DNA of 64,000 bases from Exiguobacterium sp. (lineage in GTDB: Bacteria > Bacillota > Bacilli > Exiguobacteriales > Exiguobacteriaceae): positions 124,001-188,000 of the forward strand of contig NZ_JAFIFD010000033.1 in the NCBI RefSeq assembly GCF_020832205.1. The letters are read 5' to 3'. Positions 1 to 64,000 of the stretch are shown piece after piece (the stretch's first letter is position 1; each line of letters opens with the position of its first letter). The translations under genes and the position numbers were made by a program. The notes below the pieces were generated by a model. That model was not told the DNA's origin. It worked only from the letters and a program-made list of their open reading frames with translations, and did not search any database.

Positions 1-375
1 ACGGCTTCGATCACCGGCGGTTTTTGTGCGCTCGTCCTCGCGGTCGACGCGCTCATCCGCCAAGGGAAACTGGCGGACACCCCGATCAAAGAAGGCGTCG
101 CCGCCATCTCGGTCGGACGGACCGATGTGCTCGTCCTCGATTTGAATTATGAGGAAGACGCGGCGGCCGAAGTCGACATGAACGTCGTCATGACGGCGAG
201 CGGTCGTTTCGTCGAAGTGCAAGGCACAGGTGAAGAGGCGACGTTCACGCTCCAAGAGATGAACGACATGCTCTTGCTCGCCCAAGGCGGGATCGAGCAG
301 CTGTTCAAAGCAGCGGAAGATGCGCTCGGCGCCTCATGGTGGTACGTCGGTGAACAGATGGAGGAAACGACATGA
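1..375 (+). CDS. rph: Ribonuclease PH, C-terminal part (cut by window edge)
   Basis: The frame is open from base 1, so only about the last 124 residues are present. RNase PH is a phosphorolytic 3'-5' exoribonuclease that trims tRNA 3' ends. The visible part has the family's C-terminal features: TASITGGFCALVLAVD, then AISVGR and VLVLDLNYEEDAAAEVDMN, where acidic residues form the metal and phosphate site of the PH fold. Its end overlaps rdgB by 4 nt (ATGA), the same rph–rdgB order as in Bacillus. The start and promoter lie outside the window. Confidence 0.93.
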   Translation, partial: TASITGGFCALVLAVDALIRQGKLADTPIKEGVAAISVGRTDVLVLDLNYEEDAAAEVDMNVVMTASGRFVEVQGTGEEATFTLQEMNDMLLLAQGGIEQLFKAAEDALGASWWYVGEQMEETT

Positions 376-962
376 AATTGATTGTAGCAACACGAAACAA
401 AGGGAAAGTCGTCGAAATCGAAGGCATGCTCACGCCGCTCGGTTTTGAAGTCGAGTCGTTGCTCGACTATCCGGACGCACCGGAGACGGACGAGACCGGG
501 ACGACGTTCGAGGCGAACGCCGAACTAAAAGCGACCGAGGCGGCCCGTTACTTCGGTCACGCCGTGCTCGCCGATGACTCCGGGCTCGAAGTCGATGCGC
601 TCGACGGGGCACCAGGTGTCCATTCGGCCCGTTTCGCCGGACCTGAGAAATCGGACGAAGCAAACAACGCGCTCCTGCTCGAAAAGTTGAACGGAGCGAC
701 CGACCGGACGGCCCGTTTCATCTGCGCCCTCTGTCTCGCCAAACCGTCGGGGGAGACGCTCACCGTTCGAGGCACGATCGAAGGGACGATCGGCTACGCG
801 CCGCACGGTGAGAACGGATTCGGATACGACCCGCTCTTCATCGTCCCGTCGCTTCATAAGACGGCGGCCGAGCTCGAGCGCGATGAAAAGGCAGCGGTCA
901 GCCACCGCGGCCAAGCGTTACGTAAGTTGGAGGCAGAAATCATTTCGTTTATGGAAGGATGA
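372..962 (+). CDS. rdgB: XTP/dITP diphosphatase (non-canonical purine NTP pyrophosphatase)
   Basis: 196 residues, normal for the RdgB/HAM1 family. It hydrolyses ITP, dITP and XTP to monophosphates and keeps deaminated purines out of nucleic acids. The N-terminus IVATRNKGKVVEIE is the nucleotide-binding signature; further family motifs are TFEANAELKA, VLADDSGLEVDAL, PGVHSARFAG, GENGFGYDPLF and a C-terminal SHRGQAL. The start codon overlaps the end of rph and the stop overlaps the next frame, indicating one translation-coupled operon with rph and the phosphodiesterase gene. Confidence 0.95.
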   Translation: MKLIVATRNKGKVVEIEGMLTPLGFEVESLLDYPDAPETDETGTTFEANAELKATEAARYFGHAVLADDSGLEVDALDGAPGVHSARFAGPEKSDEANNALLLEKLNGATDRTARFICALCLAKPSGETLTVRGTIEGTIGYAPHGENGFGYDPLFIVPSLHKTAAELERDEKAAVSHRGQALRKLEAEIISFMEG

Positions 963-967
963 GCCGT

Positions 968-1480
968 ATGCGTTTTCTCGTAGTCAGTGACAGTCACGGA
1001 TTGACAGAAGAGCTAGTAACCATCTTCAACCGGCACGAAGAAGAGATTGACGACGCGTTCCACTGTGGCGATTCACAGCTCGCGCTCGTCGACGAGCCTT
1101 TGCTCCCGTATCGGACGGTGCGCGGCAACTGCGACTTCGGCGGGGACTTGCCGCTCGAGCGGGTCGAAACGACGCCGGCCGGGACGATATTGATCGTCCA
1201 CGGCCATCACCACGACGTCAAATACGACTTGAACCGGTTGCGTTACCGCGCCGAGGAAGTCGGGGCGAACGTCGTCTTGTTCGGCCATTCCCACGTCGCC
1301 GGTGCGTTGATCGAAGACGGGATCCTATACGTGAACCCAGGCTCGATACGGATGCCGCGCGGTCGGAGTGACAAGACGTATGCGCTCCTAGACCTCGAGA
1401 ACGGACAGGCTTCGGTCCACTTTTTCCGGTCTGAGGACGGCTCGGCCGTACCGGACCTCGATGTGAGCGGAAAGCTGTGA
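968..1480 (+). CDS. YfcE/MJ0936-family metallophosphoesterase
   Basis: About 170 residues, homologous by position and motifs to B. subtilis YsnB. The calcineurin-like metal site is clear: SDSHG near the start, HCGDS, VRGNCD, VHGHHHD and FGHSHVAG. The family hydrolyses phosphodiesters; the physiological substrate cannot be told from sequence. An in-frame ATG lies upstream at 959, but a GGAAGGA ribosome site at 953–959 is correctly spaced for the ATG at 968, which gives the family-typical MRFLVVSDSHG start. Third gene of the rph–rdgB operon. Confidence 0.88.
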   Translation: MRFLVVSDSHGLTEELVTIFNRHEEEIDDAFHCGDSQLALVDEPLLPYRTVRGNCDFGGDLPLERVETTPAGTILIVHGHHHDVKYDLNRLRYRAEEVGANVVLFGHSHVAGALIEDGILYVNPGSIRMPRGRSDKTYALLDLENGQASVHFFRSEDGSAVPDLDVSGKL

Positions 1481-1498
1481 CGGAATGAAAAGAAGGAA

Positions 1499-1527
1499 TT
1501 GACAGCAAACCATTTTTCTATTATAGT
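1499..1527 (+). promoter_or_regulatory. SigA-type promoter of the tRNA-Arg gene
   Basis: TTGACA at 1499–1504 and TATAGT at 1522–1527 with a 17-nt spacer, ending 12 nt before the mature tRNA 5' base at 1540. The tRNA therefore has its own strong promoter after the upstream operon. Confidence 0.8.
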
Positions 1528-1539
1528 TTTCTTGTCAAT

Positions 1540-1901
1540 GTCCCAATAGCTCAGCTGGATAGAGCAACGCCCTTCAAGACAAATAGGAGCCTTTATAGGG
1601 AAACCAAAACCTATAAAGTGGACGACACTATATCGGTGAAGCCTTAACAGATCATGCTGATGGTAATACCGAGGAAACTTGTATCTTTCGAGATCAAGCT
1701 GATTCGAAGGACTGAAGAGACATCTTTTCAGTGGTAGAGTCGGTAAAGGAACGGAGACGTTCGCGAGGTTCCGTAGAGACTACACGTGTCGCACCTGAAA
1801 CGGTGAAGATATAGTCCAGACTACAAACAACATGCGTTGGTGGCGAAAGCCATGGTGGTAAGCTAAGGCGTCGGTCGGGGGTTCGAATCCCTCTTGGGAC
1901 A
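1540..1901 (+). tRNA. tRNA-Arg(UCU), interrupted by a group I intron
   Basis: The exons are 1540–1574 and 1863–1901. Joined, they make a complete cloverleaf. The acceptor stem is GTCCCAA with TTGGGAC (7 bp, discriminator A1901). The D arm is GCTC/GAGC, the anticodon stem ACGCC/GGCGT, and the loop CTTCTAA carries anticodon TCT at positions 34–36. The T arm has loop TTCGAAT. The 3' CCA is not encoded. The tRNA reads AGA (and possibly AGG) arginine codons. The intron separates U34 from C35, so the gene gives no functional tRNA unless the intron is removed. The gene has its own promoter and terminator and lies between the ysnB and ysoA homologues. Confidence 0.93.
1575..1862 (+). ncRNA. Group I intron (288 nt) in the tRNA-Arg anticodon loop
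   Basis: The core pairings can be read directly. P1: exon C1572-U-U1574 with G1587-A-G1589, including the U·G pair at the 5' splice site. P10: 3' exon C1863-U-A1865 with U1584-A-G1586. P2: 1591–1599/1610–1618, 9 bp. P3: CGACAC 1623–1628/GTGTCG 1786–1791. P4: TCGGT 1633–1637/ACCGA 1668–1672. P5: 1641–1643/1662–1664. P6: 1678–1681/1695–1698. P7: GACTA 1778–1782/TAGTC 1812–1816. P8: CACC/GGTG 1792–1805. A GAAA-capped hairpin at 1841–1852 fits P9. The intron ends in G1862. AAGATATAGTCC and AGAGACTACA match the conserved S and R core elements. There is no reading frame for a homing endonuclease. Confidence 0.93.
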
Positions 1902-1915
1902 CTTCCATTTAAAAT

Positions 1916-1948
1916 AGAGATAGCCTCCACGGGGGCTGTCTCTTTTTT
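1916..1948 (+). terminator. Terminator after tRNA-Arg
   Basis: AGAGATAGCCTCC, loop ACG, then GGGGGCTGTCTCT followed by a T-run; ends the tRNA transcript. Confidence 0.85.
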
Positions 1949-2026
1949 CGTTTTTCTCGGGAAACATTTGACAATCGGCTTTTTCCTAAGGAAGATGGAG
2001 AAGAGTGGAAGAAAGGGTGTGGGGAG

Positions 2027-2929
2027 ATGGAAAAGAACCAGCAGTATCCGTTTCCGGGGAACTGGACGCGACTTCAAAAGATGGTGAAAGAAGCCGACGT
2101 GGCCGGAGAACGGCAACGCATCGAACCGGTGTTATGGGACTGGTACGAGGAACTCGAAGGGGACACGTACTTGTTCATGGAAATCTTTCAATGTTTGATG
2201 GAGCGCCCTGATGAGCCGGAGACGCTAGAAAAGCTTGAAGATCTCGTCACGACGCAAATGGAACAGTCGGAACAGCCGGAATCATGCGGGCTGCAGATCG
2301 CCCAATATTACATCATGCGTGACCAGCCGTTCGAGGCGGCGCATTGGATCGAGCAGTATCTCGCCAGCCAAGACGGCGACCAAGTGAACACACAGGCGTA
2401 CCAAGTGCTCCAAGTGTTGAAATTGACCGAATTCCCGGCGGCGATTGCGAAGTTGAAGCGGACGTTGCATCAAGGGAGCGTCGGCGAACAGATCGAGATG
2501 CTCGCGCACGTCCATTTCAACATCGACGACGTGCTCGATAACGTGTTGAAGGCGTATCTTCTCGAAGAGCGGCCGAAAGTGATCAAAGTGATGGTGCTCG
2601 AAAAAGCGATCGACGAGCTCGAGACGATCGAATGGGTCGACCGTGGGGAACGGTACACGTATGACCGAAGCGAGGCGAGCACGTTCGCGCGCGAATGGGG
2701 CTTCACGTTCGGTGATTTGCAAAAGCGATTTTATGGCGATGAGATCGCAACACAGTTATCGACGAACTATTGTTACGTCCATTATCCGTTCGTACCCCAC
2801 CTCGCCGATGAGTTGGAACCGGCCGTCCTTGAAGCGAAGCGGGCGATGCTCGAAGGTACGGAAGCAGAGGCTCTCGCCCGAGAAATACTAGAGGCGGACG
2901 CCTCGTTCACACGGTCGCTCCTCGACTAA
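2027..2929 (+). CDS. YsoA-like helical (TPR-type) protein
   Basis: 300 residues, soluble, acidic, with no signal peptide or membrane segment. It is rich in paired helices in its first two thirds (for example IAQYYIMRDQPFEAAHWIEQYLAS and NTQAYQVLQVLKLTEFPAAIAKLKR), which look like degenerate tetratricopeptide repeats. It sits between the tRNA and tig, exactly where B. subtilis has ysoA. The homology is inferred from position and general character; no catalytic motif is visible. A purine-rich site, GGGTGTGGGGAG, precedes the ATG. A likely scaffold or interaction protein, function unknown. Confidence 0.75.
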   Translation: MEKNQQYPFPGNWTRLQKMVKEADVAGERQRIEPVLWDWYEELEGDTYLFMEIFQCLMERPDEPETLEKLEDLVTTQMEQSEQPESCGLQIAQYYIMRDQPFEAAHWIEQYLASQDGDQVNTQAYQVLQVLKLTEFPAAIAKLKRTLHQGSVGEQIEMLAHVHFNIDDVLDNVLKAYLLEERPKVIKVMVLEKAIDELETIEWVDRGERYTYDRSEASTFAREWGFTFGDLQKRFYGDEIATQLSTNYCYVHYPFVPHLADELEPAVLEAKRAMLEGTEAEALAREILEADASFTRSLLD

Positions 2930-2955
2930 ATCGTTGTGTGCTCGTGTCTGATTTA

Positions 2956-2964
2956 TGCTATAAT
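2956..2964 (+). promoter_or_regulatory. Extended -10 promoter of tig
   Basis: TGCTATAAT (TG at 2956–2957, TATAAT at 2959–2964) about 50 nt before the tig start codon. The best -35 candidate is TTGTGT at 2934–2939, with a long 19-nt spacer, so the extended -10 probably carries the recognition. Confidence 0.65.
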
Positions 2965-3017
2965 ACGGATTGTTGTACATTCTTGTACGTATAAATGAAT
3001 TGTTGGAGGGACTTAGC

Positions 3018-4310
3018 ATGACAGCAAAATGGGAAAAAACATCAGGTAGCCAAGGCGTACTCACGTACGAAGCACCTGCAGAAGCTTTTGATAAAGCAGT
3101 CGACGCAGCATTCAAAGACGTCGTCAAAACTTTGAACGTGCCTGGCTTCCGTAAAGGGAAATTGCCACGCCCAATGTTCAACAAAATGTACGGTGAAGAG
3201 GCGCTCTACCAAGACGCACTCGACATCCTCTACCGTGACACGGTTCAATCTGCAGTCGAAGAAGCTGGTTTCGAACCAATCGCACTCGAAAACATCGATG
3301 TAGACGGCACGCTCGAAAAAGGCAAACCTGTAACGTTCAAAGTAACGTTCGTTGTTGAGCCTGAAGCAGAGCTTGGCGAATACAAAGGCCTCGAGTACGA
3401 AGCTGTTGAAACAACAGTCACTGACGAAGAAGTCACAGCAGAACTTGACGCTCTTCAACAGCAAGGCGCTGAGCTTGCTGTTAAAGAAGGCGCAGTCGAA
3501 AACGGCGATACAGCTGTCTTTGATTTCGCAGGTTTCGCTGACGGCGAGCAGTTCGAAGGCGGCACAGCTGAGAACTACACGCTTGAAATCGGTTCAGGCC
3601 AATTCATCCCTGGATTCGAAGAGCAAATGGTCGGCATGACGGCTGGTGAAGAAAAAGACGTTGAAGTAACATTCCCTGAAGAGTACCACGCTGACAACTT
3701 GGCGGGTAAACCAGCGACATTCAAAGTCAAGCTTCACGAAGTCAAAGCGAAGCAAGTACCTGAGCTCGACGACGAGTTCGCAAAAGATATCGACGAGTCA
3801 GTTTCATCACTCGACGAATTGAAAGCGAAAATCCGTGAGCGTTTAGAAGCAGCGAAGAAACAAGAAGCTGACGGCACGATGCGCGACCAACTCGTTGAGC
3901 AAGCGACGGCTAACGCGACAATCGACGTACCAGCTGTCCTCGTTGAGCAAGAAGTAGACCGCATGGTTCAAGAGTTCGGCACTCGTGTATCTTCACAAGG
4001 CATCGACCTCAACATGTACTTCGAACTTACTGGAACTTCTGAAGACGCAATGCGTGAAGAGATGAAAGAGCAAGCTGAAGAGCGCGTAAAAGCTCGTCTC
4101 GTCTTGAAAGCAATCGCTGAAAAAGAAGCGATCGAAGTGTCTGATGAAGATGCTGAGAAAGAGCTCGAAGAAATGTCGAAGCTTTACAACATCGCACCAG
4201 ACCAACTCCGCACGATGCTCGCGCCACAAGGCGGAATCGAGACACTTAAAGGTGACCTCAAGTTCCGTAAGGCAATCGACATCCTCGTCGAAAACGGTAA
4301 AGCGAAGTAA
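3018..4310 (+). CDS. tig: Trigger factor (ribosome-associated chaperone, peptidyl-prolyl isomerase)
   Basis: 430 residues, the usual length. It binds near the ribosomal exit tunnel and shields nascent chains. The domains run in the normal order. The N-terminal ribosome-binding domain carries a variant of the signature loop, VPGFRKGKLPRPMF. An FKBP-type isomerase domain lies around residues 160–240 (GDTAVFDFAGFADG, GSGQFIPGFEEQMVGM). The rest is a helical substrate-binding domain. An in-frame start lies 16 codons upstream, but the GGAGGG at 3005–3010 points to the ATG at 3018. Codon choice is visibly biased to highly expressed codons compared with neighbours. Own promoter and terminator. Confidence 0.97.
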   Translation: MTAKWEKTSGSQGVLTYEAPAEAFDKAVDAAFKDVVKTLNVPGFRKGKLPRPMFNKMYGEEALYQDALDILYRDTVQSAVEEAGFEPIALENIDVDGTLEKGKPVTFKVTFVVEPEAELGEYKGLEYEAVETTVTDEEVTAELDALQQQGAELAVKEGAVENGDTAVFDFAGFADGEQFEGGTAENYTLEIGSGQFIPGFEEQMVGMTAGEEKDVEVTFPEEYHADNLAGKPATFKVKLHEVKAKQVPELDDEFAKDIDESVSSLDELKAKIRERLEAAKKQEADGTMRDQLVEQATANATIDVPAVLVEQEVDRMVQEFGTRVSSQGIDLNMYFELTGTSEDAMREEMKEQAEERVKARLVLKAIAEKEAIEVSDEDAEKELEEMSKLYNIAPDQLRTMLAPQGGIETLKGDLKFRKAIDILVENGKAK

Positions 4311-4321
4311 TTGGATTGAAA

Positions 4322-4352
4322 GGACGACTGCCGCGCAGTCGTCCTTTTTTTC
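4322..4352 (+). terminator. Terminator after tig
   Basis: Stem GGACGACTGC (4322–4331) with GCAGTCGTCC (4335–4344), loop CGC, and a long T-run. Confidence 0.92.
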
Positions 4353-4379
4353 GTCATGACACTTTAGATGTGTTTATCT

Positions 4380-4408
4380 TTGATGAAGTGATTTGTTCAT
4401 GCTACAAT
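4380..4408 (+). promoter_or_regulatory. SigA-type promoter of clpX
   Basis: TTGATG at 4380–4385 and TACAAT at 4403–4408, spacer 17 nt. It leaves a leader of roughly 105 nt before the clpX ATG. The leader contains GGTGC…GCACC (around 4441–4455), which could fold into a small hairpin. Confidence 0.7.
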
Positions 4409-4518
4409 TATTGCAACGCAGAGATGTAAATGTCTTTTCATGGTGCAGGCGCACCTGGAAATACAAATAGGCGATTTATCGCACTTACATCCATTTCCAT
4501 TTAGAAGGGGTGTACCGA

Positions 4519-5787
4519 ATGTTCAAATTTAACGAGGAAAAGGGGCAACTCAAGTGCTCGTTTTGCGGAAAATCGCAAGAACAAGTCCGTAAACTAGTCG
4601 CCGGTCCAGGCGTATACATTTGTGACGAATGTATCGAACTTTGCAACGAAATCGTCGAGGAAGAGCTCGGTGTCGAAGAAGAAGTCGAATTCAAAGACAT
4701 TCCAAAACCACAAGAGATCCGCAACGTCCTTGACGAATACGTCATCGGTCAAGACCGGGCGAAACGTGCGCTTTCGGTAGCTGTCTATAACCACTATAAA
4801 CGTATCAACGCCGGTGGCCGTTCGGATGATGTCGAACTTTCGAAGTCGAACATCGTCATGATCGGACCAACAGGTAGCGGTAAGACGCTTCTCGCTCAGA
4901 CGATGGCTCGCGTCTTGAACGTCCCGTTCGCAATCGCGGACGCGACGAGCTTGACGGAAGCCGGTTACGTCGGGGAAGACGTCGAGAACATTTTGCTCAA
5001 GCTGATCCAATCGGCTGACTACGATGTCGAGAAGGCGGAAAAAGGGATCATCTATATCGATGAGATCGATAAGATTGCCCGCAAGTCGGAAAACCCATCG
5101 ATCACGCGTGACGTGTCTGGTGAAGGTGTCCAACAAGCGTTGCTCAAAATTCTTGAAGGAACGACTGCGAGCGTACCGCCACAAGGTGGACGGAAGCATC
5201 CGCATCAAGAGTTCATCCAAATCGATACGACGAACATCTTGTTCATCGTCGGCGGCGCGTTCGCCGGTATCGAAGCGGTCGTCAAACGCCGTATCGGGAA
5301 AAAAGTCATCGGTTTCGGGAACGACCAAGAGAACCGCGAGTTGACGCAAGAAGACTTGCTCGCCCGCGCGTTACCGGAAGATCTTCAAAAATTCGGATTG
5401 ATCCCTGAATTTATCGGACGTCTGCCGGTCATGGCGACGCTCACGACGCTCGATGAAGAAGCGCTCGTTGAGATCTTGACGAAGCCGAAAAACGCACTCG
5501 TTCGTCAGTACGAGAAGATGCTCGAACTCGACGACGTCGAACTCTCGTTCACCGATGAGGCGTTGATTGAAATTGCCAAACTTGCGATCAAACGTAAGAC
5601 TGGCGCACGCGGTCTCCGCTCGATTATCGAAGAAATGATGCTCGATGTGATGTTCACTGTCCCATCGCGCGACGATATCGAGAAAGTCATCATCACGGAT
5701 GAAACGATTACGGGTCTTGCCGGTCCGAAATACGTCCTTCGCGATGGTACTGTCGAACAGACAGGCGACAACAAAGAGACAGCATAA
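4519..5787 (+). CDS. clpX: ATP-dependent Clp protease ATP-binding subunit ClpX
   Basis: 422 residues. An AAA+ unfoldase that feeds substrates to ClpP. The N-terminal zinc domain shows all four cysteines (CSFCGKS … CDECIELC). Walker A is GPTGSGKT, Walker B is IYIDEIDKI, and the sensor and C-terminal regions are typical ([11 protein letters not shown]-type segment, [10 protein letters not shown]). A GTG lies 9 nt upstream in frame, but AGAAGGGG at 4503–4510 is spaced for the ATG at 4519 ([10 protein letters not shown]). clpP is not in the window. It has its own promoter and terminator, and lon follows. Confidence 0.98.
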
Positions 5788-5797
5788 CTTTTAACGA

Positions 5798-5841
5798 AAA
5801 AGGCTCAAACACTCGGCACATCCGAGTTTTGGGCCTTTTTG
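5798..5841 (+). terminator. Terminator after clpX
   Basis: Long imperfect hairpin from AAAGGCTCAAACACTCGG to CCGAGTTTTGGGCC followed by TTTTT. It ends only a few bases before the lon ribosome site, so lon may be reached partly by read-through. Confidence 0.85.
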
Positions 5842-5857
5842 CACAGGAGGCGTTGTT

Positions 5858-8158
5858 ATGGAACAATTACCAATCCTTCCTTTGCGTGGCGTCGTAGTCT
5901 ATCCGTTGATCGGCGTGACGATCGATGTCGGGCGTCCGCTCTCGTTACGGGCCCTTCTCGCCGCAAAGGAACACGAGACAGATTTGATTGTCGTGACACA
6001 AAAAGAGACAGGGAAAGAAGCACCTGAACCGGAAGACTTATACGCTATCGGGACGCGCGTCCACATCGCGAAGATGAGCGAACTGTCGAACGAGACGGTC
6101 CGCGTCCGACTCGTCGGGAAAGAACGCGTCAACATCACCTCGATCGAAGAGACGAAAGACGGTTGGTTCGCTGAAGTCGAACCGCTCGAACTCGTCGAAG
6201 GTGAAGAAGTCGAACGGACGGCACTCGTCCGGTTGCTCAAAGAGCAGTTCGGTAAGCTCGTCAACACGATCAAAGGATTGTCGCCGGATGAACGGCGCCG
6301 CTTCGAGATGTATGAGCGGCTCGAGTCGCTCACCGACTACATCTCCTCGAAACTAGATATCGATGTCGATTTGCGCCAAGCGATGCTCGAAGAACCGGAC
6401 GCCGTCAAGCGCGGCCTCGAGCTGCTCGAGATCATGACGCATGAAGTCGAAATCATCGAGCTCGAACAAGAGTTGCGGGAACGGACGAAGAAGACGATCG
6501 AGCAAGCGCAAAAAGAATATTACTTGCGCGAACAGATGAAGACGATTCAACAAGAGCTCGGGGACCAGTCGCAAGATTCGGAGCCGAACCGTCTTCGCGA
6601 GAAGCTCGAGGCGCTCGATTTGCCGGAAGTGACGCGCAAGAACGTCATGCGGGAAGCCGAACGGTTGAACGTCGTCCCGGCGACGTCCCCGGAATATGCC
6701 GTCATCCGCAACTACCTCGACTGGGTCGCCTCGCTTCCGTGGGGGATCGAGACCGAGGATAAACTTGACGTCAAACACGCGGCTGACGTGCTCGATGACG
6801 ACCATTATGGGCTTGAATCGGTGAAAGACCGCATCCTCGAATATTTGGCCGTCCGTCAATTGACGAACTCGCTGCGCGGACCGATCCTTTGTCTCGCCGG
6901 ACCTCCAGGGGTCGGGAAGACGTCACTTGCCCGTTCGATCGCCTCGGCGCTCGAACGCCACTTCGTCCGTGTCTCGCTCGGCGGGGTACGTGACGAGGCC
7001 GAGATTCGCGGGCACCGCCGGACGTACATCGGGGCGATGCCGGGCCGGATCATCCGTGGCTTGAAGCAAGCTGAGAGTAAAAATCCGGTGTTCTTGCTCG
7101 ATGAGATCGACAAGATGGCGTCCGACTTCCGGGGCGACCCGGCGTCAGCCATGCTCGAAGTGCTCGACCCGGAACAAAACGTCTCGTTCTCCGACCATTA
7201 CATCGAAGAACCGTTCGATTTGTCGAACGTCCTCTTTATCGCGACGGCGAACGACGTCTCGCAAATTCCGGCGCCGCTCCTCGACCGGATGGAGCTCATT
7301 CAAATCGGCGGTTACACCGAACTCGAAAAAGTCGAGATCGCGAAACGCCATTTGATCCCGAAACAATATAAAGAACACGGCTTGAAAAAGAGCCAGCTGA
7401 CGATCAAAGAAGACGCACTTTACGAAGTCGTCCGTCGCTACACACGCGAGGCCGGCGTCCGTAATTTAGAACGCGTCATCGGCTCATTGTGCCGGAAAGC
7501 AGCGAAACAGATTGCCATCGGTGAGAAGAAACGCGTCACCGTCTCCTTGAAGAGCCTAGGCGACTATCTCGGGAAACCGAAGTATCGTTACGGAAAAGGG
7601 GAGACGGAAGATTCGATCGGTGCCGTCACCGGCCTCGCCTACACGGCGTTCGGCGGCGACACGCTCACGATCGAAGTCGCACTCGCTCCGGGGAAAGGCA
7701 AGCTGCAGTTGACGGGGAAACTCGGCGACGTCATGCAAGAATCGGCTCAGACGGCGTACAGTTACGTCCGTGCCAACGCCGAACGATTCGGCATCGACCC
7801 GTCGTTTTATGAGCGCCAAGACGTCCACATCCACGTACCAGAAGGCGCCGTCCCGAAAGACGGTCCGTCGGCCGGCATCACGATCGCGACAGCACTCATC
7901 TCGGCACTGACCGGGAAGAAAGTCCGCCGCGACATCGGGATGACCGGTGAGATCACGCTCCGCGGCCGCGTCCTGCCGATTGGCGGCTTGAAAGAAAAAG
8001 CACTCGCCGCACACCGGGCCGGGCTCACGACAATCATCATCCCGAAAGACAATGAACGTGACATCGATGACATTCAAGACACGGTCCGTGAAAAACTGAC
8101 GTTCGTGCCTGTGACGATGCTCGATCAAGTATTAGAAGTAGCATTTGGAGGAAATTAA
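5858..8158 (+). CDS. lon: ATP-dependent serine protease Lon (LonA type)
   Basis: 766 residues. A soluble homohexameric protease that degrades misfolded and regulatory proteins. Substrate-binding N-domain ([12 protein letters not shown]), then the AAA+ module with Walker A GPPGVGKT (Lys354) and Walker [11 protein letters not shown]. The C-terminal protease domain has catalytic Ser671 in KDGPSAGIT and the partner lysine in [13 protein letters not shown]. There is no transmembrane insertion, so it is LonA and not LonB. B. subtilis has lonB between clpX and lonA; it is absent here. A good AGGAGG site precedes the ATG. The stop abuts the engB start with no spacer. Confidence 0.98.
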
Positions 8159-8755
8159 ATGAAAATCACTAAAGCAGAATTTATCACGAGCGCCGTCGCG
8201 CCGGACCATTATCCGGTGCACGAGTTGCCGGAAGTCGCCCTTGCCGGCCGCTCGAACGTCGGGAAGTCGTCGTTCATCAACAAAATTTGTCAGCGTAAAG
8301 CACTCGCCCGCACATCTTCAAAACCAGGGAAGACGCAGACGCTCAACTTCTTCAACATTAACGATGAGATCATGTTCGTCGACGTCCCGGGCTACGGCTA
8401 CGCCAAAGTCTCAAAGACCGAGCGTGAGAAGTGGGGCGTCATGATGGAGCAGTACTTGACGTCGCAGAGCGCGCTCAAAGGTGTCGTGTTGTTAGTCGAC
8501 ATTCGCCACGAGCCGTCGAATGACGACGTGACGATGTATAACTTCTTGAAGCACTACGAGATTCCGGTCATCGTCGTGGCGACGAAGCTGGATAAAATCA
8601 AGAAAGCACAGCGTCAAAAGCATGAAGCGGCCGTGAAGCGGAAGCTACAATTTGAGTCGACTGACCGGTTCGTCGCCTTCTCGGCGGAGACGGCAGAAGG
8701 AAAAGACGAAGCGTGGAAAGCGATTTACGATTTGTTGACGCGCGAAGAAGACTGA
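8159..8755 (+). CDS. engB: Ribosome biogenesis GTP-binding protein EngB/YsxC
   Basis: 198 residues, TrmE-Era-EngA-EngB-Septin-like GTPase used in 50S subunit assembly. G1 is [10 protein letters not shown]3 is DVPGYGYA, G4 is TKLDK and G5 is FSAET. The ATG immediately follows the lon stop, and its ribosome site GGAGG lies inside the last lon codons, so the two are translationally linked. Same lon–engB pairing as in Bacillus. Confidence 0.97.
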
Positions 8756-8758
8756 TGG

Positions 8759-8786
8759 AAGACGAGGCAACCCCTCGTCTTTTTTG
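8759..8786 (+). terminator. Terminator after engB
   Basis: AGACGAGG/CCTCGTCT stem with a short loop, then a T-run. Confidence 0.92.
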
Positions 8787-8865
8787 TTTTCAGGGTTACC
8801 GCAGCGGGTAAGTAGCGTATAATTGTCTACATACAGGACAAGAGAATATTGAACGGGGTGGAAAG

Positions 8866-10038
8866 ATGCATATTATGTTTGAAAGTAAATGGTACCGCGC
8901 CTTATTTTGGGCGCTGACGATCTTCTTGGTCATCTGGGTCGGGACACAGATCTCATTCGTGTTCGAGCCGGTGAAAGTCATCTTGGCGCTCGTCACCGTA
9001 CCGCTCATTCTTGCTGGACTATTCTTTTATTTTCTCGTCGGCATCGTCGACTATTTGGAGAAGCGCTCCGGGAAACGCGGCGTCTCCGTCGCGATCACGT
9101 TGACATCGCTTCTGCTCATCATCACGATCGTCTTCAGCGTGCTCGGCCCGCTCCTCGTCGAACAAGTGACATCGCTCGTGAACGCGCTGCCGAGCATCGC
9201 GAAGGAACTTCAAGTTCAAATCTTCGCCGTCCGTGACTCGCTCATGGAAAACGAGTTCTTGTCACGGTTCGTCAACGAGAACGATGACATGTTCACCGAG
9301 TTCACGAACAACGTCACGGCGTACCTCGGTGACATCTTCGGAAACGTCGCCTCGTCGGTCGGCCGCTTGGTCGGGTTCATCACGTCGGCTGTCATCACGA
9401 TCGTCGTCATTCCGTTCATGCTCATCTACATGCTGCTCGATGGAAAGCGTCTTCCGGACTCGATCGTCAAGTGGTTGCCGAAGAGCTACGAGTCAGAGAC
9501 TCGCAAAATTTTGAACGACATGCACACGACGGTCAAAAACTACGTGCATGCGCAACTGCTTGTCGCTTTCTTCGTCGGGATCACATCGCTCATCGGGCTT
9601 TGGATCGTCGGCGTCGACTATGCGATTTTGCTCGCCCTCTTCATGATGGTGACGAACATCATCCCGTACGTCGGTCCGTTCCTCGGTGCCGCACCGGCTG
9701 TCGTCGTCGCCTTCATTCAAGAGCCGATCATGGCCGTCTGGGTCATCGTCGTCATCATCATCGTGCAGCAGATCGAATCGAACGTCATTTCCCCGCTCAT
9801 CCAAGGGAAGTCGCTCAAAGTACACCCGCTCACGATCATCATCGTCTTGCTCGTCGCCGGCAACCTCGCCGGCATCATCGGGATGCTCATCGCCGTACCG
9901 ACGTATGCGGTGGCGAAAGTCGTCGTCCAAAACATCGTCCGCATTTACAAACTGCGGGAACAAAAGCATTACTTGGAAGCGGAAGAAGAAGAGAAACCAG
10001 AAAGCACGATTATCACGGATTCTTCGACGCTCAAATGA
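8866..10038 (+). CDS. AI-2E family (PerM/YdbI-like) membrane protein
   Basis: 390 residues with about seven or eight hydrophobic segments: two near the N-terminus, one after residue 80, one around 160–190, and a dense set from about 230 to 360. The arrangement and the segment around IPYVGPFLGAAPA and IIIVQQIESNVISPLIQGKS are typical of the AI-2E transporter family. Members have been linked to autoinducer-2 export or Na+(Li+)/H+ antiport, so the substrate is uncertain. The tail is charged and cytosolic (EAEEEEKPE). It is inserted between engB and hemA compared with B. subtilis and is monocistronic, flanked by terminators. Confidence 0.85.
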   Translation: MHIMFESKWYRALFWALTIFLVIWVGTQISFVFEPVKVILALVTVPLILAGLFFYFLVGIVDYLEKRSGKRGVSVAITLTSLLLIITIVFSVLGPLLVEQVTSLVNALPSIAKELQVQIFAVRDSLMENEFLSRFVNENDDMFTEFTNNVTAYLGDIFGNVASSVGRLVGFITSAVITIVVIPFMLIYMLLDGKRLPDSIVKWLPKSYESETRKILNDMHTTVKNYVHAQLLVAFFVGITSLIGLWIVGVDYAILLALFMMVTNIIPYVGPFLGAAPAVVVAFIQEPIMAVWVIVVIIIVQQIESNVISPLIQGKSLKVHPLTIIIVLLVAGNLAGIIGMLIAVPTYAVAKVVVQNIVRIYKLREQKHYLEAEEEEKPESTIITDSSTLK

Positions 10039-10041
10039 CTG

Positions 10042-10083
10042 AAAAAGTAGAAATGGCATCTTTGTCCGTTTCTACTTTTTTTC
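10042..10083 (+). terminator. Terminator after the AI-2E family gene
   Basis: AAAAAGTAGAAA paired with TTTCTACTTTTTTT across a 15-nt loop. Confidence 0.85.
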
Positions 10084-10149
10084 GTCACAAAAAGTTCTTA
10101 TTTTATTTCAGGAAAATCAAACAGAAGATTATAGTTACCAGATAAGAAC

Positions 10150-10158
10150 TGTTATAAT
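10150..10158 (+). promoter_or_regulatory. Extended -10 promoter of the hem operon
   Basis: TGTTATAAT (TG at 10150–10151, TATAAT at 10153–10158) 66 nt before the hemA start. No good -35 hexamer is seen. Confidence 0.65.
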
Positions 10159-10223
10159 GTACGGTAGAGATTGAATAAAGAAGAGACAACCGTCGGTGGA
10201 TTTTGGATGAGGGGAAGAGGTAC

Positions 10224-11573
10224 ATGCATATTGTCGTCGTTGGACTGAATAACAAGACAGCCCCTGTCGCGATTCGGGAGCAGTTCTCGTTTGGGGAGCA
10301 AGAAATCGTGGACGCGATGATTGCGCTTCGCGAAGAGAAGAGCATTTTTGAATCGGTTATTTTGTCGACTTGTAACCGGACGGAGCTATACGTCGTCACC
10401 GACCAGCTCCATACGGGTCGTTATTATACAAAACGTTTTCTAGCGAATTGGTTTGACCTTGAGATGGACCAGTTCACACCATACTTGTCGATTCGTGAAG
10501 GGGAAGAGGCGATTCGCCACTTGTTCCGCGTCACGTCGGGGCTCGACTCGATGATTATTGGGGAAACACAAATTTTAGGACAAGTGAAGTCGAGCTTCTT
10601 CCGTGCCCAAGAGAACGGCACGACAGGCACGGTGTTCAATAAGTTGTTCAAAGAAGCGGTCACGCTCGCCAAACGCGCCCATACGGACACGCAAATTGGG
10701 GAAATGTCGGTATCGGTCAGCTCGGCAGCGGTCACGCTCGCCCAAGAGATGTACACGTCGCTTGACGACAAACAAGTCGTCGTCGTCGGTGCCGGTGAGA
10801 CGGGTGAGTTGACGACGCTCAACTTATTCGAGGCCGGGGCGAAACAAATCGCCGTCTTCAACCGGACCGAGAGCAAGGCGAAAGCGGTCGCCGACAAGTT
10901 CAAAGGCCGGGCCCACTCGATCCGCGAGATCGCCTGCGGACTCCTTGACGCGGATATTTTAATCAGTTCGACCGGGGCGAAACAAGCCGTCATCGAGTAT
11001 GATGATGTGGCTGCGGCGCAACTGCTCCGCCGGGAACGCCCGCTCTTGTTAATCGACATTGCTGTACCGCGAGATATCGATCCAGCGGTCCGTGCGCTTC
11101 CGGGCGTGCATTTGTTTGATGTGGATGACTTGAACGGCATCGTCAATAAAAACTTGGCGGCCCGTCTCGTCGAAGCGGAGAAGATTGAAGTGAAGATCGA
11201 CGAAGCGATCAATGAGTTTCAGGCGTGGCTCGTCACACTCGGTGTCGTCCCGATCATGAACGAGTTGCGCGCCCGCGCGCTCAACGTTCAAGAAGAGACG
11301 ATGGAGAGTCTCGAGCGCAAGCTCGACCACCTGTCAGACCGGGATAAGAAAGTCATCGGCAAGCATATGAAGTCCATCATCAACCAGATGCTTCGTGAAC
11401 CGATCGATTACATTAAAGACGCCGCCGCCCAACCGGACGCGAACACGCGCATCGCGCAGTTCGTCGAGACGTTCGGACTAGACGTCGAATTGCCGGAAAC
11501 GGAGACGGAACGAGAAGTGGAAGAAACTGAAGCCATCTCGGCGAAAGCACCACTTCGCGCATTGATGCGCTAA
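10224..11573 (+). CDS. hemA: Glutamyl-tRNA reductase
   Basis: 449 residues. Converts glutamyl-tRNA to glutamate-1-semialdehyde with NADPH, the first committed step of the C5 haem pathway. Catalytic Cys50 lies in STCNRTELY. The Rossmann domain is VVVVGAGETGEL, with FNRT further on. The C-terminal dimerisation helices are present. A start seven codons upstream is possible, but MHIVVVGLNNKTAPV at 10224 is the family-typical N-terminus and follows GGGGAAGAGG. The hemX gene that follows hemA in B. subtilis is missing; hemC comes next after a small hairpin. Confidence 0.96.
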   Translation: MHIVVVGLNNKTAPVAIREQFSFGEQEIVDAMIALREEKSIFESVILSTCNRTELYVVTDQLHTGRYYTKRFLANWFDLEMDQFTPYLSIREGEEAIRHLFRVTSGLDSMIIGETQILGQVKSSFFRAQENGTTGTVFNKLFKEAVTLAKRAHTDTQIGEMSVSVSSAAVTLAQEMYTSLDDKQVVVVGAGETGELTTLNLFEAGAKQIAVFNRTESKAKAVADKFKGRAHSIREIACGLLDADILISSTGAKQAVIEYDDVAAAQLLRRERPLLLIDIAVPRDIDPAVRALPGVHLFDVDDLNGIVNKNLAARLVEAEKIEVKIDEAINEFQAWLVTLGVVPIMNELRARALNVQEETMESLERKLDHLSDRDKKVIGKHMKSIINQMLREPIDYIKDAAAQPDANTRIAQFVETFGLDVELPETETEREVEETEAISAKAPLRALMR

Positions 11574-11583
11574 CACAATCTTA

Positions 11584-11609
11584 AGGCGACGAGGTCCGTC
11601 GCCTTTTTC
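11584..11609 (+). terminator. Hairpin with T-run between hemA and hemC (attenuator-like)
   Basis: GGCGACG (11585–11591) pairs with CGTCGCC (11597–11603), followed by TTTTT. It has the form of an intrinsic terminator but lies inside the hem gene series and no new promoter is evident before hemC, so it probably lets part of the transcription through. Confidence 0.7.
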
Positions 11610-11624
11610 TATGAAGGGGATATT

Positions 11625-12545
11625 ATGATGCGTAAAATCATTGTCGGCTCACGCCGTTCACAACTTGCGATGACACAGACGAAATGGGTCATCGAGCAAT
11701 TGAAGAAAGCCGGAGCAGAAAACGAGTTCGAGATTAAAGAAATCGTGACGAAAGGCGACCAAATCGTCGACGTCCAACTGTCAAAAGTCGGCGGTAAAGG
11801 TCTATTCGTCAAAGAAATCCAACAACAGATGCTCGCCGGTGACATCGATTTTGCCGTCCACAGCATGAAAGACGTACCGGCCGAACTGCCGGAAGAGCTG
11901 TACATCAGCTGTATGCCGAAACGGGTCGACGCCCGTGACGTCCTCATCTGCGAGAACGGCTACACGCTCGAGACGCTTCCGCAAGGGGCCGTCATCGGGA
12001 CGAGTTCGCTCCGTCGCGGGGCGCAAATGCTCGCGGCACGTCCGGACTTCGAGATTCAATGGATTCGCGGGAACATCGACACGCGCTTGAAGAAGCTCGA
12101 GACGGAGAACTTCAACGCCATCTTGCTCGCTAAAGCGGGGCTTGAGCGCATGGGGTGGACGGACCGCGTCGATTTTGAGGCGCTTGACGCCGACATGATG
12201 GTCCCGGCCGTCGGACAAGGCGTTCTCGCGATCGAGAGCCGGAAAGACGATGCTGAAGTGACCGCGATTTTACAACTGTTGCACGACGACGTGACAGCGA
12301 AAGCGGCGACGGCGGAGCGGACGTTCCTCAAAGCGATCGAAGGCAGCTGCCACGTGCCGGTCGGCGGTTATGCGACGGTCGACGGGAACGACGTGACGCT
12401 CACAGGCCTCATCGCCTCGGTTGATGGGAAAGAAGTGCTCCGCGTGACGAAGACGTCGACAGACGAGGTCGCCCTCGGTCAAGAAGTGGCAGATGACCTT
12501 CTCGGGCGCGGCGGGCGTGAAATTCTCGCCTCGGTCAATGTGTGA
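11625..12545 (+). CDS. hemC: Hydroxymethylbilane synthase (porphobilinogen deaminase)
   Basis: 306 residues. Joins four porphobilinogen units into hydroxymethylbilane. Cofactor-binding Cys242 is in [11 protein letters not shown]. The substrate-binding region [10 protein letters not shown], the active-site segment [11 protein letters not shown] and [13 protein letters not shown] are present. Two ATGs in a row (11625 and 11628) leave the exact start open by one residue. The last codons overlap hemD by 8 nt. Confidence 0.97.
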
Positions 12546-13203
12546 CGTCTGGTACACAGGGACAAAACGATTGACCGCTTCGCAACGGGCCATGCTCGAG
12601 GCGAGCGGTCTTTCCGTTCATCACGTCCCGCTCATCGAGACGAGATTGACCGACGCACCGTTACCGACGCGTGCGTTCGACTGGCTCGTCGTCACGAGCC
12701 AGAACGCGGTGCCAGCGCTGCGTGACGTATCGCGCGACGTCCGCGTCGCGGCGGTCGGGGAGAAGACGAGACGCGCCCTCATCGAAGAAGGATTCACCGT
12801 CTCGCTCATGCCGAAGACGTATACAGGCGAAGCGCTGTTCCGGGATATGGCGGCTGTCGTCAAAGCGGACGATGTCGTCTTGTTCGCCCGGGGCGATTTG
12901 GCGAACACGGAACATATGAAGCAGTTGCCTCACGTATGCGACTGGGTCGTTTATGAGACGGTGAAACGAACGCTCACGCCCGATCAATTCGAGGCGCTCG
13001 GGCATGTGAAAGCGATGCTCGTCCTCAGTCCGTCGGCCGTCGACGCGCTCGCACCGTACCTCGACCGCTTCCACGGAACGTGGTACGCCATCGGTGAAGT
13101 GACCGAGCGGGCTGTCCGGGAAGTGTCGACGTTACCGGTCCGAGTACCAGAATGTTATACTATGGATGCATTAATACAGTGTGTAGGGGAGGATTTTTCA
13201 TGA
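12538..13203 (+). CDS. hemD: Uroporphyrinogen-III synthase
   Basis: 221 residues, somewhat short but within range for this poorly conserved family. Closes and inverts ring D of hydroxymethylbilane. Family-like motifs: [25 protein letters not shown] and [10 protein letters not shown], the last being the usual SPS…V signature. The assignment rests mainly on context between hemC and hemB. The frame stays open to 12493, but the ATG at 12538 ([12 protein letters not shown]) gives the normal start and overlaps the hemC end. The stop overlaps the hemB start (ATGA). Confidence 0.88.
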
Positions 13204-14180
13204 ACCAGTTCGACCGTCACCGTCGCCTTCGTTCATCGAAGTCGATGCGTGCACTCGTACGTGAAAACCATGTTCGGAAAGAAGATTTGATTTACCCGCT
13301 CTTCATCATCGAAGGGACAGACGTGAAACGCGAAGTCAGCTCGATGCCTGGCGTTTTCAACTTCTCGCTCGACCGTCTCGAAGACGAGATCAAGGAGATC
13401 GTCGACCTCGGCATCCAGTCGGTCATTTTGTTCGGCGTGCCGGAACATAAAGACCCGGAAGGCAGCGAGGCGTATCACGACCACGGCATCGTCCAAGAAG
13501 CGATCCGTAAAGTGAAACAGTGGGCACCTGAGCTCACGGTCGTCGCCGACACGTGCTTGTGTGAATACACGTCGACAGGCCATTGCGGCATCGTGAAGAA
13601 CGGTGACGTCGATAACGACGCGTCACTACCGCTCCACGTCCAGACGGCGATCACGCAAGCGCAAGCGGGCGCAGACATCATCGCGCCGAGCTCAATGATG
13701 GACGGCTTCGTCGCCGCCATCCGCGAAGGGCTCGACCAACACGGGTTCAGCCATATCCCGATCATGAGCTACGGTGTCAAATACGCATCGGCGTACTACG
13801 GACCGTTCCGTGACGCGGCGCAGTCGGCACCGGGTGAAGGCGACCGGAAAGGCTATCAGATGGACCCGGCGAACCGCCGCGAAGCGTTCCGCGAATCACA
13901 ATCGGACGTCGAGCAAGGGGCTGACTTCATGATCGTCAAACCGGCGCTCGCGTTCATGGACATCATTCGTGACATGCGTGACTCGCTCGATATGCCGATC
14001 GTGGCGTATAACGTGAGCGGGGAGTATGCGATGATCAAAGCCGCGTCGTTGAACGACTGGGTCGATGAAGAGCGCATCGTCATGGAGACGATGGTCGGCT
14101 TCAAACGGGCCGGCGCTGACCTCATCATCACGTATTTCGCAAAAGACGTCTGTCGCTACTTGGAAGGAGACTACTCATGA
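13200..14180 (+). CDS. hemB: Delta-aminolevulinic acid dehydratase (porphobilinogen synthase)
   Basis: 326 residues. Condenses two 5-aminolevulinate molecules to porphobilinogen. The cysteine-rich zinc site is [15 protein letters not shown]. Schiff-base lysines lie in [18 protein letters not shown] and [16 protein letters not shown] at 13188–13194 is spaced for the ATG at 13200 rather than for the in-frame codon at 13152. Overlaps hemD and hemL by 4 nt each. Confidence 0.97.
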
Positions 14181-15481
14181 CATACAAACAAACACGCTCA
14201 GAAGCAGCGTTCGAACAAGCACGTCCGCTCATGCCGGGCGGTGTCAACAGCCCGGTCCGTGCCTATAAATCGGTCGGTATGACCCCAATCTTCGCCGAAC
14301 GCGGTGAAGGCTCACGCGTCTACGACATCGACGGCAACGAGTACATCGACTACGTCCTCTCATGGGGACCGCTCATCCTCGGACACCGTGACCCTGTCGT
14401 CACGAAGGCGATCCAAGAACAAGCCGAAAAAGGCTGGACGTTTGGGACGCCGACAGAACTCGAGACGAAGATGGCCGAACTCGTCATCGACCGCGTCCCA
14501 TCGATCGAGATGGTGCGCATGGTCAACTCGGGTACGGAAGCGACGATGGCGGCACTCCGCCTCGCTCGCGGTTACACGGGCAAGACGAAGATCTTGAAGT
14601 TTGAAGGCTGTTACCACGGCCACGGTGACTCGCTCCTCATCAAGGCCGGTTCCGGCGTCGCGACGCTCGGTCTCCCGGACTCGCCAGGTGTGCCGAAAGA
14701 GCTCGCGAGCCATACGCTCACGGTCCCTTACAACGATTTAGACGCCGTTCGTCTCGTCTTTGACAAGTACGGCGACGACCTCGCCGGCGTCATCGTCGAG
14801 CCGGCTGCCGGCAACATGGGCTTCGTCCCGCCGCAGCCCGGATTCCTCGAAGGACTCCGTGAAATCACGGAACAAAACGGCGCGCTCCTCATCTTTGATG
14901 AGGTCATGACCGGTTTCCGTGTCGGCTACAACTGTGCCCAAGGCTATTTCGGCGTGATGCCTGACCTCACGTGCCTCGGGAAAGTCATCGGCGGCGGCCT
15001 TCCGGTCGGCGCGTACGGCGGGAAACGCGAGATCATGGAACAGATCGCTCCGCAAGGCCCGATCTATCAGGCCGGAACGCTGTCTGGTAACCCGCTCGCG
15101 ATGATCGCCGGTTACACGACGCTGTCGCAACTCAAGCCTGAGCATTATGCGGAGTTCGAGCGTAAAGCCGACCGTCTCGCTGAAGGGTTCACTAAAGCGG
15201 GCGAGACGTACAACATCCCGCACGACACGAACCGTGCCGGCTCGATGTTTGGTTTCTTCTTCACGAACGAGAAAGTGACGAACTTCGAGAAGGCGAAATC
15301 GGCCAACCTCGAGATGTTCCGCTCGTACTACCAGAAGATGGCGGCACGCGGCGTGTTCTTGCCACCGTCGCAGTTCGAAGGCTTGTTCCTTTCGACCGTG
15401 CATACGGACGAGGATATCGAGCAGACAATCGCGGCCGTCGAAGCGACGTTCAAAGAGTTGCAAGAAGAGTTTTCACTCTAA
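14177..15481 (+). CDS. hemL: Glutamate-1-semialdehyde 2,1-aminomutase
   Basis: 434 residues, a PLP enzyme of aminotransferase class III. Makes 5-aminolevulinate from the HemA product. PLP-binding lysine in [17 protein letters not shown]; also [11 protein letters not shown] and the N-terminal [11 protein letters not shown]. Last gene of the hem operon. No terminator follows; the valS promoter starts right at its stop codon. Confidence 0.97.
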
Positions 15482-15483
15482 TC

Positions 15484-15512
15484 TTGACGGAAACATCTTC
15501 TGTCGCTACAAT
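15484..15512 (+). promoter_or_regulatory. SigA-type promoter of valS
   Basis: TTGACG at 15484–15489 and TACAAT at 15507–15512, spacer 17 nt. It starts at the hemL stop codon and drives the T-box leader. Confidence 0.82.
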
Positions 15513-15518
15513 TGTTTA

Positions 15519-15777
15519 ACAGATACGAACAAAAGCTATGATGAGGAATAGTACGCAACAAACATCCTTTCCCAGAGACGCGGCCGCTTGGTGCGAGGCC
15601 GCGAAGGATGGTGCGGAAGTCGCCTCGGAGCTGACCTTTTGAACGCAAGTAGAGAGGTCCGGTCCATCGACCGTTATTCGATTTTGAGGGCGCCAACGTG
15701 TTTGGCGAACTAAGGTGGTACCGCGGAAGATTCGGCTTCTTTCGTCCTTAGCGTATAGGACGAGAGAAGCCGTTTTT
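15519..15777 (+). promoter_or_regulatory. T-box leader controlling valS
   Basis: A roughly 260-nt leader with the conserved T-box sequence AAGGTGGTACCGCGG at 15712–15726. A terminator follows, with CGGCTTCT…AGAAGCCG arms and a T-run at 15732–15777. Stem I carries an AGAGA element, a GC-rich apical stem GCGGCC/GGCCGC around 15580–15605 and GGTGCG. The best specifier candidate is GTC at 15619–15621 (valine), just before the conserved-looking CGGAGC. Uncharged tRNA-Val should stabilise the antiterminator and allow valS transcription. The 327-nt gene-free stretch is fully explained by promoter plus T-box. Confidence 0.93.
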
Positions 15778-15808
15778 GTGTTTACATTTAATAGAGGGGG
15801 CATTACAC

Positions 15809-18460
15809 ATGGCCAACGAGACAAACGAAATTACCATGCCGACGAAGTACGACCCGAGTGCGACGGAAGCGAAATGGTACGACTACTGGTTAGAGAACGA
15901 CGTATTTAAAGCAGACGAGGACGACTCGAAAGAGCCGTATACGATCGTCATTCCGCCGCCTAACGTGACAGGGAAACTTCACCTCGGCCACGCGTGGGAC
16001 ACGACGCTCCAAGATTTACTCACGCGCTTGAAACGCATGCAAGGCTATGACGTCCTCTGGTTACCAGGGATGGACCACGCCGGCATCGCGACACAGGCGA
16101 AAGTCGAACAGAAACTCCGCGAGGACGGCATCATGCGTTACGACCTCGGTCGCGAGAAGTTCCTCGAGAAGACGTGGGAGTGGAAAGACGAGTACGCGGA
16201 CACGATCCGTGCCCAGTGGTCAAAACTTGGCCTCGGTCTCGACTACTCACGTGAACGGTTCACACTCGACGAAGGGCTCTCGAAAGCGGTCCAGGAAGTG
16301 TTCGTCCGCCTGTATGAGAAAGGCATGATCTACCGCGGCGAGTATATCGTCAACTGGGACCCGGCTCAAAAGACGGCCGTCTCAGACATCGAGGTCATCT
16401 ATCAAGAAGTCGAAGGCGCGTTCTACCACATGAAGTACCCGCTCGCTGACGGCTCAGGCCACATCGAGATCGCGACGACGCGTCCGGAGACGATGCTCGG
16501 CGATACAGCCGTCGCCGTCAACCCGAAAGATGAACGTTACGCTCACCTCGTCGGCAAGACGATCATGCTTCCGGTTATGAACCGTGAGATCCCGATCGTC
16601 GCTGACGACTACGTCGACATGGAGTTCGGAACGGGCTGCGTGAAGATCACGCCGGCGCACGACCCGAACGACTTCGAGATCGGGAACCGTCACGACCTTC
16701 CGCGCGTCCTCGTCATGGACGAAGGCGGCAAGATGAACGAGAACGCAGGCAAGTACGAAGGGCTCGACCGCTTCGAATGCCGCAAACAGCTCGTCAAAGA
16801 CTTGGAAGCGGACGGCACGCTCGTCAAGATCGAGCCGCACACGCACTCGGTCGGTCACTCGGAACGTTCAGGCGCGGTCATCGAGCCGTATCTTTCGAAA
16901 CAGTGGTTCGTCGACATGGAGCCGCTCGCGAAAGCAGCGCTCGAAGCACAAGGCCACGCTGACACGAAAGTCAACTTCGTCCCAGAACGGTTCGAAGGCA
17001 CGTACCTCCGCTGGATGGAGAACATCCGCGACTGGTGTATCAGCCGTCAACTTTGGTGGGGCCACCGCATCCCGGCTTGGTATCACAATGAGACAGGTGA
17101 AGTATATGTAGGGAAAGACGCACCAGCTGACAGCGAGAACTGGACGCAAGACGAAGACGTCCTCGACACATGGTTCTCGTCAGCGCTTTGGCCGTTCTCG
17201 ACGATGGGCTGGCCGGACACGGATTCAGCAGACTTCAAACGATACTTCCCGACGAGCGCGCTCGTCACCGGTTACGACATCATCTTCTTCTGGGTATCGC
17301 GTATGATCTTCCAATCGCTCGAGTTCACAGGGAAGCAACCGTTCAACGACGTGCTCATCCACGGTCTCATCCGCGACTCGGAAGGCCGCAAGATGTCGAA
17401 GTCGCTCGGAAACGGTGTCGACCCGATGGAAGTCATCGACCAGTACGGTGCCGACTCGCTCCGCTGGTTCCTTCTCACAGGATCGACGCCAGGGAACGAC
17501 CTCCGCTTCTATTGGGAGAAAATTGAGTCGACATGGAACTTCGCGAACAAAATTTGGAACGCGAGCCGTTTCGCTCTCATGAACATGGACGGCATGAAGT
17601 TCGAGGACATCGACCTCTCAGGCGAGAAGACGCTCGCCGACAAGTGGATCCTCACGCGCTTGAACGACACGGTCGACCAAGTGACGCGTCTCGTCGACAA
17701 GTACGAGTTCGGCGAAGCCGGTCGTTACCTCTACAACTTCATTTGGGAAGAGTTCTGTAACTGGTACATCGAGATGGCGAAACTCACGCTTTACGGTGAG
17801 GACGAGGCGGCGAAAGCGACGACACGTTCAGTGCTCGCGCATACGCTCGACTCGATCATGCGTCTCATGCATCCGTTCATGCCGTTCTTGACGGAAGAAA
17901 TTTGGCAGCACTTGCCGCACGAAGGCGATTCAATCGTCCGGGCGAGCTACCCGACACGTCGTGACGATCTCCACTTCGCGGAATCGGTCCCAGCGTTCGA
18001 AGCGGTCATGAACGTCATCCGTTCGGTCCGCAACATCCGTTCAGAAGTGAACGCCCCGATGTCGAAACCGATCCAGCTCTTCATCGCGACGAGTGACGAC
18101 ACGACGCAAGGTTACTTGAGCGAGAACGAAGTGACGATCGGCAAGTTCACGAACGCGACCGAGCTCGAAATCGCGCGTGGCTTGACGGCTCCAGATAAAT
18201 CGATGTCGGCCATTATGACGGGTGCGGAACTGTTCATCCCGCTCGCTGACTTGATTAACTTCGAAGAAGAGATCGCCCGTCTTGAAAAAGAAGTGGCGAA
18301 GTATGAGAAAGAAGTCGAGCGTGTTCAGAAGAAGCTCGGCAACCCAGGCTTTACCGGCAAGGCGCCGGCTCACGTCATCGACGAAGAGAAAGCGAAAGAA
18401 AAAGACTACCTCGACAAGCGAGACGCGGTCCGCGCGCGTTTGGAAGAGTTGCGTAAATAA
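15809..18460 (+). CDS. valS: Valyl-tRNA synthetase
   Basis: 883 residues, class I. HIGH-type motif in [20 protein letters not shown] motif in [14 protein letters not shown], a CP1 editing domain ([15 protein letters not shown]), and a C-terminal coiled coil that ends the protein ([19 protein letters not shown]). An upstream in-frame ATG at 15776 falls inside the T-box terminator; the ATG at 15809 with AGAGGGGG before it is the start. Monocistronic under T-box control. Confidence 0.98.
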
Positions 18461-18486
18461 GACTTGCTTCACTTTGGCAGTTAACC

Positions 18487-18530
18487 AAAACGAACCCCCG
18501 ACGTCAGGAATGACGTTTGGGGGTTCGTTT
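18487..18530. terminator. Shared hairpin terminator, valS and minus-strand operon
   Basis: CGAACCCCC (18491–18499) pairs with GGGGGTTCG (18519–18527), and an inner stem ACGTCA/TGACGT closes on a GGAA loop. It has T-runs of three or four on both strands. It overlaps the last codons of the smallest minus-strand gene. Confidence 0.75.
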
Positions 18531-18680
18531 GCGTAGCCATAAAACATACAAGCCAAATCCGGTGATCCATAGGACATGCATGTAGAGCGAATCGGTCAGT
18601 CCGACCCGATACAAATGGACGAGGTAAACGGCATACAGGAACGCTGCGAGCAGCATCAAAATGAAGTAGACAATCCTCAT
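18504..18680 (-). CDS. 58-residue membrane microprotein (third of three)
   Basis: Not recognised. Reads MRIVYFILMLLAAFLYAVYL, then a polar turn, then a second hydrophobic segment around HVLWITGFGLYVLWL, and ends in a basic tail RKRTPKRHS. Two membrane helices with positive residues at the C-terminus suggest both ends face the cytosol. Its ATG overlaps the stop of the gene upstream (ATGA), which strongly supports real translation. The stop lies inside the terminator hairpin shared with valS. Confidence 0.72.
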   Translation of the reverse strand: MRIVYFILMLLAAFLYAVYLVHLYRVGLTDSLYMHVLWITGFGLYVLWLRKRTPKRHS

Positions 18681-18871
18681 TCGTAATCACTTCCGTCCCA
18701 ACCTGGTAGCTGTTTGGTCAATAGGAAGTACGATGAAGTGAACAAAGCCCCGACGGCAAGTCCGGTCAATTGTGGTTGAATCGGTTGTCCAGTGAGGGAT
18801 AGGTAAAGACTATACACCGTATAAGACGCCGAAACGATGAGGAAAATCAGTACAGGGATCATGACCTTCAC
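18677..18871 (-). CDS. 64-residue membrane microprotein (second of three)
   Basis: Not recognised. Two hydrophobic stretches (MIPVLIFLIVSASYTVYSLYL and LTGLAVGALFTSSYFLLT) separated by a short polar loop, then an acidic C-terminus WDGSDYE. The GTG start overlaps the previous stop (GTGA), and its own stop overlaps the next start (ATGA). An internal ATG three codons in is possible but would lose the overlap. Confidence 0.72.
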   Translation of the reverse strand: MKVMIPVLIFLIVSASYTVYSLYLSLTGQPIQPQLTGLAVGALFTSSYFLLTKQLPGWDGSDYE

Positions 18872-19044
18872 TTTGTTTCATTCCATTCGAGTTCATTTAC
18901 ATGTTTCATGAATTGGAAGAACGAAACGCCGAGGAAAAAGAGTGGCATGCCCCACATCCAACCGTTCACGAACGGGAGCTGCCACAGTTCGAGCGAGATG
19001 AGGCAAGCGAAGCCGAGTGAGATGAGTGACGCAAGTAGACGCAT
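18868..19044 (-). CDS. 58-residue membrane microprotein (first of three)
   Basis: Not recognised. Starts MRLLASLISLGFACLISLEL, then WQLPFVNGW, a second hydrophobic helix WGMPLFFLGVSFFQFM and a charged tail KHVNELEWNETK. A textbook TAGGAGG ribosome site lies 6 nt before the ATG, making this the entry point for ribosomes on the three-gene message. Together with the next two genes it forms a minus-strand operon of two-helix proteins inserted between valS and selO. The promoter is not obvious; only about 60 nt separate it from the selO terminator. Confidence 0.75.
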   Translation of the reverse strand: MRLLASLISLGFACLISLELWQLPFVNGWMWGMPLFFLGVSFFQFMKHVNELEWNETK

Positions 19045-19101
19045 AAGGAACCTCCTAATCGTTGATATTCACATATACGTCGATTGGAACGGAGAGGTTC
19101 C

Positions 19102-19133
19102 TAAAAAAACCATCCCGCGCGAGCGGGATGGTT
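19102..19133 (-). terminator. Terminator after selO
   Basis: ACCATCCCGC/GCGGGATGGT with a GCGA loop. On the minus strand it is followed by a run of seven T. It touches the selO stop codon. Confidence 0.9.
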
Positions 19134-20572
19134 CATGTGCCACAAAACGTCTGGTACGGGTACGAACGCGGCGGTCCTGGTGAGACGTATCGCCCGTGGT
19201 CCGTCTCGTAATCATACGGCTTACGCAACACGGCGAGCAGCATCTCGGTCGGTGCGAAGTCGCCGCGAGCGGCCGCTTGAATCGCTGACTCGACGTGATG
19301 GTTGCGCGGGATGACGGCCGGGTTATGCTGGCGCATGAGCCGGGTCACGTCTTCGTCCGGCAAGCCTTGTTCGCCGAGACGTTTCTGCCATGCCGAAAGC
19401 CACGCTTTCCCGTCGTCGCGTGAAGCGAACGGAAGCGATTCGAACTCACCGAGCGTGAGCGAGCGGAACGTGTTCGTGAAGTCGGACTCGGTCTCCATCA
19501 TGAGTCGAAGCAACTCGTCCGTCAGCGCGTCGTCTTCCTCTTTCCGGACGTAGAGGCCGATCTTATGGGCGAGGCCCGTGAAGTAGGCGGTTTTATAGGT
19601 TTCCGTGTAATCATTCAACAAACGATTGGCGATGTCGATCGCGACTTCCTGTGTGTCCGCGAGAAGTGGCAACAACGTCTCAGCAAGGCGGGCCAGGTTC
19701 CACGACCCGATATACGGCTGATTCGCATAGGCATATCGGCCTTCGCGGTCAATCGAGCTGAAGACGGTTTGCGGATGGTACGTGTCCATGAAAGCGCACG
19801 GGCCATAGTCGAGTCCTTCGCCGCTGATGAACGTATTGTCCGTGTTCATGACACCGTGGATGAAGCCGACGAGCTGCCAGTCGGCAATCAGTTTCGCCTG
19901 ACGCGCGATGACGCGCCCGAGAAATTGTTCATAGCGATTCGGCTGATTGGCTAAATCCGGGTCATGACGACGAATCGCATAATCGGCGAGCGCGATGACG
20001 TCATCGATGGAGCCGGCCGCGGCCGCGTATTGGAACGTGCCGACGCGTAAGTGGCTCGAGGCGACGCGTGTCAACACAGCGCCTTGCTCCGGACGTTGCC
20101 GCATGACGGGTTCGCCGGTCTTGACGACGCTTAAGGCACGGTTCGTCGGGATACCGAGCGAATGCATCGCCTCACTGATGAGAAATTCACGAACCATCGG
20201 GCCGATGGCCGCCCGCCCGTCTCCGCCACGCGAGTATTCGGTCGGGCCAGATCCTTTCAATTGCACGTCAACTCGTTTTCCGTTCGGGGTTACGTGCTCC
20301 CCGAGCATGAGCGCGCGCCCGTCCCCGAGCATCGTGAAGTGACCGAACTGGTGCCCGGCATACGCCTCAGAGAACGATGTGTCGGTCTGAATATTGCCAG
20401 CTAAGAGCGCGACGTCTTCTTTTACCGCCTCGGCGTCGAGTCCAAGTGAGGCGGCAAGGGCCTCGTTAAATAAGACGAGTTCAGGTGTGTCGACCGGATG
20501 AATCGGTCCACGATGATAAAACATGTCACGGAGTTCAAGGTACGTCGCCTCGAAGTTCCAATTGGTTGTCAT
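19133..20572 (-). CDS. selO: Protein adenylyltransferase SelO (YdiU/UPF0061)
   Basis: 479 residues, close to the bacterial SelO length. A pseudokinase-fold enzyme that transfers AMP to Ser/Thr/Tyr of target proteins and is linked to redox stress. Visible motifs: AYAGHQFGHFTMLGDGRA, LKGSGPTEYSRGGDGRA and MNTDNTFISGEGLDYGPCAFMD (metal and ATP site). The C-terminus ends in FCGT, with a cysteine where eukaryotic SelO has selenocysteine. The frame stays open upstream, but the ATG at 20572 (MTTNWNFEATYLE) follows a GGAGGG site. Divergent from folC. Confidence 0.93.
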   Translation of the reverse strand: MTTNWNFEATYLELRDMFYHRGPIHPVDTPELVLFNEALAASLGLDAEAVKEDVALLAGNIQTDTSFSEAYAGHQFGHFTMLGDGRALMLGEHVTPNGKRVDVQLKGSGPTEYSRGGDGRAAIGPMVREFLISEAMHSLGIPTNRALSVVKTGEPVMRQRPEQGAVLTRVASSHLRVGTFQYAAAAGSIDDVIALADYAIRRHDPDLANQPNRYEQFLGRVIARQAKLIADWQLVGFIHGVMNTDNTFISGEGLDYGPCAFMDTYHPQTVFSSIDREGRYAYANQPYIGSWNLARLAETLLPLLADTQEVAIDIANRLLNDYTETYKTAYFTGLAHKIGLYVRKEEDDALTDELLRLMMETESDFTNTFRSLTLGEFESLPFASRDDGKAWLSAWQKRLGEQGLPDEDVTRLMRQHNPAVIPRNHHVESAIQAAARGDFAPTEMLLAVLRKPYDYETDHGRYVSPGPPRSYPYQTFCGT

Positions 20573-20610
20573 AGCGATCCCTCCTTCTTCGCCTCGAGTA
20601 TAGCACAGCC

Positions 20611-20630
20611 GATTCCCTACGTAAGGAATC
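20611..20630. promoter_or_regulatory. Near-perfect palindrome between selO and folC
   Basis: GATTCCCTACGTAAGGAATC matches its own reverse complement at 18 of 20 positions. It sits in the 108-nt divergent region. On the minus strand it is just upstream of an extended -10 box (TGCTATACT, about 20598–20606) for selO. A possible operator; the regulator is unknown. Confidence 0.45.
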
Positions 20631-20680
20631 GCGAATTTTGGTAAGATGGGGAGGAAGTGTACATATAGGAGTGGATGGAG

Positions 20681-21901
20681 ATGGAGACGAGACAAGACGT
20701 ATTGAATTGGTTGAACGGACAGCTTCGGTTCGGGATCAAACCGGGACTGGCACGAATCGAGTGGATGTTAGAGAGGCTCGGGATTGAAGAGTTGCCGTCG
20801 GTCCATGTCGCGGGGACGAACGGGAAAGGCTCGACCGTCGCTTTCTTGCGGGCGATGGCCGTCGCGGAAGGGCTGCGTGTCGGGACGTTCATCTCCCCAT
20901 ACATCATCCAGTTCGAGGAGCGGATCATGTTGAACGGACACCCTATCGCGGAGGATGACCTCGTCCGGATCGCGAACCGCGTCCAAGACTGTGCGAGCTC
21001 ATCCCCAGAGACGTTGACCGAGTTTGAGTTGCTCACGGTCATGGCATGGCTCTATTTCCACGAGCAACAGCCCGACCTCGTCATCTGGGAAGTCGGGCTC
21101 GGCGGCCGTCTTGACTCGACGAACGTGTTGAAGCGTCCGCTCGCGACCGTCGTCACGTCGATCGGGCACGACCATCAAGGCATATTAGGGGATACGCTCG
21201 AAGAAATCGCCAAAGAGAAGTTCGGGATCATGAAGCACGGTGTGCCGATGTTCCATAGTCTTGACGACGAGCGCTTGATTCACGTGTTAGAACAACAAGC
21301 GACGGCGTTCGCTTCACAAGTCGTCGACATCACACCGCTCATCAAAACGATCGAGGACGGACGCGAGACGGTCGTCACGTATGAAGGGTTGGAGAAAGTG
21401 ACGCTCGGGCTGACCGGGCATCACCAGTCGCGAAACGGGGCGTGCGCCGTCGCGGTCGCACGGCAACTCGGATGGGGAGAAGAAGCGATTCGGTTGGGTC
21501 TTGCGACGGCCCAACATCCGGGACGGTACGAGCTCGTGTCGAAAACCCCGCGTATCCTCCTCGACGGGGCGCATAACGCGGAAGGGGTCGCCGCACTCAT
21601 CGAGCAAGTAAAACTCGAAGACGACGTAACGATCCTTGCGGCTATCCTCGCCGATAAAGACCGAGCCAGTATGGTGGCGTCGCTCCGGACGGTCGGACGA
21701 GTGTATGAGACGACGTTCGATTTCCCGCGGACGCGGACGAAAGAGAGCTTGATCGAGGACGGGGCCGACTACGTCGATTGGAAAGCTTGGCTCGACAGTT
21801 GGGTGAAGGCGCCGCAGTCGAAGACGCTCGTCGTGACGGGGTCACTTTACTTCATCAGCGAAGTAAGAACGTATTTGCATGAAACATTTACCAATGATTA
21901 A
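20681..21901 (+). CDS. folC: Folylpolyglutamate synthase / dihydrofolate synthase
   Basis: About 406 residues. Adds glutamates to folates and may also make dihydrofolate. P-loop VAGTNGKGSTVAF; further family motifs SPYIIQFEERI, WEVGLGGRLDSTN, TSIGHDHQGILG and LLDGAHNAEGV. Two ATGs, 20675 and 20681, are possible; the AGGAG at 20667–20671 favours the second. Position after valS matches B. subtilis. Confidence 0.95.
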   Translation: METRQDVLNWLNGQLRFGIKPGLARIEWMLERLGIEELPSVHVAGTNGKGSTVAFLRAMAVAEGLRVGTFISPYIIQFEERIMLNGHPIAEDDLVRIANRVQDCASSSPETLTEFELLTVMAWLYFHEQQPDLVIWEVGLGGRLDSTNVLKRPLATVVTSIGHDHQGILGDTLEEIAKEKFGIMKHGVPMFHSLDDERLIHVLEQQATAFASQVVDITPLIKTIEDGRETVVTYEGLEKVTLGLTGHHQSRNGACAVAVARQLGWGEEAIRLGLATAQHPGRYELVSKTPRILLDGAHNAEGVAALIEQVKLEDDVTILAAILADKDRASMVASLRTVGRVYETTFDFPRTRTKESLIEDGADYVDWKAWLDSWVKAPQSKTLVVTGSLYFISEVRTYLHETFTND

Positions 21902-21974
21902 AGAAAGCTATGTAAGTTCTGGTAAAGTGGTGTGATAATGAAGAGTAAACATCAAATTTGAGGAGGAACTCACG

Positions 21975-24900
21975 TTGCGTAAGTTTCTGCACGTACTTAT
22001 CATTGTCGTCATGCTCGGATCAACCGTGCCTCAAACCAGCCACGCGAATACAGACCAGCCTTTATTGAACATCCTTATTTTACGAGATGCATACAGTTCC
22101 TCAAAAATTCTGACCGTCGATCAATACAAAGCGGCAATCGATTCGTATCGAAGCTCGTTAAATCTAGATACGTCAAGACTGAACGTACAGTTTATGACGA
22201 TTAAAGAATTCAACGCCTCCCGTTTCCCAATGAGCGGGGCGTATGACGCTGTCATGATCGGGAGTAGCCCGTTGTCGACAAAATATCAGACGGGAACAAT
22301 TGGACGTAGCACCAATCACGATACGACCCTTCTGTTCAACGATTTGACTGCCCTCAAAGTCGATGAGCTGTTCAACACCATCGTCCGTGTCGGCTTACCG
22401 CTTTACTTGCACGAAGATGCCGCTACGGGCGGCCCGCAATTGAAGCGGCTCGCCTCTTATGCGACCTATTCGAATGTGAAATTATTCCCGAAAGAGACGA
22501 ATAAAAACATCGATCAAGAAATGGCGCAACAACTCAATAAAGTGTCGAGTGTCCGCCCACGATTAAAGACGACGAACGTCACGTATAATCAACAACCGCT
22601 TGTGAATAATACGATCACGGTGCGAAACGACGTTCGGTCCCCAATCAATTTCATATACAATCTGGCGGCGCAACCGAACGCCTCGACGATCGTCGAACTG
22701 TATATCGACTTCGACCATAACGATCGCTTCCAACCGCAAGAGAAAGTCGTCGAGCAAGCGGCCAAACTCTCTGGCACAATCGACTTCACATTATCTCGCC
22801 CGACGTTCAGTGGTCCAAAGAACTGGATGCTCGTTGTAAAAGACACGATCACAGGACGAGCCGACTATAAAAAAGGAAGTTTCGTCTACTTGGACCAACA
22901 AGTACAAGCGAACATTTTACAACTAACGGCAGGGACGAGCACGAACGGACAAATCTCGCGAGACTTGTCGGACATGCTCGTCGACCCGGCCGGAAACTAT
23001 GCGTTTAAACTGACGAACGGGAACACCGACAGCTTCGGTAAGGGGTTGTACGACGCCGCGCTCAAGGCGAACGACTACGACATGTTGATCTTCGGCTTCC
23101 AAGACTCGTATAACGTCTCAGGGAGCATGAGTGAGACCGCGACGAATAAAGTGAAACGGTTCAGTGAGACCGGACAAGGGGTTATGTTGACGCATGACAC
23201 GATTTTCCGAACGAACAGTGCGGATGCGCCGACATCAGAGTGGGAGCGTCAGTTCGTTCACCAAGATCCTGCCTTGAACGTTTCAGGTCAACGGACGTAT
23301 ACGAATATGGGCTTCGGTGCACCGGAACAAACGTCACGTGCGATCAAAGTGCAAGACGGGATTTTCACGAACTATCCGTTCAAGTTGGATGACGCGCCAA
23401 AAAATATTTCAAATACCCATAATCAATATTTCACGCTCGATTTAAATGACCCTGAAGTAACACCTTGGTATAACTTGTACTCTACAGGTGGAAATCGGGT
23501 ATATGGAGACGCGAACAACCATTACTACACGTATACGAAAAATAACTTCACTTACTCGGGTGCCGGGCACACAAATAGCTTCACGCAGTCCGATGAGAAA
23601 AAAATCTTTATCAATACGATGTATCGGGCTTTCATCGGGGCCAACCACAAGCCCTATAACGTCATCGAGTCCGTCAGTGATCAAGTGAATGCGTATTCGA
23701 AAGAAGACATGAAAACAAAGACCCTCGAAGTGACGGCCGGACGTGATGTCCGGATCATGTGGCGGCCGAGCGATTATGATTTCCAAGACCAGTCACTCAC
23801 TTCGACGTTCACGTACAACGGCAAATCGACGACGTTTGAAAACTTACGTAACTACGAAGTGAGAGAGTTCGTCATTCCGGCCGCTGACGTCATCGAAGGG
23901 AAACCGTTATCCGTTTCGATTGAGACGACGGACAAACGGAATGCGAAAGTGACCGATACGTTGACGATCAACGTCAAACGGCCTGAGTCGGTCACAGATC
24001 TCATCAAAGTGACGCGCTCGATTAACCCTTCTACCATATCGCTTTATGAGACAGGGACAATCAAGTATCAAATCGAGTATCCTGAACAGTTCGACCGCCT
24101 ACCGAACCAGTTAGGAGATAAGTTCATCCGCATCAACATGGCGTCATTCACGGAACAGTTGCCGAAAGAACTTGAAGTCGTGGCGATTCGCGACGCGGCA
24201 GGAAATGAGTTGCCCGTCACAAACGCTCAAAAAATTGAGGTCTCGTTCCCGTTAGAACTATATTATTTACGAAATGGCTCGATTAATGTCTTTTTACCAG
24301 AAGAGAGTGGGGACCGCCGTCTTGCGTTTGACGTCGTTGTCCGAGCCATACAACCTTCCGCTTCCATCCTTCAGTTGAAACAAGACGATAACGTCCTCAA
24401 GACGGACATCGAATATTCGAAGAAGCAAGATCATATTTTGGATAAACATAACGACTGGGATAAAGAGACGACCATCACCTCAACGTTCCCAGATCTCTTT
24501 ATCAACATCGGTTCTCCGTTCGCTTATAAGGCGAGGATTCCAGACGTGACGCTACAAATCGGAGCGGAACAAGTCGTCAGTCCGGTCATCACGGATGCGA
24601 AAGGGAACGTGTTTACGAACCCGAACTGGAGAACACTGAAGTGGGAAGTCGTGGGCAACGACGGCTTCGTTCAATTGAGCGGATCGGGAAATAACGCTGT
24701 TATTAAAGGGATCAAGACCGGGCAAGCGAAACTACGCTTAACGATTGAACCAGGAGAAGGACGTCAGGCGATTACAGCTGAATCGATTGTGAAAGTTATC
24801 AGCCCGCCCGAGCAAATCCAAATCAATGCGCAATCGTTATACGTCGGCCAAAAAGTGACGGTTAACCCAAGTGTCATGCCAAGTACGGCACAATACGAGA

Positions 24901-25700
24901 CAGTGCGCTATGAAACCGTATCAGGTGACAGCGTCTCGTTCGTTCAAAAAGGCGCGACGCTCGAAATTAGCGGACTAAAACCGGGCAATACGGTAATTCG
25001 AGCGACGGTGGACGCTGGTGATGTGTTCAGCAACCTGAATGTAAGCATGCCGTCCACGACATTCACCGTAAACGTTTTAGCCCCTTCATTGACACAGACG
25101 CCGGAACAACTCGACCTATGGGTGTGGGATAGCCTTGACGCTGAGAAGCGTGTGAACGACACGGCCTTGATTCAAATTGTATCAAACCCGGAAGTCGGAA
25201 AAGAGACGACGTTGATTGGAACAGTACCCGCTGCGTTGACGGTGACGAAAACTGAATCTGGATACACGGTTCGTGCCAACCACGGGCATGGATCGAATGG
25301 GATTGCGACTGCAATCTCGTTACAGACCACCTTTGTCGAAACGGCACTTAAGAACGTTATATCCAATCCGACGATGATTCGTGTAAATGAGTATCCGAAT
25401 CAAGTGTTGGCACAAGATGTGACAATTAATATCGGGGAGGGGGAAGCACCTAGAAACCCATCCCTCCAGTTCTGGCCGACCACCTCGACATGGCGAGACT
25501 ATCGATTGAACGTATTGTCAGGTGAGGCGTTTGTGAAAGTGAACGGATCTGGGAAACAGCTCGTTCCAATCAAGCCGGGCATCGCGAAAGTCCAAGTGTA
25601 CACGACGCTTCCGAGCGGCAGAACGTTCGTCCCTGTCACCGACACGTTCTATGTCCGCGTCATCGAGACGTCTGGGGAGAGTAAAGATGATCGCTATTGA
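21975..25700 (+). CDS. Large secreted protein with Ig-like domains, candidate pilus tip protein
   Basis: 1241 residues with a clear Sec signal peptide: MRKFLHVLIIVVMLGSTVPQ, then cleavage near SHA|NT. The start is TTG with a strong AGGAGG site. The first half (to about residue 560) has an alternating alpha/beta character and segments such as GVMLTHDTIF and NTHNQYFTLDL, resembling DUF5057-type secreted proteins; this is a tentative match. The second half is beta-rich, with several Ig/Big_2-like modules (VQLSGSGNNAVIKGIKTGQAKLRLT, QINAQSLYVGQKVTVNPSVMPS). There is no LPXTG motif or C-terminal anchor. Next to minor pilin genes, it could be the Gram-positive analogue of the PilY1 tip adhesin; that is inference. 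Base composition is less GC-rich than its neighbours. Confidence 0.7.
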   Translation: MRKFLHVLIIVVMLGSTVPQTSHANTDQPLLNILILRDAYSSSKILTVDQYKAAIDSYRSSLNLDTSRLNVQFMTIKEFNASRFPMSGAYDAVMIGSSPLSTKYQTGTIGRSTNHDTTLLFNDLTALKVDELFNTIVRVGLPLYLHEDAATGGPQLKRLASYATYSNVKLFPKETNKNIDQEMAQQLNKVSSVRPRLKTTNVTYNQQPLVNNTITVRNDVRSPINFIYNLAAQPNASTIVELYIDFDHNDRFQPQEKVVEQAAKLSGTIDFTLSRPTFSGPKNWMLVVKDTITGRADYKKGSFVYLDQQVQANILQLTAGTSTNGQISRDLSDMLVDPAGNYAFKLTNGNTDSFGKGLYDAALKANDYDMLIFGFQDSYNVSGSMSETATNKVKRFSETGQGVMLTHDTIFRTNSADAPTSEWERQFVHQDPALNVSGQRTYTNMGFGAPEQTSRAIKVQDGIFTNYPFKLDDAPKNISNTHNQYFTLDLNDPEVTPWYNLYSTGGNRVYGDANNHYYTYTKNNFTYSGAGHTNSFTQSDEKKIFINTMYRAFIGANHKPYNVIESVSDQVNAYSKEDMKTKTLEVTAGRDVRIMWRPSDYDFQDQSLTSTFTYNGKSTTFENLRNYEVREFVIPAADVIEGKPLSVSIETTDKRNAKVTDTLTINVKRPESVTDLIKVTRSINPSTISLYETGTIKYQIEYPEQFDRLPNQLGDKFIRINMASFTEQLPKELEVVAIRDAAGNELPVTNAQKIEVSFPLELYYLRNGSINVFLPEESGDRRLAFDVVVRAIQPSASILQLKQDDNVLKTDIEYSKKQDHILDKHNDWDKETTITSTFPDLFINIGSPFAYKARIPDVTLQIGAEQVVSPVITDAKGNVFTNPNWRTLKWEVVGNDGFVQLSGSGNNAVIKGIKTGQAKLRLTIEPGEGRQAITAESIVKVISPPEQIQINAQSLYVGQKVTVNPSVMPSTAQYETVRYETVSGDSVSFVQKGATLEISGLKPGNTVIRATVDAGDVFSNLNVSMPSTTFTVNVLAPSLTQTPEQLDLWVWDSLDAEKRVNDTALIQIVSNPEVGKETTLIGTVPAALTVTKTESGYTVRANHGHGSNGIATAISLQTTFVETALKNVISNPTMIRVNEYPNQVLAQDVTINIGEGEAPRNPSLQFWPTTSTWRDYRLNVLSGEAFVKVNGSGKQLVPIKPGIAKVQVYTTLPSGRTFVPVTDTFYVRVIETSGESKDDRY

Positions 25701-25721
25701 TCCAGGAAGGTTGGAAATCAA

Positions 25722-26363
25722 TTGAAACGAAAATGGATGCTGTTTGCGTTAGTGGTCGTTGTTTTACTTGGTCTATACGTTTGGAACATAGCGACAGTCG
25801 ATCTCAACTCCCTTGAAGGTAACGAATTACAAGAAGCCATTGCTTCGAAACGCGATTTGACTACGGAAGACGTTCACCGGCTTCAACAGCGAGGCGAGTG
25901 GGAAGCGGTTGAACTCGCGATTCAGTCAGAGAAAGTCAAGCCGACGCCGGAGCTATTCCTAGAAGCGTTACAACTTGGAACGAGCGAGGTGGTTCGGACC
26001 TACTTGAATCATGAGGCGAACCCGTTCGCAGAAGTGAACGGTGAGCCGTTGATGGCAAGAGTATACGGCGAGAACGCCGATGCCGAGAAATGGAAAGTCG
26101 TACATGAAGAAGTACGCGATGATCGGCTGCTCGTACTCGCAGCCGATGCGCTTGACTTGGACGCCGTTACTTCATTACTTGATGCAGATGCGGACATTCC
26201 GATACAAGCGAAAGAATCGATTTTATATCAAGCGGTTCGACATAATCATGTGACGCTCATCGAACGGTTAATCGCGAACGGGGCGCTATGGACGTCGACA
26301 CACGAACAGTTGGCCCGTGATTTTCGATCAGATGCCGTCCTGAATTGGATGAATCAACGTTAA
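25722..26363 (+). CDS. Membrane-anchored ankyrin-like protein
   Basis: 213 residues, TTG start preceded by AGGAAGG. One N-terminal transmembrane anchor (MLFALVVVVLLGLYVW), then an extracytoplasmic domain of helix pairs that resembles degenerate ankyrin repeats (LLVLAADALDLDAVTSLLDADADI, ILYQAVRHNHVTLIERLIANGA). It probably follows the large secreted protein on one message, 21 nt apart. Probably an interaction module of the pilus or its tip protein; no enzyme motif. Confidence 0.7.
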   Translation: MKRKWMLFALVVVVLLGLYVWNIATVDLNSLEGNELQEAIASKRDLTTEDVHRLQQRGEWEAVELAIQSEKVKPTPELFLEALQLGTSEVVRTYLNHEANPFAEVNGEPLMARVYGENADAEKWKVVHEEVRDDRLLVLAADALDLDAVTSLLDADADIPIQAKESILYQAVRHNHVTLIERLIANGALWTSTHEQLARDFRSDAVLNWMNQR

Positions 26364-26365
26364 AA

Positions 26366-26399
26366 AAGACCCGCGCTCAGTCGGTTGAGCGCGGGTCTT
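26366..26399. terminator. Bidirectional terminator between converging pilus-locus units
   Basis: AAGACCCGCGCTCA pairs perfectly with TGAGCGCGGGTCTT across a 6-nt loop. It is preceded by an A-run, which ends minus-strand transcripts as a T-run, and lies between the two converging gene sets. Confidence 0.9.
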
Positions 26400-26405
26400 A
26401 GCTGT

Positions 26406-28061
26406 CTATTGAAGTTGGACTGGTTGGCTGACGAAAAATTGAAGCTGATTGGTAACAGGCAACGTGTTCAATTGATTAAAGACCGCATCGTTATACGTCA
26501 ATTGGAGTCGAGAATGCTCAGGCGCTTGCTCGGGAACGTTTTGCTCAAAGTACTGAGTCGCCGAAAGTCCTTTCGCCTCTGGGTAACGGCCACGGAAGAC
26601 GTTCACGTCGAGCGGACCTCGACTATACAGTCCACCTTTTATTTGGAGCTCCGACCCCACCGCATACACTTGCGTCTTTTCTAAGGAGTCACTATATAAA
26701 AAGGCTTGGAGGGACGTCGAACCTGTTTCAAACTCGTTAATCCGATTCAGTAAGATTTTTCCTTTTGAAAGAAGGACGAGCGAGTTGAGGTCATTTTCAT
26801 TGAGTGGACGAATGTTTGCACGATCAATCACGCTATCACCGAGCACATAGACGGTAGATTCAAACGAGACGTTTCCTTGAATCGTCAAGTCACCGTTTAC
26901 GATGAGCGGCCGATCGATTGAAATATGGTTAAGTGAATCAATCGTGAGGTCGCCGTCAAACAGGAGCGGATTCTCGTTTTTCGCAATTGACTCGGTAATC
27001 ACCATCGCGCTTCCCGTCAAAGAAGGCGGTAGCGTCACGATAGTCGGATTGGTCAAACGGTCATAGAGCCGTTTTGCCAAATAAGGACTCGGACGTTCGA
27101 TAATGGTTGAGCCATCGTCACTGATGACACGTTCTGTCTCGAACACGAGGTTCGTGCGAGGAAGTGTCGACTGTTTGAAAAGTGTAGCTTCGACCGTGTT
27201 CGTGTATGGTAATTTTTGAGACAGTCGCCGGTTCACGAACTCGATAATAGAATAATCAAATTGGAACGGTGAGAATTGGCTCGTGACCGGTCCGGCGTCT
27301 GGAAACTCGTTCGCGACGCTGTTTCCGGTTGTGAAATAGTTCGGCTGACGACACACATTGCAGGAGGAAAGGTCCGGCACGTCGATTCGTCCATCTAAAT
27401 AAAAGCGGCTTGTGGACAAGTTTTGGAGTTGCTTTGCCTCGCCGTTCAATTGGTAGTTGGCAGGGCGCGTCAACGTGAACGGACCACCCGAGTAAATATT
27501 CCCTTTCACGGTGGGCATACCATTGACGGCTAACTGCTGGTCGGAACCGAGCACGTAGTATAAGAAAGAGGGCAACGCCGTCAAATAGAGATCTTGTGTG
27601 TACTCGACGGATAAGCGTGGCTGCTCGGGGTTCATCTGGCGGCTCGCGATGACATTCACTTGCAAAATCTTTGTGAAAGGAGCTGTCTCAAGCAGATTTG
27701 CGGCTTCGTCTTCTTTAAGACGAATCGAGTAGGTGATAGTACTGTCGCTCGTTTCAGCTAACGATTCAAATGGCGAATTCACTGCGAGCACGTCTTGAAT
27801 CGCGCTATCGAACGCGGCCTCTGACACCATGTGCTCAGGTACGGCTTGTGCGTCATGGAGTGGGAATTTGTTGCGAACGTCCGCCGCAATCAAGTTGAGG
27901 GCGCTTTTCGCATCCTCGTTTAACTGTGTGTCTTCGGTTCGGATGACGGTCAACTTGTTCGTGACGAGGTTGACTTGCATCGCGGCGAGTGACAGCACCG
28001 CGAGTGCTGCCATCGTCACGAGGACAAGGACGAGCACGTATCCTTCTTCACGTTTTTGCAT
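26406..28061 (-). CDS. PilX-like pilus assembly protein
   Basis: 551 residues. The N-terminus QKREEGYVLVLVLVTMAALAV is a single hydrophobic helix like the PilX N-domain or a non-canonical type IV pilin stem, without the standard G|FTLVE site. A long extracellular part follows with beta-helix-like turns (SIDRPLIVNGDLTIQGNVSFESTVYVLGDSVI), a pattern seen in polymer-forming or shape-determining modules, and one Cys pair (SCNVC). AAAGGAGG precedes the ATG. Third gene of the minus-strand minor pilin set. Confidence 0.72.
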   Translation of the reverse strand: MQKREEGYVLVLVLVTMAALAVLSLAAMQVNLVTNKLTVIRTEDTQLNEDAKSALNLIAADVRNKFPLHDAQAVPEHMVSEAAFDSAIQDVLAVNSPFESLAETSDSTITYSIRLKEDEAANLLETAPFTKILQVNVIASRQMNPEQPRLSVEYTQDLYLTALPSFLYYVLGSDQQLAVNGMPTVKGNIYSGGPFTLTRPANYQLNGEAKQLQNLSTSRFYLDGRIDVPDLSSCNVCRQPNYFTTGNSVANEFPDAGPVTSQFSPFQFDYSIIEFVNRRLSQKLPYTNTVEATLFKQSTLPRTNLVFETERVISDDGSTIIERPSPYLAKRLYDRLTNPTIVTLPPSLTGSAMVITESIAKNENPLLFDGDLTIDSLNHISIDRPLIVNGDLTIQGNVSFESTVYVLGDSVIDRANIRPLNENDLNSLVLLSKGKILLNRINEFETGSTSLQAFLYSDSLEKTQVYAVGSELQIKGGLYSRGPLDVNVFRGRYPEAKGLSATQYFEQNVPEQAPEHSRLQLTYNDAVFNQLNTLPVTNQLQFFVSQPVQLQ

Positions 28062-28079
28062 GAGGAGGACCTCCTTTCT

Positions 28080-28643
28080 TTAGAATGGGATAGAACTTTT
28101 AAACGTCTTCGCTGATTCAGGATTAGTAGCGAGCGATAACCGCATCTCGATTTCAAGTAAGCCACTTGTCATATAACTCGGACGACGCTTGTCATAAGTT
28201 GGATCGATAAGTTGAATTGAGATTGCTTCAAGTACGATGTTTGGATTGCTCGGTTCATATGACTCGTTTGATAGGTTGAGTGGGATGGCTTCATAGCCGG
28301 CCTCACGATAAATCATGCCTGATTCAGCTATATTTGGGTCTGACAGGCGATGGAATTGAAACGTGTCATCGATTTGAGTGACCGCATCGAATTGACTTCG
28401 GTTCACCTCCGAGAGGATGGATGAGACCAAGTAGTCCGCCTCACTACGGAGCTCACTTGTTTCATTCGTCAAGCGGAATCCGAGCGTGCCTGAGATGAAG
28501 GCCGTTATGATGACGCCGCTCAAGATGGAGGCAACGACGACTGTCACAAGCAATTCGACTAAAGTGAACCCGTTTGATTCTTTACTTAACGTTTTCGCTT
28601 TCTGGGACAGCCGTTTCAGGGAACGGCTCACGTAACGTCGCAT
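28080..28643 (-). CDS. PilW-like minor prepilin
   Basis: 187 residues. A type IV prepilin with an unusually long leader of 25 residues, then G|FTLVELLVTVVVAS, with Glu at +5 and a hydrophobic stem helix. The remainder is a small globular domain (QFDAVTQIDDTFQFHRLSD). AAAGGAG stands 8 nt before the ATG at 28643, so the long leader appears real even though it makes a 62-nt overlap with the gene upstream. Confidence 0.8.
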   Translation of the reverse strand: MRRYVSRSLKRLSQKAKTLSKESNGFTLVELLVTVVVASILSGVIITAFISGTLGFRLTNETSELRSEADYLVSSILSEVNRSQFDAVTQIDDTFQFHRLSDPNIAESGMIYREAGYEAIPLNLSNESYEPSNPNIVLEAISIQLIDPTYDKRRPSYMTSGLLEIEMRLSLATNPESAKTFKSSIPF

Positions 28644-29034
28644 TCGAGATCACTCCTTTCAATCGGACGGGGGAGGACATTGTGTCTGTCGTGACAGATA
28701 CTTCAAGCTCAATCGTATGACCGGATTGGGTGGGGCCGATCTCTGTCACGTCTACATTGAAAGATTGTCCGTTGATCTCCGCACAAAACGGACAAGGCCC
28801 GCTCGGTGTCAGCGTCGTAAGTGAGAGCGCTTCTTCGAGCGAAGAGGCTCTTCGATCTAACGTATGTAACGTATTCTGTGCGACTTGATTGGCAATCGTA
28901 CGATTCAAATTATCATTCGTCGTTTTCAAGCTTTGGCTAAATATATTTAACAAGGAGAAAGAGACAATTGATAGAATAACAATCGAGACGAGTACTTCGA
29001 CGAGCGTAAAACCTTGTTCAGAACGCTTCAACAC
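28582..29034 (-). CDS. PilV-like minor prepilin
   Basis: 150 residues. Short leader MLKRSEQG, then FTLVEVLVSIVILSIV, a class III (prepilin) signal processed by PilD. The globular part has a CPFC pair that could form a disulphide. The start is GTG with AAGGAGG just before it (a TTG one codon later is an alternative). First gene of the minus-strand set pilV–pilW–pilX, divergent from the pilus operon. Confidence 0.82.
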   Translation of the reverse strand: MLKRSEQGFTLVEVLVSIVILSIVSFSLLNIFSQSLKTTNDNLNRTIANQVAQNTLHTLDRRASSLEEALSLTTLTPSGPCPFCAEINGQSFNVDVTEIGPTQSGHTIELEVSVTTDTMSSPVRLKGVISNATLREPFPETAVPESENVK

Positions 29035-29101
29035 GTTGACCTCCTTTTCAAAAAAAGTAAAACTGTAGGGAAAAACAGTCTAATTCCATGATTTAATTGT
29101 T

Positions 29102-29127
29102 ATTTTCTGTACAATGCATATTATACT
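29102..29127. promoter_or_regulatory. Divergent promoter region of the pilus locus
   Basis: An AT-rich 158-nt region between the minor pilins (minus) and the vanW-like gene (plus). On the plus strand TATACT (29122–29127) and TACAAT (29110–29115) are -10 candidates. On the minus strand TATAAT overlaps at 29119–29124. -35 boxes are weak on both strands, suggesting activator control or an alternative sigma factor. Confidence 0.45.
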
Positions 29128-29192
29128 AAAGTTACAGTGATTTCGGATAGTCCATCGAAAGTCTCATGGATTCACAACTAGGGGGAATTGGA

Positions 29193-30419
29193 ATGAAGCG
29201 ATATGGGATGCACTTTTTCATCCTGGCATGTCTCGTACTGCTCGTATCGTTGCCGACGATCGGGCTCGTCAACTATTTGGACGTGGCCGCGAAGACGAGT
29301 TCTACATATAAAGACACGCGTGTCGCCGGCATCGACGTGTCGGGGATGACGAAAGAAGAGGCGGTCGTCCGACTCGACAACGCCGTCAAAGATTTCAACA
29401 ATACGCCGTTCACCGTCGCGATGGTCGACGGGACGGCGCTCGAGGTCGGGAAAGATGTCGTCACGTTCAACGTCGACGGCACACTCGACGCCATCACCGA
29501 ACCGGGCGATTATCCGCTCGCCGTAGCGCTCGATGAGGAGCGGCTCACACCGTACCTCGACAATCAGCCGGTGACGATGACGATGGTGACCGGTCCGCTC
29601 ACATCATCGGCATCTAAGCTCGATTCGAACGTCGCACTTGAGACGATCGCCGAAGAGAACGAAGTTGTCACCACGGTGACGATTAGTCCGACACCGGCGA
29701 TGCGTTCGGCGCTCGAACGGATGAACGGATATGAGATGAACGCGGGCGACATGTTCAGCCTAAAAGCGTTCGGGGACGACTTTGACGCACTCACGACGAT
29801 CGGCCAGTCGCTTTATAAACTGTTCGCAGCGACCCCGTTCAAGATTTTAGAGCGCGTCCCGCACGAGACGCTCCCGAGTGATGTCGAGCTCGGCTACGAC
29901 GTCTTAGTCGACGAGCGGTCGAACTTCGCCGTTCAAAACACGGAACAGACGGCATATGCCCTCATCGTCTTGAACGAAGGGAACACGATGACCGTGCAAT
30001 TGCTCGGGAAAGCGTTCGAAGCGGCGTACGAGTCGCGCGTCGAACAAGTCGTGAGCGTACCGTATCAAAACGTCGTCCGTTTCAGCCCGTCGCTCCCGGC
30101 CGGCAGCTCGTCTGTGACGCAATCCGGTCAAGCGGGTGAGTCCGGGAAGCTGTACCGCGTCCGCGTGACCGAAGCCGGCGAGACACTCGAGTTGCTCGGT
30201 TTCGACTTCTATGAACCGGTCCCTGAGATCGTGACGAAAAGTTCAGTCCCGCTTCCGCCGCCAGAGCCGGTCGAGCCGGTCATTCCAACTTTTCCGGATG
30301 AATTACTGGAAGATGACCCGTTCGGTGACGATGTAGAGAATGACGGATTGTATGAATTTGAAGAAGAACCGCCGGTATTCGAAACCGTTCCGGAAACAAG
30401 CGAGGAGGCAGTCGGATGA
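29193..30419 (+). CDS. VanW-like membrane-anchored protein of the pilus operon
   Basis: 408 residues. N-terminal membrane anchor (FFILACLVLLVSLPTIGLV). A domain around residues 40–90 (VAGIDVSGMTKEEAVVRL) resembles the peptidoglycan-binding module that often precedes VanW. A VanW-like domain follows (MNAGDMFSLKAF, ILERVPHETLPSDVELGYD, NFAVQNTEQTAYALIV). The end is a Pro/Glu-rich acidic tail of about 60 residues. AGGGGGA is spaced for the ATG at 29193; the ATG at 29166 has no ribosome site. First gene of the main pilus operon, so it may help anchor or pass the pilus through peptidoglycan (inference). Confidence 0.75.
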   Translation: MKRYGMHFFILACLVLLVSLPTIGLVNYLDVAAKTSSTYKDTRVAGIDVSGMTKEEAVVRLDNAVKDFNNTPFTVAMVDGTALEVGKDVVTFNVDGTLDAITEPGDYPLAVALDEERLTPYLDNQPVTMTMVTGPLTSSASKLDSNVALETIAEENEVVTTVTISPTPAMRSALERMNGYEMNAGDMFSLKAFGDDFDALTTIGQSLYKLFAATPFKILERVPHETLPSDVELGYDVLVDERSNFAVQNTEQTAYALIVLNEGNTMTVQLLGKAFEAAYESRVEQVVSVPYQNVVRFSPSLPAGSSSVTQSGQAGESGKLYRVRVTEAGETLELLGFDFYEPVPEIVTKSSVPLPPPEPVEPVIPTFPDELLEDDPFGDDVENDGLYEFEEEPPVFETVPETSEEAVG

Positions 30420-30697
30420 TTGGATATTTGATTTTGCTCGCCTTCTGGGTGCTTGCCACGCTGACGCTGTTCGCCTTGTCGGTCCCGTACGTACGGAAGC
30501 GTGAGACGAAGCTGTTGCTCGCTCTCCTCGTGGCCGTGCTCTCGTTCGGGGTGTACACGATGTACATGGAATCTCTCGAACGGTCGTGGTGGGCTTGGCT
30601 CGTCCTCGCCCTCGGAATCGCGGGCGGCGCCGCCTTGAGCGTCTTCATCGAACGACGAGACGTCGCCCAGGAGGTACCTCAGAGGATGGTGAAGTAA
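30416..30697 (+). CDS. Small three-helix membrane protein of the pilus operon
   Basis: 93 residues with three hydrophobic segments (YLILLAFWVLATLTLFAL, LLLALLVAVLSFGVYTMYM, WWAWLVLALGIAGGAALSVF) and a short polar tail. Not recognised. The ATG overlaps the stop of the vanW-like gene, and pilB starts 1 nt after its stop, so it is translated with the pilus genes. Confidence 0.75.
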   Translation: MIGYLILLAFWVLATLTLFALSVPYVRKRETKLLLALLVAVLSFGVYTMYMESLERSWWAWLVLALGIAGGAALSVFIERRDVAQEVPQRMVK

Positions 30698-30698
30698 G

Positions 30699-32357
30699 GT
30701 GAGACGAACGAAGAAACGATTAGGGGAAATGTTGATTGAGTCGGGCATGATTACGACGGCCCAGCTCGATGAGGCACTCGCCCAAAAACGGCGCGGGGAA
30801 AAACTTGGTGATACGCTCATGCGGCTCAACTATTTGACGGAGACGCAGTTGATTCAAGTGCTCCACGAACAATTGAACGTGCCGATCATCGCGTTATACG
30901 CACAAGACATCAACGTGACCGTGACAAAACTTGTGCCAAAGGCGATCGCCCAAAAGCACGACATCATGCCGATCGAATTACAGGGGAACACGCTGTTCGT
31001 AGCAACGGCGGATCCCCTTGATTTGATTGCGATCGACGATGTTCGCCTGCAAACCGGGATGAACATCGAAGTTGGGATCGCCACGCGCGAACAGATTCGC
31101 AAGACGATCAGCCGCTATTACGAAATGGACGCCTCGCTCATTGAGATTTTAAAAGACGAAGCGCCCGAGATCGAACGCCAAGAGACGGCATCGCGTGACG
31201 ACGCACCGGTCATCCGGCTCGTCAACCAGCTGTTCTTGAGCGCGATCGACCAACGCGCCTCAGACATCCACTTCGACCCGCACGAGAAGCAGCTCCACGT
31301 CCGCTTCCGGGTCGACGGGGACCTTCGCACCGAGGCGGTGTACCCGAAGAAGATTCAAAGCGTCATGCTGACGCGGCTGAAAGTCATGAGTAACTTAGAC
31401 ATTACCGAGAGCCGCTTACCGCAAGACGGACGCATCAAATATACGCTTCGCGACCGGCCGTACGACTTCCGCGTCTCGACGCTCCCGACGATGTACGGCG
31501 AGAAAATCGTCATCCGGGTGCTCGACTCGTCAGAAGGGCTGACCGATTTGACGAAGCTCGGCTTCGGCGAGCACAACGAACTCGTCTACCGCGACATGCT
31601 CAAACGGCCGAACGGGATCATCTTGATCACGGGGCCGACGGGGTCGGGGAAATCATCGACGCTGTACGCGTCGTTGAAAGAACTGAACGATGAATCGAAA
31701 AACATCATCACAGTCGAGGACCCGGTCGAGTATCAGCTTGACGGCATCAACCAAGTGCAAGTGAACGCAAAAGTCGGTCTCACGTTCGCCTCAGGGCTGC
31801 GCTCGATTCTCCGCCAAGACCCGAACATCGTCATGGTCGGGGAGATCCGCGACACGGAGACGGCTGAGATCGCGATCCGCGCCTCGCTCACCGGTCACTT
31901 GGTGCTCTCGACGCTCCATACGAACTCGGCGATCAGCTCGATCACCCGACTCGTCGATATGGGGGTTGAACCGTTCCTCGTCGCCGCTTCGACGTCCGGC
32001 CTTGTCGCCCAGCGGCTCGTGCGCCGCGTCTGCCGCGACTGCGGTCACGAACAGCCTGTCTCGAAACGCGAGCAAGAACTGTTCGCGAACGAAGGGGTGG
32101 CGATCGAGCACGTCGTCCGCGGCAGCGGCTGCGCGTCGTGCAACTTTACCGGTTATCGGGGACGCCTAGCCATCCACGAAGTCGTACCGATTGATGAAGG
32201 GTTACGCCGGATGATCATGAACCAGGCGACCGAGGCCGAGATGGTCGACTACGCGAAACAAAACGGGGCGAGGTTTTTACTCGCCGACGGGTTAGAGAAA
32301 GTCGCGTCAGGATTGACGACGACCGAGGAGATCCTTAGAACAGTCATAACGGAGTGA
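30699..32357 (+). CDS. pilB: Type IV pilus extension ATPase PilB
   Basis: 552 residues, GTG start. A hexameric secretion ATPase that powers pilin polymerisation from the cytosolic side. N-terminal MshE/T2SSE domain (LGEMLIESGMITTAQLDEAL), Walker A GPTGSGKSS, Walker B LRQDPNIVMVGEIRD, His box STLHTNSA. The tetracysteine zinc motif CRDCGHEQ … CASC, typical of PilB/GspE and absent from PilT, separates the two. GGAGG lies upstream within orf93. Confidence 0.96.
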   Translation: MRRTKKRLGEMLIESGMITTAQLDEALAQKRRGEKLGDTLMRLNYLTETQLIQVLHEQLNVPIIALYAQDINVTVTKLVPKAIAQKHDIMPIELQGNTLFVATADPLDLIAIDDVRLQTGMNIEVGIATREQIRKTISRYYEMDASLIEILKDEAPEIERQETASRDDAPVIRLVNQLFLSAIDQRASDIHFDPHEKQLHVRFRVDGDLRTEAVYPKKIQSVMLTRLKVMSNLDITESRLPQDGRIKYTLRDRPYDFRVSTLPTMYGEKIVIRVLDSSEGLTDLTKLGFGEHNELVYRDMLKRPNGIILITGPTGSGKSSTLYASLKELNDESKNIITVEDPVEYQLDGINQVQVNAKVGLTFASGLRSILRQDPNIVMVGEIRDTETAEIAIRASLTGHLVLSTLHTNSAISSITRLVDMGVEPFLVAASTSGLVAQRLVRRVCRDCGHEQPVSKREQELFANEGVAIEHVVRGSGCASCNFTGYRGRLAIHEVVPIDEGLRRMIMNQATEAEMVDYAKQNGARFLLADGLEKVASGLTTTEEILRTVITE

Positions 32358-32361
32358 TGAG

Positions 32362-33399
32362 ATGATCCATCAATCGATTGAAGTGATATTGACGAAAGCG
32401 GTCGAACAGCGCGCCTCGGACATTCATCTGACCGCGGGTTCGCCGCCGATTTTTCGCATCGACGGCAGCCTCGTCACGATGGGCGAGGAGAAAGTGTTGC
32501 CGAATCACATCGAAAGTTATTTAAAAGAGATCATGACCGAGGAGATGCGGGGACGCTTAGAAGTCCAGCGTGACCTCGACTTCTCGTTCGGTGTCCCGCG
32601 CGTGTCGCGTTTTCGCGTCAATGCCTACTACCAGCGGGGAACGGTCGCCATCGCTTTCCGTTCCATTTCCGGGGAAATCCCGACGCTAAACGAGCTCGAT
32701 TTGCCGCCGGTATTGAAACGGCTCATCGAGAAACCGCACGGCCTCATCCTCGTGACCGGGCCGACGGGATCGGGGAAATCGACGACGCTCGCCGCGATGA
32801 TCCATGAAATCAACCGGACGCAGCGTAAACGGATCATCACGCTCGAAGACCCGATCGAGTATTTGCATTCCCATAACCAGAGCATCGTCGACCAGCGTGA
32901 GATCGGTTCGGACGTCATGAAGTTCGTGAACGGTCTCCGGGCCGCGCTACGACAAGACCCGGACGTCATTTTGCTCGGTGAGATGCGTGACCTCGAGACG
33001 ATCTCGACGGCGATGACAGCGGCCGAGACGGGACACCTCGTCATGGCGACGCTCCATACGTCGAGCGCGATGTCGACCGTCAGCCGCATCATCGACGCGT
33101 TTCCGGCCGAGCAGCAAGACCAAATCCGGACGCAACTCGCGAACGTGTTGTTAGGCGTCGTCAGCCAGCGGTTGTTCCCGCGTGTCGACGTCCCGAAAGG
33201 ACGCGTCGCCGCGATGGAGATCATGCTCGGGAACGCGGCCGTCGCCAACTTGATCCGCAACGAAAAAGAGTTCCAGCTCCCGACTGTCATCCAGACGAAC
33301 CGGCAGAGCGGGATGCAATCGATGGACGCATCTATCGAGCAACTTGTCCGGCAAGGCATCATTAACCCGAACGCCGTGCCGAACGAAGAAATGAGGTGA
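32362..33399 (+). CDS. pilT: Type IV pilus retraction ATPase PilT
   Basis: 345 residues. Powers pilin depolymerisation, and so twitching or DNA uptake. Starts with ASDIHLTAGSPPIFRIDG, Walker A GPTGSGKST, Walker B LRQDPDVILLGEMRD, and MATLHTSSAMSTVSRIID. The retraction signature AIRNLIRE appears as the variant AVANLIRN. No zinc motif. Its presence argues for a dynamic, retractable pilus rather than a competence pseudopilus only. Confidence 0.95.
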   Translation: MIHQSIEVILTKAVEQRASDIHLTAGSPPIFRIDGSLVTMGEEKVLPNHIESYLKEIMTEEMRGRLEVQRDLDFSFGVPRVSRFRVNAYYQRGTVAIAFRSISGEIPTLNELDLPPVLKRLIEKPHGLILVTGPTGSGKSTTLAAMIHEINRTQRKRIITLEDPIEYLHSHNQSIVDQREIGSDVMKFVNGLRAALRQDPDVILLGEMRDLETISTAMTAAETGHLVMATLHTSSAMSTVSRIIDAFPAEQQDQIRTQLANVLLGVVSQRLFPRVDVPKGRVAAMEIMLGNAAVANLIRNEKEFQLPTVIQTNRQSGMQSMDASIEQLVRQGIINPNAVPNEEMR

Positions 33400-33403
33400 C
33401 CGT

Positions 33404-34621
33404 ATGGCCATATTCCAATATGAAGGCAAGCTGTTGAACGGACGTCGTAAAAAAGGACGCATCACGGCCGTCTCGATTCGCGAGGCGAAAGAGAAGCTCC
33501 GCGAAGAGTCGATTCTCGTCACCGAACTGTCTGAACTCGAGTCGACCGGACTGAACACGGAGATCAACCTGCTCCCGGAGCGGGTGAAAATCGAACATTT
33601 GATTATGTACGTGCGCCAGTTCGCGACGCTCATCCGAGCCGGCGTGCCGATCGTCCGGGCGACGTCGATTTTGCGCGTCCAGACCGAATCAAAAGTGCTC
33701 AAAAAAACGCTCAGCCAAGTCGAGGACGATCTTCGAGAAGGGATCGCCTATTCCGAGGCGATCAAAAAGCATCCGCGCGTCTTCTCGAACTTCTTCAGCT
33801 CGATGGCGCTAGCGGGCGAGGCGAGCGGGAACTTAGAGGAAGCGCTCGATCAAATCGGGCTGCAGCTTCAAAAGCAGTACGACGTGAAACGAAAAGTCAT
33901 CTCGGCGTTGACGTATCCGCTCGTCGTCTCGATCGTTGCCATCGGTGTCGTCGCTTTCCTCATGGTGAACGTCGTGCCGACGTTCGCGAGCATCTTCGGA
34001 CAGCTCGGCGGCGAATTGCCGCTCATCACCCGTCTCGTCGTCGCCGTCTCCGATTTTGTCGCCGCCTACTGGTGGCTCATCTTCGGGGTGGCGCTCCTCG
34101 GCATACTGATTTTCACGTGGATGTTGAAGCGGGATAAAGAACGATTCATCATCGATGGTCTGTTGTTGAAGCTGCCGATCTTTGGGCCAATCGTCCTGAA
34201 GTCGCAAATCGCGTTACTGACGCGCAGTCTCGCCGTCTTGCTGCAAGCGGCCGTACCGATCTTGTCGGCGATCGAGATCACGGAAAAGATCGTCTCGAAC
34301 CGTGTCATCCGTAAAGGACTCGGTGAGGCGCGCAACAGTATGGCGCAAGGGATTCCGCTCCACGAGCCGCTCATGCGCAACAACAACTTCCCGCCGCTCA
34401 TGACCCAAATGATCGCGGTCGGCGAGGAGAGCGGGGATTTGGACTCGATGTTGAACGAAGTCGCCGAGTTTTATGAGACTGAAGTCGAGACGACGACGGA
34501 CCGGTTGAAGTCAATCATTGAGCCGCTCCTGATTGTCGTGCTCGCAAGCATCGTCGGCGTCATCGTCATCGCCATCGTCGTCCCGATGTTCCAAATTTAT
34601 GGGGATATCCAAAATCAGTAG
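33404..34621 (+). CDS. pilC: Type IV pilus inner-membrane platform protein PilC
   Basis: 405 residues, T2SF family. Two homologous cytosolic helical domains (YVRQFATLIRAGVPIVRA and LTRSLAVLLQAAVPILSA) and three membrane segments (near 165–190, 210–235 and 375–400). The typical GEESGDLDSML motif is present. Works as the rotor that PilB and PilT turn. 4 nt after pilT, with GAGGTGA as ribosome site. Confidence 0.95.
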   Translation: MAIFQYEGKLLNGRRKKGRITAVSIREAKEKLREESILVTELSELESTGLNTEINLLPERVKIEHLIMYVRQFATLIRAGVPIVRATSILRVQTESKVLKKTLSQVEDDLREGIAYSEAIKKHPRVFSNFFSSMALAGEASGNLEEALDQIGLQLQKQYDVKRKVISALTYPLVVSIVAIGVVAFLMVNVVPTFASIFGQLGGELPLITRLVVAVSDFVAAYWWLIFGVALLGILIFTWMLKRDKERFIIDGLLLKLPIFGPIVLKSQIALLTRSLAVLLQAAVPILSAIEITEKIVSNRVIRKGLGEARNSMAQGIPLHEPLMRNNNFPPLMTQMIAVGEESGDLDSMLNEVAEFYETEVETTTDRLKSIIEPLLIVVLASIVGVIVIAIVVPMFQIYGDIQNQ

Positions 34622-34630
34622 AAAATTCTT

Positions 34631-34648
34631 AGTTTATGCACATAAACT
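34631..34648. repeat. Perfect inverted repeat in the pilC–pilA gap
   Basis: AGTTTATG, CA, CATAAACT: 8-bp arms without a T-run. An operator or weak transcription pause are both possible. Confidence 0.5.
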
Positions 34649-34650
34649 AC

Positions 34651-34679
34651 TTTTCAACACCAAATTTTGAATGTATAGT
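34651..34679 (+). promoter_or_regulatory. Candidate pilA promoter
   Basis: TTTTCA at 34651–34656 and TATAGT at 34674–34679, spacer 17 nt, in the 140-nt AT-rich gap. A separate pilA promoter would explain higher expression of the major pilin. Confidence 0.5.
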
Positions 34680-34761
34680 AAAATTGTTCTACTTGTTCTA
34701 GGTCTTAGGTAATGAATACAGCACAATACACAGCACAACACACAAAAGGGGAGAATCAGTC

Positions 34762-35208
34762 ATGTTGGATAAAATGAAAATGATTTGGCAAGATGCGAAA
34801 CAATTGAAAGATGAGCGCGGCCTCACACTCGTCGAGTTACTCGTCGTCGTCGTAATTTTAGGAATTATTGCAGCCATCGCTGTTGTCGCGATTGGTGGAA
34901 TTATTGAGAACTCGAAGAAGGATGCGATGGTTGCGGATGCGAAACAGATGGTGAGTGCGGCGAAGTTACATACAGCATCGAACCCTGAAGCTGCAAGTCT
35001 AGATTTTACAAAAGAAGTTGGACAAAGTTATATTTCCAAGCTTAACGATCCTTTTGGAGATGAATACTCTAAAGCACTTGTAACTATTACACCAGATGGC
35101 AACAAATACAGCTATTCTGTTCAACTCGTTGGGAAAAAAGCAATTGGTGCTTCTACACCTGTGGCAGAATCAGCAATTAATAAAGATGCAATCGTAGACA
35201 CCGAATAA
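34762..35208 (+). CDS. pilA: Major type IV prepilin PilA
   Basis: 148 residues. A 20-residue positively charged leader ends in DERG|LTLVELLVVVVILGIIAAIAVVAI, with Glu at +5 and the long hydrophobic stem helix. PilD should cleave after Gly20. The globular part (from about residue 50) is small and lacks cysteines. From about codon 75 onward the DNA becomes much more AT-rich, and codon use changes compared with the first half and with the rest of the operon. This suggests that the surface-exposed half was exchanged or diversified. Preceded by its own promoter candidate and followed by a terminator-like hairpin. Confidence 0.93.
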   Translation: MLDKMKMIWQDAKQLKDERGLTLVELLVVVVILGIIAAIAVVAIGGIIENSKKDAMVADAKQMVSAAKLHTASNPEAASLDFTKEVGQSYISKLNDPFGDEYSKALVTITPDGNKYSYSVQLVGKKAIGASTPVAESAINKDAIVDTE

Positions 35209-35213
35209 TCCCT

Positions 35214-35260
35214 CCGGCTGGCGCTGGGCACTCGCTCAGCCTAGCCGGTTTTCTATTTTT
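35214..35260 (+). terminator. Hairpin after pilA
   Basis: CCGGCT (35214–35219) with AGCCGG (35243–35248) and an inner TGGGC/GCTCA stem, then TTTTCTATTTTT. Probably separates a strong pilA transcript from pilD and pilMNO. Confidence 0.8.
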
Positions 35261-35289
35261 GGCATATACTTACAGAAGGAGTGACCAAA

Positions 35290-36042
35290 TTGGTTGACCT
35301 TATTGGACTCATTTACAGCATCGTGCTCGGAGCAATCATCACTTCGTTCACGAACGTCGTCGGGCTCCGCATGCCACAGAAGCAATCGATTGTGACGCCA
35401 CGGTCGCACTGCCCGTCTTGCGGCCACGTCTTGTCAGCATGGGAACTCGTTCCCGTGTTCGGCTACTTGTTCCTCCGTGGCAAATGCCGCGGCTGTGGCG
35501 GACGGATCGCGCCGACGTATCCGCTGTTCGAACTGCTCGGGGCGATCGGCTACGGTTATAGTTTTTGGCTGTACGGCTTCTCGGGGACGACGCTGCTCGC
35601 GTTCGTTTTCTTGTCGACACTCCTCGCTTTGGCGATGTCGGATTTGTCGACGATGCTCGTGCCGAACGTCATCTTGCTCTATACGGCACCGGTCCTGCTC
35701 GCACTCGCCTATCTGTCAGGGGCGACGTGGTGGGGGCCGCTCGCCGGGGCGTTGTTAGGATTTTCAGTCCTCGCCACCGTTTTTTTCGTCTCAAAAGGGG
35801 GACTTGGGGCCGGCGATGTCAAACTATTTACAGTGATCGGACTCGTGCTCGGACCGCGTGACGTGCTCGTCGCGTTGTTCCTCGCGAGCTTGATCGGTGC
35901 CGTCGTCGGTCTCGCGTTGATCGGGCTGAAACGGATCGGCCGCAAACAGCCGATCCCGTTCGTCCCGTCAATCGCACTCGGGACGATGCTGACGTTTTGG
36001 TTCAGCGAACGCTTTTTTGATTGGTATTTTGATTTATTGTAG
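35290..36042 (+). CDS. pilD: Prepilin peptidase / N-methyltransferase PilD
   Basis: About 250 residues. A membrane aspartic protease that cleaves prepilin leaders and methylates the new N-terminus. The methylase domain zinc cysteines are C41, C44, C66 and C69 (CPSC … CRGC). Catalytic aspartates are D118 in MSDLSTM and D176 in GAGDVKLF. Eight hydrophobic segments. AAGGAG suits the TTG at 35290; a GTG at 35281 is too close to it. Equivalent in position to B. subtilis comC downstream of folC. Confidence 0.93.
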   Translation: MVDLIGLIYSIVLGAIITSFTNVVGLRMPQKQSIVTPRSHCPSCGHVLSAWELVPVFGYLFLRGKCRGCGGRIAPTYPLFELLGAIGYGYSFWLYGFSGTTLLAFVFLSTLLALAMSDLSTMLVPNVILLYTAPVLLALAYLSGATWWGPLAGALLGFSVLATVFFVSKGGLGAGDVKLFTVIGLVLGPRDVLVALFLASLIGAVVGLALIGLKRIGRKQPIPFVPSIALGTMLTFWFSERFFDWYFDLL

Positions 36043-36054
36043 GGGGAAACTAGC

Positions 36055-37626
36055 ATGAGCCGGGCTATAGAGAAAGGAACGGTCGCGTACTTCTCGTTCG
36101 ATGCGCTCAGCATCCACGGGGCCGTGATCAAACAAGGCGTCTTCAAACGGAGCGCTTCCGTCCAGTTGGCGAAAAACGCCTATGCCGGAGGACGGATCCA
36201 AGACGAGAACGCGTTCGGCCTCGCTTTCGACGAGTTGTGCCGAAAATTGAAAGTACGTAAAGGGATGGTCTGTGCCGTCGACATGGCCGAGACGGAAGTG
36301 TTGTCTCGAAAAGTCGACATCCCGTCGAACATCCCGAAAGACGAGATCCGCGGTTATTTGTTCATGGAGATCGGCAGTTCGATCATCTTGCCGTTCGACG
36401 ACGTCGCCTTCGACTACGAGGTGCTCGGCGAAACGGAGACGAAGACCGAAGTCATGCTGCACGCCGTCTCGGTCGAGTTGACGAAAGCGATTCGCGGTTA
36501 TATGAAAAAACGCGGGTTCGTCTTGAAGAAGATCGTTCCGCGCCCGGTCGCTGTCGCTAACGGTGTGGCCCGCCTTGAGACGCTCGACCCGCTCAAGTCG
36601 ACGCTTCTTTGGCACGTGACGCCGTTCGCGCACCAGTTGCTCGTCCTTGAGGAAGGACAGGTCCGCTTCATCCGCGCCATCGAGACCGACCTCTCGTACC
36701 GCTCGGACACGACAGACGGCGGGGTTACATACACGTTCAACGGTTCGGATGAGACGCTCGCGAGCCAGACCGACGACTGGTTGAACGAGCTGTCACGCTT
36801 CCTCGACTTCTACCGCTACTCGCTCCGCACGGACGGTCGCCCGATCGACGAGCTCCTCGTCTCCGGGACGATCCCGGAACTCGATGACCTCGTCCAGACA
36901 ATCGAGGCGGAAGCGATGGTGCCGGTCAAACGGAGCGATGACCCGCTCCCGTTGTCACACGCGACGCCGCTGTCGCACCAGATGTTGCCGCTCCTCGGGA
37001 TGGCGACACTCGACCGTGACCGTGACGCGAACTTCATTAATTCGACCGACGTCACACTCCGCTGGCCGATCGTCGCGAGTCTCGTCTCCCTCCTTATCGG
37101 TGGAGGGCTCGCCGGCTTCTTGTACTATGAAGTGCAAGGGCTCGAACGGCAAGAAGCGCAAGTGAACGAACAGTTGCAGCTCGTGCGCATTTATCAGACG
37201 GAGCAAGTGAATTCGAAAGGGCAGCAAGTGCTGTCGCTCGAACAGACGGTGACGTCGCTTGCGAACGAAGAGAAACAAGCGGTGCCGGCGCTTCGTGCGC
37301 TCACCGAGCAATTGCCGCCGACCGGGTACGTCTTGACGTACAACTACGCCGACGGCTCGCTCATGAGCGTCCGTGCCCAGTTCGAGACGTTGCCGGACTT
37401 GAACGCGTTCCAACGCGCGCTCTTGACCGACCCGCGGTTTGAGAACGTCAAACTGCTCGGCGTCACGACCGAGACGAAAGCCGACACAGAGACGGACACG
37501 GACGAACCGACTCCTCTGACCGACGAGCCGCTCCCGCGTTACATCGGCGAATTCACGTTCACGTTCGTTGACGCCGAAGAGCCAGAGACCGAAGCGACGA
37601 CCGATGAGGAGGTGGTGAGCCAATGA
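36055..37626 (+). CDS. pilM: PilM–PilN fusion protein
   Basis: 523 residues. Residues 1–320 are an actin-like PilM domain (TVAYFSFDALSIHGAVIKQG, CAVDMAETEVLSRKVDIPSNIPKDEI, LLWHVTPFAHQLLVLEEGQ, LLVSGTIPELDDLVQ). A single transmembrane helix follows at about 338–360 and then a coiled coil (GLERQEAQVNEQLQLVRIY). The PilN-type ferredoxin-like periplasmic domain ends in an acidic linker. In separate systems, the N-terminal NLLP motif of PilN binds the PilM cleft; here the junction reads ANFINSTDVTLRW. The layout recalls GspL of type II secretion. The fused protein would sit between PilC/PilB and PilO. Confidence 0.88.
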   Translation: MSRAIEKGTVAYFSFDALSIHGAVIKQGVFKRSASVQLAKNAYAGGRIQDENAFGLAFDELCRKLKVRKGMVCAVDMAETEVLSRKVDIPSNIPKDEIRGYLFMEIGSSIILPFDDVAFDYEVLGETETKTEVMLHAVSVELTKAIRGYMKKRGFVLKKIVPRPVAVANGVARLETLDPLKSTLLWHVTPFAHQLLVLEEGQVRFIRAIETDLSYRSDTTDGGVTYTFNGSDETLASQTDDWLNELSRFLDFYRYSLRTDGRPIDELLVSGTIPELDDLVQTIEAEAMVPVKRSDDPLPLSHATPLSHQMLPLLGMATLDRDRDANFINSTDVTLRWPIVASLVSLLIGGGLAGFLYYEVQGLERQEAQVNEQLQLVRIYQTEQVNSKGQQVLSLEQTVTSLANEEKQAVPALRALTEQLPPTGYVLTYNYADGSLMSVRAQFETLPDLNAFQRALLTDPRFENVKLLGVTTETKADTETDTDEPTPLTDEPLPRYIGEFTFTFVDAEEPETEATTDEEVVSQ

Positions 37627-38330
37627 AACGCTCGACGATTTATTTGTTGTTCACACTGTGCCTGTTCACGGCCATCGCCGTCCCGGCTTATTTCGGCTAC
37701 ACGTACGTGATGAAACAAAGTGACGTGAAAGCACTCGAGCGCGAACTGTCGCTTGAACAGACGAAGCTCGAGCTTATGCGGCAAGAAGGCCGCGCCGTCG
37801 ATGTCGCCGATTCGCAGCGACTCCAGACGCGCGTGCCGGCCGAGCCTGCGTTAGACACCGTCGTCGAGGCGCTGTCACAGGCGAGCCAGCTTTCAAGCGT
37901 CAACGTGACGAGCATCGCTTTCGCGGACGGAATCCTCGCCGAGTCGGAAGTGCCCGAGACGATCGAACCGATTGACCCGGAGGACGTCAGTGCGACGTCT
38001 GAACCGGCGAGACCGGTCGACATCACTCCGGTGAACGCGTCCTCGGTGCGGGCGACCGTTTCGCTCCAAGCCGAGACGTATGACGCGCTCGTCCTCTTCC
38101 TCGAGTCGGTCGAGTCGATGAACCGGATCCACATCTTGCGGACCGTTCAATTCACTGGACCGGCCGAGACGGGACCGAACACGACGGACGTGATCGCGCC
38201 GCTCGACTTCACCGTCGAACTCGACGCCTTCTATCGTCCGGACTTGACGCAACTCATCGAAGACCGGTTCGTGCCGACGCAAACGTTCCCGCGAAAAGAC
38301 ATCCCGGTGTACGATTATACTTCGCCATAA
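37623..38330 (+). CDS. pilO: PilO-like alignment protein
   Basis: 235 residues. One N-terminal transmembrane helix (IYLLFTLCLFTAIAVPAYFGYTYV), a coiled coil (VKALERELSLEQTKLELMRQ), then a ferredoxin-like domain (VRATVSLQAETYDALVLFLESVESMNRIHILRTVQFTG). Overlaps pilMN by 4 nt. The function is assigned from topology and from its place right after PilN, as PilO proteins are poorly conserved in sequence. Last gene of the pilus locus. Confidence 0.85.
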   Translation: MKRSTIYLLFTLCLFTAIAVPAYFGYTYVMKQSDVKALERELSLEQTKLELMRQEGRAVDVADSQRLQTRVPAEPALDTVVEALSQASQLSSVNVTSIAFADGILAESEVPETIEPIDPEDVSATSEPARPVDITPVNASSVRATVSLQAETYDALVLFLESVESMNRIHILRTVQFTGPAETGPNTTDVIAPLDFTVELDAFYRPDLTQLIEDRFVPTQTFPRKDIPVYDYTSP

Positions 38331-38334
38331 CGAG

Positions 38335-38363
38335 ACGTCCCTTCAAAAAGAAGGGGCGTTTTT
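38335..38363 (+). terminator. Terminator ending the pilus operon
   Basis: ACGTCCCTTC with GAAGGGGCGT (one G·U), loop AAAAA, then T-run. Confidence 0.88.
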
Positions 38364-38376
38364 CAGTCGGCTGACA

Positions 38377-38405
38377 TTGTGTTCGGCTGCCGTTTTGCCT
38401 ACAAT
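38377..38405 (+). promoter_or_regulatory. Promoter of maf–radC
   Basis: TTGTGT at 38377–38382 and TACAAT at 38400–38405 with a 17-nt spacer. Confidence 0.65.
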
Positions 38406-38466
38406 CAACAGGGAAGCGTGAAACGGGAAGGAAGCCCGTTACAACAGATGAGAAGGAGTCGATACA

Positions 38467-39054
38467 ATGAAATCAACACAGAAACGTGTCATCCTCGCCT
38501 CGATGTCACCGCGGCGGACCGAACTATTGGCCAAGGCCGGCATTCACCACGAAGTGATTCCATCGAACGTCGTCGAGGGCGTCAACGGACAAGAAGCGCC
38601 AGATGACTATGTCGGGCGTCTCGCCCGTGAGAAAGCGCTCGACGTGGCGAGAAACAATCGTGACGCGATCGTCATCGGTTCGGACACCGTCGTCGTATTA
38701 GACGGGAACATTCTTGAGAAACCGAGCGACCGGGAAGAGGCGCGACGGATGCTCGAGCAGTTGTCGGGGGCGACGCATGACGTGCTCACCGGCGTCAGTA
38801 TCCTCGGACCCGAGCGGCAGGACTTGTTCGTCACGGCGACACGCGTCACGTTCATCGACATCCCGGAAGCGTGGCTCGACGGGTATCTCGATTCAGCGGA
38901 GCCGTATGACAAGGCCGGCGCCTACGGGATCCAAGGGTCAGGCGGTCTGTTCGTCGAGCGGTTAGAAGGCGACTATTACAACGTCGTCGGACTGCCGCTC
39001 CAGCCGCTCGTCCGGACGCTTGAAGGCCATGGGGTGACGCCGCGCTTTCTGTGA
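38467..39054 (+). CDS. maf: Maf nucleotide pyrophosphatase (dTTP/UTP type)
   Basis: 195 residues. Hydrolyses modified or canonical pyrimidine NTPs and is tied to septum formation in B. subtilis. Signature ILASMSPRRTELLAKAG at the N-terminus (the S-x-RR phosphate loop), VIGSDTVVVLDG with the catalytic Asp, and YDKAGAYGIQGSGGLF. Upstream of radC and mreBCD as in Bacillus. Confidence 0.95.
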   Translation: MKSTQKRVILASMSPRRTELLAKAGIHHEVIPSNVVEGVNGQEAPDDYVGRLAREKALDVARNNRDAIVIGSDTVVVLDGNILEKPSDREEARRMLEQLSGATHDVLTGVSILGPERQDLFVTATRVTFIDIPEAWLDGYLDSAEPYDKAGAYGIQGSGGLFVERLEGDYYNVVGLPLQPLVRTLEGHGVTPRFL

Positions 39055-39083
39055 ATGATGCGAAAGTAGGTGAAGGAATGACC

Positions 39084-39707
39084 ATGGTGCTCGACCGAAG
39101 TGTGGAAACCGCCATCGCCAGACTGCTTCAAATCGGAGGACGGGGCGGTGACCCGCGTGCGACCGCCCGGAGGCTGTCCGACGTATATCCGACGCTTCGG
39201 GCGCTGTCGCAGGCGTCCGTGAGCGACCTCTGTCAAATCGAAGGGATGACGAAGAAGAAGGCCGAACAGTTGCTTGCGGCGTTCACAATCGGCATCCGTT
39301 ATGTCGAAGAACCGAAGTCGGAGATGCCGACGATCCGCTCGCCGCAAGACGCGTATGAACTGCTCCGGGACGAGCTGCGGCTCCTCAATCAAGAGCATTT
39401 CGTCTGTCTGTATTTGAATACGAAAAATCAGCTTATTGCCCGGAAGACGCTCTTCGTCGGCGGGTTGAACTCGTCAATCGTCCATCCACGGGACGTGTTC
39501 CGTGAGGCGCTCAAGCTGTCGGCGGCATGTTTCATCGCCGTGCATAACCATCCGAGCGGCGACGCGACCCCGAGCCGGGAAGACATCGAAGTGTCGGAGC
39601 GATTGGTCGAAGCCGGTAACATCGTCGGCATCGCTTGCCTCGACCACGTCATTATCGGCGAGGACCATTACGTCAGCATGAAACAGCGTGGGTATATGAA
39701 TGGCTGA
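39084..39707 (+). CDS. radC: RadC family JAB/MPN-domain protein
   Basis: About 207 residues. N-terminal helix-hairpin-helix part (LCQIEGMTKKKAEQLLAAF), then the JAB domain with the zinc motif H-x-H…S…D in VHNHPSGDATPSREDIEVSERL, and DHVIIG. The family is linked to DNA repair or recombination by name, but its biochemical role is unsettled. In-frame ATGs at 39051, 39078 and 39084 exist; GAAGGA at 39072–39077 best fits 39084. Confidence 0.9.
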   Translation: MVLDRSVETAIARLLQIGGRGGDPRATARRLSDVYPTLRALSQASVSDLCQIEGMTKKKAEQLLAAFTIGIRYVEEPKSEMPTIRSPQDAYELLRDELRLLNQEHFVCLYLNTKNQLIARKTLFVGGLNSSIVHPRDVFREALKLSAACFIAVHNHPSGDATPSREDIEVSERLVEAGNIVGIACLDHVIIGEDHYVSMKQRGYMNG

Positions 39708-39741
39708 ATTTGGGAAAAGTTTTCCAAATGTGTGCTAAGTT

Positions 39742-39750
39742 TGCTATACT
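39742..39750 (+). promoter_or_regulatory. Extended -10 promoter before the five-helix membrane protein
   Basis: TGCTATACT (TG at 39742–39743, TATACT at 39745–39750), 20 nt before the ATG. No clear -35. Confidence 0.55.
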
Positions 39751-39769
39751 GGCAGACGAGGTGTTCACA

Positions 39770-40210
39770 ATGGAAAAATTGCTTTGGCTTTTAATCATCA
39801 GCTTCGCGTTTCTAGCGAGCTTCGTCCCGCTCGAACCGCTCGTGTTGACGTTCGTCGTCTTCGTGCTATTCGTCTTGATCAGTATGGCGTTGTTTCAACG
39901 TCTTCGAGAAGGCCACTGGGCCGACCGCTTGTCCCCGCTCATCATCGTTGGACTCGGGATCGTCGCCTTCATCGCCTATTTGGCATTGTTTCTCGCATGG
40001 GGGAACGCTACGCTCGATTCACAAGTGTTTCAGATGATCGGGCAACTCGTCTTCACGTACGTCGGGGTGTACTTATTCGTAGTAACAGTGTCTGGCTTTA
40101 TGGCCGGGGCGACACGGCAAAAGCCGTCCCGGTTCTTTCAACCGGTTCTCGTCATCTCTGTCATCTGTTACGGGGCGATGCTGTTGCTGTCCCTTTCGAC
40201 GCGGAGTTGA
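39770..40210 (+). CDS. Five-helix membrane protein of unknown function
   Basis: 146 residues, almost wholly hydrophobic. Segments: LLWLLIISFAFLASFV, LVLTFVVFVLFVLISMAL, LIIVGLGIVAFIAYLALF, LVFTYVGVYLFVVTVSGFMAG and VLVISVICYGAMLLLSL. No family recognised. It is an accessory gene between radC and the mre operon, with its own promoter, ribosome site (GAGGTG) and terminator. Confidence 0.75.
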   Translation: MEKLLWLLIISFAFLASFVPLEPLVLTFVVFVLFVLISMALFQRLREGHWADRLSPLIIVGLGIVAFIAYLALFLAWGNATLDSQVFQMIGQLVFTYVGVYLFVVTVSGFMAGATRQKPSRFFQPVLVISVICYGAMLLLSLSTRS

Positions 40211-40222
40211 TCATCCATATGA

Positions 40223-40248
40223 AGCAGGCGTATACGCGCCTGCTTTTT
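40223..40248 (+). terminator. Terminator after the five-helix membrane protein gene
   Basis: AGCAGGCG/CGCCTGCT stem, loop TATACG, T-run. Confidence 0.9.
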
Positions 40249-40322
40249 GTGTGTAGAGGACTCGTTCAACACGGTGTCGAAAACGTTACCATCAGGTGAA
40301 TTGAGAGGGAAGGTGAGGCAGC

Positions 40323-41159
40323 ATGAATGAGGATATCATTGATCAGGAGCGGGATTTGAAATTGATGTTGACGGACATCAAGAACGGGACGATTCGTCTG
40401 CAGGAACTTGACGAGGAACGGGTCATCCAATCGATGCTTCATCATATCGGTTCGACGGATCCCGAGCTTCGAGACCAGTTGATTTACACGCTCTTTTATC
40501 GGTTCATCATCGAAGACGAGCAATTGACGAGCGAGCAATTGGCGGACATGTTCCATACGACGCTCAAATATCACTTATTCCACGGCATCGGCGAAGCAGG
40601 GACAGATACGGTCTTCACCCGATCATTCTCGACTCTATTGATTGCGCTGATTCTAGGTCAAGACCGTCAACAGCGCTTCTTGTCTGAAACGGACATCGAC
40701 ATGTTAAAAGCGAAGCTGTTGGCGTATCTCGACTGTGAAATCGACACGAGAGGATATGTGACAGGAAAAGGTTGGGCCCATTCCATCGCTCATGTAGCCG
40801 ACGCGTTCGAAGAGCTCGTCTTGCATCCGCAGCTTGACGAGACGGAGTTTGGTGAGGTGCTTGAGGCGCTATGGAACAAAGTGCTCGTTCCGACTGTGTA
40901 TGTGCATGACGAGGATGAGCGGCTCTTGAACCCGATCTTCGCACTGCTCGACCGAGGCATGGACGAGCAGGAAGTACTCGTCCTGTTAGAGGAGTTGCCA
41001 GCGACGTTGCGCGCCCAAAAACAGCAACTCGAACCCGAACAGTATTGGCACATCGTCCATAATATGAGAACGTTCTTGAAGAGCTTGTTCATCAAATCGC
41101 ACGAGACGAACCGGCAAACTCTTCAAACGGCAGTGCTTCTCGCCTTGAAAACGATTTGA
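40323..41159 (+). CDS. DUF2785 family protein
   Basis: 278 residues, soluble and helical. The segment LLAYLDCEIDTRGYVTGKGWAHSIAHVADAFEELVLHP is characteristic of DUF2785, with conserved His and Asp residues in GWAHSIAH. The function of the family is unknown. Accessory insertion between radC and mreB. Confidence 0.78.
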   Translation: MNEDIIDQERDLKLMLTDIKNGTIRLQELDEERVIQSMLHHIGSTDPELRDQLIYTLFYRFIIEDEQLTSEQLADMFHTTLKYHLFHGIGEAGTDTVFTRSFSTLLIALILGQDRQQRFLSETDIDMLKAKLLAYLDCEIDTRGYVTGKGWAHSIAHVADAFEELVLHPQLDETEFGEVLEALWNKVLVPTVYVHDEDERLLNPIFALLDRGMDEQEVLVLLEELPATLRAQKQQLEPEQYWHIVHNMRTFLKSLFIKSHETNRQTLQTAVLLALKTI

Positions 41160-41181
41160 CGACGATGAAAGAGTTCTTGTG

Positions 41182-41208
41182 GCAGGCGCTTACACGTGCT
41201 TGCTTTTT
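41182..41208 (+). terminator. Terminator after the DUF2785 gene
   Basis: GCAGGCGC with GTGCTTGC (two G·U pairs), loop TTACAC, then TTTTT. Confidence 0.8.
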
Positions 41209-41301
41209 GATTTGCGTTTTTCGTAAAAAGAAGGCACACTAATAGACGGTGAGACAGGACTGAGATGCAGGGATTGTAAATAACCTGTAATCGAATGAAC
41301 G

Positions 41302-41329
41302 TTTTCAAACATGATTTTTCCGTTATAAT
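41302..41329 (+). promoter_or_regulatory. Promoter of mreBCD–minCD
   Basis: TATAAT at 41324–41329 with TTTTCA at 41302–41307, spacer 16 nt. Confidence 0.6.
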
Positions 41330-41363
41330 AAAAAATAGTGTAATCAAGAGAGGAGCAGCACGT

Positions 41364-42401
41364 ATGTTTCGTAGTTTTAACCGAGAAATCGGAATCGACC
41401 TTGGAACGGCTAACACGCTCGTTTATGTAAAAGGTCAAGGCATCGTCGTTCGTGAACCGTCCGTAGTGGCGTTCCGTACAGATACAGGTAGAATTGAGGC
41501 CGTAGGTAACCAGGCCAAGGATATGATTGGACGTACGCCGGGCAACGTCACGGCACGCCGTCCGATGAAAGATGGGGTCATCGCTGACTTTGAAACGACA
41601 GCAACGATGATCAAGTACTTCATGGAGCAAGCACAAAAGTCAAAGAGCGGTTTGTTCTCGTCGAAGACGAACGTCATGATCTGCGTACCAAGCGGCATCA
41701 CGTCTGTTGAAAAACGTGCCGTCGAAGATGCGGCCAAGCAAGCGGGCGCACGTGAAGCGTATACAATCGAAGAACCGTTCGCGGCAGCAATCGGCGCCGG
41801 TCTCCCGGTTTGGGAACCGACAGGCTCGATGGTCGTCGATATCGGTGGCGGTACGACCGAAGTCGCAGTGATCTCACTCGGCGGCATCGTGACGAGCCAA
41901 TCGATTCGTGTCGGCGGTGACGAAATGGATGACGCCATTATTCGTTACATCAAAAATAAATACAACCTCATGATCGGGGAACGGACGTCTGAGTCGCTCA
42001 AGATGGAAATCGGCTCGGCCCGCATCGATGCCTCGAACGAAGGCGAGAAGATGGAAATCCGCGGTCGCGACCTCGTGACGGGTCTTCCGAAACAAATCGA
42101 AGTTTCGGCTTCTGAAGTATGTGAAGCGTTGTCGGATACGGTCGAAGCGATTCTTGCCGGCGTGAAACAAACGCTCGAGCAGACGCCACCGGAACTCGCG
42201 GCTGACGTCATGGATCGCGGAATCGTCCTTACAGGCGGCGGGGCGCTCCTTAAAAACTTAGACGATGTCATCTCGGATGAGACACACATCCCGACGCTCG
42301 TCGCGGATGAGCCACTCGACTGCGTCGCGATCGGGACAGGAAAATCTCTCGAAATGATGGACGTCCTCCGTTCAAAATCAGGCATCTCGTCGCGTCGATG
42401 A
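41364..42401 (+). CDS. mreB: Rod shape-determining protein MreB
   Basis: 345 residues, bacterial actin. Forms membrane-bound filaments that guide the elongation machinery. Phosphate-1 loop [18 protein letters not shown], phosphate-2 [18 protein letters not shown], adenosine motif [20 protein letters not shown] stands before the ATG at 41364; the longer open frame upstream covers the promoter and is not used. Confidence 0.97.
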
Positions 42402-42414
42402 GAGGTGAAAAGCG

Positions 42415-43305
42415 ATGAGCCGGTTCGTACGCAATAAAAAGCTCATCATCACGCTGATCGGTATTATATTGTTCGTCGTCATTTTAGGGGTTTCGATTCG
42501 AGGACGGTCGGAATCCGCCTGGTACCAAGACGTCACGCGTGATGTGGTCGGGACGTTCCAACGGGTGTTCACCGTGCCGATCGGCTGGATGGACAGCACG
42601 GTGTCCTCGATTTCGGACGTCCGGGATATCTATGAAGAGAACCGTCAGTTGAAACAACATTTGACGAAATATGCGGAAGTGTCGGTCGAGGCCGACGACC
42701 TTCGCCGGGAGAACGAGGAGCTGCGCCGAATGATCGACGCGAGCGAGACGTCGCTTCGTGACTTCGACCTCATCCCGGCCGAAGTCATCGGGCGCACGCC
42801 GAACGACTGGCAGCGTTACGTGACGATCAACGTCGGTCAAGAACGCGGCGTCGAGAAAGGGATGGCCGTCACGGCCGCCGGCGGTATGGTCGGTCGGGTC
42901 ATCCAGGCGAGCGCCTACACGTCGCAAGTCCAGCTCCTAAGCGACAACAACCGGACGAACAACGTCTCGGCGGTCGTGAAAGACGCGGACGGCAAAGCGA
43001 CGTACGGGACGATCGACGGCTTCGACAGCGAGACGAACGAGCTCTTCTTCACGAAGATCTCGAATAGCGTCGAGTTGAAAGAAGGCGAGATCGTGTCAAC
43101 GTCAGGGCTTGGCGGACGTTATCCGGCCGGTCTCGTCATCGGGACGGTCGAATCGATCGAGACCGACGAGTACGGCGTGTCTCAAGTCGCCCGCATCAAG
43201 CCAGAGGCGGACTTCAACGAGTTTTCACAAATGTTCGTCATCGATCGAACGCTCGTAGAGCCGTTCTTGACGGGTCCTGAGGAAGGAGGAGCAGCCGGTG
43301 AGTAA
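42415..43305 (+). CDS. mreC: Rod shape-determining protein MreC
   Basis: 296 residues. Short cytosolic N-terminus, one membrane helix (LIITLIGIILFVVILGV), a coiled coil around 70–105 (YEENRQLKQHLTKYAEVSVE, DDLRRENEELRRMI), then the two beta-barrel domains outside the cell (MAVTAAGGMVGRVIQ, VSTSGLGGRYPAGLVIGTVE). Links MreB to cell-wall synthases. Followed by mreD with an 8-nt overlap. Confidence 0.95.
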   Translation: MSRFVRNKKLIITLIGIILFVVILGVSIRGRSESAWYQDVTRDVVGTFQRVFTVPIGWMDSTVSSISDVRDIYEENRQLKQHLTKYAEVSVEADDLRRENEELRRMIDASETSLRDFDLIPAEVIGRTPNDWQRYVTINVGQERGVEKGMAVTAAGGMVGRVIQASAYTSQVQLLSDNNRTNNVSAVVKDADGKATYGTIDGFDSETNELFFTKISNSVELKEGEIVSTSGLGGRYPAGLVIGTVESIETDEYGVSQVARIKPEADFNEFSQMFVIDRTLVEPFLTGPEEGGAAGE

Positions 43306-43801
43306 CATGAGAGTGTTCATCGCCCTGTTCCTCCTCTTTCTTATTGAAGGGACATGGGCCGCCATTTATTCGTGGCACTACATGACCCCGTTTTTGTCTT
43401 TGACGTTGATCGGGCTCATGTATATCAGTTTGTATGGCCGCTGGGAGTCGGCACTCGGTTTCGGGCTCGTGTTCGGATTACTGTATGACATCGTCTACAC
43501 CGACTTGCTCGGAATTTACTTATTTACTTTTTCACTCATTCCTCTCTTAGTCAGCTTCGTGTTAAAATATATAGGTGAGAACTTCTTCTCGGTCGTCATC
43601 ACGTTCACGTTTATGATGCTTGTCTTCTCTTTCACGATTTACAGTGTGATGGCAGCGATCGGCGGGACGACCATGACCATTCAAACACTATTAGTTGAAC
43701 AGATTCCAGGGACGCTCGTCGTCAATGCGATCGCCATCGCGGTACTGTATTACCCGATGACGCGATACGTGGCGCCGCGACCTGTAGCGAAGAGAGGGTA
43801 G
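43298..43801 (+). CDS. mreD: Rod shape-determining protein MreD
   Basis: 167 residues, GTG start with AAGGAGGA 7 nt upstream. Four to five membrane segments; YGRWESALGFGLVFGLLYDIVYTDLLGIY is the conserved MreD region. The start overlaps the mreC end. Confidence 0.92.
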   Translation: MSNMRVFIALFLLFLIEGTWAAIYSWHYMTPFLSLTLIGLMYISLYGRWESALGFGLVFGLLYDIVYTDLLGIYLFTFSLIPLLVSFVLKYIGENFFSVVITFTFMMLVFSFTIYSVMAAIGGTTMTIQTLLVEQIPGTLVVNAIAIAVLYYPMTRYVAPRPVAKRG

Positions 43802-43803
43802 CC

Positions 43804-44475
43804 ATGATGGAGCGTAAACGACACATTACGATTAAAGGACATCGCAACGGGATTGCAATCCACTTCAATCCAAGAAGTGGCATCGATGAGGTGCTCCTAG
43901 AGTTAGAGGCCACGTTGCAAGAAATGGAGCCGCCCTCTGGGAAGATTGCACTCAAATTGCACGCGGGAACTCGTTATTTGGACGAGGAGCTGTCACGTCA
44001 AATTCGTGAAGTCGTTGCTCGTCATGGCGTTTTTTATATCGAGGAGCTTTCGAGCGAGGTCATGTTGACCGAAGAGGCGAAAGCGACGTACGGCAAGAAG
44101 ACGTTCCATTACCATAGCGGGACGATCCGCAGCGGACAAGTGCTCTCGTTCGACGGCTCGGTGCTCATCATCGGGGATATCAACCCGGGTTCAGAAGTCC
44201 GGGCGACGGGAAGCATCTATTGTTTAGGCACGATACGAGGAAATGTCCGGGCCGGTGTCGAAGGATGGGAGGACGCGGTGATCACCGCGAGTCTGCTCCA
44301 TCCAAAGTTTCTGGCAATCGGCGAGCACGTGCTCGCGTCAGACGGCGACGAACCGCTTCCGGAAATCGAGATGGGTTGCGCGTATCAGACAAATCAGGGC
44401 ATTGAAATGACGCGTCTTCGTCAAGTGATGACAGGATTAAAAGACGCATATGCAATGGAATTACAGAGAGGGTGA
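43804..44475 (+). CDS. minC: Septum site-determining protein MinC
   Basis: 223 residues. N-terminal FtsZ-inhibiting domain, then the C-terminal beta-helix that binds MinD (RSGQVLSFDGSVLIIGDINPGSEVRATGSIYCLGTIRGNVRAG). Blocks division away from midcell. Two adjacent ATGs leave the start open by one residue. Same mre–min order as B. subtilis. Confidence 0.95.
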   Translation: MMERKRHITIKGHRNGIAIHFNPRSGIDEVLLELEATLQEMEPPSGKIALKLHAGTRYLDEELSRQIREVVARHGVFYIEELSSEVMLTEEAKATYGKKTFHYHSGTIRSGQVLSFDGSVLIIGDINPGSEVRATGSIYCLGTIRGNVRAGVEGWEDAVITASLLHPKFLAIGEHVLASDGDEPLPEIEMGCAYQTNQGIEMTRLRQVMTGLKDAYAMELQRG

Positions 44476-44480
44476 GTTTG

Positions 44481-45338
44481 ATGGAGCAAGTAGTAGAGCC
44501 TGTACATACAGCGAAAGAAGTGAAGAAAGGTCGGGCCATCGTCGTGACGTCGGGAAAAGGTGGCGTCGGTAAGACAACGACGACCGCGAACCTCGGGACC
44601 GGTCTTGCGTTATCCGGACACTCGGTCTGTCTCGTCGATACGGACATCGGTCTTCGGAACTTAGACATCGTCCTCGGACTCGACAACCGAAGCATCTATA
44701 ACCTCGTCGACGTCATTAACGGCCAGTGTAAGCTGCATCAAGCGCTCGTCCGCGACAAGCGGTTCGAAGAGATGTACTTGCTCCCGGCCGCCCAGTCGAA
44801 AGACAAGACGTCGGTTCAACCGGAACAAGTGAAAGAGATCATCGACCAGTTGAAGACAGAATATGACTTCGTGTTGATCGATTGCCCGGCCGGCATCGAG
44901 CAAGGCTTCATGAACGCGATCGCCGGGGCAGACGAGGCCGTTGTCGTGACGACGCCGGAGAAGGCGGCCGTCCAAGACGCGGACCGCATCATCGGCATGC
45001 TCGAGCAAGCCGAACACGTCGCCGCACCGAAACTGATCGTCAACCGCGTGAAGAACCACCTCGTCGAATCGGGCGACATGCTCGACATCGATGACATCAT
45101 GCGCATCTTGTCGATCGACCTCCTCGGTGTCGTCGTTGACGATGAGGAAGTCATCGCCGCAGCGAACCGCGGGGTACCGGTGACGATGAATCCGGACAAC
45201 AACGCCGGACAAGCGTACCGGAACATTACGCGCCGTATCCTCGGCGAGTCGGTTCCGCTCATGTCGATTCAAACAGATAAAAAGCCGGTCGGTTTCTGGA
45301 CACGGCTCATGATGAAATTTGGAATGAAAAAAGCGTGA
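44481..45338 (+). CDS. minD: Septum site-determining ATPase MinD
   Basis: 285 residues. Deviant Walker A VTSGKGGVGKTTTTANLG, catalytic-site DTDIGLRNLD, IDCPAGIE, and a C-terminal amphipathic membrane-targeting helix GFWTRLMMKFGMKKA. Canonical MinD starts about two residues before AIVVTSGKGG; here an extra N-terminal stretch of about 18 residues is present (MEQVVEPVHTAKEVKKGR). The ATG at 44481 follows AGAGAGGG; a GTG at 44472 is too close to that site. There is no later ATG before the P-loop. Confidence 0.95.
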   Translation: MEQVVEPVHTAKEVKKGRAIVVTSGKGGVGKTTTTANLGTGLALSGHSVCLVDTDIGLRNLDIVLGLDNRSIYNLVDVINGQCKLHQALVRDKRFEEMYLLPAAQSKDKTSVQPEQVKEIIDQLKTEYDFVLIDCPAGIEQGFMNAIAGADEAVVVTTPEKAAVQDADRIIGMLEQAEHVAAPKLIVNRVKNHLVESGDMLDIDDIMRILSIDLLGVVVDDEEVIAAANRGVPVTMNPDNNAGQAYRNITRRILGESVPLMSIQTDKKPVGFWTRLMMKFGMKKA

Positions 45339-45360
45339 AGGCAACGAAAGTTGCCTTTTT
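45338..45360 (+). terminator. Terminator after minD
   Basis: AGGCAAC/GTTGCCT with a GAAA tetraloop and T-run. Confidence 0.92.
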
Positions 45361-45381
45361 GTGTCGAAAGGAGAGACGTGC

Positions 45382-46704
45382 ATGAAACTCATCTATGAAC
45401 GGACGCCGTCGATCGAACGGGCGATGCTCGTTGACGGGGAGCGATTGCTCGAGGTCGAGGAACGGTTCATCGACCAACTGTCAGTCGGGACGATCGTCGA
45501 GGCGGCGGTCGAACGCATTCACCCGTCGCTCGGTGCCGCGTTTTTGACCGACGGTGCGACGACGTTCTTCCTCCCGATCGCCGAGACGCTCCGAGCGCTC
45601 GCCGCGTATCCGGACGTCCCGACGATCGGACAAGCAGCGGTCGTCGGTGAGAAACGGCTCGTCCAAGTGACGAAAGAAGGCATCAACGGCAAACACCATA
45701 AAGTGACGGAGAACATCCGCTTCGGTGGGCGCTATGTCGTCTACTTCCCGTACGGGCGGCGGCAACTGTACAGCCGCAAGCTCGACCTCGTCACACAAGA
45801 CCGGCTGTCAAAAGTGTTCACGCTCAACGAGACTGAAGGGGTGTTGTTCCGGACGGAGTCGGGACAAGCGAGCCCTCAGGCGCTGCAAGAAGAGCTCGAG
45901 CTCTTGCGCGCCCGGGCCCGGGACGTCGAACAGAACCGCTTCGGCCAAGACGAGCTCCTCTGTGAGCAGTTCGCCCGCCGACACGCGATCGAGTCCGTCA
46001 TGACGAACGACGCGGAGGCGAAGCGACGCCTTGAGCGGCTCGACGTCCCGGTCGAGCGCCACGTCGGCAAAGGACGGATGAAAGAAGCGCTCCGACTGGA
46101 CGATGCGATCGAGAAACTCGAGAGCCGTGTCGCTTGGCTCGAAGGCGGGGCGTACGTCTTGATCGAACAAGTCGAGACGATGACCGTCATCGACGTCAAC
46201 AGCGGCAAAAACGTCGCGGTCAAAGACAAAGGGCGGGCCGCCGACACGATCAACGAGGCGGCGCTCTATACGGTCATGGAACAGCTCCGGCTGCGCAACA
46301 TCGGCGGCATGGTCGTCATCGACTTTTTGCGCGGCTCCAAAGACGGACAGACACGCCTATTGAAGAAAATGAAAGAAGTCGGGGCGCGCGACCCGCGCCG
46401 CGTCGAAGTGTACGGCTTCACGAAGATGGGATTGTTCGAACTGTCACGGGAGCGGACCGGCCGTTCGATTCAAGACCGGATGGTGCGTGACGGGCGTCCG
46501 TCGAAGCTCGCCGTCTTCTCGCGGCTCGAACGGGCGTTGCTCGATTTAGGGACGCACGACGCCGTCGTGTTGTCGCTGCCACAGAAATGGCAAGACGGGA
46601 ACTGGGACGCGTTCGGCTTTGAAGTACTGTTCGTTGACGGAGAGCCCGGCATCGCCTTTTTCGGTACGGTCGAGGAATGTCAAAATTTCGTACAACGTCG
46701 TTGA
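45382..46704 (+). CDS. rng: Ribonuclease E/G family protein
   Basis: 440 residues, RNase G-like in length. N-terminal S1 domain split by an RNase H-like insertion as in the family (GTIVEAAVERIHPSLGAAFLTDG, RLVQVTKEGINGKHHKVTENIRFGGRYVVYFP). The catalytic domain has both metal-binding aspartates in TVIDVNSGK and MVVIDFLRGSKD. The C-terminal zinc-link CPxC motif is not visible and the C-terminal scaffold of RNase E is absent. AAAGGAGAG is spaced for the ATG at 45382. Occupies the slot of spoIVFA–spoIVFB in B. subtilis, which has no RNase E/G. Confidence 0.92.
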   Translation: MKLIYERTPSIERAMLVDGERLLEVEERFIDQLSVGTIVEAAVERIHPSLGAAFLTDGATTFFLPIAETLRALAAYPDVPTIGQAAVVGEKRLVQVTKEGINGKHHKVTENIRFGGRYVVYFPYGRRQLYSRKLDLVTQDRLSKVFTLNETEGVLFRTESGQASPQALQEELELLRARARDVEQNRFGQDELLCEQFARRHAIESVMTNDAEAKRRLERLDVPVERHVGKGRMKEALRLDDAIEKLESRVAWLEGGAYVLIEQVETMTVIDVNSGKNVAVKDKGRAADTINEAALYTVMEQLRLRNIGGMVVIDFLRGSKDGQTRLLKKMKEVGARDPRRVEVYGFTKMGLFELSRERTGRSIQDRMVRDGRPSKLAVFSRLERALLDLGTHDAVVLSLPQKWQDGNWDAFGFEVLFVDGEPGIAFFGTVEECQNFVQRR

Positions 46705-46730
46705 CAACGTTTGAACGAGAGTGGTATCAT
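46701..46730 (+). promoter_or_regulatory. Promoter of rplU–prp–rpmA
   Basis: TTGACA at 46701–46706, TATCAT at 46725–46730, spacer 18 nt. It overlaps the rng stop codon. Confidence 0.8.
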
Positions 46731-46744
46731 CTATAACGTTAGTT

Positions 46745-46840
46745 CGTTTGGAAGCACCCAAATGGCTACAACCGCACAGAACGGGTTGAAACGGTTTTGC
46801 CCTGCCCTGGATGGCGAGTCTGAGTTAAACAAGGAGGTGC
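46745..46840 (+). promoter_or_regulatory. L21 leader RNA
   Basis: The untranslated leader contains TTTGGAAGCACCCAAATGG and later ACGGGTTGAAACGGTTTTGCCC, matching the known Firmicute ribosomal-protein L21 leader. That leader binds L21 for feedback control of the operon. It lies directly before rplU. Confidence 0.85.
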
Positions 46841-46846
46841 ACGTAT

Positions 46847-47155
46847 ATGTACGCAATCATCAAAACTGGTGGTAAGCAAATCAAAGTTGAAGCAGGTCAA
46901 GAGATCTACATCGAAAAACTCGATGCTGATGTCGAGGGTACTGTAGAATTCGGTGAAGTTCTTTTCGTTGGTGGTGACGATGTTAAAGTCGGAGCTCCAC
47001 TCGTAGAGGGCGCTAAAGTCGTAGCAACTGTCGTTAAACACGGTCGCGCGAAGAAGATCACTGTCTTCAAAATGAAAGCTAAGAAAAACTACCGTCGTAA
47101 GCAAGGTCACCGTCAGCCTTACACGAAAGTTCGCATCGAGAAAATCGAAGCGTAA
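46847..47155 (+). CDS. rplU: 50S ribosomal protein L21
   Basis: 102 residues. [18 protein letters not shown] at the N-terminus and [22 protein letters not shown] near the C-terminus are diagnostic. AAGGAGG ribosome site. Strong highly-expressed codon bias. Confidence 0.99.
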
Positions 47156-47158
47156 TTT

Positions 47159-47494
47159 ATGATTCGAGTAACGGTCAGACGAGACGAGACGAAGTCGATT
47201 CGTTCCGTCGAAGTGACAGGTCACGCCAACTTTGCTGAACCCGGTTCTGACTTAGTGTGTGCCGGCGTTTCCGCCATCATCTTTGGGGCGTATAACGCTG
47301 TCGAGGTACTCGCAGGCCAGTCGCTTCTTGTAGAAATGGCAGACAAAACAGAGGGTGGCTACTTTTATGTCGAGACGTATCCTGATGTATCACCGGAGGA
47401 CGCGGCTCGCACCCAACTGTTATTAGAAGGGATGCTCGTGCAACTAGACACGATCGCCCATAGTTACGGTGATTATATCCAAATTGAACAATAG
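47159..47494 (+). CDS. prp: Ribosomal-processing cysteine protease Prp
   Basis: 111 residues. In Firmicutes, Prp removes the N-terminal extension of ribosomal protein L27. Catalytic dyad His22 (VTGHANFAEPG) and Cys34 (DLVCAGVSAI) are at the same positions as in the characterised enzyme. Between rplU and rpmA as usual, 3 nt after rplU with a weak ribosome site, suggesting coupled translation. Confidence 0.95.
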   Translation: MIRVTVRRDETKSIRSVEVTGHANFAEPGSDLVCAGVSAIIFGAYNAVEVLAGQSLLVEMADKTEGGYFYVETYPDVSPEDAARTQLLLEGMLVQLDTIAHSYGDYIQIEQ

Positions 47495-47506
47495 GAGGTG
47501 GACCTC

Positions 47507-47788
47507 ATGTTACAATTGAACCTTCAGTTCTTCGCATCGAAAAAGGGAGTAGGATCGACTAAAAACGGTCGTGACTCGATTTCGAAACGCCTCGGCGCTA
47601 AACGCGCTGACGGACAGACAGTTTCAGCTGGATCGATTCTCTACCGTCAACGCGGTACGAAAATTCACCCAGGTGAAAACGTCGGCCGTGGTGGCGACGA
47701 CACATTGTTTGCTAAAGTTGACGGCGTAGTACGCTTCGAGCGTCTTGGTCGCGACAAGAAACAAGTGAGCGTTTACCCAGTTGCGTAA
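47507..47788 (+). CDS. rpmA: 50S ribosomal protein L27 with cleavable N-terminal extension
   Basis: 93 residues. The N-terminus [19 protein letters not shown] carries the LQFF|A site cut by Prp, after which the mature protein begins. TAGGAGG is spaced for the ATG at 47507 rather than the in-frame GTG at 47498. Highly-expressed codon usage. Confidence 0.97.
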
Positions 47789-47803
47789 GTAGAACCACGC
47801 AGA

Positions 47804-47838
47804 AGACTCTAGCCACTTATTTGGTTAGAGTCTTTTTT
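47804..47838 (+). terminator. Terminator after rpmA
   Basis: AGACTCTA/TAGAGTCT stem with a short extra pairing and a T-run. Confidence 0.88.
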
Positions 47839-47854
47839 ACTAGGAGAGGATCAA

Positions 47855-48295
47855 ATGGACTCACAGGCAGCACTGAAATTATTATCGACCGTCCGTCACG
47901 AATGGATGAATCGGCTTCAGATGATCTCCTTGTACGCGGCGCTCGAGCCTGATAGACTCGAGGAGCTGTACGATCGATATCGTCAGCACGCCGACGAGGA
48001 GAGTGCGCTCATTCGCTTAAACATGCCGGCGACTAGTCTCGTTATCATACAGGCGAATTGGGAAGGGCGGTTGACCTATAAGGTATCGACCGACCGCGTG
48101 TCGTTAGACGACGCATGCGTGGCGGACAAACTTGTCCGTCTTCTGTCAGGAACGGATGGACCGATTCATGTGACGTTCACGGACGGACTGACGGTTCGCG
48201 TCTTCGGCAACGTGCCGGAAGGTGTGTTCGCGTCAGACGAAGTGTACGAACAGACTGTAGAATGTTCTACGTTTCGTTTAAAAGGAGGGAATTAA
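47855..48295 (+). CDS. spo0B: Spo0B-like histidine phosphotransferase
   Basis: 146 residues, shorter than B. subtilis Spo0B (about 190). The N-terminal helix TVRHEWMNRLQMISLYAAL holds the phospho-accepting His15 in the Spo0B H-box form RH(D/E)WMN(K/R)LQ. The C-terminal part keeps only a degenerate kinase-like fold with no ATP-binding motifs. In Bacillus, Spo0B passes phosphate from Spo0F to Spo0A. It lies immediately before obg, as in B. subtilis, with the stop touching the obg ATG. Retention in a genome segment lacking spore genes suggests another phosphorelay role (inference). Confidence 0.82.
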   Translation: MDSQAALKLLSTVRHEWMNRLQMISLYAALEPDRLEELYDRYRQHADEESALIRLNMPATSLVIIQANWEGRLTYKVSTDRVSLDDACVADKLVRLLSGTDGPIHVTFTDGLTVRVFGNVPEGVFASDEVYEQTVECSTFRLKGGN

Positions 48296-49585
48296 ATGTT
48301 TGTCGATCAGGTTAATATTTTTGTAAAAGCTGGAGACGGTGGTAAAGGAATGGTCGCGTTCCGCCGCGAGAAGTATGTTCCAGACGGTGGACCAGCAGGT
48401 GGTGACGGTGGTCACGGTGGCGACGTCGTCTTTGAAGTAGAAGAAGGATTACGGACACTCGTTGATTTCCGTTTCTCGAAAAAGTTTATCGCCCATAACG
48501 GTGAAAAAGGAATGTCGAAAGGGATGCATGGACGTAAAGCGAAACCGCTCGTCGTCAAAGTCCCGCCAGGCACGATCGTTTTTGACGCCGCGACAGACAC
48601 TGTCATCGCCGACCTTACCGAGCACGGCCAACGGGCCACGATCGCTAAAGGCGGACGCGGTGGTCGGGGGAACTGTCGTTTTGCGACACCATCGAACCCG
48701 GCACCAGAAATCGCTGAAAACGGGGAGCCAGGTCAAGAGCGCGAATTGCGCCTCGAGTTGAAACTCCTCGCAGACGTCGGTCTCGTCGGATTCCCGTCAG
48801 TCGGGAAATCGACGCTCTTGTCGGTCGTCTCATCGGCACGGCCAAAAATCGGGGCGTACCACTTTACGACGATCACACCGAACCTCGGCGTCGTGAAAAC
48901 AGCGGACGACCGTGACTTCGTCATGGCCGACCTTCCTGGACTCATCGAAGGAGCGAGCCAAGGTGTCGGTCTCGGTCACCAGTTCTTGCGCCACATCGAA
49001 CGGACGAAAGTAATCGTCCATATGATCGATATGAGCGGCATGGAAGGACGCGACCCGTTCGAAGACTACACGACGATCAACCGCGAGCTCGAGTCGTATA
49101 ATCTACGCCTCCTCGAGCGTCCGCAAATCGTCGTCGCCAACAAGATGGATATGCCGGATGCACAAGAGCATCTTGCCGAGTTCCAGAAAAAGATTGGAGA
49201 AGACGTCAAAGTCTTCCCAATTTCGGCACTCGCCAAAGAAGGACTTCGTAACCTTCTTATCGAAGTAGCCAATCTCGTCGATTCGACGCCTGAGTTCCCA
49301 CTCGAGGAACTCGAAGAGAAGACGGCCACGCCACGCGTCGTCTATCGTTACGAGAAAGAAGAAAAAGGATATCAAATCCACATCGATGATTATGACCGCT
49401 TCGTGATCACGGGGCCGCGCATCGAGAAACTCTTCAAGATGACGAACTTCGACCATGACGAGTCGATCAAACGATTCGCCCGTCAGATGCGCCAAATGGG
49501 AATCGACGACGATCTCCGCAAACTCGGTGCCGAGGACGGAAGCGTCGTAGCCATCCTCGACTTCGAGTTCGAGTTTGTCGAATAA
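48296..49585 (+). CDS. obg: Obg/CgtA GTPase
   Basis: 429 residues. Glycine-rich Obg fold ([30 protein letters not shown]), then a G domain with G1 [10 protein letters not shown]3 [10 protein letters not shown]4 NKMDMP, and a C-terminal OCT domain. Essential for 50S maturation and stress signalling. GGAGG lies inside the end of the Spo0B-like gene. Confidence 0.98.
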
Positions 49586-49619
49586 TCTTTTGAAATAGGA
49601 AACGGAGTGTGAAGTAAAC

Positions 49620-50888
49620 GTGGACCCTGTGCCCTCGTCTAGTTTAATTCTTTATGCAGTATTGATTTTGTTATCAGCTTTCTTCTCGTCAGCGGAAACC
49701 GCGCTCTCGAGTGTCAACCGGGTCCGGATGATCCGGATGAGTGAAGACGGGGATAAGGGTGCCAAGCGCGTCCTTGACCTCGTCGACCGGTTCGACGATA
49801 CGCTCTCGACGATTCTCGTCGGGAACAACATCGTCAACATCGGGTCGGCGACCGTCGCGACGGCAATCGCCACGTCCATCTTCAGCGGAGGGACGGGGCT
49901 GCTCGTTTCGACGTTCGCGACGACGGTGCTCATCTTGATCTTCGGGGAGATTCTCCCGAAATCGCTCGCCAAAGAGTTCGCCGAGAAGTATTCGCTGCTC
50001 ATTAGCGGAATTCTCGTCTTCTTGGTCAAAGTGTTGAAGCCGATCACCATCGTCTTCACTGGGCTGAAGCGTCTGACGCTTCGTGTCATCGGCATGAAGG
50101 CGAAAGAGCCGTCTGTGACGGAAGAAGAGCTGAAAGTGCTCGTCGATATGGGGGAAGAGGAAGGGGTGCTCGGTGAGACCGAGGCCGAACTCGTCCATAG
50201 CGCCTTCGCGTTCAACGACATTACGGTCGATGACGTGTTGACGCCGCGGATCGACATCCTCGCCGTCGATATCGACGATTCGCTCGAAGAAATCAAAGAC
50301 ACGATTTTCAGCGGCGGGCATTCTCGCTTGCCGGTCTATAAAGACTCGATCGACAACGTCATCGGGGTATTGTCCGAACGGGATTTCCTCCGTTCGATGG
50401 TACGGGATGAAGTGACCGACATCCGGGCACTCATCCGTCCGCTCACGTACGTCTCGCCACAGACGAAGTTGATCGAACTGCTCCCTGTCCTGCAGCAAAA
50501 ACAATCGCACATGGCCGTCGTCCTCGATGAGTTCGGCGGAACGGCCGGACTCATCACGCTCGAGGATATGCTCGAGGAGCTCGTCGGCGACATTTGGGAT
50601 GAGCACGACGAATCGGTCGTCTACTTGAGACGTCTCCGTGACGGCGTATACGAATGTATGGCTGACATGGACGTCGATGAGTTTGCTGAAGAGATGGGCA
50701 TTAAAGAACCTGAAATAGACTCGAATACGATGGGAGGATGGTTCGTCGAATTGCTCGGCGACATCCCAGAGAAAGGGGCGCGTGTCACGTATGAGGACAT
50801 GACGTTCACCGTTCTCCACGTCGAAAAACGCCGCGTCCGTAAGCTGTTGGTCGAGACGAACCAAGCTGAACCGGCTGAAGAAGCATAA
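49620..50888 (+). CDS. CNNM/CBS/CorC_HlyC-domain membrane protein
   Basis: 422 residues, GTG start. Three to four N-terminal membrane helices of the CNNM (DUF21) domain (LILYAVLILLSAFFSSAETALSS, VGNNIVNIGSATVATAIATSIF). A CBS pair follows (DVLTPRIDILAVDIDDSL, GHSRLPVYKDSIDNVIGVLSERDFL), then a C-terminal CorC_HlyC domain (GGWFVELLGDIPEKGARVTYEDMTF). The family is tied to Mg2+ (or Co2+) transport. Occupies the place of pheB–pheA after obg in B. subtilis. Confidence 0.93.
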   Translation: MDPVPSSSLILYAVLILLSAFFSSAETALSSVNRVRMIRMSEDGDKGAKRVLDLVDRFDDTLSTILVGNNIVNIGSATVATAIATSIFSGGTGLLVSTFATTVLILIFGEILPKSLAKEFAEKYSLLISGILVFLVKVLKPITIVFTGLKRLTLRVIGMKAKEPSVTEEELKVLVDMGEEEGVLGETEAELVHSAFAFNDITVDDVLTPRIDILAVDIDDSLEEIKDTIFSGGHSRLPVYKDSIDNVIGVLSERDFLRSMVRDEVTDIRALIRPLTYVSPQTKLIELLPVLQQKQSHMAVVLDEFGGTAGLITLEDMLEELVGDIWDEHDESVVYLRRLRDGVYECMADMDVDEFAEEMGIKEPEIDSNTMGGWFVELLGDIPEKGARVTYEDMTFTVLHVEKRRVRKLLVETNQAEPAEEA

Positions 50889-50891
50889 GAC

Positions 50892-50921
50892 AAAGGGACC
50901 TCCAAATTGGAGGTCCCTTTC
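50892..50921 (+). terminator. Terminator after the CNNM/CBS gene
   Basis: AAAGGGACCTCC/GGAGGTCCCTTT perfect 12-bp stem, loop AAATT. Confidence 0.85.
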
Positions 50922-50950
50922 AGCTTGTTGAGTAACACAATGCTTTTCGC

Positions 50951-51066
50951 TCATCCTCTTGGCGCCTCCGCTTTCCTAGGGGCGAGCAGGGAACCGCATC
51001 GCTAAACGCTGCTGGGTCTCCCTTCGCTCGCTGACCCCTCAGGAGTCTACGGCGCCATCGGATGAC
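50951..51066. repeat. Long imperfect palindromic intergenic element
   Basis: The ends TCATCC…GGCGCC and GGCGCC…GGATGA are inverted. Inner blocks also pair in parts: CTAGGGGCGAGCAGGGA against TCCCTTCGCTCGCTGACCCCT. No reading frame. It resembles the GGCGCC-bordered palindromic repeats scattered between genes in many Bacillales genomes. Together with two near-identical terminator hairpins it fills the 337-nt gap between the CNNM and Nudix genes; the stretch 51067–51190 shows nothing recognisable. Confidence 0.7.
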
Positions 51067-51192
51067 TTCTCGTCTTTTTCTGATGCATTGACGGTCGGAA
51101 GAAGCTGGCCAATCTTTTGATCAGGAAGGAGCGGATGCGTAGCATTTTTTCAATTTTATGTCGGGGAGAGCATCTCGTTCGTCAATAGCATG

Positions 51193-51220
51193 AAAGGGAC
51201 CTCCAGCCGGGGGTCCCTTT
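51193..51220. terminator. Terminator hairpin after the NIPSNAP–Nudix gene
   Basis: AAAGGGACCTCC with GGGGGTCCCTTT, loop AGCC. Nearly the same stem as at 50892–50921. It lies 6 nt past the stop of the minus-strand Nudix gene. Confidence 0.75.
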
Positions 51221-51225
51221 CGTCG

Positions 51226-52002
51226 TTACACGGTATGATGGCGTTCGGCACGCTCGAGCAACTCGTACGGCCGGACTTTGTAAATCGCGTGCGGCAAATA
51301 CGTCGGATCGATCGCATCGAGGAAACGCATTTGGAAATGCTCGCGCTTGATGTAGTCCGACACGTTCGTCGCATCGACGTTGAAGAAGCCGACTTCTTGC
51401 GTCTCGCCTGCTTGAGGGGCGAGGTCGCCCGAGACGTAACGGGCCCGGAACGTGATGCAGAGGACGCGCGAGGACACGTTTTGATAAATACCAGTGATGC
51501 CGTCGATCTCGATGTCGGCGCCGGTCTCTTCTTTCACTTCGCGATGCACGGCGTCGACGATTGACTCGTGTTCTTCGACTTGACCGCCCGGCATCTCATA
51601 CGTGTCGTTCCGGTGCGTGTTTTGGACGAGGAGCACTTCGCCTTGCTCGTTCGTGACGTACGCTGTCACCGAGACGATCGTGCGCGGCGGCGTGTAGTGC
51701 CCGGTCGGCATCATGAACTCCTCGCTCGATTTGATGTACAAGTCTTTCCCGAGCCGGGCCCGTTTCTTCATCGCCTCACGGCGGAGCGAGCTCGACCGGT
51801 AGTCCCGTTCGACTTGCTCGTAATGTTCCCGGTCCCGGTATTCCCAGAGCGCCATGACCTCGGTCTGGTCTTCGGTCACCCAACGGCCGACGAGCCGTGC
51901 GCCATGCGATACCTGGATTGGATACAGGTATGTATGGAAAAACTCTGTGAATTCTTCTAGACGTTCAGGGCGAATCGTATACGTTTTTCGACGATGGAAC
52001 AT
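51226..52002 (-). CDS. NIPSNAP–Nudix two-domain hydrolase
   Basis: 258 residues. The N-terminal 100 residues (FHRRKTYTIRPERLEEFTEFF, GRWVTEDQTEVMALWEYRDREHYEQV) form a NIPSNAP-like ferredoxin fold. The C-terminal part is a Nudix domain with a complete box, GGQVEEHESIVDAVHREVKEETGADI (GX5EX7REUXEEXGU). The substrate is unknown. The frame is open upstream, but AAAGGAGG is spaced for the ATG at 52002. Confidence 0.85.
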   Translation of the reverse strand: MFHRRKTYTIRPERLEEFTEFFHTYLYPIQVSHGARLVGRWVTEDQTEVMALWEYRDREHYEQVERDYRSSSLRREAMKKRARLGKDLYIKSSEEFMMPTGHYTPPRTIVSVTAYVTNEQGEVLLVQNTHRNDTYEMPGGQVEEHESIVDAVHREVKEETGADIEIDGITGIYQNVSSRVLCITFRARYVSGDLAPQAGETQEVGFFNVDATNVSDYIKREHFQMRFLDAIDPTYLPHAIYKVRPYELLERAERHHTV

Positions 52003-52099
52003 GAAAATTCCTCCTTTGACGGTTGGCCGTCTTGATACGACGAGTCGTGATTTCCTCACATTGACGTATTCGCCGTGACGAGATAATTTCCCTCTATTC

Positions 52100-52139
52100 A
52101 AAAAGTCAGCTCGAGCGCAAAGGCTCAAGCTGACTTTTT
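52100..52139 (-). terminator. Terminator overlapping the dedA 3' end
   Basis: AAAAAGTCAGCT…GAGC/GCTC…AGCTGACTTTTT, near-perfect. It covers the last codons of the DedA gene and ends its transcript. Confidence 0.88.
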
Positions 52140-52706
52140 CATAAAGCTCGGATTCGAGCGGATATACCGGATGAGGAAGAACAAGGCGATCCCGAAGCCG
52201 ACGTACGGGCCAAACCCGTGCATGAACTCACCGATTTGGCGCCAGTTGCTCCCGAGCATCATGCCGACTTTCACGAACGCAAACGACCAGACGGCGAAGA
52301 CGATCGTCGTCACGACGAAAAACTTCCGGAACGACAAGCGCATGACGCCGGCACTGATGGCGAACAGTTGACGCCAAATCAAGCTGAGGCAGACGATCCA
52401 AGCCCCGTACGTCTCGAACCAAGCCTCCGCCTGGAGTTGTTTGTCGTGCTTGATGCGGAACGAACGGTACAGCTTGAGGGCGACCGGACGTCCGCCGTAG
52501 CGTCCGATCCAATAGAGGCCGACCTGGCTCGTGACGAACGCTGACCAGGCGAGCAGGAAAATGAGAAGGAACGACGCGTCATGGGACCCGACGAGATAGC
52601 CGCCGTAAGCGAGGACGAGCTCGTTCGGAATCAATTGGACAAAAATACCGAGCGGAATGCTGAACACACCGCACCCGACTAAAAGCTGCTCGAGGAAGTG
52701 CCACAT
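52125..52706 (-). CDS. DedA family membrane protein
   Basis: 193 residues, SNARE-associated/DedA fold: IPLGIFVQLIPNELVLAYGGYLVG, LLAWSAFVTSQVGLYWIGRYGG, WRQLFAISAGVMRLSFRKFFV and three or four further hydrophobic helices. Family members move undecaprenyl phosphate or phospholipids across the membrane. Monocistronic. Confidence 0.9.
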   Translation of the reverse strand: MWHFLEQLLVGCGVFSIPLGIFVQLIPNELVLAYGGYLVGSHDASFLLIFLLAWSAFVTSQVGLYWIGRYGGRPVALKLYRSFRIKHDKQLQAEAWFETYGAWIVCLSLIWRQLFAISAGVMRLSFRKFFVVTTIVFAVWSFAFVKVGMMLGSNWRQIGEFMHGFGPYVGFGIALFFLIRYIRSNPSFMKKSA

Positions 52707-52785
52707 GCTGCGTCACTCCTTTCATAAAAGAATAGGAAATCATACCCATCCATCAGTATAACGGACGGGACAAGAAAGCAAAAGA

Positions 52786-52814
52786 AAAGATGTCACAAAA
52801 ACGTGACATCTTTT
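52786..52814 (-). terminator. Terminator after niaR
   Basis: GATGTCAC/GTGACATC with an AAAAAC loop, flanked by T-runs. It touches the niaR stop codon. Confidence 0.88.
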
Positions 52815-53352
52815 AATCGAGGGCGGACACGAGAATGCCGAGCCGGTCGAGTTCATGGACGGCGGCATCGAGCGCGTCCTCACTGTCGGCTTCGAGCGTA
52901 TGGATATGCAGGCCGTCTGTCAAATGTGACAGCGGGGCCGCCTGATTCGCGACGACCCGTTCGAGGAAGGCACGGACGTCCCGGCGGCTCTTCACCATGA
53001 GTTGGCCGGTGATCGATCCGTAGACGGGATGGTCGATGATGACGTCGCGAATCGTGACGCCTTCATCGACGATGGCGTTCATCTCGGCTTCCATCTCGTC
53101 GGCCGTATGCCGGCAGACGATTTTTCGTGTATAGGCTGACGGAGCCGCCTCTCCTGGGAGATAGACGTAGCCGCGAGCGGTCGCGACGATCTGATGCCCT
53201 TTCGCTTTCAACAGCGACAAGTCTTGGACGACGACTTGCCGGCTGACAGCGACGTGGCGGGCAAGTTCGGCCCCGGTGATCGGTTCCGTGCTCGATTCAA
53301 TCAATTCAAGTAACGTGCGCCGGCGTTCTTCACCGGCTAAGCGTTTGTTCAT
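52813..53352 (-). CDS. niaR: NAD biosynthesis repressor NiaR
   Basis: 179 residues. N-terminal winged helix-turn-helix (ITGAELARHVAVSRQVVVQDLSLL) and a C-terminal 3H domain with its conserved histidines (CRHTADEMEAE, DHPVYGSITGQL, LTDGLHIHTLEA), which binds nicotinic acid and a metal. In Bacillus (YrxA) it represses the divergent nifS and nad operons. AAGGAG supports the ATG at 53352. It overlaps the nifS end by 23 nt. Confidence 0.92.
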   Translation of the reverse strand: MNKRLAGEERRRTLLELIESSTEPITGAELARHVAVSRQVVVQDLSLLKAKGHQIVATARGYVYLPGEAAPSAYTRKIVCRHTADEMEAEMNAIVDEGVTIRDVIIDHPVYGSITGQLMVKSRRDVRAFLERVVANQAAPLSHLTDGLHIHTLEADSEDALDAAVHELDRLGILVSALD

Positions 53353-54460
53353 AACTTTCAACTCTCCTTGCTAAAGTGACGATGGCATCCGCGAGCGCTG
53401 ACACACTTTCCGTGGTCGTGCCCTCGCCGAATGAGATTCGGACGAGACCGTGACAGGCGCTCGTCTCAAACCCGAGCGATTCGAGCATCCGGTTCGGACC
53501 GTTCTGTCCGGCCCGGCAAGCCGATCCGGCGGACACTTGGAACCCGAGCGCATCGAGTTCGGTCATCCACCACTGACCGTCGCGGCGGTTCGACACGAAC
53601 GAGTAGATGGCCGGGCTTTGGTCGTCGAATTCGAGCCATTGTACGTGAGACGATGTCTTCTCTTTCAAGATAGCACGAAACGACAAGAAATTTCTTTCAT
53701 GACGTGTCCGTTGTTCGTGCCGTTCTGTGAACGCCTTGACGAAAGCAGAAATGCCGGGCACGTCGATCGTGCCGGGACGAATCCCGTATTGATGATGCCC
53801 CGGATAGTAAGGCGGCGGCAATAGGCGTTCCATGTAGAGCCCGCCGACCCCTTTCGGTCCGCCGACTTTATGGGCGCTGAACGAGTAGGCGTCGATTCCA
53901 TCGACGGAGACCGGGATCTTCCCGAGCGCTTGGACCCCGTCGACGTGAAAGAGCACTTTCTTGTATTTCAATTGGCAAAGGATGTGATGGAGTGGCAACA
54001 CCCAGCCCGTGTCCGAGTTGACATGTTGCATCGTGACGAGCCCGATATCGCGGTCGAGCAAGTGCGTGAACGCCTCATGGTCGAAACGGCCGTCTTTTAA
54101 TTTCAAGCGATGGACGGTGACGCCTTCAGCCTCCCATTCGTCAAGGAGCAAGGAGACGGAGTCGTGCTCTTGCCATGACGTGATCACTTCTTTTCCTTTC
54201 ATTCGTTTCCGGAGACTCGTCAGCGCGATGTAGTTGCTCTCAGACCCGCTCCCGGTGAACAAAAGCTTACCGCGGAGCATGTCGAGGCCGAGCGCCTGCT
54301 TCACGAGCCGACGCGCCTCCGTCAAATAGTCTTCTGCCATGAAACCTGCGCTGTGGAGGGAGGACGGGTTGCCATAAACGTTCCGCGCCATCGCCGTGTA
54401 ATGGTCGAGCGCGGATTTCGTCATCGGATGAGTGGCCGCATAGTCGAAGTAACGGATCAT
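53330..54460 (-). CDS. nifS: Cysteine desulfurase dedicated to NAD synthesis
   Basis: 376 residues, PLP class V. PLP lysine in FSAHKVGGPKGVGGLY, catalytic cysteine in SAGSACRAGQNGP, N-terminal YFDYAATHPM. Adjacent to nadB–nadC–nadA, so it probably builds the NadA iron-sulfur cluster, as in B. subtilis. ATG at 54460 after AAGAGGG. Same message as niaR, first gene. Confidence 0.93.
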   Translation of the reverse strand: MIRYFDYAATHPMTKSALDHYTAMARNVYGNPSSLHSAGFMAEDYLTEARRLVKQALGLDMLRGKLLFTGSGSESNYIALTSLRKRMKGKEVITSWQEHDSVSLLLDEWEAEGVTVHRLKLKDGRFDHEAFTHLLDRDIGLVTMQHVNSDTGWVLPLHHILCQLKYKKVLFHVDGVQALGKIPVSVDGIDAYSFSAHKVGGPKGVGGLYMERLLPPPYYPGHHQYGIRPGTIDVPGISAFVKAFTERHEQRTRHERNFLSFRAILKEKTSSHVQWLEFDDQSPAIYSFVSNRRDGQWWMTELDALGFQVSAGSACRAGQNGPNRMLESLGFETSACHGLVRISFGEGTTTESVSALADAIVTLARRVESYEQTLSR

Positions 54461-54496
54461 CAAGTATCCCTCTTTTCTCATGTTGTTTTCTTCATA

Positions 54497-54525
54497 AAAT
54501 TATGCGAAACTAGTTTACAAGTCAA
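54497..54525 (-). promoter_or_regulatory. Promoter of nifS–niaR
   Basis: On the minus strand TTGACT (54525–54520), 17-nt spacer, TAATTT (54502–54497). The 95-nt divergent gap must also hold the nadB promoter and probably the NiaR operator, which I could not define. Confidence 0.6.
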
Positions 54526-54555
54526 CATTACATATGAAAAACAGGTGATATACAG

Positions 54556-55989
54556 ATGTCTTTACAGTTAGAACGAACCGACGTGCTCATCATCGGGTCG
54601 GGTCTTGCGGCCGTGACCGTCGCGCTTCACTTGCCTGACACGTTCCGCGTGCTGCTCGTGACGAAAGGCCGAATGACCGAGACGAACTCTGACCTCGCCC
54701 AAGGCGGGATTGCGAGTGCCTATTTAGAAGAGACGGGTGCAGCGCACGTCCAGGACACGCTCGCGGCGTCGAAACAGACAGCTCGCGCCGACCGGGTCCG
54801 CTTGCTCGTTGAAGCAGGGCGCGACGTCGTGCGCGACATGGAACAGTACGGGGTGTCGTTCGACCGGGACGGTGATACGTATGCCCTTGGCCGGGAAGGG
54901 GCCCACGGGACGTCCCGCATCTTCCACGTCGGCGGGGACGAAACCGGACGGCACGTCATGGCGACGCTCCGGGACCGGCTGCCTAATAACGTGCACGTCA
55001 TGGAACACGTGTTGATCGATCGCCTGCTCCAGAGCGAGGGACGCGTCATGGGCGCGTCCGGATTCAAGGGCGAGGCGCGGATTCAAATCCAGGCCGGTGC
55101 CGTCGTGCTCGCGACCGGTGGAGTCGGCGGCCTCGTCGATTGGACGTCTAACTGTCGAGCGGTCACCGGCGACGGGCTCGTGCTAGCGAAACAGGCCGGT
55201 GCCAAGTTGTCCAATCTGACGAATATCCAATTCCACCCGACGCTATTAGCCGTCGAGACGCCCGTACTCGTGACCGAGGCGCTCCGCGGCGCCGGTGCGA
55301 CGCTCGTCGACGCGAAGGGACGACATGTGATGCGGCACCATCCGCTCGGCAGTCTCGCCCCGCGTGATGACGTGGCGGCCGTCTTGACGGCCTTTCCCGG
55401 ACAAGTCTATCTCGAGACGTCCCGGGTCGAACGTTTGGCGGAACGGTTCCCGAAACTCGCCGCGTCGTGCCGGGCGCATCACCTCGACGCCTCGAGCATC
55501 CCGGTCCGGCCGGGTCTTCATTTTCAAATGGGCGGGGTCGCCGTCGATGCAGAGGGACGGACGACGGTGCAAGGGCTCTATGCGGTCGGAGAAGTGGCGG
55601 AGACGGGTGTCCATGGCAAGAATCGGCTCGCTTCGAATTCATTGCTCGAATGCTGGGTGTTCGGCAAACGGGTCGCCGCAGCGGTTGAATTGTTAGATTG
55701 CGACAGCGGCGAGAAAGGCGGGACGGCGTACGAGATGACGGATGAAGTGTTTCAGTCATTTCGCCGACAGATTGGGAAGTGGTTAACCATTTCGCCAGCG
55801 ATTGACGAAATAAGAAGTTTCTTAGAAAATACCCAACAATTGACACGGACGAAACACGTGACAAGACAATTGGCGGAACAAACATTACAACTCGAGGCGG
55901 CGCGCCTTCTTGCGCACGCTTTTATGGAAAGAGAGGGATTGGATGAACCGATTGGCACTGCGCGATCAACTGACACAGTTTTTGCTTGA
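54556..55989 (+). CDS. nadB: L-aspartate oxidase
   Basis: 477 residues. FAD enzyme that oxidises aspartate to iminoaspartate. FAD-binding VLIIGSGLAAVTVALHL, LAQGGIASAY, REGAHGTSRIFH, and the C-terminal GLYAVGEVAETGVHGKNRLASNSLLE. Its last 47 nt overlap the nadC start. Expected to be repressed by NiaR. Confidence 0.96.
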   Translation: MSLQLERTDVLIIGSGLAAVTVALHLPDTFRVLLVTKGRMTETNSDLAQGGIASAYLEETGAAHVQDTLAASKQTARADRVRLLVEAGRDVVRDMEQYGVSFDRDGDTYALGREGAHGTSRIFHVGGDETGRHVMATLRDRLPNNVHVMEHVLIDRLLQSEGRVMGASGFKGEARIQIQAGAVVLATGGVGGLVDWTSNCRAVTGDGLVLAKQAGAKLSNLTNIQFHPTLLAVETPVLVTEALRGAGATLVDAKGRHVMRHHPLGSLAPRDDVAAVLTAFPGQVYLETSRVERLAERFPKLAASCRAHHLDASSIPVRPGLHFQMGGVAVDAEGRTTVQGLYAVGEVAETGVHGKNRLASNSLLECWVFGKRVAAAVELLDCDSGEKGGTAYEMTDEVFQSFRRQIGKWLTISPAIDEIRSFLENTQQLTRTKHVTRQLAEQTLQLEAARLLAHAFMEREGLDEPIGTARSTDTVFA

Positions 55990-56824
55990 AGATATCGGAT
56001 TCGGGGACGCCTCGAGCGCCCTCATCGACGCGAAAATCATGTCGACCGCCGTCGTCACCGCGAAAGCCGACGGGGTCTTCTGTGGGCTTGACGTCGTGCT
56101 TGAACTCGCGGCGATGCAACGGCTCGTCGTCGAGTCGTGCGTGGAGGACGGTACGGTGATCCGCCAAGGCGACGTATTGTTCATCTTGCACGGCAAGGCG
56201 CGGACGCTTCTCGAGACAGAGCGGGTGCTCCTTAACCTCGTGCAACATATGAGCGGCATCGCGACGATGACGCGTCGCTGCGTCGAGGCGCTGAACGATC
56301 CGTCCATCGCCGTCACGGACACCCGGAAGACGACACCCGGGCTCCGGATGATCGAGAAACACGCCGTCCGCGCGGGAGGCGGCAAGAACCATCGGCTCCG
56401 GCTCGATGACGCCGTCATGATCAAAGACAACCATATTACGGCGCTCGGCGGGGTCACGTCGGCCGTTGCCATCGCGCGGGCGAACAACGGCCACACGACA
56501 CCGATCGAGATCGAGGTCGAGACGCTCGAGCAGTTGCACGAGGCGATCGCGGCCGCCCCGGACATCATCATGCTCGACAATCGAACGCCGGACGAGTTGA
56601 GAGCGTGGGTCGCGCTCATCCCGCCAACGATCACGACTGAGGCGTCGGGCGGCATCACGGTCGATACGATCGCCGCCTATCGCGGTACCGGAGTCGACGT
56701 CCTGTCGATTGGACAATTGACGCATTCCGTGACGGCGCTCGACTGTAGCTTGAATCTTAAAGGAGGAGTCAAACATGCAACTATTAGGAACGATGCCAAC
56801 CGCATATACGAATCTGTCGATTGA
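55943..56824 (+). CDS. nadC: Nicotinate-nucleotide pyrophosphorylase (carboxylating)
   Basis: 293 residues. Converts quinolinate and PRPP to nicotinate mononucleotide. [37 protein letters not shown] and [13 protein letters not shown] are diagnostic. GAGAGGG is spaced for the ATG at 55943, inside the nadB end. Its last 50 nt overlap nadA. Confidence 0.96.
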
Positions 56825-57854
56825 AGAGATGGAAGAGCGGATCGAGGCGATCAAAGCTCGGCTCGGCAGCCGATTGTTTTTACCGGCCCACCATTATCAA
56901 AAAGATGAGGTCGTCCAGTTCGCGGACGCGACCGGAGATTCGCTCCAGCTCGCACGGCTCGCCGAACAGATGAACGCCGCTGAGTTCATCGTCTTTTGCG
57001 GCGTTCACTTCATGGCCGAGACGGCCGACATGCTCACACGTGACGACCAGCTCGTCATCTTGCCGGACATGCGGGCCGGTTGCTCGATGGCCGACATGGC
57101 CGATATCGACCAGACGGAAATCGCCTGGGAAGAACTGACCGATTCGTTCGGCGACAGTATCATCCCGATCACGTACGTCAACTCGACGGCGGCCATCAAA
57201 GCGTTCGTCGGTAAGAACGGCGGGGCGACGGTCACGTCATCGAACGCCCATGACATCGTCCAGTGGGCGCTCGAAGCGGGAGAACGGATTCTGTTCCTTC
57301 CGGATCAGCACCTCGGACGGAACACGGCGTACGATTTAGGCGTGCCGCTCGAACAAATGGCCGTCTGGGACCCGATGCGAGAACGGCTCGAGTATACGGG
57401 AGACATCGAAGACGTCCGTGTCATCTTGTGGAAAGGGCATTGCTCGGTGCACGAGAAGTTCAATGTCGCGCAAATCGAGGCGCTCCGGAAACATGACGCA
57501 GAACGGCGCATCATCGTCCATCCGGAATGTACGTTTGATGTCGTTCAGGCAGCGGACGAGGCCGGTTCCACGTCTTATATCATCGACCAAATCGAGGCGA
57601 GTAAGCCTGGGACGAAGTGGGCCGTCGGCACCGAGATGAACCTCGTCAACCGGCTCGCCGCGACGCATCCCGAGCAAGACATCATCTCGCTCAACCCGTA
57701 CATGTGCCCGTGTCTGACGATGAACCGGATCGACCTTCCACATCTCCTCTGGTCGCTCGAGTCGCTTGAGACGGACCCGGTGAACGTCATCCGTGTCGAT
57801 TCAGAGACGACGAAATGGGCGACGCTCGCTCTCGAGCGGATGCTCGCGCGGTAA
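56775..57854 (+). CDS. nadA: Quinolinate synthase
   Basis: 359 residues. Condenses iminoaspartate with dihydroxyacetone phosphate. Three cluster cysteines are in the expected regions: [18 protein letters not shown] and [13 protein letters not shown] (the last has two candidates). [18 protein letters not shown] and NSTAAIKAF are conserved. AAAGGAGGAG precedes the ATG, within the nadC end. Order here is nadB–nadC–nadA. Confidence 0.97.
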
Positions 57855-57878
57855 GGACAGGCAATCGCCTGTCCTTTT
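57852..57878 (+). terminator. Terminator after nadA
   Basis: AGGACAGGC/GCCTGTCCT, loop AATC, long T-run. Confidence 0.93.
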
Positions 57879-57892
57879 TTCGTGGCGGCGGT

Positions 57893-57901
57893 TATGGTAC
57901 A
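57893..57901 (+). promoter_or_regulatory. Extended -10 promoter of ruvAB
   Basis: TGGTACAAT (TACAAT at 57896–57901), 36 nt before the ruvA start; the -35 region is only a T-run. Confidence 0.55.
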
Positions 57902-57937
57902 ATGAATGCAGTTTTCCCATGAAGAGGAGATTAAACC

Positions 57938-58525
57938 GTGATTGAATTCGTAAAAGGATCCGTCGCCTACGTGTGCGCGGAATATATAACGTTGGATGTT
58001 TCGGGCGTCGGCTACAAAGTACATGTGCCTAACCCGTTTTTTTATCGTGAACAAGACGAACATGTAATCGTATTTACACACCATTACGTGCGCGAAGACC
58101 AACAGACGCTCTACGGTTTCCGGTCACGCCGCGAGCGTGAGTTGTTCAACAAGTTGCTCGGTGTCAACGGCATCGGACCGAAAGGGGCGCTCGCCATCGT
58201 CGCCTCGGGCGACATGGACGCGTTGATCGACGCGATCGAGACCGAGAACGAGAAGTATTTGACGAAGTTCCCAGGCGTCGGCAAGAAGACGGCCAAACAG
58301 ATGGCACTCGATTTGAAAGGGAAGCTATCCGAGCTCGCCCCGGACTACGTGCCGCAGACGGGCTTGTTTGCCCAAGGCGCATCCGAGCTCGACGAGGCGT
58401 GCGAGGCGCTCGTCGCTCTCGGCTATTCGGAACGTGAGATCACTCGAGTCCGGAAAGAACTGAGCGCAGAAATCTTGACGACAGACGCTTACATAAAGCG
58501 CGCCTTGCAGTTGTTGTTGAAATAA
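57938..58525 (+). CDS. ruvA: Holliday junction helicase subunit RuvA
   Basis: 195 residues, GTG start with GAGGAGA upstream. OB-fold N-terminus ([12 protein letters not shown]), helix-hairpin-helix motifs ([35 protein letters not shown]) and the C-terminal RuvB-binding domain ([17 protein letters not shown]). Binds four-way junctions. Confidence 0.97.
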
Positions 58526-58535
58526 GGAGGAAGCT

Positions 58536-59531
58536 ATGGACGAACGGTTGTTGTCACAATCCCATCAACAATATGAAGACTCTGAAGAGTGGAGCCTGCG
58601 TCCGCAAAAGTTCGAACAATATATCGGACAAGAGAAGGCGAAAGGCAACCTATCCATCTTCATCCAGGCGGCAAAACTGCGCCATGAGACGCTCGACCAC
58701 GTCCTTCTTTACGGTCCTCCGGGGCTAGGGAAGACGACGCTCGCTCAAATCATCGCTAACGAGATGGGTGTCGGCATCAAGACGACGGCCGGACCTGCCA
58801 TCGAACGGCCGGGTGACTTGGCGGCGATTTTGTCGACGCTCGAACCGGGCGATGTTTTATTCATCGACGAGATTCACCGGCTCAGCCGGACGATTGAAGA
58901 AATTTTGTATCCGGCGATGGAAGACTATTGTCTCGACATCGTCTACGGTCAAGGCGAGATGGCGCGAAGCGTCCGCATCGACTTACCGCCGTTCACGCTC
59001 GTCGGGGCGACGACAAGGGCCGGCATGCTCTCGGCTCCGCTTCGCGACCGTTTCGGCGTGACGCTCAAACTCGAGTATTACGAGACGCATGAACTCGCCG
59101 CCATCGTCAGCCGGACGGCGCAACTGTTCCGGCTGTCGATTTCCCCAGAAGCGAGCGGGGCCATCGCGAAACGTTCGCGCGGCACTCCGCGGATCGCGAA
59201 CCGGCTACTTCGCCGTGTCCGCGACTTCGCCCAAGTGGCGGGGACGAAAGAAATCGATCCGGCCATGGCTTCGAGCGCGCTCGACCGTCTGCACGTCGAC
59301 GCGCTCGGTCTCGATGAAGTCGACCACCGGCTCCTGCGGGCGATGGTCGAACGGTTCGGCGGCGGACCGGTCGGACTCGAGACGCTCGCCGCGACGATCG
59401 GCGAAGACGCTCAGACGATCGAAGACGTCTACGAGCCGTATTTGTTGCAACAAGGTTTCCTGCAACGGACGCCGCGAGGACGCATGATCACCCAGTACGC
59501 GAAGACGCATTTTGGCTATGAAGAGGAGTAA
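58536..59531 (+). CDS. ruvB: Holliday junction helicase subunit RuvB
   Basis: 331 residues, AAA+ motor. Walker [13 protein letters not shown], Walker B LFIDEIHR, sensor 1 VGATTRAG, arginine finger region [16 protein letters not shown] ribosome site. It pairs with ruvA, 10 nt apart. Confidence 0.98.
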
Positions 59532-59536
59532 CAGAT

Positions 59537-61737
<2,201 letters not shown>

Positions 61738-61755
61738 TTCTTCCACAGTCATTGT

Positions 61756-61784
61756 GTGACAACGTTTCAGTTTCACGGTATAAT
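61756..61784 (+). promoter_or_regulatory. Promoter of yajC
   Basis: GTGACA at 61756–61761 and TATAAT at 61779–61784, spacer 17 nt. Confidence 0.7.
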
Positions 61785-61819
61785 GAACCTGATATTGAAG
61801 GAAAGGGTGAATTTTACAC

Positions 61820-62098
61820 ATGGAAACTCTCATTGCACTATTGCCGATGATCCTTATTTTCGTCGTGTTCTACTTCTTGTTGATCCGTCCGCAGACGAAA
61901 CGTCAGAAAGAAGTACAATCGATGCAAAACGCGCTTGAGCGTGGCGATCACGTCGTGACGATCGGCGGTCTTCACGGTGTCGTCCACCAAATCGAAGACA
62001 CACAAGTCGTCTTGAAATGCGACCAGTCGCTTCTTCGTTTCAACCGAAGCGCGATTGCTGAAGTCGTCAAGAAAGCGAACGCTTCGTTCGCCGAGTAA
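61820..62098 (+). CDS. yajC: Preprotein translocase subunit YajC
   Basis: 92 residues. One N-terminal membrane helix (LIALLPMILIFVVFYFLLI), then the RPQTKRQKEVQSMQNAL signature and the small beta domain (GDHVVTIGGLHGVVHQI). Partner of SecDF. secDF, which normally follows, is not here; a strong terminator ends the unit. Confidence 0.95.
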   Translation: METLIALLPMILIFVVFYFLLIRPQTKRQKEVQSMQNALERGDHVVTIGGLHGVVHQIEDTQVVLKCDQSLLRFNRSAIAEVVKKANASFAE

Positions 62099-62102
62099 GT
62101 AC

Positions 62103-62134
62103 AAAAAGTCTGACCGAATCCGGTCAGACTTTTT
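62103..62134. terminator. Bidirectional terminator, yajC and flavoprotein gene
   Basis: AAAAAGTCTGACCG/CGGTCAGACTTTTT, loop AATC; T-runs on both strands. It overlaps the 3' end of the minus-strand gene. Confidence 0.95.
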
Positions 62135-63278
62135 GTTTTGTCTTGATGAGCTGCGGAATGATGCGGCGCGCGGCTTCTTGTCCGCCGTAGATGGCGCGGG
62201 CGAACGGTCCGAGAATCAAATCGGCGTACGGGCCGGTCATGTACAGCCCGTCTGTCCAAGCGAGCGTCTCGTCGAGCACCGGTGTGCCGCATGGGGTGAG
62301 CGGGAGGTCGAGTTGTTCAAGCAGCGGTCGTAAAAACGACTGGCTCGGGTCAATCGGCCGGATGCCGGTGCAACAGACGACTTCTTCAGAAGGCACGGAC
62401 ACGCCGTCGATGACGAGGCGATTGCCGTCACGGACCGGCTCTCCGATGACGTGATGGACGATCCCGTCCCGAATCAACCGTTTCACTTTCAAGACGAGAT
62501 CGTTCGGGGACGAGCCTGGTTTTCGCTCGCGCTTCACGAACGACCGCTTCTCACGCCAGTTGTCGTCGAGTTCGTAAAACGCGCGTAACCCTTTCGGACC
62601 CATGAAACTGCGGTCGGCATCGAACTGGCTCACTTCGAGCGGACGTTTCGTGACGAGAGTGACGTGATGTCCTTGTTTCACGCGGGCGATTGTATAGTGG
62701 AGCGCCGTGATACCTCCGCCGACGATCGTCACAGTATCGCGTTCACGTGCGTCTTCTGTTGCGAAGACGTGGCGGCACGTTGCCAAATCGGCCCAATCAG
62801 GAAGATGCATCGTGCTCGATTGTCCCGTCGAGACGATGACGGTGTCCGCCGTGATGCGTCGATTGGTTGTGACGACGATGTATCCTTCATCCGTACGTTT
62901 GATCGACCGTACCGCCTCGTTGCCGACAAACCGAGCGGCGAGATCCAAGTCTTGAATCATTCGGTCACAATGGTCGTTGAAGAGAGCGAGCGAAGGTCTG
63001 CCGAACCGGTCTTTGAAATGGTTCGATCCGTAGTCGTGACGTGTCGCGAACTGTTTCAACGCGTGCGGGTTCGAGGAGACGTGATGTACCCGGGTCGAGC
63101 GCAGATGGGTCATCTCGATTTTAGCCGTCTGCGTTTTCCAATTGGCGAGCAGGCAATCGTTCGCATCGATGATGAGCAAATCGTCGCGGCTGCCGCCTTG
63201 TTCGAGATAAGACACGGCGAGCGTCGTCCCATGAATGCCGCCGCCGATAATTAATAGTCGTGTATGTGAAAGAATCAT
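62124..63278 (-). CDS. FAD/NAD(P)-binding oxidoreductase
   Basis: 384 residues. N-terminal FAD Rossmann motif RLLIIGGGIHGTTLAVSYL and a second nucleotide site VTIVGGGITALHYTIARV around residue 190, then VVCCTGIRPID and a C-terminal GLYMTGPYADLILGPFARAIYGG. The layout resembles L-lysine/L-ornithine N-monooxygenases (SidA/IucD) and YpdA-like flavoproteins. The substrate cannot be told. No siderophore genes are nearby. ATG at 63278; AT-rich upstream region. Confidence 0.8.
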   Translation of the reverse strand: MILSHTRLLIIGGGIHGTTLAVSYLEQGGSRDDLLIIDANDCLLANWKTQTAKIEMTHLRSTRVHHVSSNPHALKQFATRHDYGSNHFKDRFGRPSLALFNDHCDRMIQDLDLAARFVGNEAVRSIKRTDEGYIVVTTNRRITADTVIVSTGQSSTMHLPDWADLATCRHVFATEDARERDTVTIVGGGITALHYTIARVKQGHHVTLVTKRPLEVSQFDADRSFMGPKGLRAFYELDDNWREKRSFVKRERKPGSSPNDLVLKVKRLIRDGIVHHVIGEPVRDGNRLVIDGVSVPSEEVVCCTGIRPIDPSQSFLRPLLEQLDLPLTPCGTPVLDETLAWTDGLYMTGPYADLILGPFARAIYGGQEAARRIIPQLIKTKQKV

Positions 63279-63454
63279 AACGCACCTCTTAAATAGTAAT
63301 AATTACGATTTAAGGATAACGGAAATGGCTGTTTTTTGTCAATCTTCGTCAATGATTCGATTCATCGACCTTATTTCCAAAAATCAAATTGCATCGTGAA
63401 AACGTTTGCATTAAGGTCGGATTGAGAAGACTTTTGACATGAAGGAGAATGAAC

Positions 63455-64000
63455 ATGGACGTGAAACGATATGTACGACAGTTGACGAACTGGAGACGGA
63501 AGCCTCGAACAGCCAAAAAGTTGGGACGGTCTTCGATGCGGCGCAAAATGGCAATCGCGCTCGTGCCGACAATCATCGCCCTCCTTTTCGTCGGGGCGCT
63601 CGGTTCGTATCAGTTGCAGCGGACGACATCCGAGTATGACCGTGTCTTGAACGAAGGGCTCAAACAGATGTTGATCGCCGAAGACTTGGCGCTCACCGTC
63701 ACGGATGCAGAACGTTATTTAAATTATTACTTGCTCGTCTCCAACCCGAAGACGCTCATCAGCCTTGAAGCGTCAAAGGAGAAGCGAGATGAGTTGATGG
63801 ACGCTTTAAAAGCAGCCTCGACAGACGAGAAGGTGCTCGGTTGGATCGGTGACTTGGAAAAGTTCAATCAACATCTCGATACCGAGATGGGACGTGCCAT
63901 CGAGCTTCGCCAACAACAAGATGAGATTGGCTTCAAGACGGTGCTCAATACGAGCGTGACGCCGACGACCGACCGGGTGCGGATGACAGTGACAGACCTC
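63455..64000 (+). CDS. Methyl-accepting chemotaxis protein, N-terminal part (cut by window edge)
   Basis: 182 codons remain open to the window edge. A basic N-terminus (KRYVRQLTNWRRKPRTAKKLGRSSMRRKM) precedes membrane helix 1 (AIALVPTIIALLFVGALGSYQL, about residues 33–54). A four-helix-bundle type sensor domain follows (LIAEDLALTVTDAERYLNYYLL, KFNQHLDTEMGRAIELRQQQ). HAMP and signalling domains would lie outside. AAGGAG is 7 nt before the ATG at 63455. The chemoreceptor call rests on topology and helical pattern; a sensor kinase is possible. Confidence 0.65.
   Translation, partial: MDVKRYVRQLTNWRRKPRTAKKLGRSSMRRKMAIALVPTIIALLFVGALGSYQLQRTTSEYDRVLNEGLKQMLIAEDLALTVTDAERYLNYYLLVSNPKTLISLEASKEKRDELMDALKAASTDEKVLGWIGDLEKFNQHLDTEMGRAIELRQQQDEIGFKTVLNTSVTPTTDRVRMTVTDL

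Follow-up and report, generated by a model that had tools for sequence, protein, structure and literature searches.

A type IVa pilus locus with variable surface parts at the folC-maf site of Exiguobacterium

The stretch of Exiguobacterium sp. DNA analyzed here (64,000 nucleotides, referred to as the window) carries a complete type IV pilus locus with an intact PilT, as the original prediction had it for this Gram-positive organism. The pilus genes proper extend from 26406 to 38330 and comprise pilB, pilT, pilC, pilA, pilD, a fused pilM-N, pilO, three minor pilins, and a VanW-G5 gene. Judged from their sequences, they very probably give rise to a functional type IVa pilus, for which adhesion and retraction-driven movement are the most likely uses. 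The locus type is not new, as a 2011 survey already lists a pil operon for Exiguobacterium sibiricum (Imam et al. 2011; PMC3244431). The more interesting additions are that the surface parts of the pilus appear to behave as modules and that the orphan comC of other Bacilli can be related to this locus.

Profile searches, together with structural and ortholog evidence for the 551-residue pilin, PilO, and PilN, bore out that the named pilus components occur together at one locus. Its position between folC and maf was also correctly called. The span had been given as 21975 to 38330, of which the first two genes, encoding a DUF5057 protein and an ankyrin-like protein, fall outside the pilus genes proper. 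The three minor-pilin genes (26406 to 29034) are on the minus strand, opposed to the rest of the locus, and the plus strand reads vanW-G5, small membrane protein, pilB, pilT, pilC, pilA, pilD, pilM-N, and pilO. Only 136 bp separate pilO from maf; no gene lies in this gap, and spoIIB is absent from it. The hairpin after pilO is suggestive by position only, the hairpin count of the region being no higher than in shuffled sequences. No Rfam element was found in 18000 to 42000, and hence no known c-di-GMP riboswitch is present there. A gene for a SelO protein adenylyltransferase (19133 to 20695, minus strand) adjoins folC.

Table 1. Pilus locus and adjoining features, in window positions
Feature	Position	Strand	Evidence or remarks
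Secreted DUF5057 protein, 1241 aa, beside minor pilins	21975..25700	+	PF16480 32 bits (cut-off 27.9)
Ankyrin-like protein	25722-26363		Profile search
Large minor pilin, 551 aa, PilX/GspK type without Glu5	26406..28061	-	N-terminus EEGYVLVLVLVTMAALAVL and predicted fold
Minor pilin, 187 aa, GFTLVELL prepilin motif, PilW/GspJ-like by position	28080..28643	-	N_methyl PF07963 28.3 bits (cut-off 21.2)
Minor pilin, 150 aa, PilV/GspI/ComGE-like	28582..29034	-	N_methyl 35 bits
VanW-G5 membrane/wall protein, first gene of motor operon; probable start MKRYG at 29193	29193..30419	+	G5 31 bits (above cut-off); VanW 25.2 bits (just below)
Small membrane protein, 93 aa	30416..30697	+	Genus-specific; kept in 8 Exiguobacterium loci, without a match in other families
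PilB extension ATPase, N-terminal MshEN c-di-GMP-type domain and zinc tetracysteine	30699..32357	+	PF00437 (T2SSE) 463 bits, PF05157 71 bits, NF053729 63.8 bits
PilT retraction ATPase	32362..33399	+	TIGR01420 469 bits (cut-off 319); solved PilT E 3e-102
PilC membrane platform	33404..34621	+	PF00482 (T2SSF) E 4.7e-60
PilA major pilin; N-terminus (mature aa 1-56) conserved, head hypervariable	34762..35208	+	N_methyl 29.7 bits
PilD/ComC prepilin peptidase	35281..36042	+	PF06750 (A24_N) and PF01478 (A24)
PilM-PilN fusion, 523 aa	36055..37626	+	PilM_2 36 bits; TM segment and PilN-like C-terminus seen directly
PilO	37623..38330	+	Profile built with Bacilli orthologs matches solved PilO 3jc8, E 1.7e-6
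Terminator-like hairpin, operon end	38339..38356	+	Pattern scan

PilB scored slightly below the cut-off of TIGR02538 (627 bits against 675; E 2.8e-188) and was closest to a solved PilB (E 2.8e-150), with a further match to the MshE structure 5htl (E 6.5e-23). The Walker A (GPTGSGKSS) and Walker B (MVGEIRD) motifs were seen directly in its translation, and pattern searches located the Asp box (EDPVE), the His box (GHLVLSTLH), and two CxxC pairs. Its MshEN domain is above cut-off, with the last Q of motif 1 replaced by K and one G of motif 2 by N; given these altered residues, binding of c-di-GMP may be weak. GGDEF domains number 23 in the genome. The Walker A, Asp box, Walker B, and His box motifs of PilT (GPTGSGKS, TLEDPIE, VILLGEMRD, and GHLVMATLHT) are intact and match those of other Bacilli, and its C-terminal motif reads AVANLIRNEK, the counterpart in some relatives being AIRNLIREGK. 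At the sequence level, both ATPases thus retain their catalytic motifs, from which we infer retraction, twitching, and adhesion. The sequences therefore do not bear out inactive ATPases, which would have counted against the original prediction. Moreover, pilB, pilT, and pilC are under strong purifying selection (dN/dS 0.03 to 0.07).

The locus encodes both prepilins with class III leaders and a peptidase with an A24_N domain. A search of the whole genome (2.78 Mb) returned a single A24 peptidase, PilD of the pil locus. The proposed check for separate comG genes turned up an operon of their own away from the pil locus, running from comGA to comGG-like genes, and one ComEC is encoded in the genome. 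With a single A24 peptidase, PilD would have to process the pilins of both systems and serve both pili. The same combination of one pil and one com operon is recorded for E. sibiricum 255-15, of the same or a sister genus, in the 2011 survey, where all Bacillales examined have a single com operon along with a pilD/comC homologue (PMC3244431).

The fusion of pilM and pilN was found in all Exiguobacterium loci examined, and the genes are split in most other families, whose separate PilN orthologs matched PF05137 in two of the three tested. The PilM-N of the window shares 97% identity with its E. alkaliphilum counterpart and 84 to 90% with those of seven other species. PilO alone gave no Pfam match.

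PilX/GspK-type pilins are without Glu5. The 551-residue pilin was assigned to this type from its N-terminus and fold; it has no Pfam match, and comparison of its sequence with solved structures gave nothing useful. Its AlphaFold model (mean pLDDT 68.5) combines a long pilin helix with a beta-solenoid head, and the sole significant Foldseek match was ComZ of Thermus (6qvi; E 7e-6). In a second structural comparison, ComZ aligned across 340 residues with a Z of 11.6, and the value for ice-binding solenoids was ∼13. Like ComZ of Thermus thermophilus, the model, which is of moderate confidence, shows a pilin frame with an inserted beta-solenoid, and the match extends over most of the protein. The differences are that a sequence match is absent, that the overall TM-score is low (0.25), and that the head is acidic (35 K/R versus 52 D/E). 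ComZ binds DNA and has been argued to be at the pilus tip (PMC6561018). The modeled pilin likely sits at the pilus tip as well. Because the head is acidic, DNA binding by it is not indicated, and the slightly better fit to ice-binding proteins means that the fold tells little about the ligand. The 150-residue pilin has matches to PilV TIGR02523 (E 4.6e-9) and to ComGE (E 1.8e-9) that stay under the cut-offs of these models.

A profile search of the whole genome found no secretin, in agreement with the original prediction. Secretins are required in diderms only and do not define type IVa pili in monoderms, so that the missing secretin is no bar to type IVa membership. A candidate for the wall-crossing component in its place is the VanW-G5 protein, as gene linkage suggests: in a comparison set of 38 loci from other families, taken as 20-kb pieces, it is encoded immediately upstream of pilB in 15. 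The genome contains no second VanW match, and the predicted structure of the protein is poor (mean pLDDT 48.8). Among the listed titles and abstracts on VanW or G5 domains and this type of pilus, none mentioned a component of this kind. PRC-barrel proteins are encoded directly upstream of vanW in the pil loci of two other families (L039:7209-7940 and L050:7093-7866). The DUF5057 protein is a possible accessory surface protein, with homologues adjoining the minor pilins in four other-family loci and in the sister genus. The pil locus of another family has a gene for a GAF-GGDEF diguanylate cyclase between folC and the minor pilins (L029:3039-4751).

In the working model, PilD would trim the prepilins, PilM-N and PilO would align the machine, and PilB would drive PilA into a fiber on the PilC platform, possibly in response to c-di-GMP through its MshEN domain. 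PilT would retract this fiber. The three minor pilins would form the tip, with the 551-residue pilin bearing the ComZ-like head, and the VanW-G5 protein may anchor the machine in the wall as a stand-in for the secretin. DNA uptake would fall mainly to the distinct comG pilus, which would depend on the PilD of the pil locus, and the PilA head and the tip operon would be exchanged between species.

Two other uses of the machinery were weighed against this model. A type II-like pseudopilus or another secretion system would fit the best score of PilC, which is to GspF, the weak matches of the minor pilins to Gsp models, and the large secreted DUF5057 protein encoded close by. Type II secretion goes with a secretin and without PilT, whereas here the genome is without secretin and PilT is present at 469 bits; the nearest solved relative of PilB is a PilB, and PilM/N/O are of the pilus type, which makes a secretion system highly improbable. 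A pilus mainly for DNA uptake, with the tip pilin as a ComZ-like DNA receptor, would account for the resemblance to the DNA-binding tip pilin of Thermus (PMC6561018) and for the presence of ComEC. We consider this distinctly unlikely, since comG genes form a separate operon in the genome, the tip pilin has an acidic head, and its solenoid matches ice-binding proteins slightly better. Nor is the locus itself of the ComG kind (comGA to comGG without PilT and PilM/N/O), as it has both PilT and PilM/N/O. Among the uses originally predicted for the pilus, twitching and adhesion are kept, and DNA uptake is more plausibly a task of the comG operon.

The conserved motor contrasts with its surface parts. 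Comparison of 19 Exiguobacterium genomes, one per species, revealed 19 distinct PilA proteins, in which identity is 96% over the first 56 residues and 36 to 42% over the remainder (two alignments), a comparison in which pairs are non-independent and recency cannot be gauged. When the window is set against E. alkaliphilum, identity is 97 to 98% for PilB, PilC, and PilD and 68% for PilA. DNA identity falls from 94 to 99% to 41 to 56% within pilA and is back at 95 to 97% at pilD. The identity of the PilA head showed no significant correlation with that of pilC, rho being 0.13 both in the genus (p 0.10) and in the sister genus (p 0.24). Across nine loci the minor pilins likewise showed little relation to motor identity (rho 0.06, 0.33, and 0.06), whereas pilD, pilM-N, vanW, and maf track the motor (rho 0.71 to 0.85), with pilO at 0.54. 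This suggests that the PilA head and the minor-pilin operon are exchanged surface modules with sharp borders and little tie to species kinship.

Variation of the PilA head and tip could also come from fast evolution in place, given that surface pilins change fast under phage or host pressure. No silent pilin cassettes were found, there being one PilA match per genome (the two of G081 are halves of one gene), and this absence also speaks for change in place. We nevertheless regard this explanation as unlikely. Near relatives differ (pilC 97% identical at the nucleotide level, PilA head 48%) and more distant ones match (86% and 87%). Loci L011 and L012 are 42 to 62% identical throughout the tip operon and ∼81 to 96% from vanW onward save pilA, and yet L012 has the tip type of the window despite a motor close to that of L011. 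The sharp module borders also argue against it, as does dS, which is higher within pilA (1.08) than within pilC (0.58) and pilD (0.15). This raised dS, with a dN/dS of 0.16 to 0.26 for PilA, is better explained by import of diverged alleles than by change in place. On balance, we favor the reading that both the PilA head and the three-gene tip operon as a whole have been swapped between species, each on its own, while the motor stayed fixed. The probable route would be transformation, with the comG pilus taking up the DNA and sharing PilD. In the same reading, the orphan comC of many Bacilli would be the last remaining gene of an ancestral pil operon that was otherwise lost, kept by its competence role.

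The distribution of the locus bears on the second part of this reading. PilT scored over its cut-off in 170 of the 300 genomes of Bacilli searched and in all 28 of the family. The order folC, minor pilins, vanW, pilBTCAD, M, N, O, maf is common to many families; either folC or maf/radC was within the 20-kb piece in 27 of the 38 other-family loci and both in 11, the pieces being too short for many. An open reading frame between pilO and maf, where spoIIB lies in B. subtilis, gave a weak SPOR-domain match in two of the four other-family loci tested. In a sample of 20 loci from genomes without PilT above cut-off, 10, from several families, have a peptidase between folC and maf/radC without other pil genes. 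Lone peptidases of this kind in Bacilli lacking PilT are seen, for example, in L056-L060, L062, L064, and L065, and a few PilT-less loci retain pilN/pilO-like genes.

In a PilD tree whose bootstrap had not settled, proteins from comC-only loci of three families cluster among PilDs that belong to pil loci of the respective family (support 96/94, 98/90, and 95/88). Most comC-only proteins of family f14, however, join family f28, a grouping (87/93) that was not starred. The simplest reading of orphan comC is that pil genes were lost repeatedly and the peptidase was kept, which would make it a leftover of a former pil operon. A limited search, which is no proof of absence, found no published account joining comC and folC in such a loss scenario. 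We propose that the pil locus is old in Bacilli and has been inherited at the folC-maf site. The locus had been described as occupying the comC-spoIIB neighborhood of B. subtilis, which is right for the position, but the history looks reversed, with the pil locus widespread at this site and the comC-alone loci appearing as remnants.

A close published counterpart outside the genus is the operon of Paenibacillus thiaminolyticus Mbale, which likewise combines an MshEN pilB, pilT, pilC, pilins, pilD, and PilM/N/O with the absence of a secretin (PMC9765702). That operon is on a predicted mobile element, whereas the Exiguobacterium locus is at the long-standing folC-maf site. Bacillus ComG/ComC belongs to the same filament superfamily, and ComC is a PilD homologue at the same chromosomal site; unlike the pil locus, ComG has one ATPase and is without PilT and PilM/N/O. 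The 2011 survey (Imam et al. 2011; PMC3244431) counted operons and pilins; sharing of the peptidase, past changes at the site, and exchange of alleles are not among the topics of its available part.

Exiguobacterium thus offers a Gram-positive in which extension, retraction, possible control by c-di-GMP, and secretin-free wall crossing can be studied jointly. The distribution of the locus offers a simple explanation for the separation of comC from comG in Bacillus. If pilin heads and tips are indeed swapped, this would indicate selective pressure, for example, from pilus-binding phages.
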